Position numbers and translations under genes: made by a program. Shown in pieces: positions 1 through 64,000 of a stretch of DNA of 64,000 nucleotides. Source of the stretch: Clostridium sp. CX1 (GTDB lineage: Bacteria > Bacillota > Clostridia > Clostridiales > Clostridiaceae); assembly GCF_025398335.1 (NCBI RefSeq), contig NZ_JAODOO010000002.1, positions 186,001 to 250,000 on the forward strand, in the 5' to 3' direction. Numbering within the stretch: position 1 is the first letter of the stretch; every line of letters starts with the position of its first letter. The notes beneath the pieces are model-generated. The model did no database searches, was not told where the DNA came from, and worked only from the letters and a program-made list of their open reading frames with translations.

Positions 1-1163
1 AAGCTAGACTCCTGAACATCAACTCCCCCAGTAAGCATAACTGCCCAATCTGGCACCTCAAATTGTTTATAACTAGTCTGCCTTTCTAGTACCATGTCTG
101 CATTTGTTTTTAATTTTGTATCTTCCCACGGTTCGGCAAGCCATGAGTTAACGAAGTTTTGAAATTCTTCTGGGTCATCTTTAGTAGTTAGGAATTCTTT
201 TGCAATCTCTCCAAATCTTACAAAGGGAGAATATAAAGTATTCATCCAGTAAGCTACTTTTCTAGGATATTGTGTCCTTTGCTTAAATACTTCCCACCTA
301 CCATAACGCAACATCTGTGGTTTATGTTGGTCTGTAATTATACAACCACATTCTTGGCAAACATAAGTAGCTAATTCAGCCCTTTCTGCATAACTCATTC
401 CCTCTTTTTTTGGCCATTTAATTTGTTCAAGCTTAAGTTCAATATATTCCCCACAATGCGGGCAAGGAACTTTATAATGCTTTTCAATATCAGCACTTTC
501 TTTAGCTTTCCAAATATGTCCTGTTTTAAGAGTTGGTGTAGATGTCATGAATATCTTTCTGTTATTTGAAAAGGTCTTTGTACGCTCTTTAGCCAATTTA
601 ATTGGATCTGCTTCTTTTTTACTTGCTCCTGGATACTTGTCAACTTCATCTAAAAGTAAAAACCTAACAGGTTTACTAGCTAAAGAGGATGGTGAATTAG
701 CACCACTTAAGGTTAAATACAATCCTTCAAATTGTAATTCTAATTTACTGGACTGAAATGGTTTGAATTTTGTTCTTAATTCTCTTGAATTCATTAGCAT
801 TGGCTGCAATCGATTTTCGGATATACTTTCTGCAAGCTTATCAGACGGATAAACAATCATTGTTGGTGAAGGATCTTGCATAACTATATACCCAACCATA
901 TTTTGGAGTGCTTCTGTTCCTCCTACCTGTGTTGGTTTAACAAATATAATTTCTTCTGTTTCTGCATTGTTAAACTCATTCATTATATCAACTAAATAGG
1001 GGGTAACAGAATTCTTCCATTTACCAGGTATAGCAGAGGATTTATTATCTAAAATACGATACTTTTCAGACCATTCACTAACTGCTAAGTCCTCAGGTGG
1101 CCTTAATTGTCTTAATGGATTCTTAATGTAATCTGGTAAATTACTTTGCTTTCTTCTTGGCAC
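1..1163 (-). CDS. Phage terminase large subunit, GpA family (3' end outside window)
   Basis: This is the ATPase-nuclease motor that cuts and packages phage DNA into the prohead. About 387 codons are visible. A Walker A-like VKPTQVGGTE motif lies near residues 75-84. A Walker B-like LLLDEVDKYP follows, then a coupling-type MTSTP motif. Two CxxC pairs (CPHC and CQEC) form a probable zinc ribbon. These are features of the lambda gpA-type family (about 600 residues), so the nuclease domain lies mostly beyond the left edge. The start is a GTG overlapping the small-subunit gene by 23 bases; no ATG occurs before about codon 61, so GTG is the best choice. The overlap suggests translational coupling. 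Confidence 0.93.
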   Translation of the reverse strand, partial: MPRRKQSNLPDYIKNPLRQLRPPEDLAVSEWSEKYRILDNKSSAIPGKWKNSVTPYLVDIMNEFNNAETEEIIFVKPTQVGGTEALQNMVGYIVMQDPSPTMIVYPSDKLAESISENRLQPMLMNSRELRTKFKPFQSSKLELQFEGLYLTLSGANSPSSLASKPVRFLLLDEVDKYPGASKKEADPIKLAKERTKTFSNNRKIFMTSTPTLKTGHIWKAKESADIEKHYKVPCPHCGEYIELKLEQIKWPKKEGMSYAERAELATYVCQECGCIITDQHKPQMLRYGRWEVFKQRTQYPRKVAYWMNTLYSPFVRFGEIAKEFLTTKDDPEEFQNFVNSWLAEPWEDTKLKTNADMVLERQTSYKQFEVPDWAVMLTGGVDVQESS

Positions 1164-1659
1164 TATAAACACCGTCCACACTCATTTGATAGAGTGCATC
1201 ATTAATAATTTCTGTTAGGCTTTTTTCAATACGCCTTGCCTCAATTGGTTCTACATAAGGGCCAACTTCCGCAGATAGTTTTCTCGAAAGCGACATAGCT
1301 GATTTTTTAAAAACAATAAAAAACCTAGCCAACTCTGCTTCAACTACTTCCTTTTGGATATACTTCCCGTTTGCAATATCTGTTTTCAGCCTAGTCAACT
1401 CAGACTGTGCTTCTTTAAATGCAACCTCTGCTTCTAACTTCTTCTGTTGAAGGTTTACGGATTTACTAACTTCGGAATCAGCATTGTATATTTCACCACG
1501 CCACTTCAACACATGTTTTAAATCCCACCAACCTCGGCTATGTTGTGTTAACCCTTGTCTTTTCCAGTCAGTAAGCGTTCTATCACTAACATCTAATATT
1601 TCGCAAAGAACTTTAGTTGATACAACTATTTTGTTATCGGCCTGCTTAATTCCATCCAT
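1141..1659 (-). CDS. Phage terminase small subunit (Nu1-like)
   Basis: This is the DNA-recognition subunit that loads the packaging motor. The 172-residue product has an N-terminal winged-helix-like segment (STKVLCEILDVSDRTLTDWK, a MerR/Nu1-type HTH). A long charged helix follows (about residues 60-110) and then a C-terminal helical part. A longer frame extends 19 codons upstream. I chose the internal ATG because a strong GGGGGTGAG ribosome site lies just in front of it. It is directly followed by, and overlaps, the large subunit gene, which supports the assignment. Confidence 0.85.
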   Translation of the reverse strand: MDGIKQADNKIVVSTKVLCEILDVSDRTLTDWKRQGLTQHSRGWWDLKHVLKWRGEIYNADSEVSKSVNLQQKKLEAEVAFKEAQSELTRLKTDIANGKYIQKEVVEAELARFFIVFKKSAMSLSRKLSAEVGPYVEPIEARRIEKSLTEIINDALYQMSVDGVYSAKKKAK

Positions 1660-1825
1660 AAACTCACCCCCCAATTCCGAAGTTCCGAAGTAAAATTTTT
1701 TGTTTTTATGGAGCAAGATTTCGGGGCTCGCTAGCCCCGCACCTCCCGTACCCCCTTAGAAGGACCCATGACTTAATAACTTTGCCTTAATACCATAGTG
1801 GTATACTTACTATTATTACTTGTGC

Positions 1826-1860
1826 AAATAAAATAAGCACCTGGAGTTAACCAAGTGCTT
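1826..1860 (-). terminator. Rho-independent terminator between early and packaging genes
   Basis: On the minus strand an AAGCAC-TTGG / CCA-GTGCTT stem with a 6-base loop is followed by ATTTTATTT. It sits downstream of the probable late activator. A second perfect hairpin (8-bp GCTGTTGC arms, 1862-1880) lies beside it and precedes the terminase genes, so the pair may separate early from late transcription. Confidence 0.5.
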
Positions 1861-1939
1861 TGCTGTTGCCACGCAACAGCTTATTAATCTTACATAGTAT
1901 CATTATATCAATTTATATACCCTCATTACTGACAACTTT

Positions 1940-2404
1940 TTAAGAAATCTTTTTTATTCTTAATCCTCTTTGATATGCAAACAATTCTCTTGCTTGCTTT
2001 AACCATCTGTATATAGATCTTTCGTCAGCATGTATTTCATCACTTGCTTTAATGACTCTGTTTTTTATATCCCCTGCACCAAGCTCTTTATCACAATCTT
2101 TAAAGTATACAATCTCTATTGCTTTTATTATATATTTTTTATGTCTTGCCTCTAGTTCCGCAAGAACTTTGTCCACTGCCTCCATATCTAAAACTTCAGA
2201 TATTCTTTCATTTACTGCTTTCTCCGCCTTAATAAGGACTTCTTCTGTAGGTTTAGATATTCCGCTTCTAACCTTAGTTTCCTTTTTCTTTATTTCATCT
2301 AATGCCTCGATATATATTTTTTGTCTATATTTTTCCGCTGACATACCATTCTCACCATAGAATCTAAATGCTGCTGTAGCATAATCTCGTATATAATCCT
2401 TCAT
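1940..2404 (-). CDS. Probable phage late-gene transcription activator (ArpU/RinA-like position)
   Basis: This 154-residue, mostly helical, charged protein sits directly before the terminase genes, where Firmicutes phages usually carry an ArpU/RinA-type late activator. The C-terminal part (ADERSIYRWLKQARELFAYQ) reads like a sigma region 4-type helix-turn-helix. The middle (about residues 65-110) is also helical. The ribosome site GGGGTGAG is well placed before the ATG. Function is inferred from position and the HTH-like tail. It could instead be another DNA-binding phage protein. Confidence 0.55.
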   Translation of the reverse strand: MKDYIRDYATAAFRFYGENGMSAEKYRQKIYIEALDEIKKKETKVRSGISKPTEEVLIKAEKAVNERISEVLDMEAVDKVLAELEARHKKYIIKAIEIVYFKDCDKELGAGDIKNRVIKASDEIHADERSIYRWLKQARELFAYQRGLRIKKIS

Positions 2405-2441
2405 TTGTTAACTCACCCCAATTTGTTTTTTAGAAAGTTTA

Positions 2442-2594
2442 TTATGGTTGTCCACGTCTCCACCGTCCTCTTGAACACTTTTCAATACCTCTATTTTGTA
2501 TATCCGCTAAGTCAACTAAAAACTTTCTTCGCTTATACTCTTTTTCTTTAAGTCTTCTATTAGCGTATTCCATAAATCTTTCTTTATTTGTCAT
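2442..2594 (-). CDS. Small basic phage protein, unknown
   Basis: The 50-residue product is rich in Arg and Lys and ends in KCSRGRWRRGQP. The start was moved to the ATG preceded by AGAGGGG; the longer open frame has no good ribosome site and would overlap the upstream gene. The charge suggests nucleic-acid contact, but I recognise no family. Confidence 0.6.
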   Translation of the reverse strand: MTNKERFMEYANRRLKEKEYKRRKFLVDLADIQNRGIEKCSRGRWRRGQP

Positions 2595-2607
2595 AAAATT
2601 ATCCCCT

Positions 2608-2805
2608 CTAATAACTAAATTCAGCTTGCATAGTTTTCTCATATTCAATTTGTACCAAACTAGGATTTTCTAACTGTCTGTTCATTTCATCTATCAATTC
2701 CTCTGCCTCTTCATAGTCAATATCAAGTGCAAAAGCTAATGCCTCTATTCCCCTTGTTCTCAAATCTTTACCCTGTTCTAGCTCTTTTAGTGTTTCCTTA
2801 TTCAT
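2608..2805 (-). CDS. Small acidic phage protein, unknown
   Basis: The 65-residue product has a very acidic middle (DIDYEEAEELIDEMNRQLE) and probable helices. An excellent AGGTGGAGG ribosome site precedes the ATG. It lies in series with the next small gene 13 bases downstream. No family recognised. Confidence 0.65.
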   Translation of the reverse strand: MNKETLKELEQGKDLRTRGIEALAFALDIDYEEAEELIDEMNRQLENPSLVQIEYEKTMQAEFSY

Positions 2806-2856
2806 TTATTATCCTCCACCTTCGTTTATTTCAAGCTTTTCTTAAAAACATGACGC

Positions 2857-2897
2857 AAAAACACTGTAAAATTCAACTTTGAATAATACAGTGTTTT
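2857..2897. terminator. Bidirectional terminator-like hairpin downstream of lipoprotein gene
   Basis: Arms AAAACACTGTA and TACAGTGTTTT are perfectly complementary, with an inner ATTCAA/TTGAAT pairing, and there are A and T runs at the two ends. It lies at the 3' side of the lipoprotein gene. Seventeen bases of it recur in inverted orientation at 3,741-3,757, on the other side of that gene. Confidence 0.65.
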
Positions 2898-2994
2898 AAT
2901 AAATCATTCGTCTTTTCAGTTGTTACCTTAAATAAGAAGATATCGTAGTGACCTCGGCAAGTCTAATAATTTTTTATGGATTATGTATTGGAAT

Positions 2995-3558
2995 TTATTT
3001 TTTTATAGCCCATCCCATTATCTTTGCATGCTTTTCAACTTGTGGGGCCATTTTTTCTACCTTAGAAGATTTAAGGACCACATCAGACATTTTATCAGAA
3101 TCATTCGGAACAAAATCTTTCATGGTTACTTTGTATTGAAATACCCTTATATCTCCCTTCATAACTCCAATAGTGACAGTATCTACGCCTTTAAGGTCAG
3201 CCTGCTGTAAAAATTCATAGGATTGGTTTAAAACGTGTTGAGTTGCTAATCCTTGGGTTAGCTCATCACTCATAAAAACTGTGGCTGTTACATGATTAGT
3301 TATACCTCTAGCATCAGTAATATCAACCTTATTGGCATATGAAAAAGCATCAGTTTTAACGGTATTTCTCTCTGTCTCAGATACCTCGGTTTCCGATGCT
3401 GCAGTTTCAGATTTATTCGCCTCAGTTTTTGGTGCTGTAGTTTCAGATTTAACGGTCCCAGTTTTTTGTGCTTCCTCTTTCGGAGCTTCTTTCGCACTAG
3501 AACAGCCAGTCAATAATAGCCCAATAGTCAAGACAATAAATAATAGTTTTAATTTCAC
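2995..3558 (-). CDS. Prophage-encoded lipoprotein
   Basis: The 187-residue product starts with a lipoprotein signal peptide and lipobox (LLLTGC, Cys19). A Lys/Glu/Thr-rich linker follows with repeated SET/TEANKSET-like units (about residues 22-65), then a folded domain of about 120 residues containing DARGITNHVTATVFMSDE and TIGVMKGDIRVFQYKV. The start is GTG after AAAGGGG. It interrupts a run of phage genes and is flanked by hairpin and inverted-repeat sequence, which looks like cargo. Phage-encoded lipoproteins can block superinfection by related phages, but this role is only an inference here. Confidence 0.8.
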   Translation of the reverse strand: MKLKLLFIVLTIGLLLTGCSSAKEAPKEEAQKTGTVKSETTAPKTEANKSETAASETEVSETERNTVKTDAFSYANKVDITDARGITNHVTATVFMSDELTQGLATQHVLNQSYEFLQQADLKGVDTVTIGVMKGDIRVFQYKVTMKDFVPNDSDKMSDVVLKSSKVEKMAPQVEKHAKIMGWAIKK

Positions 3559-3730
3559 TTCACTAATCCCCTTTCCAAATACGAATATATTACTATAATA
3601 GCATAATTTGGATAAGGAAGCTAATAAGAATAAATATACTCAATTAATTACTATTTTAACTTAACTAATATTAACTATAACATATCTACATAGTCTCATA
3701 TGGTTATTTTTATAACAAAAGTAAAACCCT

Positions 3731-3910
3731 TTAACTTCTTAACACTGTATTATTCAATTTCCAAAGATCATTTGTATATGTTGAAAAGTATATATTTTTT
3801 TCTTCTAATTTTTTAAAAACTTTTCCATTATTTTCAATAATCTATATTTGCACATCATATAAACTTGCTATAGCCTTTATCCCAATACTCTCCAAATTTA
3901 CTACATACTG
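3731..3910 (-). pseudogene. Possible decayed gene remnant beside the lipoprotein gene
   Basis: One frame reads QYVVNLESIGIKAIASLYDV, then a stop, then IIENNGKVFKKLEEKNIYFS and onward to a final stop, with protein-like composition across the internal TAG at 3,842-3,844. No start with a ribosome site is present. This looks like a small gene with a nonsense mutation and a lost 5' end, but chance in AT-rich DNA cannot be excluded. Confidence 0.3.
3741..3757. repeat. 17-bp repeat, inverted copy of 2,879-2,895
   Basis: The sequence AACACTGTATTATTCAA is the exact reverse complement of bases 2,879-2,895. The two copies flank the lipoprotein gene. This could mark the edges of an acquired cassette or a past duplication. 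Confidence 0.55.
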
Positions 3911-3967
3911 AATAAATAATTTTCATAAAATCCTCATTCATACAGACTAACTATAGTTGCTGTATGA

Positions 3968-4231
3968 TTAAAATAAGCTCCCGTCAATTAATACTAAATA
4001 AGGTTCTTGGCGACTTGTATATATATCAAATTCTTTAAGAGCTTCTATTTCATCTTCTCTACAACCACCAAGAAGTTTTGCTCTAGCATCTTCTTTTGTT
4101 ATCTGACTTGGGGGTCCATCATCTTCCTCAACATCTGCAACCGTCTCTCTATAATATTTAACTGCATCTTCCTCGGATTCAGCACCTATAAGAGCATAGT
4201 AATCAAAATCATTAAACTCATAAAATTTCAT
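3968..4231 (-). CDS. Phage protein, unknown (87 aa)
   Basis: This is a small acidic protein beginning MKFYEFNDFDYYALIGAES, with a pattern of beta strands and helix. A strong GAGGAGGTAAA ribosome site precedes the ATG. The N-terminus resembles short proteins that I have seen in clostridial phage genomes, but these have no assigned role. It is cotranscribed with its neighbours by spacing. Confidence 0.7.
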   Translation of the reverse strand: MKFYEFNDFDYYALIGAESEEDAVKYYRETVADVEEDDGPPSQITKEDARAKLLGGCREDEIEALKEFDIYTSRQEPYLVLIDGSLF

Positions 4232-4260
4232 TCTAATTTACCTCCTCAAAATACTTGTAA

Positions 4261-4515
4261 TTAATCAAACCACTCTGGTTTATCTTCATAACACATTGCA
4301 GTTTTAGTAATTTCTTTGAATTCAAGACATTTTTCACAGAAAAATTTATCTACTCTTTTCCACTCCTTACCTGGCCTTACTCCTATCCAAGCATCTTCGC
4401 CATGCTGCCTTGAAGTTCCCATATAGACAAATTTATGTTCACATTGTTTCACCTGCATAGGAGGTCTTTTAGGAGGTGGATAACTAGCTGGTGGAACCTT
4501 CTTTATATCATCCAT
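4261..4515 (-). CDS. Phage protein with CxxC motif, unknown (84 aa)
   Basis: A Pro-rich N-terminus (PPASYPPPKRPP) is followed by a small domain holding CEHKF and FFCEKCLEF, which could bind zinc as a knuckle. The ribosome site GGAAGTG precedes the ATG. No named family recognised. Confidence 0.65.
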   Translation of the reverse strand: MDDIKKVPPASYPPPKRPPMQVKQCEHKFVYMGTSRQHGEDAWIGVRPGKEWKRVDKFFCEKCLEFKEITKTAMCYEDKPEWFD

Positions 4516-4561
4516 CTTTAATCACTTCCTTCGATTAATAGTTGCAAAACCTCACTTTGAT

Positions 4562-5053
4562 TTAATAATTAGTGGTAGCTATAATATATGGCTCCTCTAT
4601 AGCTCCCTGTAATTTGATTACTTCCCTGAAAGACATTAACCTTTCCACTATGCTTTTATCTTCAATTCCACGTCTTAAGTCACCTATGCCACCTCTGCAG
4701 ATTTCATCATAATCACCTAACTCTGCAATATCTTCTGGATTATTTGTTTGATACCACATAACATCTTTATCTATGTCACATTCTTCTAACTCCAAATCAT
4801 CATCTAAATAAAATTCTTTAATAACCCATTGTCTAGTCTTTTCTAAGTCCCAAGCACTTGCATACCATTCACTATCACCATCAAAATACACTCTCAAGCC
4901 ACTAGGATTATAAAGGTCACTTATCCCTTTTTCAAATGTTTCGCACTTCCCACTTTCATCAATCTCAATTCTTTCTTCATTTATGTTTTTCATACAATTA
5001 TCTTCCCAATAATGTTTACACTCACTGTTCATACACATCATGTTTATAGCCAT
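4562..5053 (-). CDS. Phage protein with N-terminal Cys cluster, unknown (163 aa)
   Basis: The first 40 residues carry four cysteines spaced as CMNSEC...NC...KC, like small metal-binding DUF1540-type segments. The rest is acidic and contains YFDGDSEWYASAWDLEKTRQ. A GGGGGA ribosome site is present. Metal binding is inferred; no function is known. Confidence 0.65.
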   Translation of the reverse strand: MAINMMCMNSECKHYWEDNCMKNINEERIEIDESGKCETFEKGISDLYNPSGLRVYFDGDSEWYASAWDLEKTRQWVIKEFYLDDDLELEECDIDKDVMWYQTNNPEDIAELGDYDEICRGGIGDLRRGIEDKSIVERLMSFREVIKLQGAIEEPYIIATTNY

Positions 5054-5088
5054 GCTAATTCCCCCTTACATTTTAAATGAATTGCGAC

Positions 5089-6015
5089 CTAACTAAATAA
5101 GCTTTTAACATAATTCAATTGTTTATTTTTATCTATTTGACTTCCTGCTGATTTTGGATGCCCACCGCCTCCAAATTGTTTTGCAAATACTCCTAAATCT
5201 ATATCTTTAATACCTCTATAGCTTATTGTTTTATCACCAATTAGCACTATAAAATCTAACTCTACAAACTTTTCTGCTAGGTAATTTCCTAGTTCAGATA
5301 TATATTGGTCTGCAAATACAATACCAACCTTATAATTCTGCAAGTCTTGTTTTAACAGTTCTTTGGATTTCTTTTCAAAATAAACTTGTTTTTTATCTTT
5401 ATCAAGCTCCAGTAATAGCAAATCAGTTTCATCAAATTCAAACTTGTTTTTTGTTTCAAGTTTTTTAATTATCTTATTCACAAATTTTTCTTTACCATAT
5501 AACCCCAAAAGATTACTTAGTTGACCTGACATTTCATTGTTATAAATAGTTTTCCATTCCCAAGTGTCATATTGTCTTACTAGCTCTACAAACTCTTTTA
5601 AACCTTTATAATTAACAGAATCATCTTGTTGTAGAACATTATAAAATAAACTTGTTCCTGATGTTTTACCTAATTCATTTTTCGTAATTACATTACACCA
5701 CCAATATTTATCAAGTTCCATAGCTGTAGGATGATGGTCTATAAGAGTAAAACTCTCGCATAGATTAAATCCTTCTTTGAAGTTATCAGGATGAGTATTC
5801 TCTATTAGTTCAGCTAATTCTTGATTTATTGATATATCAGTTATATAAACATGGTTATAATTGCTATACTCTTTATTTTCTATAAAATCCTTAACTTTAT
5901 CATTTATATCATTGTAGCCACAATATTCAACATCAACCTTATTGAATGCTAATAAAGCTAATACAGCACATCCGACACCATCTAAATCGTTATGAGTAAA
6001 TAATTTTATATTCAT
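5089..6015 (-). CDS. DHH-family phosphoesterase (NrnB/YorK-like)
   Basis: This is a Mn-dependent phosphoesterase of the DHH superfamily, which includes RecJ, oligoribonucleases and cyclic-dinucleotide hydrolases. The motifs are HNDLDGVGCA near residue 8, an Asp-containing YITDIS strand, the DHH signature TLIDHHPTA near residue 108, and the C-terminal DHHA1 motif FGGGGHPKSAG. The length (308 aa) fits the compact NrnB-like group. The start was set two codons inside the longest frame because GGAGG is ideally spaced from the second ATG. In a phage it may degrade short RNA or DNA, or a signalling nucleotide. The substrate cannot be read from sequence. Confidence 0.85.
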   Translation of the reverse strand: MNIKLFTHNDLDGVGCAVLALLAFNKVDVEYCGYNDINDKVKDFIENKEYSNYNHVYITDISINQELAELIENTHPDNFKEGFNLCESFTLIDHHPTAMELDKYWWCNVITKNELGKTSGTSLFYNVLQQDDSVNYKGLKEFVELVRQYDTWEWKTIYNNEMSGQLSNLLGLYGKEKFVNKIIKKLETKNKFEFDETDLLLLELDKDKKQVYFEKKSKELLKQDLQNYKVGIVFADQYISELGNYLAEKFVELDFIVLIGDKTISYRGIKDIDLGVFAKQFGGGGHPKSAGSQIDKNKQLNYVKSLFS

Positions 6016-6070
6016 TTTCAATCCTCCATTTAATCTTTTATTTAGGTCGTATAATATTCAGAGTCTGCAG

Positions 6071-6295
6071 CTAACTAAAAAAACTTATTAATCTTTGCTT
6101 TATTCCTAATTTACTCTTTTCAGGCTCCGCTACCTTCCTATCCAAATTCTTTTCAATTTCAACGAGATTTTCGCAGCTTGCTTCCAGTTCCATTACCCTA
6201 TTTTTAAGTTCCTTATTTTCTTGATACAGTTCATCTATAATGTCATTAGCTTCAAGTACTAACCTTGATAATTGCTTTCTTTTCCCCCTACTCAT
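6071..6295 (-). CDS. Small coiled-coil phage protein (74 aa)
   Basis: Heptad-like spacing of Leu/Ile between about residues 8 and 55 (LSRLVLEANDIIDELYQENK and onward) predicts a coiled coil. Basic N-terminus. Ribosome site AAGGAGC. No family recognised. Confidence 0.65.
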   Translation of the reverse strand: MSRGKRKQLSRLVLEANDIIDELYQENKELKNRVMELEASCENLVEIEKNLDRKVAEPEKSKLGIKQRLISFFS

Positions 6296-6363
6296 GCTCC
6301 TTAACCTCCACTATATTTTTTATAAGCTCTGAGTTTCTGAGGAAATTCTCAGAGCTTTACACA

Positions 6364-6639
6364 TCAAACTTTAATATCTTCCATCCCTAAAATTACATAA
6401 CCTTCCTTTACAAACTGCTCATCATCAAGCTTGTATACTATCCGCTTAGGTATCCATGCTCCTGTTTTTATTTGCTTAATCGGGTCAAATTCCTCGAGTA
6501 TCAAAGTGTCACCTACTCGATAATTCCTATCGTTTTTTCTAACTTCAAACTGCTTAATTCCGCTCCTAACATCTTGAAAGAATTGAGTCCAGGTTTTTAA
6601 ATAATGTACATTTTCTCCGCATACCAAACTTTTACCCAT
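6364..6639 (-). CDS. DUF3850 protein (ASCH/PUA-like fold)
   Basis: The sequence HYLKTWTQFFQDVRSGIKQF, then EVRKNDRNYRVGDTLILEEF and a final GYVILGM follow the DUF3850 pattern. This is a small ASCH-type domain thought to bind RNA or modified nucleotides and is common in phages and plasmids. The length (91 aa) matches a single domain. Good GGGGAG ribosome site. The biochemical role is not known. Confidence 0.85.
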   Translation of the reverse strand: MGKSLVCGENVHYLKTWTQFFQDVRSGIKQFEVRKNDRNYRVGDTLILEEFDPIKQIKTGAWIPKRIVYKLDDEQFVKEGYVILGMEDIKV

Positions 6640-6663
6640 ACCTATCTCCCCTTACTTTTAAAT

Positions 6664-6957
6664 TCAACCTTTCGTTTTAAACTCTATTTCTCCCTTATTC
6701 CAAACCATTCTAGAACTTGTATAAATATTATTTAAAACTCTCATAATATGCTCTATTCTCCCCTTTAATGTTGTCTGTTTAGTTTTTGTAGCCTGCTCTA
6801 GTTCACGTACCTCTATTAAGATATTGCTCCATCTTTCATATTGGGCAAGGGCATTTTTATGTAACTTATATGCCCTTGCGTACTCTGTATCCTGAAGTGT
6901 ATTAAACTCATTAACTAGATTTATATAGTTCTGAGCATCTTGATTATAGTCTTCCAT
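6664..6957 (-). CDS. Helical phage protein, unknown (97 aa)
   Basis: The protein is mostly helical and Gln/Asn-rich, with a probable coiled coil over residues 10-75. It sits 18 bases downstream of the DUF3102 gene and probably shares its mRNA. No family recognised. Confidence 0.65.
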   Translation of the reverse strand: MEDYNQDAQNYINLVNEFNTLQDTEYARAYKLHKNALAQYERWSNILIEVRELEQATKTKQTTLKGRIEHIMRVLNNIYTSSRMVWNKGEIEFKTKG

Positions 6958-6975
6958 ACTATCACCTTGTCCTTT

Positions 6976-8028
6976 TTAAAGCTTCTCAGCCATTTTTTCA
7001 ATAACACCAGTAACCGCTTTTTTATATTTCTCTTTAACTTCATCTTCTTCTATTTCTGACAAGGTACCGAGTAGTGATTTAAAGTTCTCAACCAATTCAT
7101 TAAAGTATACCGAAAACTTAACAACTGGCTGGCTATTACTGGCCACTTTTTCTCTAAGCTCTTGAAGTTCTTTTTCAACTTCTTCAGGAATCTTTTCAAT
7201 AATCTCTGGAGAAGTTACCACTTCTATAGGCTTCTCTTTAAGCTGTTTCTCCAATTGCTGTATTTTATCACTTGCATCTAATAGCTTGTACTCAGCTTCA
7301 TAAAGGCTTGCTTGAAGCTTTTCAACACCCTCATTATTTCCGGAAGCTTGAGCCTTAGCTAACTGCTCATTTATTTCATTAATATGGGTTCTAAGGTTTT
7401 CAATTTCAACCTCTCTATTGGTTAGTTCATCTTTATTTTTATCTTTAAGTTCCTCTAATTCTTTTCTTAGCTTTTCTACATTCTTGGAGTACTTTTCATT
7501 GGATTTTTCCAGCTTATTATAGCTTTCCGAAACAGTTTCCCATGCTTTATGCTCTAGTTCTGCTTTTTTCTCAGCAGCTTTTAACTTATCTTCCAACTCC
7601 TGCTTTTCTTTTATCACTTTTTGAAGCTCCCTAGTGGACATATCTTCAACATTATTTTCTTTTACAAATTCCTCCCGCTCCTTTTCTGGTATCTCCAGCA
7701 AAGCTATAGCCTGGGAATAGCTTAAAGTGGCAAACGCTTGCGACTTTGAATTGTCTCCAAGAAGTGTAATTTGCTCTGAGCCATATTCATTAAATATCCT
7801 CATAAGGTTGTTAGCAGTTCTTTGAGAGTAATCAACAGACTCCTTTAACCACTTCCCCCACTCTCCATGCCCTACAATTTCCTTCGCTTCTACTAAACGT
7901 CTTCCAATCTCTATACTGTTATAGAGGACCATCTTTCTAGTCTGCTCTTTTATGTTATTAATCTCCGCTGCTATTAAATCTGGAGTTCTTGTTATTGGAT
8001 TTAAACCACTTTTTATAATTTCAGACAC
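6976..8028 (-). CDS. DUF3102 protein with long coiled coil
   Basis: The first 130 residues match the DUF3102 pattern, including RRLVEAKEIVGHGEWGKWLK and SYSQRTANNLMRIFNEYG. This is a ParB-HTH-like segment common in Firmicutes prophages and conjugative elements. A long coiled coil follows (about residues 135-285, Glu/Lys/Leu-rich), then a helical tail. The start is GTG after AGGAGGAG. The likely role is DNA binding or partition/replication support, from the HTH and context; no function is established. Confidence 0.85.
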   Translation of the reverse strand: MSEIIKSGLNPITRTPDLIAAEINNIKEQTRKMVLYNSIEIGRRLVEAKEIVGHGEWGKWLKESVDYSQRTANNLMRIFNEYGSEQITLLGDNSKSQAFATLSYSQAIALLEIPEKEREEFVKENNVEDMSTRELQKVIKEKQELEDKLKAAEKKAELEHKAWETVSESYNKLEKSNEKYSKNVEKLRKELEELKDKNKDELTNREVEIENLRTHINEINEQLAKAQASGNNEGVEKLQASLYEAEYKLLDASDKIQQLEKQLKEKPIEVVTSPEIIEKIPEEVEKELQELREKVASNSQPVVKFSVYFNELVENFKSLLGTLSEIEEDEVKEKYKKAVTGVIEKMAEKL

Positions 8029-8039
8029 AATATCTCCTC

Positions 8040-9563
8040 CTATGCTGGTACTGATATTTTGATTTTTTTCTTACCTAATTTTTCAGCTTTAAAAACTTCA
8101 ATAAACATTTTAACTTCCTCATCTGGCATGCAGTTTCTTTTCCCATGAACCTGCCTTATCTCATCATCTTTTATTTCTACTGTATAGTAAGGTTTATCAG
8201 GTTCTGATATTTTCCTTAGAAGAAATATATTTGTTTCTCCCTTTGCATAAGGTTTAATATAGTTAGTTGCTACACAATGATTTAATGTCTTGCCCTCTAA
8301 TATTAATTCCTCTGTACCTTCAGCCGCTCTAATTACTAAATCCTTATATTTAAAGTAATATTTTTCATTTAATGCTCCTACACGTCTAGATATTTTTTCA
8401 TTTGATATTTTATCCGCTTTTACTTTAACTTGCTTCATTGTATTTTGATGGAGTTTATATACATCCTTTGGGTATAAAACATGATCTGAATTTAAATCCA
8501 TTTCTAAATCGATACAGTTTTCTATGTAGTCACTCCATGTAGTAGTTACAGAGCCTTTAGCTACATAATGTTTTTTATATTTTTCATACTGTTTTTCAAT
8601 ATATTTAACAGCCTTTCTCATTGAAGTGTATTTTAAAATATGTTTCAGCTTTTCAAAATAAAATTGGTATTCAATTTCTATCTCTTTAACCTCTTTAGGA
8701 GAAAGTATTGATTTATCTTTCACCTGCAATTGATATAAACTAAGAAAGAAAGGTGTTATATTTTTATTTGAATTTATAATGTCCTTTACATCTTTTCTAG
8801 GTAATCTAAGCACCTTAAATATGTCTTTACCTCTATAATTTAAGCAATTATGCATCTGTCCGCCTTTTATTTTAGTTTCAACTATATCCTTAAATCCCAT
8901 TTTGTATAGCTGCTCTAACCACGGATATTTTGTAAATTCATCAAATACTTTTACTGTGCTATGGTAGCCTTGAAGCAGCTCTTTAGGAATATATTGAAAC
9001 CTTGTATCCTTTGTGGCTTCTTCAATGCTTTCACGTGATATATAACACATTTTAGGAGCAAACCACCCTTGATTAAAGTCAAAGACGCTTTTTTTCTCGT
9101 CCCACCTTGCCCCTTGAAAATAACTGTTATTAAACTTTAGCATTTTACTCTTTTTATCTTCAAAGATATAAATTGCTTCAAGCAAGAATTCAGTTACTGG
9201 ATTTTTATAATCTGCTGTGTAGTCCCTTGACACATAATATCCCTTACAAACTACAGCACTAGGATTTTTTATGGATTTTTCAAAGTAATAGAAACAAGCA
9301 TCATTCCTGCAGTTTTTTCTACCATAGCGGCTTTGCTTTACCTGTAAATTCGCTCCACATTGTGGGCAAATTCCACTTGCATTATGCTTATAATTTTGAC
9401 TTAACTCATATTCTTTATGACACTTAGTACAATGCCCTTGGTAAATTCCATTTACCTTTTCAATAAATAAATATTCCCTTTCTCCAAACACTTCATCATC
9501 AACGAACTTTTCTATTTTCTCCGTTATTTCTTTAGAAATATGGCTGGTATATTCCTCATACAT
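8040..9563 (-). CDS. PcfJ-like protein
   Basis: The 507-residue product has an N-terminal zinc ribbon (CTKCHKEY and CPQCG, about residues 39-70) and a large helical middle. The C-terminal PcfJ-like signature includes LNHCVATNYIKPYAKGETNI, then FLLRKISEPDKPYYTVEI and HGKRNCMPDEEV. PcfJ was named from the pCF10 conjugative plasmid, and relatives are common in clostridial prophages. The biochemical role is unknown. It lies next to a PcfK-like gene, the same pairing as on plasmids and conjugative elements. Confidence 0.85.
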   Translation of the reverse strand: MYEEYTSHISKEITEKIEKFVDDEVFGEREYLFIEKVNGIYQGHCTKCHKEYELSQNYKHNASGICPQCGANLQVKQSRYGRKNCRNDACFYYFEKSIKNPSAVVCKGYYVSRDYTADYKNPVTEFLLEAIYIFEDKKSKMLKFNNSYFQGARWDEKKSVFDFNQGWFAPKMCYISRESIEEATKDTRFQYIPKELLQGYHSTVKVFDEFTKYPWLEQLYKMGFKDIVETKIKGGQMHNCLNYRGKDIFKVLRLPRKDVKDIINSNKNITPFFLSLYQLQVKDKSILSPKEVKEIEIEYQFYFEKLKHILKYTSMRKAVKYIEKQYEKYKKHYVAKGSVTTTWSDYIENCIDLEMDLNSDHVLYPKDVYKLHQNTMKQVKVKADKISNEKISRRVGALNEKYYFKYKDLVIRAAEGTEELILEGKTLNHCVATNYIKPYAKGETNIFLLRKISEPDKPYYTVEIKDDEIRQVHGKRNCMPDEEVKMFIEVFKAEKLGKKKIKISVPA

Positions 9564-9578
9564 TTAAATCACCTCACC

Positions 9579-9965
9579 TTATAGAAAATCTTCTAAACTC
9601 ACATCAAAATCTATATCTTTTTTAGGCTTCGGTTCTATATTTTCTACCGGTGCATGAGAAGGTTCTATCTCTGGAGTTATAGCCGCTTTGTCTACATTAT
9701 CCTTTATTCCAAAATACTTTAATACTATTTCAAAGCCTTCCTGGTCCGTAAGCATAGCTCTCCCATTAACCGCTTTCTTTCTTGCAACATTAGCCATCTC
9801 ATTAATGCTTTTTGCAATTGTCTTATCTTCAGCTAATATCTTTTCCGCTGCAGCTGGATATCTGTTAACATGCTGTAGTAAAAATTCTCCTATAGCTTTT
9901 ACATAAGGATCCTTAGTTTCTTTATTCATTTCAGTTTTTAACTTATTAATTGCTTTAACAATCAT
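9579..9965 (-). CDS. PcfK-like / AcrIIA9-family protein
   Basis: The segment EDKTIAKSINEMANVARKKA followed by LTDQEGFEIVLKYFGI matches the core of PcfK-like proteins (KTI...A.K.A...DE..F....Y). Databases now label part of this family as AcrIIA9 Cas9 inhibitors. The C-terminus is an acidic, Pro-rich tail ending DFDVSLEDFL. It is paired with the PcfJ-like gene 15 bases downstream. Anti-Cas9 activity was shown only for some relatives, and I infer it as a possibility here. The alternative is a replication or plasmid-maintenance role. Confidence 0.7.
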   Translation of the reverse strand: MIVKAINKLKTEMNKETKDPYVKAIGEFLLQHVNRYPAAAEKILAEDKTIAKSINEMANVARKKAVNGRAMLTDQEGFEIVLKYFGIKDNVDKAAITPEIEPSHAPVENIEPKPKKDIDFDVSLEDFL

Positions 9966-10057
9966 TCTTTTACACCTCTCTATTTTTAAGCAGAATTACC
10001 GCTCCTTAATAAACTTTCTTAATATGCTTGTCCTAACATTAACTATATAGACTACCC

Positions 10058-10447
10058 TTACAGTAACTTACCATCTCCAAGATAGCTTAATATTGTCTTT
10101 GAAGCTTCTTCCCATCCTCTGCAAACTACTGCGTAATACCCTTGTGAATTTAAAGCTTCTAACCAATGGTCCTGATTTTCTGTAGTACTGTTACCTTTTT
10201 TCTTTTTAAGCTCTATGTATAGTCCATAAAAGCCATTGCGTGCTACTGGCAGATGAATGTCTGGCACTCCTGCCTTTACCCCTTCAGCTTTTAATCTTTT
10301 GGCTGTAGTAATGCTTCTCTTCCCTCCATTAGGGATATGATACATAAGGGCTAACTCTGGATACTTTCCCTCTTCATACATAGCCCATCTGAATAGACAT
10401 ATTTGCTCTACGCTTTCACTTGGTACTGGCAGCTTACTTTTTCCCAT
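10058..10447 (-). CDS. VRR-NUC domain nuclease
   Basis: This 129-residue protein is a stand-alone VRR-NUC (PD-(D/E)xK) nuclease. The motifs are an N-terminal SVEQICLFRWAM helix, HIPNGGKRS, the catalytic GVPDIHLP Asp and the GLYIELKKKKG Glu-x-Lys. The same fold in phages and in FAN1 cuts branched DNA or acts as a Holliday-junction resolvase. It lies between the Rep gene and the PcfK gene, in line with a replication or recombination role. Start by AAGGAAGGG. Confidence 0.88.
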   Translation of the reverse strand: MGKSKLPVPSESVEQICLFRWAMYEEGKYPELALMYHIPNGGKRSITTAKRLKAEGVKAGVPDIHLPVARNGFYGLYIELKKKKGNSTTENQDHWLEALNSQGYYAVVCRGWEEASKTILSYLGDGKLL

Positions 10448-10510
10448 AATACCCTTCCTTTCTTCTTGTTGATAACTTGTGTATAACTTGTTAGTAATTT
10501 GTGTGTATCT

Positions 10511-11326
10511 TCATTCTAGTCTCCTCAATTTTAAATATATGGACCACCCTGTTATGTCGTTATATTCAGGTCTGAACCCATAATAATCATTTGTAAGAGT
10601 CCACCCAGGATATTTCTTTTCCCAATATGCTCTATCAGGCATTTCTTTACATATTCTTTCAACTTCTCTTTTGCTGTACCTATAATCATTAGTTCGAGAA
10701 TAAGGCTTTTTCAAATTCTGTGATGAACTCCATCGCTTTTTTCTATTAGTGAACTTTGTAAGATATCTACATAAAGCCTCAGCTCCATTTTCATCCGGCT
10801 GTAGTCTATCTGCATTTATATAACCTATTCTTTCACCTTTTTTTTGACCCTTTTGTTTTCTTTTAGACCAAAGCTCTTCTACGATATCTCTATCAAGACC
10901 GCCATTCATAAAAAGGTGATGATGTATTCTTACAGGCTTTTTTTCATCCTTTTCAGTGATGTATTCTGTCACAAGTATATACTTCAAAGGTTCTAAGCCT
11001 TCTTTTTTCCTTCTATAGCTGATTCTACGTAAATAGTTTGATATTTCTCTTTCAGCCTCTTCTAACGTTTCCGGTAAGAACTTGTCCTTATATGTTGCAG
11101 TAACATGTAAGTCTCTTTCATCAAAATTTGTATTGACAAGCTGTATAAAATATCTTTTAGCATTTTTATCATTCAGGTTCTTCTGCTTCGGTTCACTTTC
11201 TTTTCTCTTCTTAGATCTCTTACCTCTTCTGCTTGCTTCTTCTTGAGTCTTTGTATAAGTGTATATATCTACTTCTATATGGTTATCTCCACAATATATC
11301 TTTTTCTCCCTTGTGAAAGTCCTCAT
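10511..11326 (-). CDS. HUH-type replication initiator (Rep, ORF2/G2P-like)
   Basis: The protein shows the hallmarks of a rolling-circle Rep nuclease. A first motif strand is HVTATYKD (about 74-81). The metal-binding HUH motif is RIHHHLFMNGG (His135-137). The candidate catalytic Tyr is Tyr188 in ALCRYLTKF. The N-terminus is very basic. The 271-residue length fits the phage/plasmid Rep group with the ORF2/G2P-like domain. It should nick one strand at an origin and prime replication from the 3' end. No helicase or primase gene is seen in this part of the prophage. A 386-base leader upstream holds a candidate antisense RNA. Confidence 0.8.
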   Translation of the reverse strand: MRTFTREKKIYCGDNHIEVDIYTYTKTQEEASRRGKRSKKRKESEPKQKNLNDKNAKRYFIQLVNTNFDERDLHVTATYKDKFLPETLEEAEREISNYLRRISYRRKKEGLEPLKYILVTEYITEKDEKKPVRIHHHLFMNGGLDRDIVEELWSKRKQKGQKKGERIGYINADRLQPDENGAEALCRYLTKFTNRKKRWSSSQNLKKPYSRTNDYRYSKREVERICKEMPDRAYWEKKYPGWTLTNDYYGFRPEYNDITGWSIYLKLRRLE

Positions 11327-11534
11327 GTCTTTTCCTTCTTCTCCCTTCTATCAAGTAAGGAGTATATAATTTATAACCTATCCTATTCTTTTATATATTT
11401 ATATCTATCTCTATTATCTAGTTATAGATATTTTTAGATTATAAGTATTTTATAATATATATAATTAAATAGTATCGTTATAATATTAATACCCTATACA
11501 AGCCCTAAAAGCATTGATTTAAGTCCATATTTTA

Positions 11535-11564
11535 TTGACCTTCACCGCTTTAATTTGATATAAT
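11535..11564 (+). promoter_or_regulatory. Strong sigma-A promoter (extended -10) driving short RNA
   Basis: TTGACC at -35, an 18-base spacer and TATAAT at -10, with a TG one base before the -10. It points away from the Rep gene, against the surrounding leftward genes. No protein gene lies downstream on this strand before a terminator. Confidence 0.65.
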
Positions 11565-11570
11565 GGAGAT

Positions 11571-11652
11571 AGGATTTTTTTAAAAGCGATGAACTTTTAG
11601 GAAAACGCTTTACATCTATCTTCGCCGGATATATGTAAAGCGTTTTTGTTTA
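11571..11652 (+). ncRNA. Candidate short phage RNA, antisense to the Rep leader
   Basis: A consensus promoter is followed after about 30 bases by a perfect 14-bp terminator hairpin (AAAACGCTTTACAT arms, 11,602-11,646) and a T-rich end. This defines a transcript of about 75-80 bases. It holds only a four-codon frame. It would be complementary to the 5' leader of the leftward mRNA that includes Rep. AGCG near base 11,585 could also pair with CGCT in the left stem arm, so two folds are possible. The arrangement resembles antisense copy-number control in rolling-circle plasmids. No expression data. Confidence 0.5.
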
Positions 11653-11712
11653 CTACTTTTACTGCTTATAATAATCACATCAATTAATTGTTATCCTCCT
11701 GCTTGTCCAAAG

Positions 11713-11877
11713 TTATCTCTTATTAAAATCTTCTATGGTTAATATTTTTCCTGTGCTTCTATGAACGAAAGTATATTTTTTATTTTCTCTCTTAATCCTT
11801 AAATAATCATCTGAGTTATGTCCCTGTGCCTTTAATAACACCTTCTCATACATTGTTGGTCTTTTACCGCTTCTCAA
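11713..11877 (-). CDS. DUF6906-like small protein (54 aa)
   Basis: The product begins LRSGKRPTMYEKVLLKAQGH and ends with a RSTGKILTIEDF strand pattern. This fits the small DUF6906-type proteins common in Firmicutes phages (KxPT..qk..L...Gl........vn..tGei). The start is TTG with GGAAGTG upstream. It directly follows the Spo0E-like gene. Function unknown. Confidence 0.6.
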   Translation of the reverse strand: MRSGKRPTMYEKVLLKAQGHNSDDYLRIKRENKKYTFVHRSTGKILTIEDFNKR

Positions 11878-11894
11878 GTTTTCACTTCCTTTTT

Positions 11895-12053
11895 CTACGA
11901 ATTTTTTAATGCTGACATTTTTTTATACATTTCTTTATTTATCTCTAAATCTAACTCTTGGCTCTTAGCTACCTTTACTGGATTTGATAAATTGGATAAG
12001 TCTTCATCAAGACATATAATGACATAGAGTTCTTGTCTTAACTGTTCAAGCAT
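11895..12053 (-). CDS. Spo0E-family aspartyl phosphatase, phage-encoded (52 aa)
   Basis: The protein has the two-helix Spo0E layout. An N-terminal MLEQLRQELYVIICLDEDLS helix is followed by the signature SQELDLEIN (residues 31-39). Spo0E proteins remove phosphate from Spo0A and delay sporulation. The length (52 aa) is normal for this family. GGAGTG lies 8-9 bases before the ATG. It lies in the early leftward run close to the switch, so it may be expressed soon after infection or in the lysogen. The activity is inferred from the motif. Confidence 0.72.
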   Translation of the reverse strand: MLEQLRQELYVIICLDEDLSNLSNPVKVAKSQELDLEINKEMYKKMSALKNS

Positions 12054-12167
12054 GTCCAATCACTCCTTTTTTAGCTTTCTAATCCTTTACACTTTATCTG
12101 TTCTATTTTCAATTTAACTGCGTATAATAAACTGTGAAGTATTTGCATTTCACCGAAAAATAGTTTT

Positions 12168-12198
12168 TTATAAAAGGCTTCATTCAGCCTTCTATAAA
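12168..12198 (-). terminator. Hairpin between small early genes
   Basis: AAGGCT/AGCCTT arms extended by TATA/TATA pairing, followed on the minus strand by TTTTATAAAAAACTATTTTT. It probably trims or attenuates leftward transcription between the 58-aa gene and the Spo0E-like gene. Confidence 0.45.
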
Positions 12199-12207
12199 AA
12201 TTCCCTA

Positions 12208-12384
12208 TTAATCTTTCATTTTGATTTTTAAAATAGGCTCTAATGACTCTTTTGTTTCTTCAAGAAAATCAGCTATAAAATCAAGCTGTGAAGCTTCCTG
12301 AGAAAAACCTTCAATAATCACATCTATAACTTTATTCATAACTTCTAATTTTTTATTTTCAGTAACAACATTAATCTTATTCAT
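12208..12384 (-). CDS. Small phage protein, unknown (58 aa)
   Basis: A perfect AGGAGGTAA ribosome site precedes the ATG. The product (MNKINVVTENKKLEVMNKVI at the start) is helical and acidic, with ASQLDFIADFLEETKE in the second half. No family recognised. It is divergent from the neighbouring membrane-protein gene. Confidence 0.65.
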   Translation of the reverse strand: MNKINVVTENKKLEVMNKVIDVIIEGFSQEASQLDFIADFLEETKESLEPILKIKMKD

Positions 12385-12414
12385 AACTGTTACCTCCTAA
12401 GAGCTATCAACTTC

Positions 12415-12443
12415 TTGTACCCCCTTGTAGTTAATGCTAGAAT
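12415..12443 (+). promoter_or_regulatory. Promoter of the rightward membrane-protein gene
   Basis: TTGTAC, a 17-base spacer and TAGAAT with an upstream TG (extended -10). It lies 25 bases before the ATG of the only sizeable rightward gene in the early region, giving it transcription independent of the phage lytic promoter. Confidence 0.6.
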
Positions 12444-12467
12444 TCTGTTGAAAGGGGTGAATTTTAA

Positions 12468-13043
12468 ATGAACTTTAATTTTCTACAATCAGATACATTT
12501 AAAAATCTAACAGGTTTAGTCTCAATTGTAATAACCTATAGCGTTGCAAGATTTAACCTACAAACTCCACGCAAAGTGGAAGCTAAAAAACAACAACTAC
12601 AAAATGTGTACCTTCCATTATTTAAGCTAATTGAGCCACATATTTATAAAGATATCTCAAATGAATTCGCCTTAACTTTGGTAGAAAAAATGAATTCTTT
12701 TATAGATTCTTATTATGAATTCATAAACCCAAATTTAATACATATTTTTAGAAAGCTTGAAGCTAATGTCGTATTAAATAAAAATTTTTTTGAAGAATAT
12801 CAATCCTTTTGCTCTGTAGTTGATAAAGACTTTGAAAAACTAAGAAAGTCCTTATTCTTACCTACCAGAGGAATTATTTATAAGATTAACACTAGGCAAT
12901 TTCCTAAGGATACACAAACTCTAATAAGTGAAATAGCAAGACTCTTTCTTAGTTTAATTTCTAAAATTATTTTGCTTTTATCAACAGCCTTTGCTTTTGC
13001 TTTTATTACTAGTGTGATATCCAAACTAAAAGTGTTATTTTAA
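12468..13043 (+). CDS. Prophage membrane protein on opposite strand, cargo candidate
   Basis: The 191-residue product has an N-terminal membrane segment (about 14-31) and a C-terminal one (about 163-184, KIILLLSTAFAFAFITSVI). Between them lies a helical, charged domain of about 130 residues. AAAGGGGTG precedes the ATG. It runs against its neighbours from its own extended -10 promoter, the usual form of a gene expressed in the lysogen (moron). Its end overlaps that of a convergent small membrane-protein gene. No family recognised. Defence, exclusion or host-modifying roles are all possible. Confidence 0.75.
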   Translation: MNFNFLQSDTFKNLTGLVSIVITYSVARFNLQTPRKVEAKKQQLQNVYLPLFKLIEPHIYKDISNEFALTLVEKMNSFIDSYYEFINPNLIHIFRKLEANVVLNKNFFEEYQSFCSVVDKDFEKLRKSLFLPTRGIIYKINTRQFPKDTQTLISEIARLFLSLISKIILLLSTAFAFAFITSVISKLKVLF

Positions 13044-13198
13044 TCATCCACTGCAATTAAAGCAGCAAATATAACACAAGAAACTATTAAATACTTTCCT
13101 AAACCATCAACCGCATTAAATCCTAATACTGTACAAAGTGTAATATATACTACTAGATTAATTAGGTTCAATCCGATTAGTTTAAACAAATAGTACAT
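13040..13198 (-). CDS. Small two-helix membrane protein (52 aa)
   Basis: Two hydrophobic segments, about residues 4-26 and 33-50 (YLIVSCVIFAALIAV), fill nearly the whole product, which ends in two Asp residues. AGGGTG lies five bases before the ATG. Its stop codon overlaps that of the convergent membrane-protein gene. A holin-like or toxin-like role is conceivable, but no family is recognised. Confidence 0.6.
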   Translation of the reverse strand: MYYLFKLIGLNLINLVVYITLCTVLGFNAVDGLGKYLIVSCVIFAALIAVDD

Positions 13199-13253
13199 TT
13201 AATCACCCTATTCTCTCGTAAAATTTACTGGTTAACTTGGGCACTATTTAATA

Positions 13254-13487
13254 TTATGCTTGCTCCTGAAATGGTACTTCAGGAGCAACTACTTCCTTTT
13301 TTAATCTATCAAACAAACTAGAAAAAACTCTTTCTGTCTCTACATCATGTCCTGAAAGCCACAATAAGTATCTTTTATCTTCATCAGATAACTCTATGCC
13401 TTTAAAGTTTTCAGCAAGTCTAAAATACCTTTGCTTCTGCCATTCCCCAACATTGTTAAATTTATATTCAAATGTGTTTTCAAACAA
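13254..13487 (-). CDS. Phage protein, unknown (77 aa)
   Basis: The start is TTG preceded by AGAGGT. The product contains EWQKQRYFRLAENFKGIELS and reads as a small soluble helical protein. No family recognised. Confidence 0.55.
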   Translation of the reverse strand: MFENTFEYKFNNVGEWQKQRYFRLAENFKGIELSDEDKRYLLWLSGHDVETERVFSSLFDRLKKEVVAPEVPFQEQA

Positions 13488-13520
13488 CTTTATGACCTCT
13501 TTCCGCTTTCAAATTCTAAC

Positions 13521-13718
13521 CTAAATTGCTGCTTCTTCCTGCTTAAATGGCATTGTAAATATCCCTATATCCAGAGCGTTTTCTTTTATATACTTTTCTA
13601 CATCTTCATCTGTATATATCCCATATTCATTTAGGTATTTCCATGTTTGCTCTAGTCGCTCTCTTCTTGCTTCTGGGTTTTCTCTAAGCTCTTTACGAGT
13701 GTATTCCTTATATTCCAT
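13521..13718 (-). CDS. Phage protein, unknown (65 aa)
   Basis: A charged helical protein starting MEYKEYTRKELRENPEARRE, with an acidic middle (YTDEDVEKYIKENA). GGAGGGTAG precedes the ATG. It is part of the leftward early run. Confidence 0.6.
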   Translation of the reverse strand: MEYKEYTRKELRENPEARRERLEQTWKYLNEYGIYTDEDVEKYIKENALDIGIFTMPFKQEEAAI

Positions 13719-13728
13719 GGCTACCCTC

Positions 13729-13884
13729 CTAATTATTGTTTTGAATTTTTAACAAAATACTTTCAAATATTTCTTTATCATAAGTGAAAACTTCATAGTC
13801 ACCGTTCTCTTTCATTTCAGCAACTCTATCTTCCACAAGCTCTTTAATCCAATTTAATTCTTTTTCTTCAAAACTAATATTCAT
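13729..13884 (-). CDS. Phage protein, unknown (51 aa)
   Basis: A short acidic helical product (MNISFEEKELNWIKELVEDR and onward). The ribosome site is weak (AAGGGCG). The ATG is the first in frame. It ends just before the next gene's ribosome site. Confidence 0.5.
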   Translation of the reverse strand: MNISFEEKELNWIKELVEDRVAEMKENGDYEVFTYDKEIFESILLKIQNNN

Positions 13885-13988
13885 ATCATTATCGCCCTTC
13901 TCGCTAATTGGTATTTTGTGTATTCGTCCTTTATGTGGTAAAATCTTCTTGAGCCTGAACCATCCTCTAGTGATAGGAGGTGATACTA

Positions 13989-14159
13989 TTGAGTAAAGAA
14001 GAAATTGCTAAAGAACTTACACTTGCTGCTATAAATAACAAATTGATAACTGTTAACACAAGTAAATTTGACTCATACGTTGAGTATAGTGAAAAAGTTG
14101 CTGAGAATGTTGCCGCATTCTACAACAAACTTATGGAGCAATTAGATGTTAGAGAATAG
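13989..14159 (+). CDS. Small rightward phage protein (56 aa)
   Basis: A perfect AGGAGGTGA ribosome site stands before a TTG start. The product begins MSKEEIAKELTLAAINNKLI and is helical. It runs against its neighbours and its last 11 bases overlap the 3' end of the convergent 60-aa gene. No family recognised. Confidence 0.6.
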   Translation: MSKEEIAKELTLAAINNKLITVNTSKFDSYVEYSEKVAENVAAFYNKLMEQLDVRE

Positions 14160-14331
14160 CATTCAATAATTGTGCTACTTCACACATTGTTTCTATATTT
14201 TTTCTACATTGTTCAGGCTCGGTTTTCTTATTCTGTTTATTCCAGTCATCTAAGAGCTTAATGTTTTCCATTAAAATATCTACTACATTAACAAGTTTTT
14301 CTCTATTTTCTTTTGATACAGGTTTCACCAT
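14149..14331 (-). CDS. Small helical phage protein (60 aa)
   Basis: The start was moved to the ATG after GGGGGTG, two codons inside the longest frame. The product (MVKPVSKENREKLVNVVDIL and onward) is a helical hairpin type with two Cys near residues 43 and 51. Convergent overlap with the rightward gene. Confidence 0.6.
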   Translation of the reverse strand: MVKPVSKENREKLVNVVDILMENIKLLDDWNKQNKKTEPEQCRKNIETMCEVAQLLNAIL

Positions 14332-14381
14332 CTTCACCCCCTTCCGCTACCTTAATATCTATTCCTTACCACCTTCTTTCT

Positions 14382-14540
14382 CTAAGCTGGGTGCTTTGAA
14401 GTTTTATTATTTAACAGCTCATATCCCATAGCCATAATAAACATTGTGTTTTTCTGCTCTTCTGTTAACTTGCTGAATATTTCCGCCATTTCCTTTGCAT
14501 CTGCTTTTTTCTTTTGAAATGAAGATTTATTTTCTGACAT
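14382..14540 (-). CDS. First leftward gene of the switch, unknown (52 aa)
   Basis: AAGGAGGTGATAAG precedes the ATG, and the gene directly follows the leftward promoter of the operator block. This is the Cro-like position, but the product (MSENKSSFQKKKADAKEMAE and onward) shows no clear helix-turn-helix. It contains KLTEEQKNTMFIMAMGYELL, a segment found in small regulators of similar position. Role unknown. Confidence 0.65.
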   Translation of the reverse strand: MSENKSSFQKKKADAKEMAEIFSKLTEEQKNTMFIMAMGYELLNNKTSKHPA

Positions 14541-14562
14541 CTTATCACCTCCTTGTTTATTT

Positions 14563-14656
14563 ATCGGATTGTCTATATTATATTATAGATAATCTATAAA
14601 GTCAATATAGATTATTAAATTTTTATATAGACAATCCGATTTATTTATTTTATAAT
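14563..14656. promoter_or_regulatory. Divergent promoter/operator block of the lysogeny switch
   Basis: A perfect 16-bp inverted repeat ATCGGATTGTCTATAT / ATATAGACAATCCGAT (14,563-14,578 and 14,625-14,640) encloses a second inverted pair, ATAATCTATA / TATAGATTAT. The hexamer TATAGA or its complement occurs five times. The leftward promoter has TTGACT (14,605-14,600) and TATAAT (14,582-14,577) with a 17-base spacer. The rightward promoter has TAGACA (14,628-14,633) and TATAAT (14,651-14,656), also 17 bases apart. The repeats overlap both promoters, so the repressor would be expected to act on both. Confidence 0.85.
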
Positions 14657-14687
14657 TAAATCATCATTTATAGATGGGGGTGATAAA

Positions 14688-15272
14688 ATGAATGAAAATA
14701 GTTTCGATGATATTCGTGACAGAATACGTTATTTAAGAGAAGAAATTCTTAAAATTAAGCAAAATGAAATGTCTGTAAAGCTGGGTTTAAAACAAGGTTC
14801 TTTATCCGACATTGAAAGAAAAAAGACTAAAAATGTGACAGATAGAGTTATAAACGATATTTGCCGTGAATTTTTAGTCAATGAAGATTGGTTAAGATAT
14901 GGAACTAAGCCTATACTCATCGAAAATGACTCTACTATACTGGATGAACTAGCTTCAGAATATAAACTCAATCCAAGAGATATGAAATTCTTCCAAACTT
15001 ATTTAAATCTTACTCCAGAACAACGAGAAGCTCTAACGGAATTTTCTATTAACTTCGCTAATGCTGTAGCTAAAGATGAAACTGCAGCCACGAATACTGA
15101 AGAAACAGTAACTACTAAAGAATATAAATATAGTATTGTAGCTGAAGAGTCTGGGGAATACTTAGATGATTCCATAAGAGCAGAAGTAGAGGCGTTTACC
15201 GCTGAACTTCTAGCTACCAAAAAAGGGAAAATATCATCAGCTTTAGAGCAGCAAGACGAAAAATTAGCTTAA
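14688..15272 (+). CDS. CI-like phage repressor, XRE family
   Basis: An N-terminal XRE helix-turn-helix (about residues 8-65, with VKLGLKQGSLSDIERKK as recognition region) is joined to an acidic helical C-terminus. There is no S24 protease domain, so lifting of repression would need another route than RecA-driven self-cleavage. It is transcribed rightward from the operator block, divergent from the early genes. GGGGGTG precedes the ATG. The tail EVEAFTAELLATKKGKIS resembles other clostridial prophage repressors. Confidence 0.88.
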   Translation: MNENSFDDIRDRIRYLREEILKIKQNEMSVKLGLKQGSLSDIERKKTKNVTDRVINDICREFLVNEDWLRYGTKPILIENDSTILDELASEYKLNPRDMKFFQTYLNLTPEQREALTEFSINFANAVAKDETAATNTEETVTTKEYKYSIVAEESGEYLDDSIRAEVEAFTAELLATKKGKISSALEQQDEKLA

Positions 15273-15288
15273 AAGGAGGTATGTGCTA

Positions 15289-15870
15289 ATGTCTTTAAAT
15301 CCAATAGACAATAAAATATACACCTATGAAGATTACTTAAACTTTAAAGATACTGAACCTATTGAGATTATAGATGGGAGAATCTTAGCAATGTCACCAG
15401 CTCCAAGCAGGATACATCAGAAAATCATTTTAAAGCTTTCTACATCAATAGAGAATTATATTCAATCTAACAATGGAGAATGTGAAATTTATCCCGCTCC
15501 TTTCGATGTAATCTTGAAAAATGATGATGAAGATGTTACCTATAGTAAAAATATTGTTCAACCAGATATATCAGTTATATGTGATAAAAATAAGTTAACT
15601 GATAAAGGCTGTGTTGGTTCTCCTGATATGATAGTTGAAGTTATATCTCCTTTTAATCCTAGTAATGATTATGTAAGAAAGCTAAACCTATATGAACAAT
15701 TTAAAGTGAAGGAGTATTGGATTGTAAATCCCATGGAGAAAAATGTTTTAGTATATACTTTAACTGACAATGGTTATAATGCTCCTAAAGTATATTCTTT
15801 TAGCGATAAAGTTAAGGTTAACATCTATGATAATTTAGAAATAGACTTTAACTCACTAAATCTTTTATAA
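15289..15870 (+). CDS. Uma2-family (DUF820) endonuclease-like protein
   Basis: The protein has the PD-(D/E)xK-type core of the Uma2/DUF820 family: IIDGRILAMSPAPSRIHQKI, QPDISVIC, PDMIVEVISP and LNLYEQFKVKEYWIVNP. Catalytic residues are probably the Asp of QPD and the Glu of VEV. A GTG two codons upstream is possible, but the ATG is better spaced from AAGGAGGT. It lies between repressor and integrase and is probably cotranscribed with the repressor, so it should be made in the lysogen. The role of this family is unclear; a defensive nuclease is one possibility. Confidence 0.85.
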   Translation: MSLNPIDNKIYTYEDYLNFKDTEPIEIIDGRILAMSPAPSRIHQKIILKLSTSIENYIQSNNGECEIYPAPFDVILKNDDEDVTYSKNIVQPDISVICDKNKLTDKGCVGSPDMIVEVISPFNPSNDYVRKLNLYEQFKVKEYWIVNPMEKNVLVYTLTDNGYNAPKVYSFSDKVKVNIYDNLEIDFNSLNLL

Positions 15871-15945
15871 AGCTTCTTAATAGGATAATAACCTCATGTG
15901 TTCTAACATGGGGTTTAAAATTTAATAAAAGAAAGGAATTGTAAA

Positions 15946-17622
15946 ATGAAAAAAGCAGCATTATATGTCAGAGTTTCGACTCATTTTCAAATAGATAAAG
16001 ATTCTTTACCGCTTCAAAGGCAGGATCTTATAAACTATGCTAAATATATTCTTGGAATTGACGACTATGAAATATTCGAGGATGCTGGATATAGTGGAAA
16101 AAACACAGCTAGGCCTGCATACCAGGATATGATGAGTAGAATAAGGGCTAAAGAGTTTTCTCATCTTCTGGTGTGGAAAATAGATAGAATATCTAGGAAC
16201 CTACTTAATTTTTGCGATATGTATGAAGAGATAAAAAGGTATGGAGTTGTATTTGTAAGTAAGAATGAACAGTTTGACACTTCCTCTGCTATGGGTGAAG
16301 CTATGCTTAAAATAATCCTAGTATTTGCAGAACTTGAAAGGAAGCTTACCGGTGAAAGAGTAACCTCTGTTATGCTTTCCAGAGCGGAAAAAGGACTATG
16401 GAATGGTGCTCCTGTACCTCTAGGTTATAAATGGGATGCTGAAAAGAAATTCCCTGTTCCTGATGAGGAGGAAGCTCAATCTGTTAGACTTATTTATAAT
16501 AAATACTTAGAGGTAGAATCAACTTCCGCTTTAACTCAAATATTAAATGAATTAGGAGTAAAAACTAAAAGAGATGGTACCTGGACCACAAAAACCATAA
16601 GCGACATTATTCGTAACCCTTTTTACAAAGGTACCTATAGGTATAACTACAAAGAAAGTGCCAGAGGTAAAAAGAAGAATGAAAAGGAATGGGTATTAAT
16701 AGACAATAACCATGAAGCTATTATTCCATTGGAGCTGTGGACTGATTGTAATAAAATAATGGATAGAAATGCAGAAAGAAACAATGCAATCTTTAGGAAG
16801 AATTTTAAAATACATATCTTTGCCGGATTAGTTGAATGTGGTGAGTGCAATAATAGCTTTTATGCTAAACAGGATAAACCTAATATTGATGGTTTCAGAC
16901 CTTCTCTTTATACATGCTCTGGCAGATATCAGCACTTAGGCTGTTCCCAAAAAACCATCAGCGATAAAGTTATTGGAACACTTGTCTTTAATTTTATAAT
17001 TAACCTATTAAATATTTATAAAAATAAGAAGAGCATTAGTGTAAATGAGGTTGAATCCAATCTTCTTAAAGGAACCCCTTTTAAAGATGTATACGGCATA
17101 GAAAGTGAATGTATAGACCAAATACACTCTGCTTTAAATATTCCTAGTAAAAGAGTTCTAAACGCAAAATTAGAAGATGAAAATAAAAGTAATGATACTA
17201 ATTTAGAATATGAGAATTTAAATAAAGAAAAAGTAAAATTTGAAAGAGCTTTAAGCAGGCTCGAAGATCTATTTCTCTTTGATGAAGCTGGCATGTCTGA
17301 AAAGGATTATATTTTAAAGAAAAATAAAATAAATGAAAAACTCAAAGAAATACATGACAAACTTACTTCCATGGAAGAATCTAAGGACCTAAAAAATAAC
17401 AAACAAATAAATCTCATAATTAGAAATGAATACTGTATACTCTTAAATTCTATTGCTAAGGATGATAAAATAAATTTCAAAGATATTATTATTAAATTTG
17501 GCAGAGAAAATATAAAGGATTTTATGAATGATATTATTGATAAAATAATTGTTCGTGATAGACAAGTACTATCTATATCTTTTAAAAATGGACTAATAGT
17601 TAAGTTTATATATAAGGCTTAA
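15946..17622 (+). CDS. int: Large serine recombinase, phage integrase
   Basis: The enzyme makes double-strand cuts at attP and attB through Ser11 (ALYVRVSTHFQ). The resolvase domain spans about residues 3-150 and includes LLVWKIDRISRN and AELERKLTGER. The recombinase domain follows (GAPVPLGYKW on). A zinc ribbon has CGEC near 298-301 and two Cys near 322-332. A C-terminal coiled coil lies at about 420-480. The 558-residue length is normal. It is the last gene before the right attachment site, the usual position for this class, and AGAAAGGAA precedes the ATG. Confidence 0.95.
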   Translation: MKKAALYVRVSTHFQIDKDSLPLQRQDLINYAKYILGIDDYEIFEDAGYSGKNTARPAYQDMMSRIRAKEFSHLLVWKIDRISRNLLNFCDMYEEIKRYGVVFVSKNEQFDTSSAMGEAMLKIILVFAELERKLTGERVTSVMLSRAEKGLWNGAPVPLGYKWDAEKKFPVPDEEEAQSVRLIYNKYLEVESTSALTQILNELGVKTKRDGTWTTKTISDIIRNPFYKGTYRYNYKESARGKKKNEKEWVLIDNNHEAIIPLELWTDCNKIMDRNAERNNAIFRKNFKIHIFAGLVECGECNNSFYAKQDKPNIDGFRPSLYTCSGRYQHLGCSQKTISDKVIGTLVFNFIINLLNIYKNKKSISVNEVESNLLKGTPFKDVYGIESECIDQIHSALNIPSKRVLNAKLEDENKSNDTNLEYENLNKEKVKFERALSRLEDLFLFDEAGMSEKDYILKKNKINEKLKEIHDKLTSMEESKDLKNNKQINLIIRNEYCILLNSIAKDDKINFKDIIIKFGRENIKDFMNDIIDKIIVRDRQVLSISFKNGLIVKFIYKA

Positions 17623-17658
17623 CCATTGGTATTACTACACTCTTTACACCTTCTTAAT

Positions 17659-17733
17659 TTACACTAACGGGCAACCCCAGGTTTCTATAAAAAAGTTTTT
17701 ACTTGTTTTTTTCATATCTAGTTCTTTATACAA
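17659..17733 (-). pseudogene. miaB: miaB 5' fragment cut off by prophage insertion
   Basis: A TTG start lies six bases after a GAGGTG ribosome site and opens a 24-residue frame ending MKKTSKNFFIETWGCPLV. The piece FFIETWGC is the N-terminal signature of MiaB, the radical-SAM enzyme that adds the methylthio group to i6A37 of tRNAs; the Cys is the first ligand of the auxiliary 4Fe-4S cluster. In MiaB the next residues should be QMNEEDSEKL or similar. Here they are PLV and a stop. The rest of miaB is expected beyond the left end of the prophage. Loss of ms2 modification in the lysogen is an inference. Confidence 0.75.
17660..17692. other. Predicted right attachment site (attR) in miaB
   Basis: Host-like miaB sequence, read leftward, is recognisable up to the Cys codon at 17,671-17,673 and then changes to unrelated codons and a stop. 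The crossover should lie in or next to the GGTTGC stretch just at that point. The exact core cannot be set without the left junction or the uninterrupted gene. Confidence 0.6.
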
Positions 17734-18318
17734 TTGCTTCACCTCATACTAATACAACTTATTTTTTTAATTTTTCTATCTCTCCCTGTTTACCTTAACA
17801 GTAGAAGATAAAATAGAAAATGAATATTATAACTCTAAATTCAAATTATAATATTGACATCCTACATTATACTATATTTTTTTATGAATATCTATTTTTT
17901 ATTGTTTTTAGGCAATTTATTTAATACTGAAAGTTATGGGTTATTAACTTTCTTAACTTAGAACTTAAGATTCATATGGAATGGTATACAACAAATCATA
18001 AAAATCATTTACTAGAGGCTATAAATTGATGAATGTTTAAAAAATAACAATACTTTTATTTAAAATTCTATAAAAAATATAATTAAACATTGAAATATTG
18101 AATAAAAAATTGTATTATTATAAGTGGAGAGGATATTCTACATCAATTCACTGGAATTTGAAAAGGTTTGCAAAGTTATCTGAATAATGACTTTTTTATA
18201 TCTTTTCAAGCTTCAAATTTCATTAACATAACAGATAAGAAGGAAATTTTGAGTTTTTGTAGAATAGATATACTGTAAGACCTTAAAATATAATTATAAT
18301 TTTCGGAGGGATTTTATT
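17734..18318. promoter_or_regulatory. miaB promoter region and leader of the aminotransferase gene
   Basis: No gene is seen. The rightward promoter is TTGAAA (18,090-18,095), 17 bases, TATTAT (18,113-18,118). This gives a leader of about 190 bases before the aminotransferase ATG. Within it ATTCTACA (18,135-18,142) can pair with TGTAGAAT (18,258-18,265), and GAATTTGAAAAG near 18,155 can pair partly with CTTTTCAA / TTCAAATTT near 18,203-18,218. This forms a closed multi-stem structure. No known riboswitch class was recognised. Confidence 0.5.
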
Positions 18319-19503
18319 ATGGAAGTACGTTTTTCAGAAAGAGCTAATGGCTTAAAAGCATCAGAAATCAGAGAACTTTTAAAGCTTGCTGAAATGCCAG
18401 AAATTATTTCTTTTGCTGGAGGATTACCAGCACCAGAATTATTTCCAGTAAAGGAAATGGAGGAAATTATACAAAAAGTATTAGAAAAAGATGGTAGACT
18501 AGCACTACAATATGGTTCTACTGAAGGTATTAAACCTTTAAGAGAGATAATTGCTAAACAAAGAATGGCTCCAGCTGGAGTAAATGTTACAGCTGATGAA
18601 GTAGCTATAACATCAGGTTCACAACAAGGACTTGAGTTCTCAGCTAGAGTATTTATAAATGAGGGCGATAAAATAATATGCGAAAGCCCAAGCTACTTAG
18701 GAGCAATAAACGCATTTAAAGCATATCAACCACAATTCATAGAAATACCTATGGATGATAACGGTATGAAAGTTGATTTATTAGAAGAAGCATTAAAAGC
18801 AAATCCAGACGTTAAAATGATATATACAATTCCAGATTTCCAAAACCCAACTGGAAGAACTATGTCAGATGATAGAAGAAAACGTATAGCTGAGCTTGCT
18901 GCTGAATATCAGATTCCAGTAATAGAAGATAATCCATATGGCGACTTAATATTTGATGGAGAAAGACACCCATCAATTAAGAGTTTTGATAAAGAAGGTT
19001 GGGTAATATACCTTGGAACTTTCTCAAAAACATTCTGCCCTGGATTAAGAATTGGCTGGGTATGTGCTGCACCACAAATACTAGAAAAGTATATAATTGT
19101 TAAGCAAGGTGCTGATCTTCAATCTAGCTCACTTGACCAAAGAGCAACAGCATTATTTATGGAAACTTATGATCTTGAAAAACACATAGAAAGCATTAGA
19201 GGAGTTTACGGAAAACGTAGAGACCTTATGATAGAGAGTATTAAACAATACTTCCCAGCAGATGTAAAATACACTTTCCCAACAGGTGGATTATTTACTT
19301 GGATAGAATTAAAAGAAGGTCTTGATGCTGCTGTAATATTACAAGAAGCATTAAAAGACAATGTTGCTTATGTTCCAGGTGGTTCATTCTTCCCTAACGG
19401 AGGACATCCAAACTTCTTTAGAATGAATTACTCATGCATGACTGAAGAAAAAATAGTTGAAGGTATAAAGAGATTAGGAAAAGTTCTTGCTAAATTTTAC
19501 TAA
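18319..19503 (+). CDS. PLP-dependent aminotransferase, class I (LysN/2-aminoadipate-like)
   Basis: This fold-type I aminotransferase has ISFAGGLPAPELFP at the N-terminus, substrate and PLP contacts in TSGSQQGLE, Asn-Pro in DFQNPTGR, and a Schiff-base Lys in GTFSKTFCPGLRIGWV (about residue 239). The 394-residue length and the AGGLP-type start match the branch that holds 2-aminoadipate, aromatic and branched-chain transaminases and the MocR C-terminal domain. The exact substrate is not readable. The codons appear more uniform than in its neighbours, hinting at strong expression, perhaps in amino-acid fermentation. CGGAGGG precedes the ATG. Confidence 0.88.
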   Translation: MEVRFSERANGLKASEIRELLKLAEMPEIISFAGGLPAPELFPVKEMEEIIQKVLEKDGRLALQYGSTEGIKPLREIIAKQRMAPAGVNVTADEVAITSGSQQGLEFSARVFINEGDKIICESPSYLGAINAFKAYQPQFIEIPMDDNGMKVDLLEEALKANPDVKMIYTIPDFQNPTGRTMSDDRRKRIAELAAEYQIPVIEDNPYGDLIFDGERHPSIKSFDKEGWVIYLGTFSKTFCPGLRIGWVCAAPQILEKYIIVKQGADLQSSSLDQRATALFMETYDLEKHIESIRGVYGKRRDLMIESIKQYFPADVKYTFPTGGLFTWIELKEGLDAAVILQEALKDNVAYVPGGSFFPNGGHPNFFRMNYSCMTEEKIVEGIKRLGKVLAKFY

Positions 19504-19526
19504 TACAGGAAATAAATAAAACTACT

Positions 19527-19570
19527 AAACTCCTCCTTTTAGGTTAAACTATACCTAAAAGGAGGAGTTT
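19527..19570 (+). promoter_or_regulatory. Perfect 18-bp hairpin containing the ribosome site of the next gene
   Basis: Arms AAACTCCTCCTTTTAGGT and its exact complement are separated by 8 bases. The right arm includes AAAAGGAGGAG, the only ribosome site of the 52-codon gene that begins three bases later. The left arm is therefore an anti-Shine-Dalgarno sequence. No T run follows, so it is a poor rightward terminator. It may block translation of read-through mRNA. Confidence 0.7.
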
Positions 19571-19572
19571 GT

Positions 19573-19731
19573 ATGTACGATGTTAAAAATTCAGAACAAT
19601 TAGTTGAAAAAGAAAAGGATTCCATGAGATGTGATTGTATTGGAGACAGAGCTTATTTTAAGCAAATTCAATATGAATCAATGTTCGAGTTTAAAGCACT
19701 TCATATTCCCATTGAAAATATTATAAAATAA
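19573..19731 (+). CDS. Small protein with CxC motif, unknown (52 aa)
   Basis: The product reads MYDVKNSEQLVEKEKDSMRC and onward, with RCDCIGDRAYFKQ in the middle. It is charged and soluble. The gene has a very strong GGAGGAG ribosome site, but this is buried in a hairpin. It lies 69 bases after the aminotransferase gene and is probably on the same mRNA. The two close Cys could bind metal or form a disulfide. No family recognised. Confidence 0.6.
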   Translation: MYDVKNSEQLVEKEKDSMRCDCIGDRAYFKQIQYESMFEFKALHIPIENIIK

Positions 19732-19875
19732 AAATTATCACAAGAATTAAGTAATATATAAAAACAGAACTCATTTTTATGTATTTTAAATAAATCTAAC
19801 TTATATGTTTAATTAAGGTTTGGGGGTTTTTGAGGGTTCTAAACATAATTTTAATGATGTAGTTCTCAAACTTTA

Positions 19876-19918
19876 AAAAAGATAAGCCTTCGGCATCAAA
19901 CCAAGGGCTTATCTTTTT
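19876..19918. terminator. Bidirectional terminator
   Basis: AAAAGATAAGCC and GGCTTATCTTTT arms with A and T runs on the two sides. It ends rightward transcription after the 52-aa gene and leftward transcription of the GNAT gene, whose stop codon lies inside the stem. Confidence 0.85.
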
Positions 19919-20787
19919 AGTTCCCAATTGTATATTTCTCCTATAACCTGGAAACCCACTCTTTTATATAAATTTAAAGCTATATTATTAGTATTCTTAA
20001 CCTTTATTTTTACAAAGTCAAATCCAGCATCCTTTATTACTTTTAATAAATAACTTAAAAAAACTTTACTATATCCCTTACCTCTATGTTCCTTTAATAT
20101 TCCAAAGTTAACTATTACAGGTGTATTTTCTTCTATTATTATTTGTCCATAACCAACATATTGACCATCCTTCTTTAAAAATACAGCACCCTTATCAAGA
20201 TAATAGCTCTGTGCCTCGTCAAAATAAATATCATCTATAGTCAGTGGTAACCTATTATTATTTTTAAAAATTTCATTTTGGATACGACACCTTTTTCCTT
20301 CATCTGCTCCCACTTGTAAAGTTTCAAATTGCAGGCTGTGCTCTGGCATCACTAATTTGTTTTCTTCAACATTTAAGCCTAATATAAGTGTTCCTTCTCC
20401 TTGAGTAAAACCGATGTTTTCTAAGATTTGAGAGTTAAAGTTATTACTTTCACAATAATAATTTACTAAAGTATTCTTTCTTAAGTTATTGATTAAAGCT
20501 TTATAAGGACTATAATCTAGTATATCAGCATTATTGGATGATAAGACATTAAGTGCTTTTATAGAACAATTTTTCTTATCATTCATTTCCGCCCAAATAT
20601 ATCCAATGTATCTAGAATCTTTTATTAGTAGTTTCACTCTTCTTCTTAATAACATACGTTGAGCAAAGTTACTATTGTTATAAACTTTAATAAAGTCTTC
20701 ATTTAAATTGTTAAAATTATGTCTAAGCTTATTTAAGTCTAAAAGTTTATTAAAATTAGTTTTATTTAATCCTACACATTCAAACAT
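19909..20787 (-). CDS. GNAT-family acetyltransferase, tandem-domain type
   Basis: The C-terminal domain (about 170-290) has the acetyl-CoA loop EHRGKGYSKVFLSYLL and the family ending NIALNLYKRVGFQVIGE. The N-terminal half (about 1-150) has the size and strand pattern of a second, degenerate GNAT domain ending ILENIGFTQGEGTLILG. The substrate is unknown. The ATG was chosen over a TTG seven codons upstream because TGGGGA stands before it. It follows a CotS-type gene on the same strand, so a sporulation link is possible. Confidence 0.8.
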   Translation of the reverse strand: MFECVGLNKTNFNKLLDLNKLRHNFNNLNEDFIKVYNNSNFAQRMLLRRRVKLLIKDSRYIGYIWAEMNDKKNCSIKALNVLSSNNADILDYSPYKALINNLRKNTLVNYYCESNNFNSQILENIGFTQGEGTLILGLNVEENKLVMPEHSLQFETLQVGADEGKRCRIQNEIFKNNNRLPLTIDDIYFDEAQSYYLDKGAVFLKKDGQYVGYGQIIIEENTPVIVNFGILKEHRGKGYSKVFLSYLLKVIKDAGFDFVKIKVKNTNNIALNLYKRVGFQVIGEIYNWELKR

Positions 20788-20868
20788 ACTTTTTCCCCAT
20801 CGCTGCAAATTATTATTAGATTTATATTAAATATAAGTATAATTATTTAGCTCATAGAAGTCAATTTT

Positions 20869-21921
20869 TTACTGATATTCTTTAAGAAAAGATAAGTAAT
20901 CCTCCAGAAATTTTATTTGTAATTCATTGTATTTAATGAGCTTAGTTAACTTACGCATATATTTAGCTTCATCCCATCCTTTATGTTTTATATATCTTCT
21001 TTTACCAAGCTTCCAAAACTTGTGAGGAAAAATAATTAAAGCTAGCATTACTTCTAATTCACTCTTGCTTAATTTATTTACAGAGGCATAGGCATCTATT
21101 AATCTTCTAGCTTTTTCAAAATCCCACTGATAGCTTTTCTTGAACATTAGACGCCGTATGAGCTTACCTAAGTCATTTACATGGAGATCAATCATTATAC
21201 TATCTAAATCTATTATATAGTAGCTGCTGTCCCTTTTAATGATGTTTTGATAATAAAAGCTATCGTGACAGATAGATTTATTTTTGCTGGCTTCTTTTGA
21301 CAATCTGTAATAATCAGAAGTATTTAAAAAGTTTAAAGATATCATTCCTCTGTAATAGAAGCTATCTATATGACTACTGTAAATTGAGTCAAATTCACTT
21401 TTTATTCTTTTTCTATCTATTACTCGTTGGAATTTTTCAAGATCCTGAACACTTGCATTAAATTTTTTAGGCCAATTTATTAGGTTGTTTTTTACTCTAA
21501 GTTTGCTTGTATCTATGCTATTAGCAGCTACATGAAATTCTGCTAGTAGCTTTACGCAGTTTAAAGCTTCATCAATATTATTTAAATCACACTCTACCCC
21601 GTCTATCCATTCGGTAACATAAAATAGCATTTTTTTATAGCGTACATATACTCTGCCATCCTTTGTTTTATAATACTTTGCTATATTGTAAAAATTTCTT
21701 TCAATAAGTTCCTGAACTAAGATGCTGCCATTATTAGGTTTATGTCTTCCATGCTTAATTCTTTTTAAGCAAATGATTCCAGATGTGGTTTCGATCTTAT
21801 ATACACTTCTAACTTTACTACAGCTAATGGTCTGGAAGTCATACTGTTCTAATACTTTGTCTATAGTCTTTCTTTCCTTTTCAGACAACTCTCCTAGATA
21901 TCTATTACTTATAGCCTCCAT
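20869..21921 (-). CDS. cotS: CotS-family spore coat protein (kinase-like fold)
   Basis: CotS proteins share the aminoglycoside-phosphotransferase fold. Visible are the nucleotide-binding strands YKIETTSGIICLKRIKHG, the catalytic-loop equivalent ICHDSFYYQNII (about 240) and the metal-binding YYIIDLDSI. The 350-residue length is normal. Coat proteins of this group assemble on the forespore surface and some phosphorylate coat components. Several paralogues are usual in clostridia, so orthology to Bacillus CotS is not claimed. Confidence 0.82.
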   Translation of the reverse strand: MEAISNRYLGELSEKERKTIDKVLEQYDFQTISCSKVRSVYKIETTSGIICLKRIKHGRHKPNNGSILVQELIERNFYNIAKYYKTKDGRVYVRYKKMLFYVTEWIDGVECDLNNIDEALNCVKLLAEFHVAANSIDTSKLRVKNNLINWPKKFNASVQDLEKFQRVIDRKRIKSEFDSIYSSHIDSFYYRGMISLNFLNTSDYYRLSKEASKNKSICHDSFYYQNIIKRDSSYYIIDLDSIMIDLHVNDLGKLIRRLMFKKSYQWDFEKARRLIDAYASVNKLSKSELEVMLALIIFPHKFWKLGKRRYIKHKGWDEAKYMRKLTKLIKYNELQIKFLEDYLSFLKEYQ

Positions 21922-21983
21922 ATTACTACCTCCATTAGTTCTCTAGTAAAGTATATTATTGTAGGTAGAAATTATTACAAATA

Positions 21984-22008
21984 TAAAAGACCATCGTAAA
22001 CGATGATC
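21984..22008 (-). terminator. Terminator of speD
   Basis: On the minus strand GATCATCG-TTTA-CGATGGTC (one G-T pair) is followed by TTTTATATTT, directly after the speD stop codon. Confidence 0.8.
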
Positions 22009-22010
22009 TC

Positions 22011-22391
22011 CTATATATTTGACGCTTTGACTGATACAGGTTGTTCGAAGATACCTCTTTTAACTTCGGTAGCAGTCATATTCTTAGCATTAAATTTCTC
22101 CGTCATATAATTGCATGCATCCCATGGGTTTATCTTGTCGCCACAAGTAAATACGTCTACAGCAGCGTATCCAAGTTCTGGCCAAGTATGAATCGTTAAG
22201 TGTGATTCTGATATAATAACAACTCCACTTACTCCTTGAGGGCTAAACTTATGAAAAGCTACTTCCCTCACCTCTGCACCAGCTTTTAATGCAGAATCAA
22301 CCATTATTTTTTCTATATACTCTTTGTTGTTTAATATTTCAGAACTACATCCGTAAATTTCTGCTAAAATGTGACGTCCTAATTCATTCAT
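22011..22391 (-). CDS. speD: S-adenosylmethionine decarboxylase proenzyme
   Basis: The enzyme decarboxylates SAM to give the aminopropyl donor for spermidine. It cleaves itself before a Ser that becomes the pyruvoyl group; the site is in [20 protein letters not shown] (Ser about 63). The catalytic Cys is in DVFTCGD. At 126 residues it is the short prokaryotic class 1b form. GGGGGT lies before the ATG at slightly long spacing. No spermidine synthase gene is adjacent. Confidence 0.95.
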
Positions 22392-22551
22392 TGTCCGTAT
22401 TTACCCCCTTGCTTAAAATCATAACAATTAAATTTTATCAAAAATAATCAAAAAGTCAAGATATATCGCTATTTTTTTAAAAATACACATAAAAACTCTG
22501 AATATTTAAGTATATCTCTATATTTCTGCATATCTTGTTAAACATTCATAG

Positions 22552-22588
22552 AAAAATGCGTGCTTTATACTTGATATTACACGCATTT
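22552..22588 (-). terminator. Terminator of the cmk-ispH/rpsA operon
   Basis: AAATGCGTG / CACGCATTT arms, followed on the minus strand by TTTC, lie just after the end of the IspH-S1 gene. Confidence 0.75.
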
Positions 22589-22610
22589 ATCTTAAGTATA
22601 TTACATATTT

Positions 22611-24524
22611 CTACATCTCTTCTACTTCTTTAATGCTCAATCCTATTTTTTTATTTTCTCTATTCACATCTAGTATCTTTGCTTTTATTTCTTGTCCTAT
22701 ATTAAGTATCTCCTCTGGTTTGTTTATTCTTTTATGGCTGATTTGTGATATATGTACCAAAGCATCTACTCCTGGCTCTAACTCTATAAAAGCTCCAAAA
22801 TTAGCAAAACGAACGACTTTACCTAAAACTATACTTCCAACAGGATATTTAACCTCTACATTGTTCCATGGATCTTCTATTAGTTTCTTAATTGATAGCG
22901 ATAGTTTTTTCTTTTCACTATCCACATCTAAAATATATACCTTTAATTTATCTCCTATATTTAGCATATCCCCAGGCTTCTGTATTCTTCCCCAGGACAT
23001 TTCAGATACATGAAGTAGTCCATCTACACCTTGAACATCAATGAAAGCTCCAAAATCTGTTAGTCTTTTTACTTCTCCATCTACTATAGTATCTTTTTCA
23101 AGACCATTCCAAGTTTCTTCTTCCTTTTTATCTTTCTCAACTTTTAGTAAGTTTCTTCTAGAAGCTACTACTCTAGTAGAGTTTCTTTCAGTACTAAATT
23201 CAATTATTTTTACTTCTAACTCTTTATTTATATATTCCTTTAAATTGTCTACATGAAATAATTCTATATGTGATGCAGGAATAAATACTCTTACTCCCTT
23301 ATAACTTGATACTAATCCGCCATTTACTGCATCTTTTACCGTTACTTTTAGAACCTCATTATTATCCTTTAACTCTTTTAGCTCTTTATAGGCATTTTCT
23401 CTTTCGATTTCAATTCTGGACAATACTACATAGCCATCTTCATTTTTTCTCTTTATAATTTTTACTTCTAGTTCACTTCCAACCTGAACCAACTGAGCTA
23501 AATCTAAATTTTCATCCTTAGTCACTTCATTTTTAGGAAGGATACCATCTGCTTTATATCCTATATTTAAAAAAGCTTCTCTTTCGTTAACTAATATTAC
23601 TTTGCCTTTTATTAACTGTCCAACTATTATCTTGTTGTCATTTTCCTCCATATAAGCCAATTGTTCATTTACTTCTAAATCCTTGTTATCACTCATTTTT
23701 AAAATAGCCTCCTTTATTATCCAATCAGGTGTTGATGCACCTGCAGTAATACCTATTTTTTTAGTCTTATTTGCTTTTATTATAGAGTCAGGTATTTCAC
23801 CTGAATTTTCAACATGTATAGTGTTAGAACAATTTGATTTACATATTTCATATAATTTTGTAGTATTGGAACTATTACGTCCACCTATTACTAACATCAT
23901 ATCTACATTTTTGGAAAGATCTTCTGCAGACTTTTGTCTATATTCTGTGGCACTACATATTGTATTAAAGGCAATGAACTCTTTACAGCTTCTAACAATA
24001 ATGTTTAAAACCTTCTCCCAATTTGATTGTTTTTCTGTAGTTTGAGATACAACACATAACTTGTTAGGAAGCTTTTGTAGGTTAGAACCATCCTTAGATA
24101 TAATAGCCTTATCATCACACCAACCATTTATACCTATAACCTCCGGATGATTTTCATCGCCTACAATTAACACTGAATATCCCTGCTCATAGTAGGTTCT
24201 TACCTTCTTCTGTATATTAGATACATATGGGCAGGTAGCATTAACTACAGTTATTCCTTTTTCCTCTAGAAACTTAATTGTTCTCTCTGAGACACCATGA
24301 GAACGTATAATAACTACGTCTTCTTTACTTAAGTTAGATAAGCCATCCATCTCAATAGGGTATATGTTATTTTCTTTCAAGTAGGTTACAACATCATTAT
24401 TATGTATTAACGGTCCTAAGGTATATATCTTCTTATTATACTTTTTTTGCGTATTAATAGCTTCTTCCACCGCTCTTTTTACTCCAAAACAAAATCCAGC
24501 TTTATCTGCTAATGTAACTTTCAT
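22611..24524 (-). CDS. ispH: IspH - ribosomal protein S1 fusion
   Basis: Residues 1 to about 280 are 4-hydroxy-3-methylbut-2-enyl diphosphate reductase, the last step of the MEP isoprenoid pathway. The three 4Fe-4S Cys are in AGFCFGVKRAVE, VNATCPYVSN and FNTICSATEYRQ. Residues from about 300 to 637 hold four S1 RNA-binding repeats; the last two are clearest (GAFIDVQGVDGLLHVSEMSW and GAFIELEPGVDALVHISQIS). Fusion of these two genes is established in Clostridia. It follows cmk by 16 bases, the usual gene neighbour of rpsA in many bacteria. Confidence 0.95.
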   Translation of the reverse strand: MKVTLADKAGFCFGVKRAVEEAINTQKKYNKKIYTLGPLIHNNDVVTYLKENNIYPIEMDGLSNLSKEDVVIIRSHGVSERTIKFLEEKGITVVNATCPYVSNIQKKVRTYYEQGYSVLIVGDENHPEVIGINGWCDDKAIISKDGSNLQKLPNKLCVVSQTTEKQSNWEKVLNIIVRSCKEFIAFNTICSATEYRQKSAEDLSKNVDMMLVIGGRNSSNTTKLYEICKSNCSNTIHVENSGEIPDSIIKANKTKKIGITAGASTPDWIIKEAILKMSDNKDLEVNEQLAYMEENDNKIIVGQLIKGKVILVNEREAFLNIGYKADGILPKNEVTKDENLDLAQLVQVGSELEVKIIKRKNEDGYVVLSRIEIERENAYKELKELKDNNEVLKVTVKDAVNGGLVSSYKGVRVFIPASHIELFHVDNLKEYINKELEVKIIEFSTERNSTRVVASRRNLLKVEKDKKEEETWNGLEKDTIVDGEVKRLTDFGAFIDVQGVDGLLHVSEMSWGRIQKPGDMLNIGDKLKVYILDVDSEKKKLSLSIKKLIEDPWNNVEVKYPVGSIVLGKVVRFANFGAFIELEPGVDALVHISQISHKRINKPEEILNIGQEIKAKILDVNRENKKIGLSIKEVEEM

Positions 24525-24540
24525 ATATATTCACCTTCAG

Positions 24541-25209
24541 TTATTGTTTATATTTATTTATATACTCTCTAATATAAGATGAAATTAGATCTACTACTTC
24601 ATCTATACATAATTTTGAGGAATCTATCTTTATGGCATCCTCAGCCATTCTTAATGGATTTGTTTCTCTATTGGAATCTATGTAGTCTCTCTTTATTATA
24701 TCATCTAAAATATTATTGTATTCTACAGCAATACCCTTTTCATTTAACTCATTACATCTTCTGTTAGCTCTTTCTTGTGCACTGGCTGTTAAGAAAAACT
24801 TTAGTGGAGCATTTTTAAGGACTACCGTTCCTATATCTCTTCCATCCATAATTACATTATATTTAGAAGCCATCTCTTGCTGAAGTCTAACAAGTATTTC
24901 TCTCACTTCAGCAATAGCTGCAAAATTAGATACATTATTACTTACTTTTGGAAGCCTTATTTCTTCGCTTACATCCTCTTCATTTACTACTAACTTATCA
25001 CCAACGAAGTACATAGTTAGAGAATTAGTAAGGTTACAAACAGCTTCTACTTCTGTATAGGAAATTCCTCTTCGCATACACATTAAAGCTACTGCCCTAT
25101 ACATTGAACCTGTATTAATGTACATTAAATTAAATCTATTAGCTATAATATTAGCTATAGTACTTTTTCCTGCTCCAGCAGGTCCGTCAATTGCCACAGA
25201 TATATTCAA
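24541..25209 (-). CDS. cmk: Cytidylate kinase
   Basis: Phosphorylates CMP and dCMP. The P-loop AIDGPAGAGKST begins at residue 6, and the CMP-binding and lid regions include NTGSMYRAVAL, MDGRDIGTVVLKNAPLKFFL and RANRRCNEL. I set the start at TTG so that GGCGGAG is properly spaced and the product begins close to the P-loop as in the family. A GTG three codons upstream would overlap the ribosome site. Confidence 0.93.
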   Translation of the reverse strand: MNISVAIDGPAGAGKSTIANIIANRFNLMYINTGSMYRAVALMCMRRGISYTEVEAVCNLTNSLTMYFVGDKLVVNEEDVSEEIRLPKVSNNVSNFAAIAEVREILVRLQQEMASKYNVIMDGRDIGTVVLKNAPLKFFLTASAQERANRRCNELNEKGIAVEYNNILDDIIKRDYIDSNRETNPLRMAEDAIKIDSSKLCIDEVVDLISSYIREYINKYKQ

Positions 25210-25295
25210 AAATTTCACTCCGCCTTTCTAAATTGTAAGAATTTTGTATAAGAATATATTCTATAAAAAAAGATAAAATCCTTTATTTTACGATA

Positions 25296-25664
25296 TCATT
25301 TACTAAATAAGTCACTTCTTAAATTCTTAGCATTTTTTAAGTATACAAATTCTTTATCTATTTTAGTTACATCTACCAACATTAAAATTCTTATGCATAA
25401 AGGCAGAGACGAATCTGTCTCTCCTTCTACGTACATCTCATTAAAATGCATAATAGCAGCATGTTTAACATTAAAAGCTTCCCTTACAAACTTTCCAGGA
25501 TAAGCTTTAGTTATGTCTTTTGTGCAAGAAAACTCTATAGTTAGTATTTTATCTAGGTCTATATCATTTCTCATTATCATTTCATTAAATAACTCTACTG
25601 TTGACTTTTTAATCTCTTCAACAGAATTTTCTGATACAGTTGTAGCTCCTCTCAAGGCTATCAT
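25296..25664 (-). CDS. aroH: Chorismate mutase, AroH type
   Basis: Converts chorismate to prephenate for Phe and Tyr synthesis. The 122-residue trimeric AroH fold is indicated by MIALRGATTVSENSVEEI, the region with active-site Arg and Glu residues (ALRGAT; EMIMRNDI), AYPGKFVREAF and LCIRILMLV. The ATG overlaps the stop of the upstream flavoprotein gene by four bases (ATGA), so the two are translationally coupled. Confidence 0.92.
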   Translation of the reverse strand: MIALRGATTVSENSVEEIKKSTVELFNEMIMRNDIDLDKILTIEFSCTKDITKAYPGKFVREAFNVKHAAIMHFNEMYVEGETDSSLPLCIRILMLVDVTKIDKEFVYLKNAKNLRSDLFSK

Positions 25665-26890
25665 TCACTTTCACCAACCTTTAATCCTGCTAAAAATCCT
25701 GTAGACAAAGCTATTTGTATATTAAAACCACCAGTGAATGCGTCTACATCAATTAGTTCTCCTGCAAAATATAAGTTTCTTGTTATTTTAGAAGCCATTG
25801 TAGAAGGATCAATTTCTTTTATATTTACTCCTCCAGCAGTTACAATTGCTTCAGCTATAGGTCTTAAACCCTTTATCTGCAAAGTAAAGTTTTGAATAAG
25901 ATTGACTAAATTCTTTCTTTCCTCCTTAGTAATGGAGTTTACTTTTTTTTCTGCCTCTATTTCGGATAGTCTAACCACTACATCAATGAGCTTCTGTGGT
26001 AGAAGATCCACTAAAGAGTTCTTGAAATCCTTATTTATGTACTTAGCAAAATCCTTTTGTAGCCGTTTATCTAGTTCCTCAGAGGATAATGCAGGTTTTA
26101 AATTTATAACAGCTTTTAAGTTTTCTTTTTTACTTACAACTCTACTGCCACTTAATACAATTGGCCCTGATATACCAAAGTGAGTAAATAACATTTCACC
26201 AAAGTCTTCATATAGTGTTTTGTTTTTACTATCTATTATTCGTAATTGAACATTTTTAAGTGATAATCCTTGAAGTTCCTTTATCCAACTTTCCTTTACT
26301 TCTATAGGCACAAGAGCCGGAGTTATATTTGTTATATTATGTCCTAATATTTCTGCAAACTTATGACCCTCTCCACTGGAGCCTGTTTGAGGATATGACA
26401 TTCCTCCTGTACATAATATAAAATAATCTCCTTTTATTGTGGAGTTGTCTTCCAACTGAACTTCCTTTATAACTCCATCTTCATCTATAAGTTTTTTTAC
26501 CTTAGAACCTAGTTTTACAGTAACACCTTTTCTAACAAGCTCTTTTTGCAATGCACTTATTATGTCAGAAGACTTATCTGATTGAGGAAAAACTCTGTCC
26601 CCTCTTTCTACTTTTAATTTAACACCTAGTCTTTCAAAAAAGTTAATAGCATCTTCATTTGTAAAGGTATATAGAGAGCTATATAAAAAATGAGGATTTC
26701 CAGGAATATAATCAAAAAAATCATTAATATCCTTTTTATTAGTTACATTACATCTACCTTTTCCTGTAATGAACATTTTTTTACCTAGCTTGTCGTTTTT
26801 CTCGATTAGTATTGTTTTATGTTTGTCAGCAGCGGTTATTGCTGCCATCATACCAGCGGGTCCCCCGCCGATTACTACTACTGTTGCCAT
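25661..26890 (-). CDS. NAD(P)/FAD-dependent oxidoreductase, HI0933/YhiN family
   Basis: An N-terminal dinucleotide-binding motif VVIGGGPAGMMAAITA and KNDKLGKKMFITGKGRCNVT identify this flavoprotein family. The C-terminus holds TAGGVNIKEIDPSTMASKI and FAGELIDVDAFTGGFNIQ. About 409 residues is normal. The reaction is not known for the family. The gene is coupled to aroH and near cmk, an arrangement seen in related clostridia. Confidence 0.9.
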   Translation of the reverse strand: MATVVVIGGGPAGMMAAITAADKHKTILIEKNDKLGKKMFITGKGRCNVTNKKDINDFFDYIPGNPHFLYSSLYTFTNEDAINFFERLGVKLKVERGDRVFPQSDKSSDIISALQKELVRKGVTVKLGSKVKKLIDEDGVIKEVQLEDNSTIKGDYFILCTGGMSYPQTGSSGEGHKFAEILGHNITNITPALVPIEVKESWIKELQGLSLKNVQLRIIDSKNKTLYEDFGEMLFTHFGISGPIVLSGSRVVSKKENLKAVINLKPALSSEELDKRLQKDFAKYINKDFKNSLVDLLPQKLIDVVVRLSEIEAEKKVNSITKEERKNLVNLIQNFTLQIKGLRPIAEAIVTAGGVNIKEIDPSTMASKITRNLYFAGELIDVDAFTGGFNIQIALSTGFLAGLKVGESE

Positions 26891-26979
26891 GAAGTCACCA
26901 CCCTATATTGTTAATCCTTCTTTCATATCTATATTATAGTAATATAATAGATTAATTTATTCAATATTTATTTAAAATT

Positions 26980-27006
26980 AAAAAACGAAGCCTGTGGCTT
27001 CGTTCC
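26980..27006. terminator. Terminator-like hairpin, ACGAAGCC stem
   Basis: ACGAAGCC-TGT-GGCTTCGT with A-rich sequence on the left, so it works best leftward, between the MurR/RpiR regulator gene and the flavoprotein gene. Confidence 0.7.
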
Positions 27007-27058
27007 TATATCCATTTTCATATATTGACCAAAAGGAAAGGGGTTATCCCACTCCTTT

Positions 27059-27967
27059 TTAATCAGACTCCTTAAAGGAATATACCTGATACTCTTCCCA
27101 TATGCCTTCTAAGTTTGTAAAGGTAGTAGATATCTTTTCTTTCTCTCTCAAACCAACTGCAATAATTAAAGCATTAATTACACTAAGTGGAGCAACTAGT
27201 GAATCAACAAAAGAAGCCATGTTACTTTGTGCTATTAATGTATAATCAGCTCTTGCAGCAAGTGGTGATAAAAGGCTATCAGTTATAGCAACAACCTTTG
27301 CACCTCTGCTTTGAGCAAAGGTTAACGCTTCTATAGTTCTAGCAGCATAACGTGGGAAACCAATACCTATAACTAAGTCGTCTTCCGTAACATTAATCAT
27401 TTGTTCAAAGATATCGCTAATTCCATAGCTGACAATCTTAACGTTGTCCAAAATAAGATTTAAATAAAATCCTAGAAACTCTGCAAGTGCAGTAGAACTT
27501 CTAAGACCTATTATATATATTTTTTTAGCGCTAAAGATACCGTTTACTACGTCTTCAAAAGTCTTATGGTTTATTTTCTCCAAGGTTGACCTTATATTCT
27601 CCATGTCCGACTTTAATACGCCTTTTAAAGCACTTTCTTCACTGACAAAATCATTTGACAATTCTATTCTTTGAACCGTAGTAAGTTTGTTTTTAATTAG
27701 TTCTTGCAAAGCCTTTTGTAGTTTTGGATATCCACTGAAACCTAATTCGTTTGCAAATCTTACTACAGTAGATTCACTAACTCCTACACTAATACCTAGC
27801 TTAGCAGCGGTCATGAAAGCTGCTTTATCATAGTGTTTTAAAATGTACTCAGCTATTAACTTTTGTCCCTTACTAAGACGCGGAAACTTAACCTGAATGG
27901 TTCTCATTAAATCTTGTTTATTATTCCCATCTTCCATAATATTCTCAATCCTTTCTCTTTTCCCCAT
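27059..27967 (-). CDS. MurR/RpiR-family transcription regulator
   Basis: An N-terminal HTH_6 domain (LSKGQKLIAEYILKHYDKAA; recognition part VSESTVVRFANELGFSGYP) precedes a SIS sugar-phosphate isomerase-like domain (KKIYIIGLRSSTALAEFLGF; VIGIGFPRYAARTIEALTFA). Such regulators sense phosphosugars or related ligands. No sugar gene lies beside it, so the target is unclear. A start ten codons inside (MEDGNN) has a better AAGGA upstream and may be the real one. Confidence 0.9.
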   Translation of the reverse strand: MGKRERIENIMEDGNNKQDLMRTIQVKFPRLSKGQKLIAEYILKHYDKAAFMTAAKLGISVGVSESTVVRFANELGFSGYPKLQKALQELIKNKLTTVQRIELSNDFVSEESALKGVLKSDMENIRSTLEKINHKTFEDVVNGIFSAKKIYIIGLRSSTALAEFLGFYLNLILDNVKIVSYGISDIFEQMINVTEDDLVIGIGFPRYAARTIEALTFAQSRGAKVVAITDSLLSPLAARADYTLIAQSNMASFVDSLVAPLSVINALIIAVGLREKEKISTTFTNLEGIWEEYQVYSFKESD

Positions 27968-28038
27968 ACATTTGCAATATTTATTTCATTTTAACATCTA
28001 TTGAACAAAGTTTCAATATGTCATTCAATTGTTTGTTA

Positions 28039-28200
28039 TTTTTCTTTATAAATATTTATTATATGTTTATCATCCTTTTCTGTTATACCAAACACAAGGT
28101 CTTTTTCACTTAAATTTTTATTTAAGAAATCAACTACCTTATACATTTCTTCGTAGTAATTAAATTCCTTTGATGCTATTAATTCTAATTTATCTTTCAT
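28039..28200 (-). CDS. ypmA: YpmA/DUF4264 family protein (54 aa)
   Basis: The product has the family pattern ELIASKEFNYYEEMYKVVDF, LNKNLSEKDLVFGITEKDD, then HIINIYKE. Its length of 54 residues is normal. Function is unknown; relatives are widespread in Firmicutes. No Shine-Dalgarno lies in the usual window before the ATG. GGGAGGTG lies 38 bases upstream and is separated from the ATG by a perfect hairpin. It follows mnmM on the same strand. Confidence 0.72.
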
Positions 28201-28205
28201 AACTT

Positions 28206-28235
28206 TTTTATCAAACTAGTAAAGGTTTGATAAAA
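28206..28235 (-). promoter_or_regulatory. Hairpin that may bridge a distant ribosome site to the ypmA start
   Basis: TTTTATCAAAC and GTTTGATAAAA form an 11-bp perfect stem with an 8-base loop. GGGAGGTG (28,246-28,239) lies three bases before it and the ATG five bases after it. When folded, the gap from ribosome site to start is about eight bases, the ideal spacing. No T run follows, so it is not a normal terminator. Confidence 0.6.
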
Positions 28236-28248
28236 GTTCACCTCCCAT

Positions 28249-28791
28249 TTATTTTTTTTCAATAACTATTAAGTATGGCGGATTGTTTAATCTGTTAACA
28301 TAGGAATGGAGCATTACCCCAAAGACTTCTTTAGGAAGATTTTCAACAAAATCTAATACAGCTGTTTCCTCTCTTTTGCCTTCTTCATGACCTCTATATA
28401 ATGCAATGGTGATTATTCCACCAGAATTTAATAAATCTATACTTTCTTTTAGGCTATTTATAGTTGAATTGCTTTTTGTAGTAATATCTTTATTGCCTCC
28501 AGGTAAAAAACCTAGATTATACATTACACAATCTACATTTTCCTTTATGTATTTTTTTATCTCCTCATGAGAATCTTCTATTACAATTACATTGTTTTTA
28601 TTTTTCTCTTTATAGGCTCTTACTGCACTTGTTTGAATTTCAAAAGAATAAACTTTACCAAAAATCTCACTCAAAAAATCAGTATCATGCCCATTACCTA
28701 AGGTAGCATCAATTGCTATATCAAATTTATTACAGAATTCCTTTATTATATGATGTGAAAGTTTATTGACATCCGTAACATATTTGTACAT
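28249..28791 (-). CDS. mnmM: tRNA 5-aminomethyl-2-thiouridine methyltransferase (YtqB-like)
   Basis: This SAM-dependent methyltransferase of the YtqB/rRNA_methylase fold has the SAM site DATLGNGHDTDFLS, then YSFEIQTSAV, and a catalytic-region motif MYNLGFLPGGNKDITT. YtqB of Bacillus has been identified as MnmM, which finishes the mnm5s2U34 wobble modification. The 180-residue length matches. AAAGGAGAAG precedes the ATG. Confidence 0.88.
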   Translation of the reverse strand: MYKYVTDVNKLSHHIIKEFCNKFDIAIDATLGNGHDTDFLSEIFGKVYSFEIQTSAVRAYKEKNKNNVIVIEDSHEEIKKYIKENVDCVMYNLGFLPGGNKDITTKSNSTINSLKESIDLLNSGGIITIALYRGHEEGKREETAVLDFVENLPKEVFGVMLHSYVNRLNNPPYLIVIEKK

Positions 28792-28887
28792 TGTCTTCTC
28801 CTTTTAATACGTAGTTTGTTTTACTCTTACATTTTACATAGGGTTCCTTATTAAGTCTACCTACATGCCTACAATTATCATATAAGT

Positions 28888-29598
28888 CTATAAGGTTTTA
28901 ATGTATTCAATTTCATCAACATCTAAGTATCTCCACTGGCCTTCTTGTAAGCTGCCAAGTTTAATCTTTCCTATCTGTATTCTTCTTAACTTTATTACAG
29001 GATGTTTTATCACTTCACACATTCTTCTTATTTGTCTATTTTTTCCTTCATGTATTGTAATTTGAACTTCTGAAGAATCTTTATACCTATTTAATATTTT
29101 AAAGTCCGCATTAGATGTTATATATCCTCCTATGTCCAAACCCTTCTTAAACCTTTCTATTTGGATGTCTGATGGAATTCCCTTAACTATAGCAACATAT
29201 ACTTTGTTTTTTTCTTCCCTGGGGTGAATTATTTTATTATATACTTCACCATCATTAGTAAGTAAGATCAAACCTGAGGTATCATAGTCTAATCTACCTA
29301 TAGGATATACTCTCTCATCAACTTCTACCAAATCTAAAATTGTTTTCCTTCCTTTTTCATCCTTTACAGTAGATACATATCCAACTGGTTTATTTAGTGC
29401 TATGTATACTTTTCTTTCTTCTTTTTTAATTGTTTTTCCATCTACTACTACAACATCTTTTTCACTGTCTACCTTAAACCCTAATTCATAAATTACATTA
29501 TTATTAACCTTTACTCTCCCCTGCTGTATGATTTCTTCACACTTTCTTCTAGAAGCTACTCCACAGGAGGCCATGTATTTTTGTAGTCTTTCTTCCAT
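28888..29598 (-). CDS. rluB: Ribosomal large/small subunit pseudouridine synthase (RluB/RsuA family)
   Basis: An N-terminal S4 RNA-binding domain (RLQKYMASCGVASRRKCEEI) is followed by the catalytic domain with the Asp motif GRLDYDTSGLILLTNDG (about Asp103) and GKNRQIRRMCEVI. The 236-residue length fits RluB, which modifies 23S rRNA. RsuA or RluE-type targets cannot be excluded by eye. AGGTGA precedes the ATG. Confidence 0.9.
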   Translation of the reverse strand: MEERLQKYMASCGVASRRKCEEIIQQGRVKVNNNVIYELGFKVDSEKDVVVVDGKTIKKEERKVYIALNKPVGYVSTVKDEKGRKTILDLVEVDERVYPIGRLDYDTSGLILLTNDGEVYNKIIHPREEKNKVYVAIVKGIPSDIQIERFKKGLDIGGYITSNADFKILNRYKDSSEVQITIHEGKNRQIRRMCEVIKHPVIKLRRIQIGKIKLGSLQEGQWRYLDVDEIEYIKTL

Positions 29599-30016
29599 AA
29601 TATCACCTGCCTTCTTATATGAATTTTATTTAACTATTTACTATACTAATTTATAATTAATTTTAAATATCCGCAAGAAAGATTTTTCCAATTCATATTT
29701 AAATAGTGGTTAATAATATTATTTCTTTTTTTTATAAATATAATTCTAAAGGGTATCGGTAAATCTATAGATACATTAAGCTTTTTAACTTATATTTATA
29801 AAACCATTTTATATAGATATAGTACAATAATCAAATTTAGATTGTTTTTTATAAGTTTACTTTTAGTTTTATTTACATAATATTTAATATGTAATTATAC
29901 TTAATTAATAAAAGAACAAAAGAAATTTTAAGCTAAATAAAACTTCTTTTGTTCTTTTCCTCCTAAAGGATTCTAGTGAAAGTTATCTATACTAACATTT
30001 AGTATATTAACCTACG
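29599..30016. other. AT-rich intergenic region
   Basis: No gene or RNA is recognised. It holds the terminator at 29,910-29,958 and presumably the promoter of the rluB gene. The sequence between is low-complexity A/T. Confidence 0.5.
29910..29958. terminator. Bidirectional terminator, AAAAGAACAAAAGAA stem
   Basis: Fifteen-base complementary arms with a loop of about 19 bases. It lies downstream of the YkgJ-type gene on the minus strand. Confidence 0.7.
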
Positions 30017-30850
30017 TTAGGCTTCTCTATTTATATCATTAAATCCATCTTTAAACCAATACTGAAGAGCTTTATATATAGCTCTCTCTTCTAAATAATC
30101 CTCTGAAAAAGCTTTAAGTCTTTTAAATCGTGTAACATTCACGGAAAGGTGGTTTATAGAATATTGAACAATGTTATTTATAGCTATATTGGGTTTAACC
30201 ACTTCTTCTTTTTTCTCACAGTAAGTTGAATCTGAAAATGTAATAAACTTTCTACAATTTAGTGGTCTAACCTCATATATAGAGCATCCCCCATCTTCAT
30301 CTAAAAAAATACAGGGTATATTTTTTTCACTGAAAAGTTCTACTACCTCCTCTTTCCTTTCTTTAATTTCCTTAAAGCTTGGAACCTCCATTATGGTTGC
30401 ATTTATCTTATTTTTAAGTTCATTAATTTTGTCACCATCAAAATTATTTATGACATATTCTCTTATTAATTCTGCCTCTATAGCTGTGCAATCCATATAG
30501 ATATGGCAGCAGTGACTGCATCCCTTTCTACAGGGCGCGTACTTAGTAAAATCCTCAGCACCTTCATCTGCAGCCTTGTACATATATTTTAAGTAGTCTT
30601 TTCCCTTACTCAAGCTTAATTCTTTATCTATAATATCTTGCAACAGAAATTCTGATACTTTATCATAGTTATTGCTGCTTTTACTATAGTTAAAAACTAT
30701 CTCTTCATCTCTATAATTTCTACCTAAAGTTTTATATTCACTATTATTTTTCATACAGCAATTTTTAAATTTCAAGCCACTGCCACAAAAACAATGGTTC
30801 TCTGGTGATATTTTGATCCTTTTCTCCTTTGTATATAGTTTTCCCTCCAT
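30017..30850 (-). CDS. SEC-C and YkgJ-type cysteine-cluster protein
   Basis: An N-terminal SEC-C zinc motif (CFCGSGLKFKNCCMKN) is joined to a YkgJ/UPF0153-type Fe-S or zinc cluster domain (CRKGCSHCCHIYMDC, then CIFLDEDGGCSIYEVRPLNC). The start was set at ATG because AGAGGTG stands four bases before it; a TTG five codons upstream is less likely. These clusters are widespread but their role is unknown. The long spacer and helical tail are typical of clostridial members. Confidence 0.82.
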   Translation of the reverse strand: MEGKLYTKEKRIKISPENHCFCGSGLKFKNCCMKNNSEYKTLGRNYRDEEIVFNYSKSSNNYDKVSEFLLQDIIDKELSLSKGKDYLKYMYKAADEGAEDFTKYAPCRKGCSHCCHIYMDCTAIEAELIREYVINNFDGDKINELKNKINATIMEVPSFKEIKERKEEVVELFSEKNIPCIFLDEDGGCSIYEVRPLNCRKFITFSDSTYCEKKEEVVKPNIAINNIVQYSINHLSVNVTRFKRLKAFSEDYLEERAIYKALQYWFKDGFNDINREA

Positions 30851-31000
30851 AGTACACCTCTTCAACTGTACGCTAAAATAATGATTTAAGGTTTATTTTA
30901 GCATATCTATTCTACAAATTTTAAATAATTTCTACTTGTATTTTATAATAATATTTAATGTTTTTACAAGTAGGTTACTATAATTTAAAAATAAAACTAT

Positions 31001-31041
31001 TAAAAAAATCCCTATACCAATAGGTACAAGGATTTTTTTAA
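31001..31041. terminator. Terminator overlapping the stop of the 52-aa gene
   Basis: AAAAAAATCC and GGATTTTTTT arms with an inner imperfect pairing. The stop codon of the upstream small gene lies in the T run. Confidence 0.65.
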
Positions 31042-31196
31042 TCTTTATCTAATTCATCTCTGAATTTTGCTATTTCTTCCTCTGTCATATTTGTCTTTTT
31101 CATAACTTCTCCCATGCACATTCCTTTACTGAAAAGATTAATGGCATAGTCTCTTGTTTCCTCATAAGTATTAATTTTTTCCTTTGAATTAGCCAC
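31038..31196 (-). CDS. Small helical protein, unknown (52 aa)
   Basis: GTG start with GGATGGTG upstream. The product includes YEETRDYAINLFSKGMCMGE and MTEEEIAKFRDELDKD, with a spacing of helices like a small HTH. No family recognised, but codon pattern and terminator support a real gene. Confidence 0.6.
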   Translation of the reverse strand: MANSKEKINTYEETRDYAINLFSKGMCMGEVMKKTNMTEEEIAKFRDELDKD

Positions 31197-31311
31197 AATT
31201 TACACCATCCTTTAGTTTTAATTTATTAATATGAATATAAGTATAAATATTATTTGTAGTTTACATTAAATTTGATTTACATAATAATTAATATGTTGTA
31301 TAGCATTAGTT

Positions 31312-31362
31312 AAAAAAGATAGATGCAAACTTACTTTATCTTTAAAGTTTACACCTATTTTT
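31312..31362 (-). terminator. Terminator of the UPF0180 gene
   Basis: On the minus strand an imperfect stem AAAAATAGGTGTAAACTTT / AAGTTTGCATCTATCTTTTTT ends in a T run, 35 bases after the stop codon. Confidence 0.65.
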
Positions 31363-31396
31363 AACCCTATCTTATCCATAGTGATTTAGATTAATT

Positions 31397-31657
31397 TTAT
31401 TTTGTAACTATGTTTTCAAGTTGGCTTTTTATTTCTTCTGCTGTTTGACCATCAGCAATAATCTGTGGTGTTCTTGTTGTAGTGTCTGAATAGCCCATAA
31501 CATTTATGCTCTGCCCTGTTACTACTACTGCATCAAATTGATCGTAAAAAGAAGAATTTTCAGTACTGTTTATCTCAAATTCCTCAACACTATACCCATT
31601 TTTGGATAAATAGTTTCCTACTGTGCCTAGTCCTTTTTCTACAGCTACCTTTTTCAT
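31397..31657 (-). CDS. UPF0180 (YkuS-like) protein
   Basis: The 86-residue product starts MKKVAVEKGLGTVGNYLSKN and contains DAVVVTGQSINVMGYSDTTT and PQIIADGQTAEEI, the UPF0180 pattern. The function is unknown; family members occur in spore formers. The start was moved to the ATG after GGAGGTGA. Confidence 0.88.
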   Translation of the reverse strand: MKKVAVEKGLGTVGNYLSKNGYSVEEFEINSTENSSFYDQFDAVVVTGQSINVMGYSDTTTRTPQIIADGQTAEEIKSQLENIVTK

Positions 31658-31756
31658 TTCTATCACCTCCAAGTATATTTTTCACAAAAAACAGAAAATA
31701 ATTCATAGTAGCAATATCAAAATCTTAACATTTTTATTGTTACATGAATTTAAACT

Positions 31757-31804
31757 AAAAAAGAGTTCTTAAATAACACCAGTGTGCTACTTAAGAACTC
31801 TTTT
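31757..31804. terminator. Bidirectional terminator
   Basis: AAAAAGAGTTCTTAA and TTAAGAACTCTTTTT arms, with the glycosyltransferase stop codon at the edge of the stem. Confidence 0.85.
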
Positions 31805-33228
31805 TATTCAACATCTTGAATACTTATTTGTCTTATATGCTTCGTATGACTCCACTCTTTTTTATCTTTATCTATTATCCCTTGAATAGTTATTGGAATC
31901 CAAGTTAAAGTATATATTCCGTATAATAAGTACCAAACAAATAGTTTAAGAGGATTCTTTCCACCTATCATACGAATCATTACTATGAAAGTACCAATAT
32001 ACGCAATATTCCCTATAAGCATTTCTATAAAGGTTGGTTGACCACCATATAGGTATGAAAGTATTATTACATTTAGAGAATATAAACCAAAGGTAATAAA
32101 CATTTTCTTTGAAAGTTTATTCTCTAGGAGCATTATTAAAGGTGTAAAAATAAACTGAATAATACTGAAGGTCTTCCATATAATGCTTCCAAAAACACTA
32201 CCAAAGACATTGTTAAACAAATCATTTATAACAAATATGTTTAAACCATCTTTAGTGTTAACCTGCATCATAGTAAGCACTGCAGACAAACCTATTAATA
32301 TTGTTACAAAGGGCTGTATTGTATATAATGCACAGTCTAACGCTGTAAAGCTTTTATCCTTAACAGCCTTTTTAAGTAACTTTGAGAAAAATCTCGAAGA
32401 TACATCTGTAAATCCCTGCATCCATCTTTTTCTCTGATTCCAAGATTGTTTCAAAGTTAAAGGTTTTTCATCATAAACTATTGCATTATGTGCCCAACCT
32501 ACTTTATGTCCATTTAACACAAGCTTACAAGTAAATTCTAAATCCTCTGTAAGACAGGTTGCCCCCCATCCAAGTTTTCTAAGAATTTCAGTGTCCATAC
32601 AAAACCCTGTTCCACCTATCTGGTTAGATAGTCCAAGATTTGCTCTTGCTAATTGAAACAGTCTGTTTGCAGTCCAGAAAGAAATAGAATAAGATTGTGT
32701 GATCCATGAATCATTTGGATTTTTGCTATCTATGTACCCTTGAACTACCTTATATCCCTGCTGCATCTTATAGTTCATTTCTTTTAGAAAGTTTTTAGAA
32801 ATTAAATTATCTGCATCAAAAATTGCTATAGCATCATATTTTTTGTCCATTTTAAATATTCTATCAAACATCCATTCCAGAGCATATCCCTTACCTCTCT
32901 TGTCTGGAACCTTTCTTTCATGAACATTAACTCCATAACTGTTAGCAATGCTAGCTGTACTATCATCGCAGTTATCAGCAATAACAAAGATATCATACAT
33001 TTCTTTAGGATAGTCTATTTCTTTAAGACTTTCTATAATTTTCCCTACAACCATCTCCTCATTGTGAGCTGCAACAAGTAGTGCAAAAGTTTTTTTAGGT
33101 GCACAATTTTCTGCTCCTTTGTCTTCCTTTTTATAAAGTCCAAACAATGAAAGGAGTAGATAGTACATTGTAATTGCAAAAACTGATATTTGAAAAATAA
33201 ATGTAAAACTAGATATAAATTGATTCAT
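31804..33228 (-). CDS. Membrane glycosyltransferase, family 2
   Basis: A processive-type GT2 enzyme. An N-terminal membrane helix (about 5-30) precedes the catalytic domain with LLVAAHNEEMVV, the nucleotide-binding DNCDDST, the metal-binding FDADN, the acceptor-site CLTEDLEF and the QRKRWMQG (QxxRW) motif. At least four membrane helices follow. Layout and motifs resemble poly-N-acetylglucosamine, hyaluronan and cellulose synthases. No partner deacetylase or export gene is adjacent, so the product sugar is unknown. Confidence 0.9.
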   Translation of the reverse strand: MNQFISSFTFIFQISVFAITMYYLLLSLFGLYKKEDKGAENCAPKKTFALLVAAHNEEMVVGKIIESLKEIDYPKEMYDIFVIADNCDDSTASIANSYGVNVHERKVPDKRGKGYALEWMFDRIFKMDKKYDAIAIFDADNLISKNFLKEMNYKMQQGYKVVQGYIDSKNPNDSWITQSYSISFWTANRLFQLARANLGLSNQIGGTGFCMDTEILRKLGWGATCLTEDLEFTCKLVLNGHKVGWAHNAIVYDEKPLTLKQSWNQRKRWMQGFTDVSSRFFSKLLKKAVKDKSFTALDCALYTIQPFVTILIGLSAVLTMMQVNTKDGLNIFVINDLFNNVFGSVFGSIIWKTFSIIQFIFTPLIMLLENKLSKKMFITFGLYSLNVIILSYLYGGQPTFIEMLIGNIAYIGTFIVMIRMIGGKNPLKLFVWYLLYGIYTLTWIPITIQGIIDKDKKEWSHTKHIRQISIQDVE

Positions 33229-33543
33229 TAAAAAAACCCTTTCCTTATTTATAGTGTCTTATTTTTTCCACGTAGACATAAAATACCGTATATCATAATA
33301 CCACAAATTTTTCATTTTTACCTAGTTGTCGTAATTTTCTGACTATTAATTTTTCAATTTTCTACTTATAAACAAAACTTATAGTTAAAAGAACTTCTAT
33401 TTATAAATATTATAATGTCAGCATTTTAGTTGTGCTATAATTTATGTAGGTTGTACTATTCTCTATCTTTATCTGTATATACTTTACCCAATTATATAAT
33501 ATATAATCCTACAATAAAATTGTTTTAAAAAGGTGGTAATAAT
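33229..33543 (+). promoter_or_regulatory. Divergent promoter region for glycosyltransferase and yedF
   Basis: No gene is seen. A likely rightward promoter has TATAAT at 33,436-33,441 with TG one base upstream (extended -10). This gives a leader of about 95 bases before yedF, in which no strong structure was noted. Confidence 0.45.
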
Positions 33544-34125
33544 ATGAGAAACTTAATTGATTGTAAAGGTTTAAAATGTCCAGAACCTGTTATACATACT
33601 AAAAAGTATTTTGATGGAATTGAAGAAGGAGAGGCTACAATTATAGTGGATAACGAAGTAGCTAAGAATAATGTTTCCAAATTTGCTGAAAGTAACGGTT
33701 TTAAATGGAAGGTAGAAGAAAATAACGGTTTATTCCATGTAAACATAACTAAAGAGAATTGTTCCTGTAAAGACATGGATTTAAATGAAAAGAAGCTTAC
33801 TATTTTAGTTGGAAGTGACAGACTAGGAGAAGGCGATGATATATTAGGATCTATGCTTATGAAAAGCTATTTCTATGCTTTATCAGAAAGTGATTCTATT
33901 CCATCAGATCTACTCTTTTTAAATGCTGGCGTTAAGCTTACTGTGGAAGGTTCTGATTGTTTAGAGAGTATAATGAAACTTAAGGAAAGAGGAGTAAATG
34001 TTTTTAGCTGTGGAACTTGTCTTGATTTTTATAATCTAAAAGATAAACTAGCAGTAGGTGAAATAACTAATATGTACACTATAGTTGAAAAGATGAATTC
34101 ATCAGATAATACAATTAAGCTATAA
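33544..34125 (+). CDS. yedF: Selenium metabolism protein YedF
   Basis: The N-terminal TusA-like domain has the CPEPVI motif (Cys13 in LKCPEPVIHT), and the C-terminal DsrE-like domain has LFLNAGVKLTVEGSDCLE and VFSCGTCLDFY. This two-domain form is the YedF protein that co-occurs with selenium-using traits (SelA/SelD). It is thought to handle sulfur or selenium transfer. The window also has two selenocysteine genes, which supports the assignment. AAGGTGG precedes the ATG. Confidence 0.9.
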   Translation: MRNLIDCKGLKCPEPVIHTKKYFDGIEEGEATIIVDNEVAKNNVSKFAESNGFKWKVEENNGLFHVNITKENCSCKDMDLNEKKLTILVGSDRLGEGDDILGSMLMKSYFYALSESDSIPSDLLFLNAGVKLTVEGSDCLESIMKLKERGVNVFSCGTCLDFYNLKDKLAVGEITNMYTIVEKMNSSDNTIKL

Positions 34126-34188
34126 GATTAAACTTAGCTTAGATGAGGAATATTTATATATACTATAATATTCTATAACAGATAACTA

Positions 34189-34234
34189 AAAAATAGATGT
34201 ATGAAAATAATTGTTTTTCATACATCTATTTTTT
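34189..34234 (+). terminator. Terminator of yedF
   Basis: AAAAATAGATGTATGAAAA paired with TTTTCATACATCTATTTTTT; a strong rightward terminator about 64 bases after the stop. Confidence 0.9.
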
Positions 34235-34306
34235 AATTTAATTATTATACTAAAATTATTTAGCTTCCAAAGCTTTGATAAAGATTCACTTAATTTAGTA
34301 CTTCAT

Positions 34307-35008
34307 TTATATAAAATTTTCAAATATTTTAGTTATAACTGGTGCAATAAAAACTGTTATAATACCTGCTAGTCCTATGGATAAACTGCTCATTGCCCCT
34401 TCCACTTCCCCTAATTCAATAGCCTTTGTTGTGCCTACAGCATGAGAAGCGGTTCCTATGGCTACTCCTACTGCTACCTTATCTTCTATTTTGAATAGCT
34501 TGCATACATAAGGTCCTACAACAGCTCCCATTATTCCTGTAATTATAATAGCTGCCACTGTAATAGAAGGTATTCCACCTAACTGCTTGGAGACCTCTAC
34601 TCCTATAGGTACTGTTATGGATTTAGGTATCATTGAAATATCTAAAGGTTTTGATATACCGAATAAATGACATAAAAAAATAACTGTTATAATTCCAACT
34701 AAAGATCCTGCAGTTATTCCAGCAACTATTGGTAATGCGTAAGCTTTCAAAAGTTTAATCTTTTTATACAACGGTACTGCTAGTATCACCGTAGCTGGAG
34801 ATAGGAAAAAGGAAATAAATTGTCCTCCCTTATCATAGTCTGAAACATTAATGTTAAAAATAGTTAAAAAGCACATCACCATGATTATACTAGTAAACAA
34901 GGGGTTTAAAATAGGAATCTTAGTCTTTTTATACAAAATACATCCTATTTCAAATGCTATTAAAGATATCATAATACCAAAGATAGGTGTAGAAATTAGT
35001 TCTCTCAT
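34307..35008 (-). CDS. lrgB: LrgB/CidB-family membrane protein
   Basis: Six or more membrane helices and the family segment SVTVAAIIITGIMGAVVGPY, then GVAIGTASHAVGTTKAIELG identify LrgB. With LrgA it forms a membrane system linked to murein hydrolase control and pyruvate uptake in other Firmicutes. 233 residues is normal. Its ATG overlaps the lrgA stop by four bases. Confidence 0.92.
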   Translation of the reverse strand: MRELISTPIFGIMISLIAFEIGCILYKKTKIPILNPLFTSIIMVMCFLTIFNINVSDYDKGGQFISFFLSPATVILAVPLYKKIKLLKAYALPIVAGITAGSLVGIITVIFLCHLFGISKPLDISMIPKSITVPIGVEVSKQLGGIPSITVAAIIITGIMGAVVGPYVCKLFKIEDKVAVGVAIGTASHAVGTTKAIELGEVEGAMSSLSIGLAGIITVFIAPVITKIFENFI

Positions 35009-35355
35009 CTCGATTCTCTCCTTTTAAATAGTTGTACTGTTATTCCCGTAACTACCATAACAACTACTGTAGATATAAAGGCTATTATTAAGACATAGTA
35101 CCAATAGTCTTTAATTAGCGCTATGGAAGCTATAAGACCAACTCCTGCTGGTAAGAAAAAGAAAGCTAGATGATCTAACAAAAACTTGCTTATATCTTCA
35201 ATCATTTCAACTTTGATTATGCCAGTACATAATAGCATCAGTAAGATTATCATTCCCATTACATTACCAGGTACCGTTAAATTTAGGACCCTTCTAAGCA
35301 ATTCTCCTAGAAAACAAATTATAAGTATAATAGCTAACTGCCTTATAATTTTCAT
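35005..35355 (-). CDS. lrgA: LrgA/CidA-family membrane protein
   Basis: The 116-residue product has four membrane helices and the holin-like family motif LTVPGNVMGMIILLMLL. The start was set at the ATG after AAAGAGG; the longer frame would add 20 charged residues without a ribosome site. Forms an operon with lrgB; no LytSR regulator gene is adjacent. Confidence 0.9.
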   Translation of the reverse strand: MKIIRQLAIILIICFLGELLRRVLNLTVPGNVMGMIILLMLLCTGIIKVEMIEDISKFLLDHLAFFFLPAGVGLIASIALIKDYWYYVLIIAFISTVVVMVVTGITVQLFKRRESR

Positions 35356-35533
35356 AACAAAACCTCTTTTCCTGCTAAATTCTATTTCTCTAAAGTTATC
35401 AGTATATTTTTTCATTATCTTTTGATTAATGTCTATAAATAATATACACCCTTTTTTTAAGTAAAAGGATTTTTTTAGAAAAGGTGTACTATAGAAAATT
35501 TTCTGAATAAAAATGCACTTCTTATAATAAATA

Positions 35534-35584
35534 AACCATAACTATGAATATTGCTTTATAAAATAACATTCATAATTATGGTTA
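35534..35584. terminator. Hairpin between lrgA and the amidase gene
   Basis: AACCATAACTATGAAT and ATTCATAATTATGGTT form a 16-bp stem with one mismatch. No clear T run, so it may be a terminator remnant or another structure. Confidence 0.45.
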
Positions 35585-35696
35585 TGTGCTTAAAATATAT
35601 ACTTGCAGCAATTATCTGTTCTTTGTCTATACTTCCTGAAAATAATAGTAATACTTAATCAGATAATGTTCTATTTATTATAACTTTTTAGTAATC

Positions 35697-36527
35697 TTAT
35701 AATAAATCTAAATTATATAGATCCCCTCTCCTGTGCTTTAATAACGGCAAAGAGTCTCTTATTTCATCTATATACTCTAGATCTATATCCTGAATCAATA
35801 TTCCTTCTTTTTCATCTAACTTTGCAGCAATATCTCCCCAAGGGTTAGTTATTAAGGAATTTCCATAAGCTACATAAGAATAATTAGTATTTCTAGCTGG
35901 AGATATGCCTGCTATATATAACTGATTATCTAATGCTCTGGACTTAAATAGAGTCTCCCAATGAGCAAGCCCTGTAGTCATATTAAAAGCCGCTGGTATA
36001 AAGATAATTTTAGCTCCTTTTAAAGCCATTATTCTTATAATCTCCGGAAATCTTATATCATAGCAAATAGCTACACCTACTTTTCCCCAAGGTGAATCAA
36101 CTAAAGTAATATCACTGCCACTAGATAATACTTCTGATTCCATAAATCTAACTCCATTTTTAATGTCAATATCAAATAAATGAACCTTTCTATGTTTGCC
36201 TATTAATTCCCCTTTATTATCGAATATAAAAGAAGTATTGTAAATTTTATCATCCTCTATCTCTGGAATTGAGCCTCCTATTAAATATATATTTTTATCT
36301 TTAGCAGTAGAAGAAAGCATTTTTATTGTCTCTCCTTCTGGGAAAGCTTCAGCATATTCTCTAAAATGTTTATTATTATAAGGGCAGTTAAACATCTCTG
36401 GAAGAGCTACAATTTTAGCTCCTTTATCTGCTGCTTCACATATCATGTTTTGAGCCTTTTTTGTATTTTCCTCTTTTGTACTTTTTACTACCATCATTTG
36501 ACACAGCCCTATTTTTAAAGTATTCAT
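35697..36527 (-). CDS. Nitrilase-superfamily amidase (omega-amidase/Nit2-like)
   Basis: The Glu-Lys-Cys triad is visible in VALPEMFNCPY (Glu about 44), GKHRKVHLFDID (Lys) and GVAICYDIRFPE (Cys). The 276-residue length and NPWGDIAAKL ending match the Nit2 branch, which deaminates 2-oxoglutaramate and 2-oxosuccinamate and so repairs transamination by-products. N-carbamoyl amidases share the triad, so the substrate is not certain. GGAGGAG precedes the ATG. Confidence 0.85.
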   Translation of the reverse strand: MNTLKIGLCQMMVVKSTKEENTKKAQNMICEAADKGAKIVALPEMFNCPYNNKHFREYAEAFPEGETIKMLSSTAKDKNIYLIGGSIPEIEDDKIYNTSFIFDNKGELIGKHRKVHLFDIDIKNGVRFMESEVLSSGSDITLVDSPWGKVGVAICYDIRFPEIIRIMALKGAKIIFIPAAFNMTTGLAHWETLFKSRALDNQLYIAGISPARNTNYSYVAYGNSLITNPWGDIAAKLDEKEGILIQDIDLEYIDEIRDSLPLLKHRRGDLYNLDLL

Positions 36528-36717
36528 TTTATACTCTCCTCCTTTTTATTCATAGGAATATTATACCATCAATCTTATATTATATTTAACTCTATTGTAT
36601 TGACTTTTAATTTTGTTATTATATACTATTTACGTGAAGCAATAAATTGATTTTATATGTATTGTAGCAACAGTCTACTTTAAATGCAGTAAATTTAATA
36701 TATAAAGGAGATATACT

Positions 36718-37473
36718 ATGGGACAACACTCACTTTCAAGAACTGAATTATTAATTGGTAAGGAATCCTTAGAGAAGCTAAAAGACAGTACAGTTGTCAT
36801 CTTTGGTTTAGGTGGTGTAGGTAGTTTTACCTTCGAAGCACTAGTAAGAGCTGGAGTTGGACATCTTATATTAATAGATGATGATACGGTATGTTTAACT
36901 AACTTAAATAGACAAATACACGCCACTTTTGATACTATAGGCAAGTCAAAAGTTGAGCTTTTAAAAGAAAGGGCTTTAAAAATCAATCCTAAATGCAAGG
37001 TTGATATTCATCAAACTTTTGTTAAAGCAGATAATATAGATGAAATAATACCATTAGACGCTGATTACGTAGTAGATGCAATAGATACAGTTTCCTCAAA
37101 GATTGCTCTAGTTCTTTGGTGCAAAGAACATAATATTGACATAATTAGCTGTATGGGTACAGGGAATAAGTTAGACCCTACTCAATTTAGAGTAGCAGAT
37201 ATATATGATACAAAGATTTGTCCTCTTGCGAAAGTTATGAGATATGAGCTTAGAAAGAGAGGAATTAAAACTTTAAAAGTGCTGTATTCTGAAGAAATGC
37301 CTATGAAGCCTAAACAAGGTGAAGTTATTACCTGTAAGGAAGGCTGCGTATGTACTAGCGGAAGTAAAAAATGTACTGCAAAGAGACAAATTCCTGGAAG
37401 CATATCCTTTGTTCCTCCAGTAGCAGGTATGATTATAGGTGGCGAAGTAGTTAAAGATATTATTGCCAAATAA
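36718..37473 (+). CDS. tcdA: tRNA threonylcarbamoyladenosine dehydratase
   Basis: This E1-like enzyme cyclises t6A37 to ct6A in tRNA. It has the ATP-binding FGLGGVGSFTFEAL, DDDTVCLTNLNRQ, and the Cys-rich segment CKEGCVCTSGSKKC typical of TcdA. The 251-residue length is normal. AGGAGATA precedes the ATG. It is divergent from the amidase gene. Confidence 0.92.
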   Translation: MGQHSLSRTELLIGKESLEKLKDSTVVIFGLGGVGSFTFEALVRAGVGHLILIDDDTVCLTNLNRQIHATFDTIGKSKVELLKERALKINPKCKVDIHQTFVKADNIDEIIPLDADYVVDAIDTVSSKIALVLWCKEHNIDIISCMGTGNKLDPTQFRVADIYDTKICPLAKVMRYELRKRGIKTLKVLYSEEMPMKPKQGEVITCKEGCVCTSGSKKCTAKRQIPGSISFVPPVAGMIIGGEVVKDIIAK

Positions 37474-37482
37474 GTTATAACT

Positions 37483-37514
37483 AAAAACCGCAAATATTTA
37501 TTTGCGGTTTTTTA
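37483..37514. terminator. Terminator shared by tcdA and the DUF5673 gene
   Basis: AAAAACCGCAAAT-ATTT-ATTTGCGGTTTTTT with flanking T run rightward, about ten bases after the tcdA stop. Confidence 0.9.
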
Positions 37515-37516
37515 TT

Positions 37517-38035
37517 TTACTGAGAATCATTTCCTATATAATTTTTAAAAAGCTCCTCTATTTTTTCTTTTTCTAAGGAAGATACTTGCCAGTCCTTAGT
37601 CTCTACTCTATCCTTTATTTTTATTTTAAATAACAACTGATTTTCTTTTTTATCGGACCAATGCCATTCCTCTATATCCTTCCAGTAACTAAAGTTATAG
37701 TATACATTACTGTATAGGCTCTTTTGTCCTATACCCTTATCAGTAACTACTTTTTCTTTACTAAAATCATAAATACTTAATAGAAAATAAACTACAATCA
37801 TTACGCCTAAGGCAGTAAAATATCCTGTTATTATCACATATACAAAATACCCCATTAGTCCTAAGAAAAGTATTGCTAAGAACTTCCTTTTTATATCCGA
37901 TGCCGATAATCTTAATAAAATTTCTCCATTATCCTTCCTAGGAGCCCTTCCTTTAATAAAAGACAAGTAAAGTTGCGAAATAGAGGCAATAATTAAAACT
38001 ATAAGCAGCATTTTTTCAAAACTCAATATATTCAC
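37517..38035 (-). CDS. DUF5673-like membrane protein
   Basis: Three hydrophobic stretches (about 7-28, 52-68 and 70-88) are followed by a cytosolic part with YSNVYYNFSYWKDIEEWHWS and KTKDW/VSSLEKEKIEELF-type ending. This pattern fits DUF5673 proteins of clostridia. Function unknown. The start is GTG after AAGGGA; it overlaps no neighbour and follows mobA by 17 bases. Confidence 0.65.
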   Translation of the reverse strand: MNILSFEKMLLIVLIIASISQLYLSFIKGRAPRKDNGEILLRLSASDIKRKFLAILFLGLMGYFVYVIITGYFTALGVMIVVYFLLSIYDFSKEKVVTDKGIGQKSLYSNVYYNFSYWKDIEEWHWSDKKENQLLFKIKIKDRVETKDWQVSSLEKEKIEELFKNYIGNDSQ

Positions 38036-38052
38036 CTAATTCCCTTCTAAGT

Positions 38053-38643
38053 TTATATTTTTTCTAGTATTTTTAAGTCATCTACATAATTTAAGTTACA
38101 GAACATCTCCATATTAGGATCATACTCTTTTGTAACTTCTTCTGGAATGTATAGTATATTTGAATTTCTAATTATATCGTACAAAACTAAATTATTTTCC
38201 ATTATTCCCTTCTCAAAGTCTCCAATTAAACTTTGGGAATAGAAAGCATGAAGAGGTTCAACCCAATTATTACGTCTTGGAATAACACCATCGTAATCAT
38301 TGTGTCTTAAATTCTCCATCATAGATTCTATGTATTCTATATTTACAATAGGCATATCACAGGCTAAAAAAAACACATACTGAGATGAAGCATGCTTTAA
38401 GCCGGTGTAAATCCCTCCTGCTGGACCATATTCCTTCTTTAAATCCTCTAATACAGTATACCTTAACCCTACAAACTTATCTTTTCTTTCCGCTACAAGT
38501 AGTACCTCTTCAAATAGGCCCTCTAGTTTCTCTGCCACTATTTCTAAAAGAAGTTTATTGCCTAATTTTAGCTTACTTTTATCAAATCCCATTCTACTGC
38601 TCTTACCACCACATAGGATAACTGCTGTTCCAAGTCTTTTCAC
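38053..38643 (-). CDS. mobA: Molybdenum cofactor guanylyltransferase
   Basis: The nucleotidyltransferase signature LCGGKSSRMGFDKSKLKL binds GTP. The segments GPAGGIYTGLKHASSQYVFF and LACDMPIV hold the metal-binding Asp. MobA joins GMP to molybdopterin. The 196-residue length fits. No molybdoenzyme gene lies in the window. Start at GTG after GGGGGA. Confidence 0.88.
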   Translation of the reverse strand: MKRLGTAVILCGGKSSRMGFDKSKLKLGNKLLLEIVAEKLEGLFEEVLLVAERKDKFVGLRYTVLEDLKKEYGPAGGIYTGLKHASSQYVFFLACDMPIVNIEYIESMMENLRHNDYDGVIPRRNNWVEPLHAFYSQSLIGDFEKGIMENNLVLYDIIRNSNILYIPEEVTKEYDPNMEMFCNLNYVDDLKILEKI

Positions 38644-38670
38644 TTTATCCCCCCGTTCCTATCTGTACCA

Positions 38671-39855
38671 TTAGTATGTATTACTTTCTAAGTATGAACT
38701 TAAAAAATTCATAAAATTAACTAAATCTTCTTTGCTAGTAAAAGTTCCCTGAGCCTTTTTACCGTTGCCGCCACCTTTTCCGTTAAATTCTTTAATGTTA
38801 TCTTTGAAGATTTTACCACAGTTAACATCAAGTCCAGTATTGTTATTAAATAGCAGCTTTAAATCACATAGTGAACCTAAAATTATTATTCTATCCTTTC
38901 CTTCAAAAGCTGTTCCTAATAGCTGTATTTCTTCAAAGCTTCTATCTTCATATTTTCCAACATAGATCTTTGAACTATCTTCTTTAACTATGTGTTCTAC
39001 TTCTCTTACAGCAAGTATTCTTCTTAGCTTATTTAGTTCTCTACTGACTCTTTCAAAATCTGCAGCTTGATTTTCAACTCTCTGTACCAAGTTATTTTCA
39101 TCTGACGAAAAAAGCCTATTTAGTTTTGTTATTATGTTATGTTTATTTTGAAAATCCTTTAGAGCTCTATTTCCACATTTGAAATATATTCTAGTCATTC
39201 CTTTATATCTTTCAGTCTTTATTATTTTAACTACTCCTACTTCTCCAGTTCTAATTACATGGGTTCCGCAGCAAGGACAGCAATCCATATTCTCAGCTTC
39301 TACTATTCTTAAATCTTCGTCTACATTAATTCTTTTTCTTAATGGTAGTTTTTCACTTTCTTCCTTTGAAACCACATATGTACGTATCTCCTGATTTTTA
39401 TATATGAAAGAGTTTACTGTTTCTTCCGCTTTAAGAAGCATTTCCTCTGTCATATCTTCTAAAGGTATATCAATATCTATAGTTACATATTCCTCTCCTA
39501 GATGAAATCCTTTATTGTTTCCTTTATACAAATTAAAAATTGCTCCAGTTAACAAATGTTCTCCACTATGCTGCTGCATATGATCAAATCGTCTTTCAAA
39601 ATCAATTTTGCAAAAGACTTTTTTGTCTTTTGGAGCCTTAGTCACTCTATGATAAATAACTCCTTCTTTTTCAAAAACATATTCTACTGCTGCACCATCA
39701 ATTTCACCAATATCTGAAGGCTGTCCTCCACCTTCAGGGTAAAATATTGTTTTATTTAAAACTAACAAAAACTTATCATCCTTAGGTACTATCTCTTCTA
39801 CTTCTGATTCACACTCCCTTAAGTAAGGATTTTCATAAAATAATTTTTCTGTCAA
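38671..39855 (-). CDS. alaX: Alanyl-tRNA editing protein AlaX-L
   Basis: This free-standing editing enzyme removes Ser or Gly from mischarged tRNA-Ala. The zinc ligands are in HMQQHSGEHLLTGA (HxxxH, about 93-97) and CCPCCGTHVIRTGEVG (CxxxH). A C-terminal DHHA1 domain has FNGKGGGNGKKAQGTF. The 394-residue length marks the long form. The TTG start follows AGAGAGGAG at a long spacing. Confidence 0.92.
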   Translation of the reverse strand: MTEKLFYENPYLRECESEVEEIVPKDDKFLLVLNKTIFYPEGGGQPSDIGEIDGAAVEYVFEKEGVIYHRVTKAPKDKKVFCKIDFERRFDHMQQHSGEHLLTGAIFNLYKGNNKGFHLGEEYVTIDIDIPLEDMTEEMLLKAEETVNSFIYKNQEIRTYVVSKEESEKLPLRKRINVDEDLRIVEAENMDCCPCCGTHVIRTGEVGVVKIIKTERYKGMTRIYFKCGNRALKDFQNKHNIITKLNRLFSSDENNLVQRVENQAADFERVSRELNKLRRILAVREVEHIVKEDSSKIYVGKYEDRSFEEIQLLGTAFEGKDRIIILGSLCDLKLLFNNNTGLDVNCGKIFKDNIKEFNGKGGGNGKKAQGTFTSKEDLVNFMNFLSSYLESNTY

Positions 39856-39928
39856 CGTTAACAGCTCCTCTCTAGTTTTCCATATAATATTATTCTACCT
39901 TCTATCCCCATTTTTTGAAACAGTAATT

Positions 39929-40816
39929 TTAAATTTTGTTCCAAAAAAGACAGGAAGCAAACATACCAATAATAACTACGCCAAAAGTCGTTTCAAACAT
40001 CACTAATATTCTTACCAATGTGGAGTTAGGTAAAATATCTCCATAGCCAAGGGTAGTTATAGTTACTGCACTAAAATACATAAAATTCCAAAGTGGATAT
40101 TTAAAACTTCCATTTGCTACTCCCTTTAAAACTAAAGGACTATCATCGGGAAATGAAACAGAGTTTTCCATAAGGTTTGTAAAATAAAAACTTAGAGGAT
40201 AAAAATAGCTGCCTTTTTTAAAAAACTCCTCCTCTATTTTAGGATAATCTTTAACCCAGATTACCATATTATTTATCTTTTTCATTTTGTTGCTCTTATT
40301 ATAAAGAATGAAACTATCATTTTTATCATTACTAATAACTTTATATAGAGATATTTTTAATTTATAACAGCTAAATTTACTACTTACAAATTGCTCTTCA
40401 CAGCTTTCCACCTTCATATGAGTTATTCCTTTACCTTGAAGCGATAGATAATAATAATTAGCCCAAATCTCGCCTAGTGGATTCTCAAAGGTAAAAACGT
40501 TAAAATTCTTCTCCTTTTTATGTTCCGTGTCTTCCAGTTTCACTATAGGTCTTCTGTATTCTTCTGAAACAATTAAATCCGCTATAGTATTATTAAATTC
40601 TCTATTATTAATATTTAATTTAAGAGCCTTTTTAAAGGCAGTAACCTTTGTATTTATATTAATATCATTCTGAAATACAAAAAACTCTCCAGAAGAAATA
40701 TTGGCAATTTTCCAGTATATTATGCCAAAGGTGATTAATGTACTTAAGTAGAGAATACCAAGTATAGTTAACAAACTTCTCTTTCTCATATTACTGATAA
40801 TATCTAATAAATTCAT
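39929..40816 (-). CDS. Two-helix potassium channel with large extracytoplasmic domain
   Basis: The first membrane helix lies at about residues 14-36. The selectivity filter TITTLGYGDI is at about 252-261, followed by the second helix (about 268-290). The protein ends three residues later. Between helix 1 and the pore lies a domain of about 200 residues containing KLEDTEHKKEKNFNVFTFEN and VWVKDYPKIEEEFF-like segments. Normal two-helix channels have only a short turret there and a cytosolic RCK domain after helix 2. The domain should face outward and could gate the pore. Confidence 0.8.
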   Translation of the reverse strand: MNLLDIISNMRKRSLLTILGILYLSTLITFGIIYWKIANISSGEFFVFQNDININTKVTAFKKALKLNINNREFNNTIADLIVSEEYRRPIVKLEDTEHKKEKNFNVFTFENPLGEIWANYYYLSLQGKGITHMKVESCEEQFVSSKFSCYKLKISLYKVISNDKNDSFILYNKSNKMKKINNMVIWVKDYPKIEEEFFKKGSYFYPLSFYFTNLMENSVSFPDDSPLVLKGVANGSFKYPLWNFMYFSAVTITTLGYGDILPNSTLVRILVMFETTFGVVIIGMFASCLFWNKI

Positions 40817-40931
40817 ATTTAATCTCCTTAAATGAATTCTGCTTCATTTATAGTCTTATAAAATTTTATTAGTTACAAGATATTGATATTCTCTCAAAAG
40901 TAACATTATTAATTTAAAATGAAAAATTCTT

Positions 40932-41405
40932 TTATTTCTGCTGACCAAGATAAACTTTATGTCCACAAAAACCTTTTTTAAAATCCTCCCAAAAAACATC
41001 TCTAAGGATTTCAGGGTACACATCAATTGAAGTAATTCTGATCTCTTCTTCAGATAGAAAGGCTGTATCTATAATAAATTGTTTATCTATTGAAAATTCT
41101 GGATCAATACCAATGTTTATATTATAATCCAATGCTGCAGCAGTAAAAAAAAGAGATATATGATGAGTTTCCTTATGCCATTCTACATATTCTCTAACAT
41201 AGACTAAATCCTTTGGAATACACTTAATTCCACATTCTTCTTTAACTTCTCTTATTAATGCCTCTACTGCACTTTCTCCTGCCTCTATACCGCCGCCAGG
41301 TAACGTCCACCAAGTTTCACCGGTATCTGGGTCTCTATGCTTAACAAGAAGAACTCTATTTAAGTCATCTAAAATTATAGCAGCTGCTCTAGTTCTAATT
41401 TTCAT
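40932..41405 (-). CDS. Nudix hydrolase
   Basis: The full Nudix box is present as GGGIEAGESAVEALIREVKE plus ECG, in a 157-residue single domain. It follows an N-terminal ILDDLNRVLLVKHRDPDTGE strand pair like the MutT/ADP-ribose group. The substrate is a nucleoside diphosphate linked to another group, not further definable. Confidence 0.9.
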   Translation of the reverse strand: MKIRTRAAAIILDDLNRVLLVKHRDPDTGETWWTLPGGGIEAGESAVEALIREVKEECGIKCIPKDLVYVREYVEWHKETHHISLFFTAAALDYNINIGIDPEFSIDKQFIIDTAFLSEEEIRITSIDVYPEILRDVFWEDFKKGFCGHKVYLGQQK

Positions 41406-41495
41406 AATTTATATCTCCTCCCTCTATATACAGTAATTTTACCATGTAAAATAATCTTAGTATAAATACAGTATTAGTATTTTATTAATTCAATT

Positions 41496-41525
41496 AAAAA
41501 ACCCCCTAGCTCAATAGCTAGAGGG
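41496..41525 (-). terminator. Terminator of the pyrimidine operon
   Basis: On the minus strand CCCTCTAGCT-ATTG-AGCTAGGGGG is followed by TTTTTT. It lies about 195 bases after the hydA stop, beyond a second palindromic structure. Confidence 0.85.
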
Positions 41526-41604
41526 CTTAAATATTTCCAAATTATAATTTTCTTCTGAGAGTTAGTGTTATTTAAGGTTTTTTTCAACCATCCTAGTCTT
41601 GAGA

Positions 41605-41717
41605 ATAACGAAGTTAAAATTATTAATATTAATATTTTGAAAGTGAAAGTTTCACTTTTAAATGTTCTTTATAGGGTTTAAGAGCATTAATAGAGAATTT
41701 CACTATAACTTCGTTAT
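41605..41717. repeat. Nested inverted repeats after hydA
   Basis: Perfect 12-bp arms ATAACGAAGTTA and TAACTTCGTTAT stand 89 bases apart. Between them is a second palindrome, AAGTGAAA-G-TTTCACTT (41,641-41,657). The block starts two bases after the hydA stop codon on the minus strand. It may stabilise the mRNA 3' end or be a small mobile or protein-binding element. Confidence 0.6.
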
Positions 41718-41719
41718 CA

Positions 41720-43105
41720 CTATATTAGTATTGGAGCACCTCTCTTAATGAACTTACCTGCTCCTTCTTTTCCTACAAATTGACCATCTTTAGCAACTAC
41801 TGTTCCTCTGCTTACTGTAACTACTGGAGCACCTTTTAACTTAAAGCCTTCATAAGGTGTGTAGTCAACATTTTCATGAAGCATTGGTTGAGTAACTGTA
41901 ATATCTACATTTGGATCAAATACTACTATATCAGCATCACTTCCAACTGCTATAGTTCCTTTTTGAGGATACATACCATATACTTTAGCAGCATTTGTAG
42001 AAGTTACCTGAACGAATCTGTTTAAGTCAAATCTTCCTTCAGCTACACCATAAGTGTACATTAGGGACATTCTAAGCTCTACTCCTGGAGCTCCATTTGG
42101 AATTTGTGCAAAGAACTCTTTTCCCATTTCCTTTTGCTCCATGAAGAATGGGCAGTGGTCTGTAGCCACAAATTGCACTGTGTTATCTTTTAAAGCCTTC
42201 CACATTGTAGGCCAGTTTTTCTTATCTCTTAATGGAGGTGACATTACATATTTAGCTCCATTGAAATCTGGTTCTCTATAGTTGTCCTCTGATAATAATA
42301 GATATTGAGGACAAGTTTCACCAATTATTGGATATCCTTCTGCTCTAGCACGAGCTATTTCAGAAACAGATGCTTCACAGCTATTATGAACTATGCAAAG
42401 AGGCGCATTAGCAATTTTAGCAAGCTTAATAGCTCTGCCAGCTGCTTCTCCTTCAGCTAAATCTGGACGGGATAGTGCGTGATATATTGGCTCTCCCTTT
42501 CCTTCTGCTTTGAACTTTTTAGTAAGGTAATCAATTACATAGTAGTTTTCTGCGTGTACGCAAGCAAGTCCACCATTTTCGTTAACCTTCATTAAAGTTC
42601 TTATAATTGTGCCATCATCTACTCTTAAGCCATCATATGTCATAAACATTTTAAAGCTTGTATATCCTTGTTTGATTATTTCTGGCATTTCATTTAAAAC
42701 GTTGTCGTTTAAATCTGTAACGCTTATGTGAATACCATAGTCAATTACAGCTTTTCCATCTGCTTTTTCACGCCAAGTTTCTGTAGCATCCTTTAGCGTT
42801 TTTCCGTTTTGTTGGATAGCAAAGTCCACTATAGTTGTCGTTCCGCCGCAAGCAGCTGCTATAGTACCAGTTTTAAAGTCGTCACTAGAGTATGTTCCGC
42901 CAAATGGCATATCCATGTGAGTGTGTGGATCTATTCCACCAGGGAAAACATATTTACCAGCAGCATCAACTACCTCTGCTCCCTCTGTACATAAATCTAT
43001 TCCAATTTCAATTATTTTCTCATCTTTTATACCTAAGTCCGCTTTAAAAGTATCGGAAGCTGTTACTACAGTTCCTCCTTTTACTACTAAATCATATTTA
43101 CTCAT
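41720..43105 (-). CDS. hydA: Dihydropyrimidinase / D-hydantoinase
   Basis: This cyclic amidohydrolase opens 5,6-dihydrouracil or hydantoins. Visible are FPGGIDPHTHMDMPFGGTYS (first metal ligands), the carboxylated Lys in SFKMFMTYDG (about Lys150), later ligands in ACVHAENY and CIVHNSCEAS, and the Asp in VATDHCPF. The 461-residue length is normal. It is last in the operon after preT, preA and the DUF1097 gene and would act directly on the PreTA product. GGGGGGAA precedes the ATG. Confidence 0.93.
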   Translation of the reverse strand: MSKYDLVVKGGTVVTASDTFKADLGIKDEKIIEIGIDLCTEGAEVVDAAGKYVFPGGIDPHTHMDMPFGGTYSSDDFKTGTIAAACGGTTTIVDFAIQQNGKTLKDATETWREKADGKAVIDYGIHISVTDLNDNVLNEMPEIIKQGYTSFKMFMTYDGLRVDDGTIIRTLMKVNENGGLACVHAENYYVIDYLTKKFKAEGKGEPIYHALSRPDLAEGEAAGRAIKLAKIANAPLCIVHNSCEASVSEIARARAEGYPIIGETCPQYLLLSEDNYREPDFNGAKYVMSPPLRDKKNWPTMWKALKDNTVQFVATDHCPFFMEQKEMGKEFFAQIPNGAPGVELRMSLMYTYGVAEGRFDLNRFVQVTSTNAAKVYGMYPQKGTIAVGSDADIVVFDPNVDITVTQPMLHENVDYTPYEGFKLKGAPVVTVSRGTVVAKDGQFVGKEGAGKFIKRGAPILI

Positions 43106-43194
43106 TTTAAATTCCCCCCTAATAAAGAATACATCTTATATGATAATTGAAGGATTTTAGTAAAATTATCGAGAGTTATTAGTCAGATTTATAA

Positions 43195-43236
43195 ATTCAT
43201 CCATATGGGGTAATTTCTTACCTCATATGGATGAAT
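43195..43236 (-). terminator. Strong hairpin between DUF1097 gene and hydA
   Basis: ATTCATCCATATG-AGGTAA and TTACC-CCATATGGATGAAT form a long stem with one mismatch, followed by TTTATAAATC. It lies 14 bases after the DUF1097 stop. It could lower read-through into hydA or act as an mRNA end stabiliser. Confidence 0.6.
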
Positions 43237-43249
43237 AGTTAGATAAATA

Positions 43250-43759
43250 TTATGCTTGTTGCTCAGCGTTTTCTACAACTTTTTTGTTTTTGTTAGTAAT
43301 TTTTTCTAACCAAGCACCACCGGCATCTGAGACTAATCCTACTACAGATCCCATTAAAAGAACTGCTGCCGTATCTAAGTAGGAGTGTCCTAAAGCCATC
43401 ATACCAAAAGTAGTTGAACATCCTATATATACACCTGGCACGAACATTAAGTGCTTCCATTTAGCTTCTGCAACTATTCCGAAGGAGATAACACCTGTCA
43501 TAATAGCAACTATATTTGGAATATGAAGTACGTTTGAAGCCTCTACACAGAAGATAGCCCATGCTACTCCTACCATGTTTACAAATATGCCTCTTAGCCA
43601 TCCCTTAACGAAACGTTCTCCAAGTGCAGAACCAACTCCATAATATGTTGTGGTTCCCATGAATCCAGCCCAAGCTTGTACGCCTATTGCGGTACTAAAA
43701 TTGGACCATATCCATGCAAGTATCCCCATGCTAATAGCACCTGACATTATTCCACTCAT
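43250..43759 (-). CDS. DUF1097 membrane protein
   Basis: Four or five membrane helices in 169 residues, including GVQAWAGFMGTTTYYGVGSA and PNIVAIMTGVISFGIVAEAK. The pattern fits DUF1097, a small bacterial membrane family without a known role. Its place between preA and hydA suggests involvement in uptake of pyrimidines or export of their breakdown products. This is inference from the operon only. AAGGGGAG precedes the ATG. Confidence 0.8.
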   Translation of the reverse strand: MSGIMSGAISMGILAWIWSNFSTAIGVQAWAGFMGTTTYYGVGSALGERFVKGWLRGIFVNMVGVAWAIFCVEASNVLHIPNIVAIMTGVISFGIVAEAKWKHLMFVPGVYIGCSTTFGMMALGHSYLDTAAVLLMGSVVGLVSDAGGAWLEKITNKNKKVVENAEQQA

Positions 43760-43787
43760 AAAAACTCCCCTTTATTATAACTCTTTA

Positions 43788-45026
43788 TTAAAGAGCTATT
43801 TCTCTTTCTACTCCAAAGTCTTTAAATACAACTTCACCTTTAGTTATGCATTTTTCGATAGGGCATACTAATGCACATAAGTGACATCCTACACAGTTAT
43901 CTTTGTTAACTGAAGGTTTTCTTGTTTCTGAATCCCAAACTACAGCTTGGTGTCCTCCATCGAAACATGAAATATAACATCTTCCACAACCGATACACTT
44001 GTCATGGTTGAAGTCTGGATATACTATATAATCTCTATCTAAGTTTTCAGCTGGTACCATATTACCTAATGCACAACCAACTAATTCTTGTAGGCTATCA
44101 ACACCTTTTTCTTCCATGAAGTATTGTAATCCGCTGATCATGTCTTCTACAACTCTGTATCCATATTGCATGATAGATGTAGTAACTTGAACTGTTCCTG
44201 ATCCAAGCATTATGAATTCAAGAGCATCTTCCCAAGTTTCAACTCCACCGATACCACTTACTGGAACATCTTTAAGAGCTGGATCTTGTTTTAATTGAGT
44301 TATGAATCTTAATGCGATTGGTTTTACAGCTTTACCTGAGTATCCTGATATTGATGATTTTCCGTTTACTATTGGAAGACCAACTCTCTTATCAAAGTCA
44401 ACTCCAGTTATACATTTTATTGTATTGATTGCAGCTATACCTGTAGCTCCACCTTCAATAGCAGCTCTTGCTGGTACTTCCATGTTTCCTATGTTTGGAG
44501 TCATTTTAGCAAGTACTGGAAGATGAGTTCCTTTTCTTACTGCTGCAGAATATTTTTTAACTAATTCTGGGTTTTGTCCAACGTCTGAACCCATAGCGTG
44601 AGTTGTCATTTGAGGACATGAGAAGTTACACTCTATTATATCTGCTCCTATTTCAGTAACTTGTTGAGCAAGTCTTGTCCACTCTTCTTCACTAGCTCCC
44701 ATTATTGAAGCTATAAGAACTTTATTTGGATAGTTTTCTTTAAGTTTCTTCATGTCTCTTAAGTTTTCTTCTAATGAATGCTCTGCAACTTGCTCCATGT
44801 TTTTGAATCCTACGAAAGGAGTTCCTTCTTTTCTAGTTGCGTCAAAACGTGGTGAAACCTCTATCATTTTTTCTGAGTTTACAGTCTTGAATACAATTCC
44901 GCCCCAGCCAGTTTCTAAAGCTTTAGCACACATTTCATAGTTGTTTCCAACTGGTGATGATGCTAAAAGGAATGGATTTTCAAATTTAACTCCACAAAAT
45001 TCTATTGAAAGATCTTTCTTTTTCAT
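43788..45026 (-). CDS. preA: NAD-dependent dihydropyrimidine dehydrogenase, PreA subunit
   Basis: The FMN-binding TIM barrel is like dihydroorotate dehydrogenase ([20 protein letters not shown]; the substrate-loop [20 protein letters not shown]). A C-terminal ferredoxin domain has two 4Fe-4S motifs ([11 protein letters not shown] and [11 protein letters not shown]). With PreT it reduces uracil and thymine with NADH, or runs in reverse. The 412 residues match PreA. Its ATG shares one base with the preT stop, so the two are coupled. Confidence 0.95.
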
Positions 45027-46285
45027 TATTTTACAACCTCCTTAACTGATGCTACTTCGTCTAATCCTGATTTTCCTGTTAAATAAGCTTCGATTTTTTC
45101 TACAGCTACTTTTCCTGATGCTACTGCTTGTACAACAGTCTTGTCATCTTCTACGATATCTCCTGCTGCAAATACATCTGCTGCATCTAGGTCTGCTATA
45201 GCTTTTACATCTTCAGCTTCTTGTCCTACTGCAAATATAACCATATCTGCTGCTAATTCCATAGTTGAAGCATCGAACATTCCCTCAGCTTTTAATGCTG
45301 TAACTTTTCCATCTTGTCCAACTATTTCAGCTGGCTTAAATCCTGTGAATACTGGAATGTTTAAGTGTTGTTGGATATATTCTCTTTCTTCAGTGCTTGC
45401 TGGCATTTTTTCAATTGTTCTTCTGTAAACAATCTTAACATCTTCAGCACCAAGAAGTTTTGCTGTTGAAGCACAGTCCATAGCAACGTCTCCGCCACCT
45501 ATAACGATTACATGGCTTCCAACTTTAACTTCGCCTTTTTTAGTTTTAGCTTCAGCTAAGAAGTCTACTCCATTTACAACGCCTTCTAAATCTGCGCCTT
45601 TAACATCTACATTCTTACCTTTTTGAATTCCGCAAGATACTAAGAATGCTTTGTATCCATCTGCTCTAAGAGCATCTACGCTGATTTCTTTTCCAACTTT
45701 GCAGTTTGTTTTGAATTCTACGCCTAACTCTTTTATATAATCTATTTCATTCTCAACAACGTTTTGTGGTAATCTTTGAGGAGGAATTCCATAACTTAAC
45801 CATCCACCTAAAACGTCTTTTTCTTCAAATACAGTTACTTTGTATCCTTTTAATGCAAGGCCTGCTGCTGCTGTTAGACCACTTGGACCTGAACCTATAA
45901 CAGCTACTTTTTCCTTGTTTAATTCTACTTTATCGTTTACTTTCATTCCTATAGCTTGCTCGTGATCTGTTAAGTATCTTTGTAACTCGCCTATTTTAAT
46001 TGGGTTGTCTATTCCACATCTGCTACAAGCTCCCTCACAGTACTTGTCGTAAGGACAGACTCTTGAACATATAGCTCCAAGTGGATTGTTTGTTCTTATA
46101 GTCTCAACTGCACCCTTTAAGTTTCTGAAACGTAATGAACGTATGAATTTTGCTGGATCAGTTCCTGCTGGACATGCTTTACTACATGGTGCATCGTGAC
46201 ATAAAAGACATCTTGCCGCCTCTTCAATTGCTAAAAGAGGTGTTAACGCTTTCTTTGTTTCCGCTAAGTATTTTTCTTTTTCCAT
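45026..46285 (-). CDS. preT: NAD-dependent dihydropyrimidine dehydrogenase, PreT subunit
   Basis: Glutamate-synthase small-subunit-like protein. An N-terminal Cys cluster ([34 protein letters not shown]) binds Fe-S clusters. Two dinucleotide folds follow: [20 protein letters not shown] for FAD and [20 protein letters not shown] for NAD. It passes electrons from NADH to PreA. It is the first gene of the operon; GAAAGGGG precedes the ATG. Confidence 0.95.
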
Positions 46286-47171
46286 TTGTGTATTATTCCC
46301 CTTTCAATTTGTATATATATTTTATTTGTGTTTTGTGGAATGAAGGATATATATTCTTTTCTTGCCTTCGTGAATATTTTATCATCAAAAAGAAAATTTT
46401 TCTATATGAAAATTACAACAATTTTCTTACATTTTACGCTATTTTGCGAGTTTGTTCTATTTAGATAATAAAAAATAGATTTGTAAATCATAATTTGTCG
46501 AATAAAAATATTTTTTTCTAAGTTTTTTACACCTCTTAACCAATTGATATTCCTTGTTTTTATTTTTTAATTGAATTTTTTGTTTTAAATTGTATTTATA
46601 CCCATGTAATTATAACCCAATATTTTGTTATTTTCTTTAATATAATTATACGTATCCCGTCCGATTTTTTAAAATATTTTATAATTTTTTATATATTTTA
46701 TATATTCTTAAACCATATTTAAATATATTTTGAAAATATATGGTAATTTTTCTACTTTTTATTGTACATTACTCCAAAATATTCTATTTTGTTTGATTGT
46801 AAAATAACAAACATTATAAGAGAAAATGTTATTAATGTTTCTTTTTTGCAGTATTTGAACTTTAGAATTCCATTTACTGTCTTTTTCCGAATATTTACCT
46901 TCATAAACCATAATAATTGTTTTTTATCAACTTTAAACAGGTATCTATGTTGCTATCAATCAGATAATAATAGTGTAATTTTATAAACTAAATTAATTTT
47001 ATTAAGCATCTTCCGCAGCTTGCATTTTACTTTATAATACTTGAAAACTTTAATATTATATATTATTATAATATATAGATGATTTAGTTATAAAATTATT
47101 ATTAATTAATATTAGATATGATTTATTATTAACTAAAATCCAAAAATATAAAGAAAAGTGAGGTAATATTT
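46286..47171. other. Long, very AT-rich spacer between preT and the HesB selenoprotein gene
   Basis: No supported gene. A short open frame near 46,762-46,986 has no ribosome site. Promoters of both divergent genes must lie here. A palindrome GATTTGTAAATC (46,478-46,489), about 190 bases upstream of preT, is a possible operator. Long T-rich runs on the plus strand mean an A-rich leader for preT. Confidence 0.5.
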
Positions 47172-47504
47172 ATGGCAGCTGTTAATATGAGCGATATAGC
47201 ATACGCAGAATTTAAAGAGCTTCTAAAAGAAAATGATATAAATTCTAACATAATTAGAATTTATTTAGCAGGTATGGGATGAAGCGGCCCAGCTTTTAAT
47301 CTTGTTCTGGATGAACAAAAAGATGATGATGTAGTTGTGCAAATTAAGGATATGCAATTCTTAGTTGAAAAAGATCTAATAAACCAATTCGGAAGCTTTA
47401 CTTTAAAAGGTGGCAGCGAAAATGGAAGAGGCGGTTTAAGTATTGAAACAGAAGTTCAATCAGAAAGCGGCTGCGGCGGCGGTTGCTCTGGCTGCGGAGA
47501 ATAA
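47172..47504 (+). CDS. HesB-like selenoprotein (Sec37 by in-frame UGA)
   Basis: One continuous 110-residue frame runs from an ATG (with GAGGT upstream) to TAA, broken only by TGA at 47,280-47,282. The context is IRIYLAGMG-U-SGPAFNLVLDE. In HesB/IscA-like proteins this position is a cluster-binding Cys (G-C-GGP), so UGA should read as selenocysteine. The C-terminus is Cys/Gly-rich (SGCGGGCSGCGE), suiting metal binding. A weak stem (CCAG/CTGG) lies after the UGA. HesB-like selenoproteins are known in Clostridia. Normal gene callers would split or miss this gene. Confidence 0.88.
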
Positions 47505-47513
47505 CTCTAAAAA

Positions 47514-47547
47514 ATAAGGGTTGGTTTATACTTAAACCAACCCTTAT
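47514..47547 (+). terminator. Terminator of the HesB selenoprotein gene
   Basis: ATAAGGGTTGGTTTA and TAAACCAACCCTTAT arms; ten bases after the stop codon. Confidence 0.88.
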
Positions 47548-47610
47548 CATTTATATGCTTTTATATTCATCCTTATCTGCTATTAGAATTTACAACTCTA
47601 CATCTCTTAA

Positions 47611-48531
47611 TTACTTAGATCTATATTCCTTTACATAACCAGAAAAACTCCAATTATTCAAAAACTTTTCAGCACTTTTGTAACCAGATTGAAAAATCTT
47701 CAATCTCATTTCTTTTGTAATATTAAAATCTGTAGTGGAAACTCCTAAAGTAGGTATAAAAATTGTTCTAACAGCATCCTTATCCTTTATATATATTTCT
47801 TCATTTTTATCAATCATTGTATTAACCACATCTAGCAAAAAGGATATAAAATCTGTTTTTCCTGTGGAGGTATAACTAACTCTCTCTTCTACTAACTTAA
47901 ATCCAAAAGTAGGCCATCTTGGCATTTCCTGAACATCAAATATCCAAATAGGAAAATTGCTTAAAAGTCCTCCATCTACTATATAGCTGTATCCATCTTT
48001 ATAACTAAATTTAATAGGTTTAAAATAAAAGGGAATGCTTAAACTCATTCTAACAGCCTCAGCAATTTCAAATTCCATGGGATCTATTCCATATCTAGCT
48101 ATATCCTCCGGTAGTATTAACATATTCTTCTGTGTTATATCTGAAGCAATAATTTTAAGTTTTGATTTTCCATTAATACTTACATCTCTAAATTTTATTT
48201 TATTCTTTTTTATTAGCAAGTCCCTTACAAAATCCCTAATTGGCTCTCCAGAGTATATGCCCTTGTTCTTTAAAAGTGAACTGGATTTTGACACGATAGA
48301 AACTAACTTAAGTTTATTTTTTCCTAAAAATATTTTGTAGTCTAAATTCATCATGATGTCCTTTAGCTCTCTTCCAGAATAACCTGCCGCTAGCAGAGAA
48401 GCAATTATTGCCCCTGCAGAGGTTCCTGCAAATCTGTTCCATTCATATCCTTTTTCTTCTAAACAGCATACTGCTCCTATAAGCCCTATACCTTTTACTC
48501 CTCCTCCTTCAAAGACAGTATCAACCTTCAT
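47611..48531 (-). CDS. Patatin-like phospholipase
   Basis: The Ser-Asp dyad is visible: the oxyanion-hole FEGGGVKGIGLIGAV, the nucleophile in FAGTSAGAIIASLLAAGYSG (Ser about 40) and the Asp in IVDGGLLSNFP. The 306-residue length is that of bacterial lipid acyl hydrolases of this fold. Substrate and role are unknown. AGGTGGAGAG precedes the ATG. Confidence 0.9.
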   Translation of the reverse strand: MKVDTVFEGGGVKGIGLIGAVCCLEEKGYEWNRFAGTSAGAIIASLLAAGYSGRELKDIMMNLDYKIFLGKNKLKLVSIVSKSSSLLKNKGIYSGEPIRDFVRDLLIKKNKIKFRDVSINGKSKLKIIASDITQKNMLILPEDIARYGIDPMEFEIAEAVRMSLSIPFYFKPIKFSYKDGYSYIVDGGLLSNFPIWIFDVQEMPRWPTFGFKLVEERVSYTSTGKTDFISFLLDVVNTMIDKNEEIYIKDKDAVRTIFIPTLGVSTTDFNITKEMRLKIFQSGYKSAEKFLNNWSFSGYVKEYRSK

Positions 48532-48613
48532 CTTCTCTCCACCTTATAAAGTAATATGTAATTTATCACATATTACTTTATATGATTAATGGAAAAAATT
48601 TAAAACCAAAAGA

Positions 48614-49042
48614 CTATTTTTGATATATACAAATAACTCCTGCTATACTTAAAAGTATACCAACAAAATTTATTAAGGAGATATGCTCCTTATATAATAG
48701 CAGCCCAATAGGAATCAATAGTACTGTAACGCAAATATTAGTAAAAAGAGCAACTAAACTTATGTTCCATCCTGCTCTATAAGCTAATAAAAACCCTAAT
48801 TCTAATCCTACAATAGTAATGCCTAGAGCATAACTTGCCCAATTTAATCTTTTAAAGGATTGTATAAATCCCACATCTGAAGGATATATACAAAAAGAAA
48901 TCAGCGTTAAGATTAAAGCAATACCATAGGTTGCTATAAGTGATATTAACGGATTTGCAGCTTCTGGAACAGATTTTTGAAAAATATGATAAAAAACATT
49001 AGAAGCTATTACTAACAATACAGAAATATAATACAAATTCAT
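48614..49042 (-). CDS. EamA-like transporter, single-domain (half-size)
   Basis: Five membrane helices in 142 residues, with the EamA-type end ALFTNICVTVLLIPIGLLLY and LINFVGILLSIAGVICIY. Full DMT transporters have two such domains, so this would work as a dimer, or is a small subtype. The start was set at the internal ATG; the upstream TTG lies inside the ribosome site region. Substrate unknown. Confidence 0.75.
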   Translation of the reverse strand: MNLYYISVLLVIASNVFYHIFQKSVPEAANPLISLIATYGIALILTLISFCIYPSDVGFIQSFKRLNWASYALGITIVGLELGFLLAYRAGWNISLVALFTNICVTVLLIPIGLLLYKEHISLINFVGILLSIAGVICIYQK

Positions 49043-49292
49043 CTTAAAAATCTCCCTTCTCAATTTAAATTACTTGTTTCTTAACTCTAAAATTTCATTG
49101 TTTATAAAATCTCAGTTCTTACTACCTATAATACATTATCATTTTCCTTAATGAATAGCATTAAAAAATACCGATTTTTTCAATATCTATAAATCATTTA
49201 TAATTTCGTAATGACTTCATCCTTAGAATAATATTCTTTTTCCAGTGATAAAATAACCTTAAGGATATTTTACCTTCAAAGGAGGACTATTA

Positions 49293-49730
49293 ATGAAAAT
49301 AGAAGCTTTTTTCAGCGGTATAAAGAATGCAAACAAAGCTGTAGAACAATTAAAAAGTGCAGGTTTTAAAAATACTGTAGCAGATATAAACGATCATTAC
49401 GTGGAGTTTAATAATGGAGTACAACCTAGATTTCCTGGCACAGAAAATGCCCCTAATCTATCAGCAATGGTACTAAGCTCAGGAGAACATATAGAAGATC
49501 CTTCTAAAAGACCTCTAGATGCTGCTAGTCCTATGGTAAGTGGTATGGGTGGTTTTGAGGAAATTATAGACGTTAACTACAAGGTAATTGTAAACCTTGA
49601 AGAAACTGAATTAGAAAAGGCAAAGGGAATAATTAAAGAAATGGGAGGAGATTTTAAGGTTCCAAATTTGGATTTGCCACACAGATTAAAGGATTTAACT
49701 CATATCGATGATATAGATTTAGATTTATAA
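49293..49730 (+). CDS. Conserved-looking small protein, unknown (145 aa)
   Basis: Begins MKIEAFFSGIKNANKAVEQL, a beta-alpha-beta start like ferredoxin-fold sensor domains. A low-complexity middle and a second beta-alpha unit follow (VNYKVIVNLEETELEKAKGI), and the acidic tail ends DDIDLDL. The layout resembles heat- or stress-induced YflT-type proteins but I cannot assign it. AAAGGAGGA precedes the ATG, and a strong terminator follows. Confidence 0.65.
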   Translation: MKIEAFFSGIKNANKAVEQLKSAGFKNTVADINDHYVEFNNGVQPRFPGTENAPNLSAMVLSSGEHIEDPSKRPLDAASPMVSGMGGFEEIIDVNYKVIVNLEETELEKAKGIIKEMGGDFKVPNLDLPHRLKDLTHIDDIDLDL

Positions 49731-49746
49731 ATAAAATTCTTAATAA

Positions 49747-49783
49747 AAGAAGCTATAATTTAAGTCTAAATTATAGCTTCTTA
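49747..49783. terminator. Bidirectional terminator
   Basis: AAGAAGCTATAATTTA and TAAATTATAGCTTCTT are perfectly complementary with a short loop, between convergent genes. Confidence 0.88.
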
Positions 49784-49815
49784 AAACAGAAAGTTATTTT
49801 ACTAGATTCGAATAA

Positions 49816-50469
49816 CTAAATAGCCTTTTTGTTTATTGAGTTACATATACCCACTAAGTCTTCTATACTGTCTATTACATAGTCAGGCTTATGCTCCATT
49901 AGCTCCCTCATTGAAAGAGCTGTGTATTTTACAATTGCCGTGCTGCATCCAGCATTTCTTCCACAAAGAATATCATTATGGCTATCTCCAACCATTATTG
50001 CCTCATCAGGTCTAATCTTTAATATTTCACAGGCCTTCTCAGCAGGGTCACCTAGTGGCTTATGCTTAAGTGTATCTTCTGGTGTAACTATAACATCCAT
50101 ATAGTCAAACACATTTATTAATTTGAGCCCTCTCTCTGCTAAAGCTCTCCTCTTTGAGGTTACTATAGCAAGCTTAACTCCCATTTCTCTTAAGTTTACT
50201 AATCCTTCTTTTACTCCCTCAAATATGTATGCAAGTTCATCATGTTTCTTTTCGTTATATTCTCTATAAATAGCAACTAACAAATCTGCACTTTTTTCAT
50301 CATAATTAGCCATTGTACCCCTTAACGGCTCGCCAAAGGTTCTTACTATTTCCTCTCTAGATACCTCTCTATTTAGATGCTTATTGAAAGTATACTGAAA
50401 ACTTTCAATAATTAATTCATTAGTATTTATAAGTGTTCCGTCTAAATCGAACAATATTGCTTTGATCAT
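49816..50469 (-). CDS. ppaX: HAD-family pyrophosphatase PpaX-like
   Basis: HAD phosphatase with motif I LFDLDGTLINTNELII, motif II VTSKRRA, motif III Lys in HKPLGDPAEKACEIL and motif IV MVGDSHNDILCGRNAG. The 217-residue length and the FGEPLRGTM cap segment match PpaX, which splits pyrophosphate from HPr-Ser-P dephosphorylation. Other phosphoglycolate-type phosphatases share these motifs. Confidence 0.82.
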   Translation of the reverse strand: MIKAILFDLDGTLINTNELIIESFQYTFNKHLNREVSREEIVRTFGEPLRGTMANYDEKSADLLVAIYREYNEKKHDELAYIFEGVKEGLVNLREMGVKLAIVTSKRRALAERGLKLINVFDYMDVIVTPEDTLKHKPLGDPAEKACEILKIRPDEAIMVGDSHNDILCGRNAGCSTAIVKYTALSMRELMEHKPDYVIDSIEDLVGICNSINKKAI

Positions 50470-50608
50470 TTATTGCCTCCTGCATTTATTCTTAAATATT
50501 TATAGGCTATTAATTACTTTAATAAAGCCTTTAGTTACATATGTGCATATTTGAACTAACTTTTAGTATATAATACCATAACTTATAATAAACAACAAGC
50601 TAACAAAG

Positions 50609-50645
50609 AAGATAGGAAGCCTACTTTAACGTAAGCTTCCTATCC
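50609..50645 (-). terminator. Terminator overlapping the end of the LTA synthase gene
   Basis: GATAGGAAGC and GCTTCCTATC arms; the stop codon region of the upstream gene is inside the stem. Confidence 0.75.
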
Positions 50646-52516
50646 TCTTTAAAACTTTTTATCAAATTTTGATTTAATGTCTCATCAGAGTATTGGAGTT
50701 CTTTTGAAAAGTCTTCCTTTTTCTTCTTTAGTTCTTCAGTTTCCTCAATTACCTTTCCAGTCTTTATGTCATAGTAGGTATTTGTCCATGATATATAGAA
50801 TACATTGCCATCAGTAAAGGAACCGTTTCTAAAAAGGACTTTATCCCCATTAGAGTTTAGAATATCTTTACCAAACATATAGCTCTTAGGTAGATTATAT
50901 AGATTTGCTAAAGTCGGGTATAAATCCATCTGTCCTGAATAAGTGTGATTTATTCCCTTGTTTTCATCTTCCGGAAAATGTATAATCATAGGAACCTTTT
51001 GATACTGGAACCAAGTTAAATCACTGGCGTTATCTATCTTTTCGAAATTGTATAGCTCATTTATTTGTTCTCTTGGAATAGCAAAATGATCACCATAAAT
51101 AACTACAATTGAGTTTTGCAATATTCCTTCCTTTTCCAAATTATCTAGAAACATTCCCAATTGTTCATCAGTATAATGAATTGACTTTAAATAATTTCCT
51201 AAAAGAGAGTTTTCATATTCAGCTGCGTTAAAGTCCCCATACTTTTCTACATCATTATAAGGATGATGACTTGTTAAGGTAACTAAAAAAGCATAATATG
51301 GTTCCTTAAAGGATTTTAGTTTTTCTAAAGACTGATTTAAAAATGATTTATCACTAAGACCTAATCCTATTTCCTCATCAATATTAAAACTATGTTGTCC
51401 ATAAAAATCATCAAAGCCTTGAGCTTGATACATAACATTTCTATTCCAAAAGCCTTCATTATTACCATGAAGAGCAGCTGTATAATAACCGTTATCCTTT
51501 AGCACCTTTGGTAGAGAGTTGTAGTAATTATTACTATAGCTACTGTAAGCCGCACCAGATTCCGCAGGATATAACGAGTTATTCGTCATGAATTCTGCAT
51601 CTGAGGTATTACCTCCAGCAACCTGATAAAAATAATTATCAAAATACAAGCTTCTATTTATCCACTTATTTAAATTAGGTGTTATTTCCTCACCATTTAC
51701 TTTTTTATTTATTACAAACTGTTGAAGGGCTTCCACCTGTATAACGATCAAATTTTTTCCTTCCGCTGCTCCTCTTAAAACTGTCCCAGTATTCTTGTTA
51801 TTTTCCGATAAAAAATTCTTAATTTCATTTTCTCTCTCTGCAGGAAGTTTCTTAGAATTTTTAATATTAGTGTTTATATAATTAAAGGTATCTACTGCAT
51901 GAAAGTTTATATTTCCTATCATCTTAGTTAAATATATTCTGTTACTCATAGAAGTTAAAAGAGTTGGTTGTTCCTTTGATAGAGCATAAACAGATTTTAC
52001 ATTTATTGATATACCAATTAAAAACATTATAATAAAAGCAGAAAGTTTTTTAACTAAAGAAACCTTAATGCTGATATTATTTTTCTTATAAACTTTTACA
52101 TATGGTATTAATATTATGACATCTATCAAATAAAGTAAGTCTTTCAGATTCAATAAACTACTTACACTAGAGGATACTCCTCCAAGAAGCTTTATATTTC
52201 TGAGTGCTGCTAAAGTGGTTATGTCCTTAAAATATTTGTAATATAATATATCTGCTATTAGCACAAAACTTATAATAATATCAATTATATATAAGAAATT
52301 TATTCTATTATCCTTTTTAAGCAGTACTGCAAAGCTAGTTAATATTAGAATAGATGCTATCACCGGTTGAGAAACCTTAGTATATAAATAATCTGGGGAT
52401 ATTTGTTTTGCATATAGCATTAATTTTGTAAACATTATAAACTGAAATAATATTAAATCTAAATTATTACGTAAGAATTCCGTCACTTTGTTGTCGTTAA
52501 CATTTATAAAATTCAT
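50621..52516 (-). CDS. ltaS: Lipoteichoic acid synthase family protein (LtaS-like)
   Basis: About five N-terminal membrane helices are followed by an extracellular sulfatase-fold domain. Its motifs are NLIVIQVEALQQFVI (metal Glu), the Thr nucleophile in VAGGNTSDAEFMTNNSLYP, LVTLTSHHPYND and VIYGDHFAIP (metal Asp and His). It polymerises glycerol phosphate or a similar unit onto a lipid anchor at the outer membrane face. The 631-residue length is normal. It follows a two-component system on the same strand at some distance. Confidence 0.9.
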   Translation of the reverse strand: MNFINVNDNKVTEFLRNNLDLILFQFIMFTKLMLYAKQISPDYLYTKVSQPVIASILILTSFAVLLKKDNRINFLYIIDIIISFVLIADILYYKYFKDITTLAALRNIKLLGGVSSSVSSLLNLKDLLYLIDVIILIPYVKVYKKNNISIKVSLVKKLSAFIIMFLIGISINVKSVYALSKEQPTLLTSMSNRIYLTKMIGNINFHAVDTFNYINTNIKNSKKLPAERENEIKNFLSENNKNTGTVLRGAAEGKNLIVIQVEALQQFVINKKVNGEEITPNLNKWINRSLYFDNYFYQVAGGNTSDAEFMTNNSLYPAESGAAYSSYSNNYYNSLPKVLKDNGYYTAALHGNNEGFWNRNVMYQAQGFDDFYGQHSFNIDEEIGLGLSDKSFLNQSLEKLKSFKEPYYAFLVTLTSHHPYNDVEKYGDFNAAEYENSLLGNYLKSIHYTDEQLGMFLDNLEKEGILQNSIVVIYGDHFAIPREQINELYNFEKIDNASDLTWFQYQKVPMIIHFPEDENKGINHTYSGQMDLYPTLANLYNLPKSYMFGKDILNSNGDKVLFRNGSFTDGNVFYISWTNTYYDIKTGKVIEETEELKKKKEDFSKELQYSDETLNQNLIKSFKEDRKLTLK

Positions 52517-52658
52517 TTCCTTCTTCCTTCCTAAAAATATCTCAAATATATCTTATAATCAATTGATGACATCTAGATGACAAATTTATTAATAAATTGT
52601 AAACAAAGTATACAAGCCCTATCTAGTTAAGAAACTTATTAATAGGAAGGTCCTCTAG

Positions 52659-54164
52659 CTAATCAGTTAGAGGCTTTGTAATTCTGATATAAAATTTTAC
52701 ACCTATCTCTGTGTTTTCTACAGCATAACTGTATCCATGCAAATCTAAAATTTTTTTAACTATAGCAAGGCCAATTCCAGTGCCTCCCAGCTTTCTGTTT
52801 CTCGACTTATCAACTTTATAAAAGTAATCCCAAATCTTATCCTTTTCATCCTCAGGAATATGGCTACCTGTGTTTTCAACATAAATATAAATTCCGGTAT
52901 CTTTAGTGTTTTCTACAGCAACTATAATATTACCATTTACTTCAGTATGCCTTATAGCATTGGTAATTAAATTTTTAATAACCTGTTCCATTCTTGACCA
53001 ATCTGCATATATACTTGTATTACCACTTACTTTAAGACTTACTTTCAAATTTTTTTCCTTTATTAGTGTTGTAAACTTTCTTAAGGTTGCTTTAATCAAC
53101 TCTTCTACATAAAACTCTTCTCTAATTAACTTAAAATTTCCTGATTCTATTTGAGATAGATCCAACATATCAGAAACTAAATCTGCCATCTTCTTACTTT
53201 CATCTATTATAACATCTATATAGTAATCCTTATCTTCTTGAAAAACACCATCCTTTAATCCTTCAGCATAGCCTCCTATAAGGCTTATTGGGGTTTTAAG
53301 TTCATGAGAAACTGCTGCTACAAATTCCTTTCGCATTTTTTCTATTCTTCTTTCCTTTTGTATATCTTTTTCTAATTTATTATTGGCTTCTTTCAAGGAT
53401 GTAAGAGCAGTATTTAAGTTATCTGATAAAAAGTCTAAGGTATGTGCCAAATTTCCTATTTCATCTTCTCTTTCAATATTGCATTTACTTGAAAAATCAA
53501 GATCAGCTATTTTAGATGCAGCTGCATTCAGTTGAAGCAAAGGTTTTGAAATCATATTTGAATATATTAGAGATAAAACTAAAATAAAAACAACTGCCGC
53601 AATATAGAAGTAGAAATAAAATTCTTTAATAACAAATGACGCCTCGTTTACAGGTTGCAATGAAGAAACGGCAAAAATAATCTCTTTTCTTTCATTGTTA
53701 GGAATAGCACTGACTATATTTCTAGTTTCATTAATCTTTCTTTCTGTTATAATAGTTATCGGCTTATTGCTATTTTTCATCTTTAAAAGAATATCTGTGT
53801 CCACTGTCCATTCCTTTATTATTTCATTTAGGAGTTTTATTATTAATGAGTCTGTTCTACCATTACTTTGTCTAGTTATGAATTTCAAATTACCTTTATT
53901 ATCTAATACAACTATTTTAGCATTATGTTTTTCTTCAAAATCAAGTATTAATTCAGTTACTCTCTCAACATTATCTGTTTTATTGTATCCTGTTCTAAAT
54001 TTCTCTATTCCGCTTTGAATATCATTTTTCTTTTTACTAATATAAAACTCACTAAAAAATAGAGATTGAAAAATAAGGGTACTGGTTATAAAAATAATAA
54101 ACACTAAGGCAGTTATACTAAATAATTTCCAAGTTATACTAGTCCTTAGCTTCCTAATATTCAT
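52659..54164 (-). CDS. Sensor histidine kinase
   Basis: Membrane helices at about 13-36 and 186-206 bracket an extracellular sensor region of about 145 residues. A HAMP domain follows, then HisKA with the phospho-acceptor AAVSHELKTPISLIGG, and an ATPase domain with NLITNAIRHTEV (N box) and LGGTGIGLAIVKKIL (G box). The gene overlaps the response regulator stop by four bases. The signal is unknown. The domain set resembles the YycG/ResE-like group. Confidence 0.93.
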   Translation of the reverse strand: MNIRKLRTSITWKLFSITALVFIIFITSTLIFQSLFFSEFYISKKKNDIQSGIEKFRTGYNKTDNVERVTELILDFEEKHNAKIVVLDNKGNLKFITRQSNGRTDSLIIKLLNEIIKEWTVDTDILLKMKNSNKPITIITERKINETRNIVSAIPNNERKEIIFAVSSLQPVNEASFVIKEFYFYFYIAAVVFILVLSLIYSNMISKPLLQLNAAASKIADLDFSSKCNIEREDEIGNLAHTLDFLSDNLNTALTSLKEANNKLEKDIQKERRIEKMRKEFVAAVSHELKTPISLIGGYAEGLKDGVFQEDKDYYIDVIIDESKKMADLVSDMLDLSQIESGNFKLIREEFYVEELIKATLRKFTTLIKEKNLKVSLKVSGNTSIYADWSRMEQVIKNLITNAIRHTEVNGNIIVAVENTKDTGIYIYVENTGSHIPEDEKDKIWDYFYKVDKSRNRKLGGTGIGLAIVKKILDLHGYSYAVENTEIGVKFYIRITKPLTD

Positions 54165-54835
54165 CTTTTTACCTCAAACTTATATCCTGCGCCTCTTATT
54201 GTAGCTATTAAATATGACTTAGCTCCAAGCTTTTCTCTAAGTCTCTTTATATGGGTATCAACGGTTCTTAAATCTCCCTCGTAATCCATGCCCCAAACTG
54301 TATCTAATATTTTCTCTCTGTTAAGTACAATACCTTTATTTTTAGTAAAGTAACATAATAACTCAAATTCCTTTGGAGATAAGTAAATATTTTTTCCCTC
54401 AACTGCTACTTCATGACTTTCTTCGCTTATATATAACCCGTCAAAAGAGTTTAAATTCTCTGCTTCTCCGTTAGATACTCTTTTTAGGAGAGCTTTTACC
54501 TTTGCAACCAAAATTTTAGGACTGAAGGGTTTAGTTACATAGCTATCCGTTCCTAATTGAAAACCTAAAAGCTGATCTTCATCTTCGCCTTTAGCTGTTA
54601 ACATTATTATAGGAACATCAGAGAACCTTCTTATTTCCTTGCAAGTAGTCCACCCGTCCATTATAGGCATCATTATATCTAATATTACTAAGTCTACAGT
54701 ATTCCTTCCAATAACAATTAGTGCCTCTCTTCCATTCTCAGCATGAAGTACATCAAAGCCATCTTTATTTAAATACGCCTCCACCAAAAGTCTAATTCTC
54801 TCTTCATCATCTACAATCAGTATAGTTTTACTCAT
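54161..54835 (-). CDS. OmpR-family response regulator
   Basis: Receiver domain with phospho-Asp in LVILDIMMPIMDGWTT, Thr/Lys switch residues in IIMLTAKGED and SYVTKPFSP, then a winged-helix DNA-binding domain (LSPKEFELLCYFTKNKGIVL; TVDTHIKRLREKL). The start was set at the ATG after GGGAGTG, 12 codons inside the longest frame. Coupled to the downstream kinase gene. Confidence 0.95.
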   Translation of the reverse strand: MSKTILIVDDEERIRLLVEAYLNKDGFDVLHAENGREALIVIGRNTVDLVILDIMMPIMDGWTTCKEIRRFSDVPIIMLTAKGEDEDQLLGFQLGTDSYVTKPFSPKILVAKVKALLKRVSNGEAENLNSFDGLYISEESHEVAVEGKNIYLSPKEFELLCYFTKNKGIVLNREKILDTVWGMDYEGDLRTVDTHIKRLREKLGAKSYLIATIRGAGYKFEVKR

Positions 54836-54963
54836 AAATTCACTCCCTATAAACCATCTACTGAAATTCAATTTTAAATTTAGCCTTCTTCCTAATTGCC
54901 AATCTTAAAGGCAGCTATGAGATAGTATTGTAACCTATCCCATACCTGCCTACTTTACATTGT

Positions 54964-55935
54964 TTAAATACAATTAATCTTTTTTGTATAATTAGATAAC
55001 TCTTTTACACTTTCTTCTAATTCATTATCTACTACAGCAGCCTCATCTATGTGGTGAAGTATCTGGTTATTTGTATTCTGCAGAATTTCATCTATTTTAT
55101 TTATCTTTTCTAGTACCTGTCCTACATTTCCTTTTTGCGTTGAAAGTATTTCAATAACTTTCTTTACCCCGCCTTCTACTTCAGCAAAGGAAGTAAGGGT
55201 TTCATCAATTTTTTCTATTGCTCCCCTTGAAGCACCTATTCCTTCCGAAATTACTATAGTGCTTCTCTCAGCGTTGCTTAGCACATTCTTTGTCTCGGAA
55301 TTAATACTTTGAATTAATTCTGTAATATTCTTGGTACTATTTCCTGTAACCTCTGCTAATTTTCTTACTTCATCTGCTACTACTGCAAAACCTTTTCCAC
55401 TTTCCCCTGCTCTAGCTGCCTCGATAGCTGCATTTAATGCTAATAAATTTGTCTGATTAGCAATGCCGCTTATTAATTGAACGATTTCATTAATTTCATT
55501 AAATTTATCTGCTAGTTTCCCTATACTACTATAGGTTCCCTTTATTTCCTTTTCTAGCGATGTAATGATATTCATCATGGATTCAACTGAAGCTTTTCCT
55601 TCTACCGACTTTTCCACTGTGTTTTCAGTAATATTTAGAAGCTTATTACCTTCGTTACATAAAGTATTAGTAGATTCATCGGTACTTGTTGTTAAATCTG
55701 ATATAATTTCCATTTGATTTCTTATATCTCCTGCTAAGTCTGCTAGGAGATCATGTTCACTATTTACCATACTATGTTGATTTATAATTTTTTCAATTTT
55801 TTGGTGCATAGTTCTTAAAAAATCAATGGTTTCATTATGTAAGTTATTACTTACAGTCTCCTTTTCTTTTATTTCATCAACAATTGAGGTTTCAACTGCT
55901 GTACTATTGCTTTTAGTTTTAAAAAAGTTTATCAC
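54964..55935 (-). CDS. Soluble methyl-accepting chemotaxis receptor
   Basis: No membrane segment is present. A helical N-terminus of about 100 residues leads to the conserved hairpin tip ([20 protein letters not shown], then [20 protein letters not shown]). At 323 residues it is a cytosolic receptor of the short kind. There is no visible PAS, globin or haem domain, so its input is unclear. It lies upstream of the two-component pair on the same strand, 128 bases away. Confidence 0.92.
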
Positions 55936-56066
55936 AGTACCCCTTCCCTTTCATGTACACTATTATTTTGTATAAACACCTAAGTATACTTTATTATAAA
56001 TTATACTTAAATGTCAATCCTTCCTTTTAGGTTATTCCATTATTTATCTATTGTATCAAATTTGTT

Positions 56067-57167
56067 TCAAATTAGCTTTCTACTTTCAAACTTTTTCCTA
56101 AGAACTCCAATTAGAAGAAGCATAAGTGGAATTCCTATACTTAAGACTAAACATATTTGGCCCCATGGAAAGGTTAGGAATTGTATATACTCATTATGGT
56201 CCCGTCCAATATAATAAGTGCCTGTTATTGTAATCACTATTAAAGGAAAAAAGATCTTCCAGTCTTTCTTTATATTCATCACCTGTTTAAAACTATACAT
56301 ACTGCAAAATAGCATCAATGCCGATTGAACAAACATTGCCCAAACAAAGAAAACAACCATAATTAATTCATACCTTGGAAAGTAAATGGAAAGCTGTGCA
56401 CTTCTTACCTGCTGCATACAGACAACGGCAAATTGCTTCATTACGTCCGCCCCCATTACCCCTATTTCACTTATAGGCCAAATTATAATCATAATAGTAG
56501 AAACAACCATAGCCCAAAAGGATATAGATATAGACCTCTTTTTTTCATTGAGCATAGGGTAAATTACTCCTGTTACAAAAATCACCATAGCTATGTCAGT
56601 AAAGAGGTATATACTATTATATATATTGGCAATTATTCCCTTGTCTAATAAAGGCCTGAGATTTACAAGATGAAAATCCCTCACAGTTCCTGAAATCATA
56701 GTTAAATTAAGTAACGCTGCTAAAATGAAACCAAAAAAAGAAAATCTCACTATAACCTCAACACCTAATACTACTCCATAAGAACAGAGCAAAACATAAA
56801 TAGCGCACAGTATTAAAAAAGGTGTTTGAGGTAAAAAATACTCACTTAGATGAAGAGTTATTACATTTGCGGACACCATAAAGGCAACTGTAAAAAATAT
56901 TGCTAGTATTAATCCAATGAATTTTCCAAAGAACTTCCCTAAAATATCCTGAGAGTACTGAATTATTGTTTTGTCTGGAAATTTAGAAGAAACATATGTC
57001 ATAATAATAACCATTATGGTACCAAATATAAAACCAATTAGCATAGATGACCATGTATCTGCCCCTATCCTTCTTACTATAACTCCAGCAGTAATTCCTA
57101 TAGCTTTCCCAAATAAAATATTAGGAATAGTAAAAAAATATTGTAATCTATCAATTTTCGTCTTCAC
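56067..57167 (-). CDS. gerAB: Spore germination permease, GerAB family
   Basis: About ten membrane helices of the APC-type GerAB/Spore_permease fold, with QYFFTIPNILFGKAIGITAG at the start and WPISEIGVMGADVMKQFAVV in the middle. It is the B subunit of the germinant receptor in the spore inner membrane and holds the nutrient site. GTG start overlaps the gerAC stop by four bases. Confidence 0.92.
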   Translation of the reverse strand: MKTKIDRLQYFFTIPNILFGKAIGITAGVIVRRIGADTWSSMLIGFIFGTIMVIIMTYVSSKFPDKTIIQYSQDILGKFFGKFIGLILAIFFTVAFMVSANVITLHLSEYFLPQTPFLILCAIYVLLCSYGVVLGVEVIVRFSFFGFILAALLNLTMISGTVRDFHLVNLRPLLDKGIIANIYNSIYLFTDIAMVIFVTGVIYPMLNEKKRSISISFWAMVVSTIMIIIWPISEIGVMGADVMKQFAVVCMQQVRSAQLSIYFPRYELIMVVFFVWAMFVQSALMLFCSMYSFKQVMNIKKDWKIFFPLIVITITGTYYIGRDHNEYIQFLTFPWGQICLVLSIGIPLMLLLIGVLRKKFESRKLI

Positions 57168-58354
57168 TCACTTAATCCTCCACTTTGCTTTTCTTGTTTA
57201 ATAGGTTGTTGATAGAGTATACTGCTGCGAAGATCTATACGAACGTTAACCTTTGCTTCTGTATTGGGATATATATCCTCCCATTTGCTCTTTATGCTTC
57301 TATCCCATTCATATTTATGTTCAATATGAACTCTTCTTCCAAAGCCTAACACATCACTTTTATATTCCTTCTGAACTCTATCTATACCTTGAGTTATGTA
57401 TCTTTTTACTTGTCTTTCCGTTTCCTTTTCTACCTTAGATTTCATCTCACTAATAGACATATTTGAAATAAAATCTTCCTCTGCTATATGTCCCTCAGCT
57501 TTAAAATCAATATTGATAATTGGGCTGCCATTAATGATTTCTGAATTTGTTTTTACTTTAATATTTCGGATTTCAACTGCAACCTTCTTATCGTTATCAG
57601 ATATATTAGATACTGATAGAACGGTGCTCTTTGTTTCTCCTCTAACCCAGCTTATTCCTCTAATCTCTTCTGGTGTAAGCCATCCTAGCATTCTCGTTCC
57701 TTTAAAAACTGCTCCTCCAGACAACTCTACCTGACTTCTTCCTTCTCCAGGCATCTTTTCTCTTTTCCTAAAAGCAGATACTATTGGTTGTATAGAATCA
57801 CTTAAAAAATCTGAATAAAGTCTAAGCATGTCAGTTTGTGTGCTAATGCTTGGAAGTTGATTATATCTGAATAATTCTGCTACCGCTATTCCTGGTATAT
57901 CTTCCATGCCAGTTTTTACAGATACATATTCACTAGCTTTTCCCCTTGCAATTCCTACCCAAGTTTTCATTCTTAGCTCAGGATTGTGAGTAAAAAAATC
58001 TATTACAGGCGTTATATCCTCTCTTGCTAAATCTTCTCCAATTACAATTACATTATTGTGAGCCCACATAATTCTTCTTGATGAAAACCTTGCAATATTT
58101 CTAACTGCCTCAAATATTGTACTACCATCGGCACTGGCTACCCAGGTGGCCTCACCACCACCGGTATTACCTTGGCCACCGCCTTGCCCCTTTCCCTTTG
58201 CGATTTGAACAGTAACTAAAAATCCAGAATTGTTAGGTCCTTTATCTACACCAACCATCATAACCATACCTAACTCATTTAACTCTCTCATATCCCAACA
58301 GCCGGAAAGAAAAACGGTATTTAATATTAAAAATAAGGTTAAAAGTCTTTTCAT
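57164..58354 (-). CDS. gerAC: Spore germination lipoprotein, GerAC family
   Basis: Lipoprotein signal with lipobox VFLSGC (Cys18), then CWDMRELNELGMVMMVGVDK, a typical Ger(x)C start. A Gly-rich insert (KGQGGGQGNTGGGEA, about 53-67) stands in the first domain. The rest matches the three-domain GerAC fold up to the IYPNTEAKVNVRIDL end. It is the C subunit of the receptor, here encoded between A and B. Confidence 0.93.
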   Translation of the reverse strand: MKRLLTLFLILNTVFLSGCWDMRELNELGMVMMVGVDKGPNNSGFLVTVQIAKGKGQGGGQGNTGGGEATWVASADGSTIFEAVRNIARFSSRRIMWAHNNVIVIGEDLAREDITPVIDFFTHNPELRMKTWVGIARGKASEYVSVKTGMEDIPGIAVAELFRYNQLPSISTQTDMLRLYSDFLSDSIQPIVSAFRKREKMPGEGRSQVELSGGAVFKGTRMLGWLTPEEIRGISWVRGETKSTVLSVSNISDNDKKVAVEIRNIKVKTNSEIINGSPIINIDFKAEGHIAEEDFISNMSISEMKSKVEKETERQVKRYITQGIDRVQKEYKSDVLGFGRRVHIEHKYEWDRSIKSKWEDIYPNTEAKVNVRIDLRSSILYQQPIKQEKQSGGLSE

Positions 58355-58383
58355 AAATTTATCATCCTCTTAAATGCTTATCC

Positions 58384-59922
58384 CTACTCATCAAAGCCAT
58401 CTTCATCCTTAGAAGGTGGTTTAGGCATTTGATTCTCTGATTGCCTGATGGTTTCACTTGAATGAGCTAACTTAGGTCTTCGAGTCATTTTCCACCAAGG
58501 TGCTCTTACTGCTACATCTTTATTTTCATCAATACGGAAAGGCATTACCGGTGCTAAAAAAGGTGCACCAAAGGATCGTAAAGAAAGTAAATGTAAAGCG
58601 ATTGCAATTGTTCCTCCCAAAAATCCTAACATTCCAAATATTCCTGTAAATATCACTAGTGGGAATCGAAGTAATCTAAAGCTGATGGCGAGATTATATG
58701 CTGGCATAACAAAAGAACTTATACCTGTAATTGCAACAACAATTACAGCTGTAGGGGAGACCAAACCTGCATTTACTGCTGCATCTCCAATTACTAAGGC
58801 CCCAACAATACTTACCGCCTGGCCAATAGGTTTAGGTATTCTAATTCCAGCTTCCCGTAAAACTTCAAACATCAGTTCCATTATTAATACCTCTAATACT
58901 GCTGGAAAAGGAATTCCTTCTCTTCCTGCAGCCATCTTTAAGGCTAAAGGTGTAGGCAGCATTTCTTGATTAAAGGAGGATAACAATACATATACCGACG
59001 AACTTGTTATGGATAAAATCATGGCTAAAATACGAATTAGCCTAATTGATGTACCTATATAAAAACGCTCGTAATAATCTCCACTTCCTTGGAAGAGTGA
59101 CCAGAATGATGTTGGAACAATCAGCACAAAAGGTGTGTTATCTACTATAATTACAATTCTTCCTGATAATATTGCTGCAGAAGCCTTATCTGGTCTCTCA
59201 GTATGTTCAACCTGCGGAAATGGGGATAAAGGAGAATCTTCTATGAACTCCTCAATATATCCACTTTCTAAAATGCTGTCTACATTAATCTTCTGCAGGC
59301 GACTCATTAACTCACCTAAAACTCTCTTATCAACTAAAGAATCTATGTAAGCAACGGCGATATCTGTTTTCGTTCTATAACCTATTCTCATCATATCAAA
59401 TCGCAGCCCATAGTCCCGAATTCGCCGGCGTATGAGAGTAGTATTAGTCCGAAGGCTTTCTATAAAGCCATCCCTTGGTCCCCTGACCTCAACTTCCGTT
59501 GCCGGTTCAGTTACAGAACGACTTTCGAAACCTCTTGTAGCAAAAATAAAAGCATTTTCCATTCCATCTACAAACAAAACGCTATCTCCTGAAACCAAGC
59601 TGTCACAGGCATCATTCCACTTGTTAGTAGCCTTAACAGAGGATGCGAATACTCCCGCATCTATTAGTCCATTTAATAATCCTTCATTATTAATCAACTC
59701 TTTCTGATCCGGTAATTGTGAGAAGGATATTAAAGGGGCTAGTATTGTATCATCAATTTCATTTGTGTTAACTAATCCATCAATAAAGACTAAAAGAGCC
59801 TTAACATTGCTGAAGCTTGGTATTACAAGGGAGCGATATACAATATCTGCTCCTTCTCCTAAGGTTTTTTTTAATCGAATTTCGTTACAGCTTAAATCTT
59901 TATCTATAGGACTGTCCTCCAT
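58384..59922 (-). CDS. gerAA: Spore germination receptor, GerAA family
   Basis: A soluble N-terminal domain (about 1-240, including TEVEVRGPRDGFIESLRTNT and RRIRDYGLRF) is followed by several membrane helices with TPLALKMAAGREGIPFPAVL and IPKPIGQAVSIVGALVIGDA. It is the first gene of an A-C-B operon. AGGAGGC precedes the ATG. GerAA oligomerises and probably forms the ion channel of the germinosome. Confidence 0.95.
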   Translation of the reverse strand: MEDSPIDKDLSCNEIRLKKTLGEGADIVYRSLVIPSFSNVKALLVFIDGLVNTNEIDDTILAPLISFSQLPDQKELINNEGLLNGLIDAGVFASSVKATNKWNDACDSLVSGDSVLFVDGMENAFIFATRGFESRSVTEPATEVEVRGPRDGFIESLRTNTTLIRRRIRDYGLRFDMMRIGYRTKTDIAVAYIDSLVDKRVLGELMSRLQKINVDSILESGYIEEFIEDSPLSPFPQVEHTERPDKASAAILSGRIVIIVDNTPFVLIVPTSFWSLFQGSGDYYERFYIGTSIRLIRILAMILSITSSSVYVLLSSFNQEMLPTPLALKMAAGREGIPFPAVLEVLIMELMFEVLREAGIRIPKPIGQAVSIVGALVIGDAAVNAGLVSPTAVIVVAITGISSFVMPAYNLAISFRLLRFPLVIFTGIFGMLGFLGGTIAIALHLLSLRSFGAPFLAPVMPFRIDENKDVAVRAPWWKMTRRPKLAHSSETIRQSENQMPKPPSKDEDGFDE

Positions 59923-60104
59923 GAAAAAGCCTCCTAATTCTGTGTTTATATAATAGCCTATACCATATTAGGAATGTACTGTAAAAATACACCTTGAATA
60001 ATTATCCCCATTATAATAAAAAAGTATACCTTAACAAAATTGATTTAATATATTGAAATACCCAATTAAAATTATAAAAAATAATGTCAATTCAACTATC
60101 AATT

Positions 60105-60113
60105 CATATGATA
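60105..60113 (+). promoter_or_regulatory. Weak candidate sporulation sigma -10 (CATATGATA)
   Basis: CATATGATA fits the mother-cell SigK -10 pattern (CATAnnnTA), about 30 bases before the coat-like gene start. No matching AC -35 was found at the expected distance, so this is tentative. Confidence 0.25.
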
Positions 60114-60143
60114 TTATTAGAATTAGTTTTTGGAGGAATTTTA

Positions 60144-60599
60144 ATGGAATATGCTGACAACAACCTAGAAAAAGAAGGTCTAGAGGAGTTTGGAGAAAAG
60201 GAGACCGCAGATAAAGATATTTTATCTGACAACTACTATGAAACACTAGAAGATGCTACAATAGATTACCCTGAGGAAGAATTTCGTTGTTATAGGATGG
60301 CTCCTTGCTGTATGAATAACATACCTGCTTATTACCCTAGATGTTATCCTACAATGTACAGACAGGAAAAAATGTCTTCCCCTACTAGTCTATATCCAGA
60401 AAGCATGTATAGACAAGATGACTTATTACCTCTAGTTTTACTGGGACTTGGAGCCTATGCACTTGGTGGTTACGATCATTATGACTATTATCCACCTCAC
60501 TATTACTATAATTACTCACCTTATTATGACAACTATTATCCTTATTATGAGCCATATTATAACCATAATTATCATCACAGGGATGATGAGAACTTTTAA
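60144..60599 (+). CDS. Tyr/His-rich spore coat- or exosporium-like protein
   Basis: The 151-residue product has an acidic N-terminus and a Cys-containing middle (CYRMAPCCMNNIPAYYPRCY). A short hydrophobic stretch follows (LLPLVLLGLGAYALGG), then a C-terminus made mostly of Tyr, with His, Asn and Pro. Such composition is typical of cross-linked spore coat proteins. The start was set at the ATG after GGAGG, since the longer frame lacks a ribosome site. It is divergent from the gerA operon, which supports a spore role. No exact family recognised. Confidence 0.7.
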   Translation: MEYADNNLEKEGLEEFGEKETADKDILSDNYYETLEDATIDYPEEEFRCYRMAPCCMNNIPAYYPRCYPTMYRQEKMSSPTSLYPESMYRQDDLLPLVLLGLGAYALGGYDHYDYYPPHYYYNYSPYYDNYYPYYEPYYNHNYHHRDDENF

Positions 60600-60630
60600 T
60601 AAAATTTAAAATTATCAATAGATAAAGTAA

Positions 60631-60658
60631 AGCCTACATCCTTCAAAGAATGTAGGCT
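60631..60658. terminator. Terminator after the Tyr-rich gene
   Basis: AGCCTACAT and ATGTAGGCT arms with an inner CTT/AAG pair; no strong T run, moderately convincing. Confidence 0.6.
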
Positions 60659-60763
60659 ACCTGTATTAATCTGCTTCTTTTCTTGTAAAACCCTGCCAAA
60701 GTTCAAATCTTGTTACCCTTATTTTTTCAGCTGTTTTTGCCCCCTTAATTCCATCACGATTAT

Positions 60764-61300
60764 TTAAAGAGTTTCATCACCTATATTCCAATCAATTGGA
60801 CATAATCCACCAGTTTGCAGTGCACTAAGTACGCGAATTGTTTCATCTACGCTTCTGCCTATACTTAAATCATGTACAACAGAATACTTAACAACTCCAT
60901 CTGGATCTATAATAAATAAACCTCTTAGAGAAATACCTTCCTCTTCCATTAGTACCCCATAATCTTTTGATACTTGCATTGTTTTATCGGAAGCTATAGG
61001 GAAGTTAATCTTACCTAAGCCACCTTCATCTACTTTTTGTTTTATCCAAGCTTGGTGTGAAAACTGACTGTCACAGCTTACCGCAAGTACTTCTGCTTTT
61101 AATTTCTTAAATTCTTCATATCTTTTACTGAAACCAGTAATTTCTGTAGGTCATATAAAGGTAAAGTCTAGAGGATAGAAAAACATCACCAACCATCTTC
61201 CTCTGTAATCATCGGACTTTACTTCAGTAAAATCACTTCCATCACCTTTTACAGCATTCATTCTAAAATAAGGTGCTGACTTTCCAACTAATCTCTCCAT
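60764..61300 (-). CDS. prxU: Selenocysteine peroxiredoxin (Sec50, PrxU type)
   Basis: A 178-residue frame with ATG after AAGGAGG is broken only by TGA at 61,153-61,151. The context is [21 protein letters not shown], so the UGA stands exactly at the peroxidatic Cys of AhpC/Prx1 proteins. The rest follows the family: [51 protein letters not shown], and a C-terminal Cys in [10 protein letters not shown] bacterial SECIS-like hairpin follows the UGA. Selenium-dependent Prx of this type is known from Eubacterium acidaminophilum. It should reduce hydroperoxides. Gene callers would see only the C-terminal part. Confidence 0.93.
61125..61140 (-). promoter_or_regulatory. SECIS-like hairpin of the peroxiredoxin gene
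   Basis: TTACTG-GTTT-CAGTAA begins ten bases after the UGA on the mRNA. The six-pair stem has a GU at the top of a four-base loop, as expected for SelB binding. The loop is about 17-20 bases from the UGA, inside the normal range. Confidence 0.75.
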
Positions 61301-61439
61301 TAAAATTTTCCTCCTTAGGTAATCTTTATTTTTATAGAATTATGCGGATTATAGTCCATTCAAAGTGTATTATTACCTAATGATTGATTTTTATTGATTA
61401 GTCCTTATAATTTATAAACAGGATAATCTTCTTTATAAT

Positions 61440-62147
61440 TTAAATAATAGTTACCTTTATAACCTCCTCCATTAAGGCAAGGTCTTTAATAATTTCCTCT
61501 TTTCCAACATATCTCGGTGCAACTATGGAATATAAACTTCGCCCATAGTTAGCTTTACATTCTTCTATTTCTTCTTCAATTATAAACTCTATATTTTTGA
61601 TTTTAATATTTTTTCCCTGGAAATAATTATCAATTTTTTGAATCATTTCTTTTTTGTCTAGGTATACAATCTCAATCTTTATTAAACTAGACTTATCCAT
61701 AAACCTTGATTCAAATTTTTTTAAACTTACTAATACTATTACAACAGCTACGGTAGATAGTATGCTTAAAGTATAATAACCTAGTCCAACTGCAAGTCCA
61801 ATGCAAGCAACTACCCATAAACTGGCTGCAGTCGTAAGCCCTTTTACAGATCCCTTTTGATGTATTATTGTACCTGCTCCTAAAAATCCAATGCCGCTTA
61901 TAACCTGCGCCCCTATTCTTCCAATATCTGCTTTTAAGGCACTGGCAAGCTCTGGATGCTCTAATATAATAGTAACAGTTTGGTCAATATTATATAACTG
62001 TATCATTGATATTACTGACGCTCCAACACAAACAAGTATATGGGTTCTAAACCCAGCAGGTCTATTCTTATACTCTCTTTCATATCCGATTAGTCCACCA
62101 ACAATAGTTGCTAAAAGCAGCCTTATTATAACCTCATAAACATTCAT
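61440..62147 (-). CDS. mgtC: MgtC/SapB-family membrane protein
   Basis: Four or five membrane helices with the family signature GGLIGYEREYKNRPAGFRTH, then GAQVISGIGFLGAGTIIHQK and KGLTTAASLWVVACIGLAVG. A C-terminal cytosolic ACT-like domain of about 80 residues follows. MgtC proteins act in Mg-limited growth and ATP or pH balance. 235 residues is normal. GAAGGAG precedes the ATG. Confidence 0.93.
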   Translation of the reverse strand: MNVYEVIIRLLLATIVGGLIGYEREYKNRPAGFRTHILVCVGASVISMIQLYNIDQTVTIILEHPELASALKADIGRIGAQVISGIGFLGAGTIIHQKGSVKGLTTAASLWVVACIGLAVGLGYYTLSILSTVAVVIVLVSLKKFESRFMDKSSLIKIEIVYLDKKEMIQKIDNYFQGKNIKIKNIEFIIEEEIEECKANYGRSLYSIVAPRYVGKEEIIKDLALMEEVIKVTII

Positions 62148-62273
62148 ACTTAACTCCTTCTTGCAAAAACTTATTTTTCAATTTATGATGTTTAGTTACT
62201 ATTCTATGTAATTATACTGATAATTTTACTGATTTTTATAAAAGTTAAGTTAAAACTAATTATATTCATTTAT

Positions 62274-63644
62274 TTACATATTCTTAATTACATTTCTCAC
62301 CCATCTATTAGAAACTAATCTGGTTATACCAATTATACATTTAACTACTTCCTCAACAGCAATCAATGCAAAAACTAAGTAAACAGGCCACTTCAATACT
62401 AGTGCTCCTATGAAAGATAATGGTACTCCTATTCCCCACATAGTACAGGCCTCTGCTATAAATGAAAACTTGGTATCCCCTCCCCCTCTTAAGATTCCTA
62501 CAACTAGTATTATATTAAACATCTTAATGACTAAAATTGCTGAATTTATATATAAGATCATTAAAGAATCATGGACTACATTCTCAGAAACCTTGAAGAA
62601 GGATAAAATACCTGGTGCACTAAGCGCAAGTATTCCTCCTAAAACTACTCCTATAATGGAAGCTATTATTGAAAACTTTTTTGCATATATCTTTCCCGTT
62701 TCCTCGTCTCCAGCGCCGATCTTCTTTCCAATCATTACAGTGGCAGAACTTGCAACTCCAAAGGTTAAAACCATAAATAAATTTTGTATAGTATTACTAA
62801 TTTGCACAGAGGCCATTGCCTGGGTTCCAATTCTCCCATATGCAATAGAGTAAACAACAACACCTAATCCCCAACAAGCCTCATTTAACACCACTGGGAT
62901 TGTAGTTTTAAGCATCCTTAAAGCAAAATCTTTGGTTACTTTCTTTAGATCACTTATTCTAGCTGCTAACTCATTATTTGTTTTATACACATATGTGACC
63001 ATTATTATCATTTCAATTATCCTGGCAATTACTGTAGCTATTGCAGATCCCCTTACTCCTAGTGCTGGCGCTCCAAACTTTCCAAAAACTAACACATAGT
63101 TTAAAAAAGTATTACATAGTAGAGCAATAGCACTAACAATCATAGGTGTAAAAGCCTTTTCTATATATCTAGAACCCATACTGAAGCTAAAGGTTATTGC
63201 TGAAAATATGTAACTTAAGCAAGCTATTCTTAAAAATTGGGAACCTAGATTTAAAACCTCAGGATCTGTATTAAATACAGAAATAATACTTCTAGGAATA
63301 GAAAGGGCTATAGTAGTAAATATAATGGCAAGAATAACTCCGGAAGTAAGGGATACAGCTGCAACCTTTTTAATATTTTTAACATCCCTCTTTCCCCAAA
63401 ATTGAGAAATAAATATCCCAGATCCACTAAACATCCCAAAAGCAATTATATTGAACAATACCATGAATTGATTTGCTATACCTACTGAAGCTAGCTCTGT
63501 TTCTCCTAGTTTTCCCACTATTACTGTATCTATCATATTCAGTGAACTTGCAATAAAATTTTGAATAATAATGGGCAGCGCTATCTTTAATAAGTTCCTA
63601 TAAAAACTCGAATCATTAAATAATCCCCCAAACAACCTCTTCAC
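62274..63644 (-). CDS. MATE-family efflux transporter
   Basis: Twelve membrane helices in two halves. ALPIIIQNFIASSLNMIDTV and GKLGETELASVGIANQFMVL at the N-terminus and AMASVQISNTIQNLFMVL in the second half are MatE patterns. 456 residues is normal. It is a Na- or H-coupled multidrug exporter; the substrate is unknown. GTG start after GAGGAGG. Confidence 0.93.
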   Translation of the reverse strand: MKRLFGGLFNDSSFYRNLLKIALPIIIQNFIASSLNMIDTVIVGKLGETELASVGIANQFMVLFNIIAFGMFSGSGIFISQFWGKRDVKNIKKVAAVSLTSGVILAIIFTTIALSIPRSIISVFNTDPEVLNLGSQFLRIACLSYIFSAITFSFSMGSRYIEKAFTPMIVSAIALLCNTFLNYVLVFGKFGAPALGVRGSAIATVIARIIEMIIMVTYVYKTNNELAARISDLKKVTKDFALRMLKTTIPVVLNEACWGLGVVVYSIAYGRIGTQAMASVQISNTIQNLFMVLTFGVASSATVMIGKKIGAGDEETGKIYAKKFSIIASIIGVVLGGILALSAPGILSFFKVSENVVHDSLMILYINSAILVIKMFNIILVVGILRGGGDTKFSFIAEACTMWGIGVPLSFIGALVLKWPVYLVFALIAVEEVVKCIIGITRLVSNRWVRNVIKNM

Positions 63645-63679
63645 AACAAAAAATCCTCCTCATTTAAAACAAAATAAAT

Positions 63680-63704
63680 ACCACTTTGAAGTTTTCAAAG
63701 TGGT
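63680..63704 (-). terminator. Terminator upstream of the MATE gene
   Basis: ACCACTTTGAA-AAC-TTCAAAGTGGT, followed leftward by ATTTATTTTG; it separates the right-edge gene from the MATE gene. Confidence 0.75.
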
Positions 63705-63827
63705 TTGCTTCATCACTTTATAATATTTGCAAAGGTAATTTATATTTATATAAGTAAATATTTTCTCACATATTATAGCACAACACATTAACTATGTTCA
63801 ATTTGTACTTTTAATAATGCCTTTTTC

Positions 63828-64000
63828 CTAGCTGCTGCCACTATTGCCTGAGTTATTATTTTTATTATCCTTATTATTTCCCTGACTATTATTATTGCTT
63901 TCCTGTTTAACATTTTCATTGTTTTTGTTATTGCTGCCTTCACTGTTATTTTGGCCATTAGCATTATTACTTGCTTGGTTATTATTCTCTTTATTATCGC
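63828..64000 (-). CDS. C-terminal Asn-rich tail of a gene running off the right edge
   Basis: Only the last 57 codons are visible. They encode a low-complexity Asn/Ser/Lys/Gln/Gly tail (for example NNNQASNNANGQNNSEGS) ending SGNSGSS and TAG. Such tails occur on cell-wall and penicillin-binding proteins of clostridia. The main domain is outside the window, so no function is given. Confidence 0.6.
   Translation of the reverse strand, partial: DNKENNNQASNNANGQNNSEGSNNKNNENVKQESNNNSQGNNKDNKNNNSGNSGSS

Follow-up and report, generated by a model that had tools for sequence, protein, structure and literature searches.

A Clostridium prophage at the conserved cysteine codon of miaB probably rebuilds the gene with a phage-supplied 5' end

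The window analyzed here is a stretch of 64,000 nucleotides from Clostridium sp. CX1 (contig NZ_JAODOO010000002.1, positions 186,001 to 250,000; G000:C12:186001-250000 in our numbering). It opens with the right part of a prophage, which ends in the first codons of miaB. The features of the locus are listed below in window coordinates, except for the last one.

1..17672, no strand: right part of the prophage, by junction coordinates; the rebuilt miaB is at the other end, outside the window
14688..15272, plus strand: helix-turn-helix protein, likely a repressor, by reading only
15283..15870, plus strand: Uma2-family protein next to the integrase, by family search
15946..17622, plus strand: large serine integrase, 558 aa, with Resolvase, Recombinase and zinc ribbon domains
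17648..17670, minus strand: phage right arm of the attachment site (P'), an inverted repeat of the left arm, by sequence
17659..17733, minus strand: remnant of the native miaB 5' end, from a TTG start to a stop within phage DNA, 25 codons including the stop
17670..17676, minus strand: GGTTGCC, the 7 bp found in both junctions (codons Gly-Cys plus C), by junction comparison
17673-17672, minus strand: putative crossover dinucleotide TG, with the axis placed by dyad symmetry
17740..17745, minus strand: GAGGTG, native miaB ribosome site stranded on the remnant, by sequence
17866..17871, minus strand: TATAAT, likely native miaB -10 box stranded on the remnant, by resemblance to genus relatives
G000:C12:159203-160558, minus strand: rebuilt miaB at the far prophage junction, outside the window

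The domains PF00239, PF07508 and PF13408 all scored above cut-off in the 558-residue integrase, which is the domain composition of a large serine recombinase. Genes located between the two prophage ends matched PHROGs families for the large terminase, portal, head, tail sheath, tape measure, baseplate and endolysin. The element is therefore a prophage, and the sheath gene suggests that its tail is contractile. The gene order of helix-turn-helix protein, Uma2-family protein and serine integrase (window 14688-17622) is kept in the related locus L227 (2415-5239). A second recombinase gene, for a XerC-like tyrosine recombinase, is present inside the prophage (L008 17105-17914). Adjoining the lysis genes at the left prophage end are genes for a Mob_Pre (MobV-type) relaxase and a VirD4/TraG-type coupling protein (L008 12318-13337 and 13796-15238; G000:C12:162318-165238). 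Neither gene matched a PHROGs family. Proteins related to the coupling protein were found in 3111 of 72,556 plasmid records, as compared to 25 of 50,697 phage records. The phage might be mobilisable by conjugation. The left end of a Clostridium peptidivorans prophage carries an FtsK/SpoIIIE-type ATPase and a Replic_Relax protein at the equivalent place (L217 4090-6014), again a plasmid-like module.

The remnant ORF extends on the minus strand from the TTG at 17733 to the end of a TAA at 17659 and reads (start)YKELDMKKTSKNFFIETWGC-PLV-stop, with a gap of 36 bp to the end of the integrase ORF. In all six other genomes of the genus that were examined, miaB is uninterrupted; its start ends in ETWGC and continues into QMNEEDSEKL. 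The -10 region on the window side, AGTATAATGTA, is nearly identical in four of these six genomes, and a related one is present in the other two. Because this is the native form in the genus relatives, the start beside the integrase is that of the host, and the start now on miaB that of the phage. A chance ORF is ruled out by the relatives with the same uninterrupted start, as judged from their sequences. The first-pass annotation had recognized here a TTG-started frame with a GAGGTG ribosome site, and had taken it for a truncated miaB start beside a serine integrase; this was exactly right.

The far prophage end is located at G000:C12:160489, which is 25.5 kb to the left of window base 1. The opposite end of the 43.2-kb prophage is also in miaB, beside mutS, in agreement with the first-pass proposal of a prophage inside miaB. 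The junction sequences place the cut directly after the TWGC codons, as had been proposed, and the remainder of miaB predicted for this end (QMNEEDSEKL..., then mutS) was found there. Measured from Cys codon to Cys codon, 43,184 bp separate the remnant and the rebuilt gene. The ORF is unbroken at the far junction, reads MQLKGLKEIKKATDKTFFISTYGC-QMNEEDSEKL... and comprises 451 aa in total. The phage contributes a promoter-like sequence, a ribosome site, an ATG and 24 codons ending in FFISTYGC, all in frame with the body of the gene. The expectation that MiaB, and hence ms2i6A, would be lost unless the phage excises is not supported: the joined ORF is that of a full-length MiaB, and the phage brings its start codon along with a ribosome site and a promoter-like sequence. 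An insertion in miaB had also been said to be contradicted by a complete miaB elsewhere, together with no remainder at the left junction, which is not what was found; the complete miaB is the left junction itself.

The rebuilt MiaB scored 572 bits against the MiaB equivalog model TIGR01574 (cut-off 355.3) and is the only match above this cut-off in the genome, so a second miaB copy was rejected. Two more full-length relatives scored below the cut-off, at 310 and 306 bits, and are presumably MtaB and RimO. Mis-assembly of the junctions was likewise rejected, since the layout recurs in independent genomes. The protein could be aligned to the solved MiaB structure 7mjv from residue 13 onward, including the TYGC motif. 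The conserved cysteine of the T-x-G-C motif is a ligand of the iron-sulphur cluster. Directly behind the junction, miaB, mutS, mutL, miaA and hfq follow each other on one strand, as identified with NCBIfam.

The left phage arm at the far end encodes TFFISTYG. When the phage halves were joined to reconstruct attP, 16 of 22 positions paired when the axis was placed on the TG of TGC, as compared to 5 of 18 in the joined attB of the same site. The reconstructed site has by its sequence what is expected of a large-serine-recombinase attP, namely a length of about 50 bp, dyad symmetry about a central dinucleotide and a different attB. For the 14 related prophages with both ends on the same contig (see below), attP symmetry was on average 9.64 of 18 at the Cys-codon axis, whereas 16 shifted axes gave 3.50-6.00 and the joined attB sites 4.14 of 18. 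Since attP halves from different phages also gave a raised value (7.59 of 18 in 182 cross pairs), part of the symmetry signal is common to the integrase family. We infer that the crossover takes place at the TG of the conserved-Cys codon (GGT-TGC), and the left attP arm would then be integrase site and coding DNA at once.

A free attP of the miaB type was sought in IMG/VR. The pattern TACGGNTGYCCGTTNGT was too loose, giving 49 stretches with the expected peptide in none of them, and the pattern GAAACHTGGGGNTGYCCGT gave three stretches, all of them attR sites of contigs already known. A longer attP pattern gave five stretches, of which one, L227, was new. It was rejected as a free attP and assigned as attR, because its neighbour gene is related to an acetyltransferase gene that borders the host side of the prophage, both in the window and in L025, L026 and L029. 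L227 is a host-side junction with a phage-type miaB start and promoter at 2200-2400 (QTYGC, TGTTATAATACTATAG), which may have been left behind by a phage swap in the past. In L049, a 3.6-kb MAG contig, a prophage-left side like that of genome G071 (69.6% identity over 984 bp) is joined to an integrase side with 93.6% identity to L054, and the contig can be read as a free attP carrying an mtaB start. The free attP form is also present in the genome of Burkholderia phage JC1.

The phage start of miaB has a GGAGG ribosome site. A candidate promoter, TTGTAA-17-TATAAT with TG before the -10 box, lies 43 nt upstream of the phage start (TTGTAA-17-TGnTATAAT, a match at 10 of 12 positions). A single match of this kind proves nothing alone, and a scan of 1.9 kb gave 6 promoter-like sites as compared to 7.8 expected in shuffles, that is, no excess. 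The candidate is conserved in relatives: TGnTATAATAC is located at the same place in all five Clostridium prophage ends aligned (our own and four others), and also in the sixth aligned locus, the host-side junction L227. Both the phage and the native promoter of miaB look ordinary. Between miaB and mutS, a hairpin followed by a T-rich stretch is predicted (L008 9141-9205; -20 kcal/mol, z -4.5, none of 200 shuffles as stable), and the gap also gave a terminator-like match. The hairpin is possibly a terminator or an attenuator.

Relatives of the integrase were collected from IMG/VR (11 loci), from genus-to-class relatives and from GTDB genomes, for which the best 80 of 355 loci were inspected. 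Among the matches listed for the genus-to-class genomes, 3 of 56 others had an integrase match of at least 43% identity (G019, G025 and G039). In the best 80 of 355 GTDB loci, an in-frame T-x-G-C remnant beside the integrase was found in 26 (16 miaB-like and 10 mtaB-like), and another three had such a remnant plus one extra base. The 3' end of queA was recognized by motif in 16, and 35 of the 80 carry no target label. Apart from our own locus, G076 and two queA loci, these labels rest on short motifs identified by reading. The remnant was also present in 4 of the 11 viral loci (L010, L011, L013 and L020), two of which, L010 and L013, are not independent of the genome loci L026 and L030.

The methylthiotransferase domain was sought in 30 genomes or records, with 40 stretches examined; none was found in three viral records, nor in a set of eight that includes the same three. 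Both prophage ends were located on the same contig and in the expected orientation in 14 genomes, including our own (8 with miaB and 6 with mtaB). In 13 of these 14, the start codon at the phage end is in frame with the methylthiotransferase gene, and a ribosome-site-like sequence was present in all 11 that were inspected of the 13. This count leaves out 11 genomes with a plausible left end on another contig (G080, G059, G065, G066, G067, G068, G064, G061, G069, G078 and G072), as well as G058 and G074, which gave no usable left end. In G072, miaB is located behind recA-like and rny-like genes, which is the native site. The exception among the 14 is G071 (L055/L111), where one extra C before GGTTGC shifts the phage ATG by one base against the reading frame of the rebuilt ORF. 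The same extra C is found in the integrase loci L049, L054 and L066 of the mtaB clade. It may be speculated that mtaB is off in lysogens of this type, or that the frame is regained by slippage at the A run before the extra C.

The 13 rebuilding prophages include elements of unusual size, approximately 4.4 kb in G076, 72 kb in G073 and 115 kb in G063. In G076, the approximately 4.4 kb between the ends hold the integrase and two small genes (L224 2808-7045); this is a minimal element or a remnant, and it still rebuilds mtaB. In G073 (Halonatronum), type III CRISPR (Cmr)-like genes were noted by reading near the rebuilt miaB end (L222 4312-6720). In G075 (Lachnospiraceae), the phage-borne N-terminus comprises 55 residues, with 34 of 45 identical to those of the host, a likeness that goes far beyond the needs of an integrase arm. 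In Clostridium difficile CD160 (L030, L117), the two prophage ends share 251 bp at 98.4% identity, the promoter region included, and the DNA upstream of the rebuilt miaB resembles phage tail genes by reading. This phage seems to have recently captured the miaB 5' end of its own host.

Both junctions, the intact chimeric ORF, the native sites of the relatives and the same layout in related prophages can be read directly from the DNA. The features of a 5'-rebuilding element are present: the insertion lies within the 5' coding part, the native start is left as a remnant, and an N-terminus with a start codon is supplied in frame. Based on these data, we consider it very probable that the phage enters the start of miaB at the conserved-Cys codon and carries a replacement 5' end, so that the gene is rebuilt. 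The large serine integrase would insert the phage at the Cys codon of the T-x-G-C motif, with crossover at the putative TG. The left half of the attachment site would bring in the promoter-like sequence, the ribosome site, the ATG and 24 codons, and integration would swap the promoter and the first 24 codons of miaB rather than destroy the gene. At the opposite end of the prophage, the native start would persist as a remnant of 24 codons. Transcription would proceed from the putative phage-supplied promoter, and the chimeric MiaB is predicted to be active. The likeliest benefit is that a highly conserved coding site at the head of an operon could be used without harm to the host.

Neutral rebuilding of this kind is the simplest reading, and a bolder one, compatible with it, is that the phage takes over control. 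Its promoter would then re-tune miaB and, by read-through, mutS, mutL, miaA and hfq; tRNA modification or mismatch repair would be altered in lysogens, and the swap would be a regulatory device. The order of these five genes on one strand directly behind the junction and the severing and replacement of the native miaB promoter are consistent with such control, as are the precedents in the available text on IMEVchUSA3, which lowers dusA (PMC8409611), and on the mutL islands of Streptococcus pyogenes (PMC3430984). However, the strong hairpin and T-rich stretch suggest that mutS may be largely uncoupled from miaB, and neither promoter stands out from the ordinary; we regard phage control as a possible but rather unlikely addition.

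Two other explanations were weighed. Active lysogeny, in which the lysogen lacks MiaB until the phage excises, agrees with the 43.2 kb that separate the native start from the gene body and with the frame that seems broken in G071. It entails a gene that is interrupted in the lysogen, whereas the miaB ORF is rebuilt here with a start, a ribosome site and a promoter-like sequence, and 13 of the 14 same-contig prophages rebuild their target; this explanation is therefore very improbable. Even less credible is an accidental in-frame fusion, in which any similar core would satisfy the integrase and the frame stays open by chance. The core common to both junctions is just 7 bp, as such an accident would have it, but chance would hardly produce a start codon and an in-frame ORF in 13 of 14 pairs, ribosome-site-like sequences in every case inspected, an extended -10 box conserved in five aligned Clostridium prophage ends and, in G075, a 45-residue stretch homologous to the host N-terminus. 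A prophage amid a conserved gene need not inactivate that gene, and the tell-tale is the far junction.

The rebuilding of 5' ends is already known from dusA, prfC and rimO. The closest case is Burkholderia phage JC1 (OM283127), which according to the available text integrates in rimO and supplies the ATG (PMC9144972). It resembles the miaB prophage in its serine recombinase, in its entry into the 5' end of a methylthiotransferase gene, and in the phage ATG and replaced N-terminus with the ORF kept in frame. In contrast, its target is rimO, its host is Burkholderia rather than a member of Bacillota, approximately 10 residues are replaced, and the available part of the source describes an ATG and no promoter (PMC9144972). 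In the JC1 genome, attP reads MSKKYSIGIVSLGC-PRDIGS..., with CTCGGG-TG-CCCGAG at the homologous Gly-Cys codons. The JC1 integrase shows no significant similarity to ours (20% over 325 aa, E 0.048).

Integrases and islands associated with dusA are described, in the portions available, as supplying a new promoter and N-terminus (PMC4482086; IMEVchUSA3, PMC8409611). Like the miaB prophage, they use the 5' end of a tRNA-modification gene, keep the frame and leave the native 5' end as a remnant; they differ in the target gene, which is miaB here and not the dusA that defines the group, and are described there from Proteobacteria. For IMEVchUSA3, dusA expression was measured and is reported to be lower than native despite the supplied promoter (PMC8409611). 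The same text cites ICE SXT in prfC for replacement of promoter and N-terminus (PMC8409611), which concerns another gene and another kind of element. The SpyCI islands at mutL in S. pyogenes are described in the accessible text as switching mismatch repair, with one variant rescuing the operon through a promoter in the element (PMC3430984). They too are mobile elements at the 5' end of a gene in a mismatch-repair operon, but transcription is blocked there while the island is resident, whereas miaB, one gene upstream of mutS, is rebuilt via the attachment site. Mobile elements in a methylthiotransferase gene also include Variovorax prophage J1_pp_2, which has a serine integrase, and a Polaromonas element, both at rimO (PMC9658991, PMC4482086); the available parts of these sources give a table entry and a mention, without a statement on frame or N-terminus. 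In the open-licence PMC literature, we found no report of a serine-integrase lineage that is tied to the Cys codon of miaB or mtaB and whose attP arm is also protein-coding.

The comparison suggests a rule of site choice, in that integrases from two or more lineages are found at one and the same cysteine codon in three sister genes. The locus also offers a test system for one DNA arm that serves as both integrase site and coding sequence, and integrase/attB pairs that target a conserved coding sequence might find use as tools. Since mismatch-repair genes belong to the cluster headed by the rebuilt miaB, the promoter swap could alter the mutation rate or translation in lysogens.

Related integrases use the same Cys codon of miaB or mtaB, and their history was examined in a quick tree of 86 integrases with labels set beforehand (16 miaB, 12 mtaB, 16 queA 3' and 42 unlabelled). 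L029, L031 and L104, in which no unbroken ORF was found, were left out of the tree. The target labels required 2 changes on the tree as compared to 20.9 in shuffles, a degree of clustering that is inflated by near-copies among the 86 sequences. The mtaB integrases formed one side of a branch with support 90, and the queA 3' integrases did likewise with support 100, whereas miaB needs two changes. The few label changes suggest that the integrases have been target-bound over long times and have rarely moved between paralogues. A joint reading, which we offer tentatively and consider somewhat doubtful as a whole, is that a serine-integrase lineage co-diversified with methylthiotransferase genes, at the Cys codon of miaB and, in a separate clade, of mtaB, while JC1-type integrases reached rimO independently. 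The left attP arm would be doubly constrained, the phage promoter would control the head of the miaB-mutS-mutL-miaA-hfq cluster in lysogens, and the 5' ends could be renewed when host DNA is captured, a step suggested by the near-identical 251-bp copies in one C. difficile assembly.

A sister clade of the integrases likewise occupies a tRNA-modification gene, queA, in this case at its 3' end, which was identified by motif in 16 loci (L058, L061, L068, L069, L076, L080-L082, L084-L086, L097, L099-L101 and L103) and by NCBIfam in two of them.
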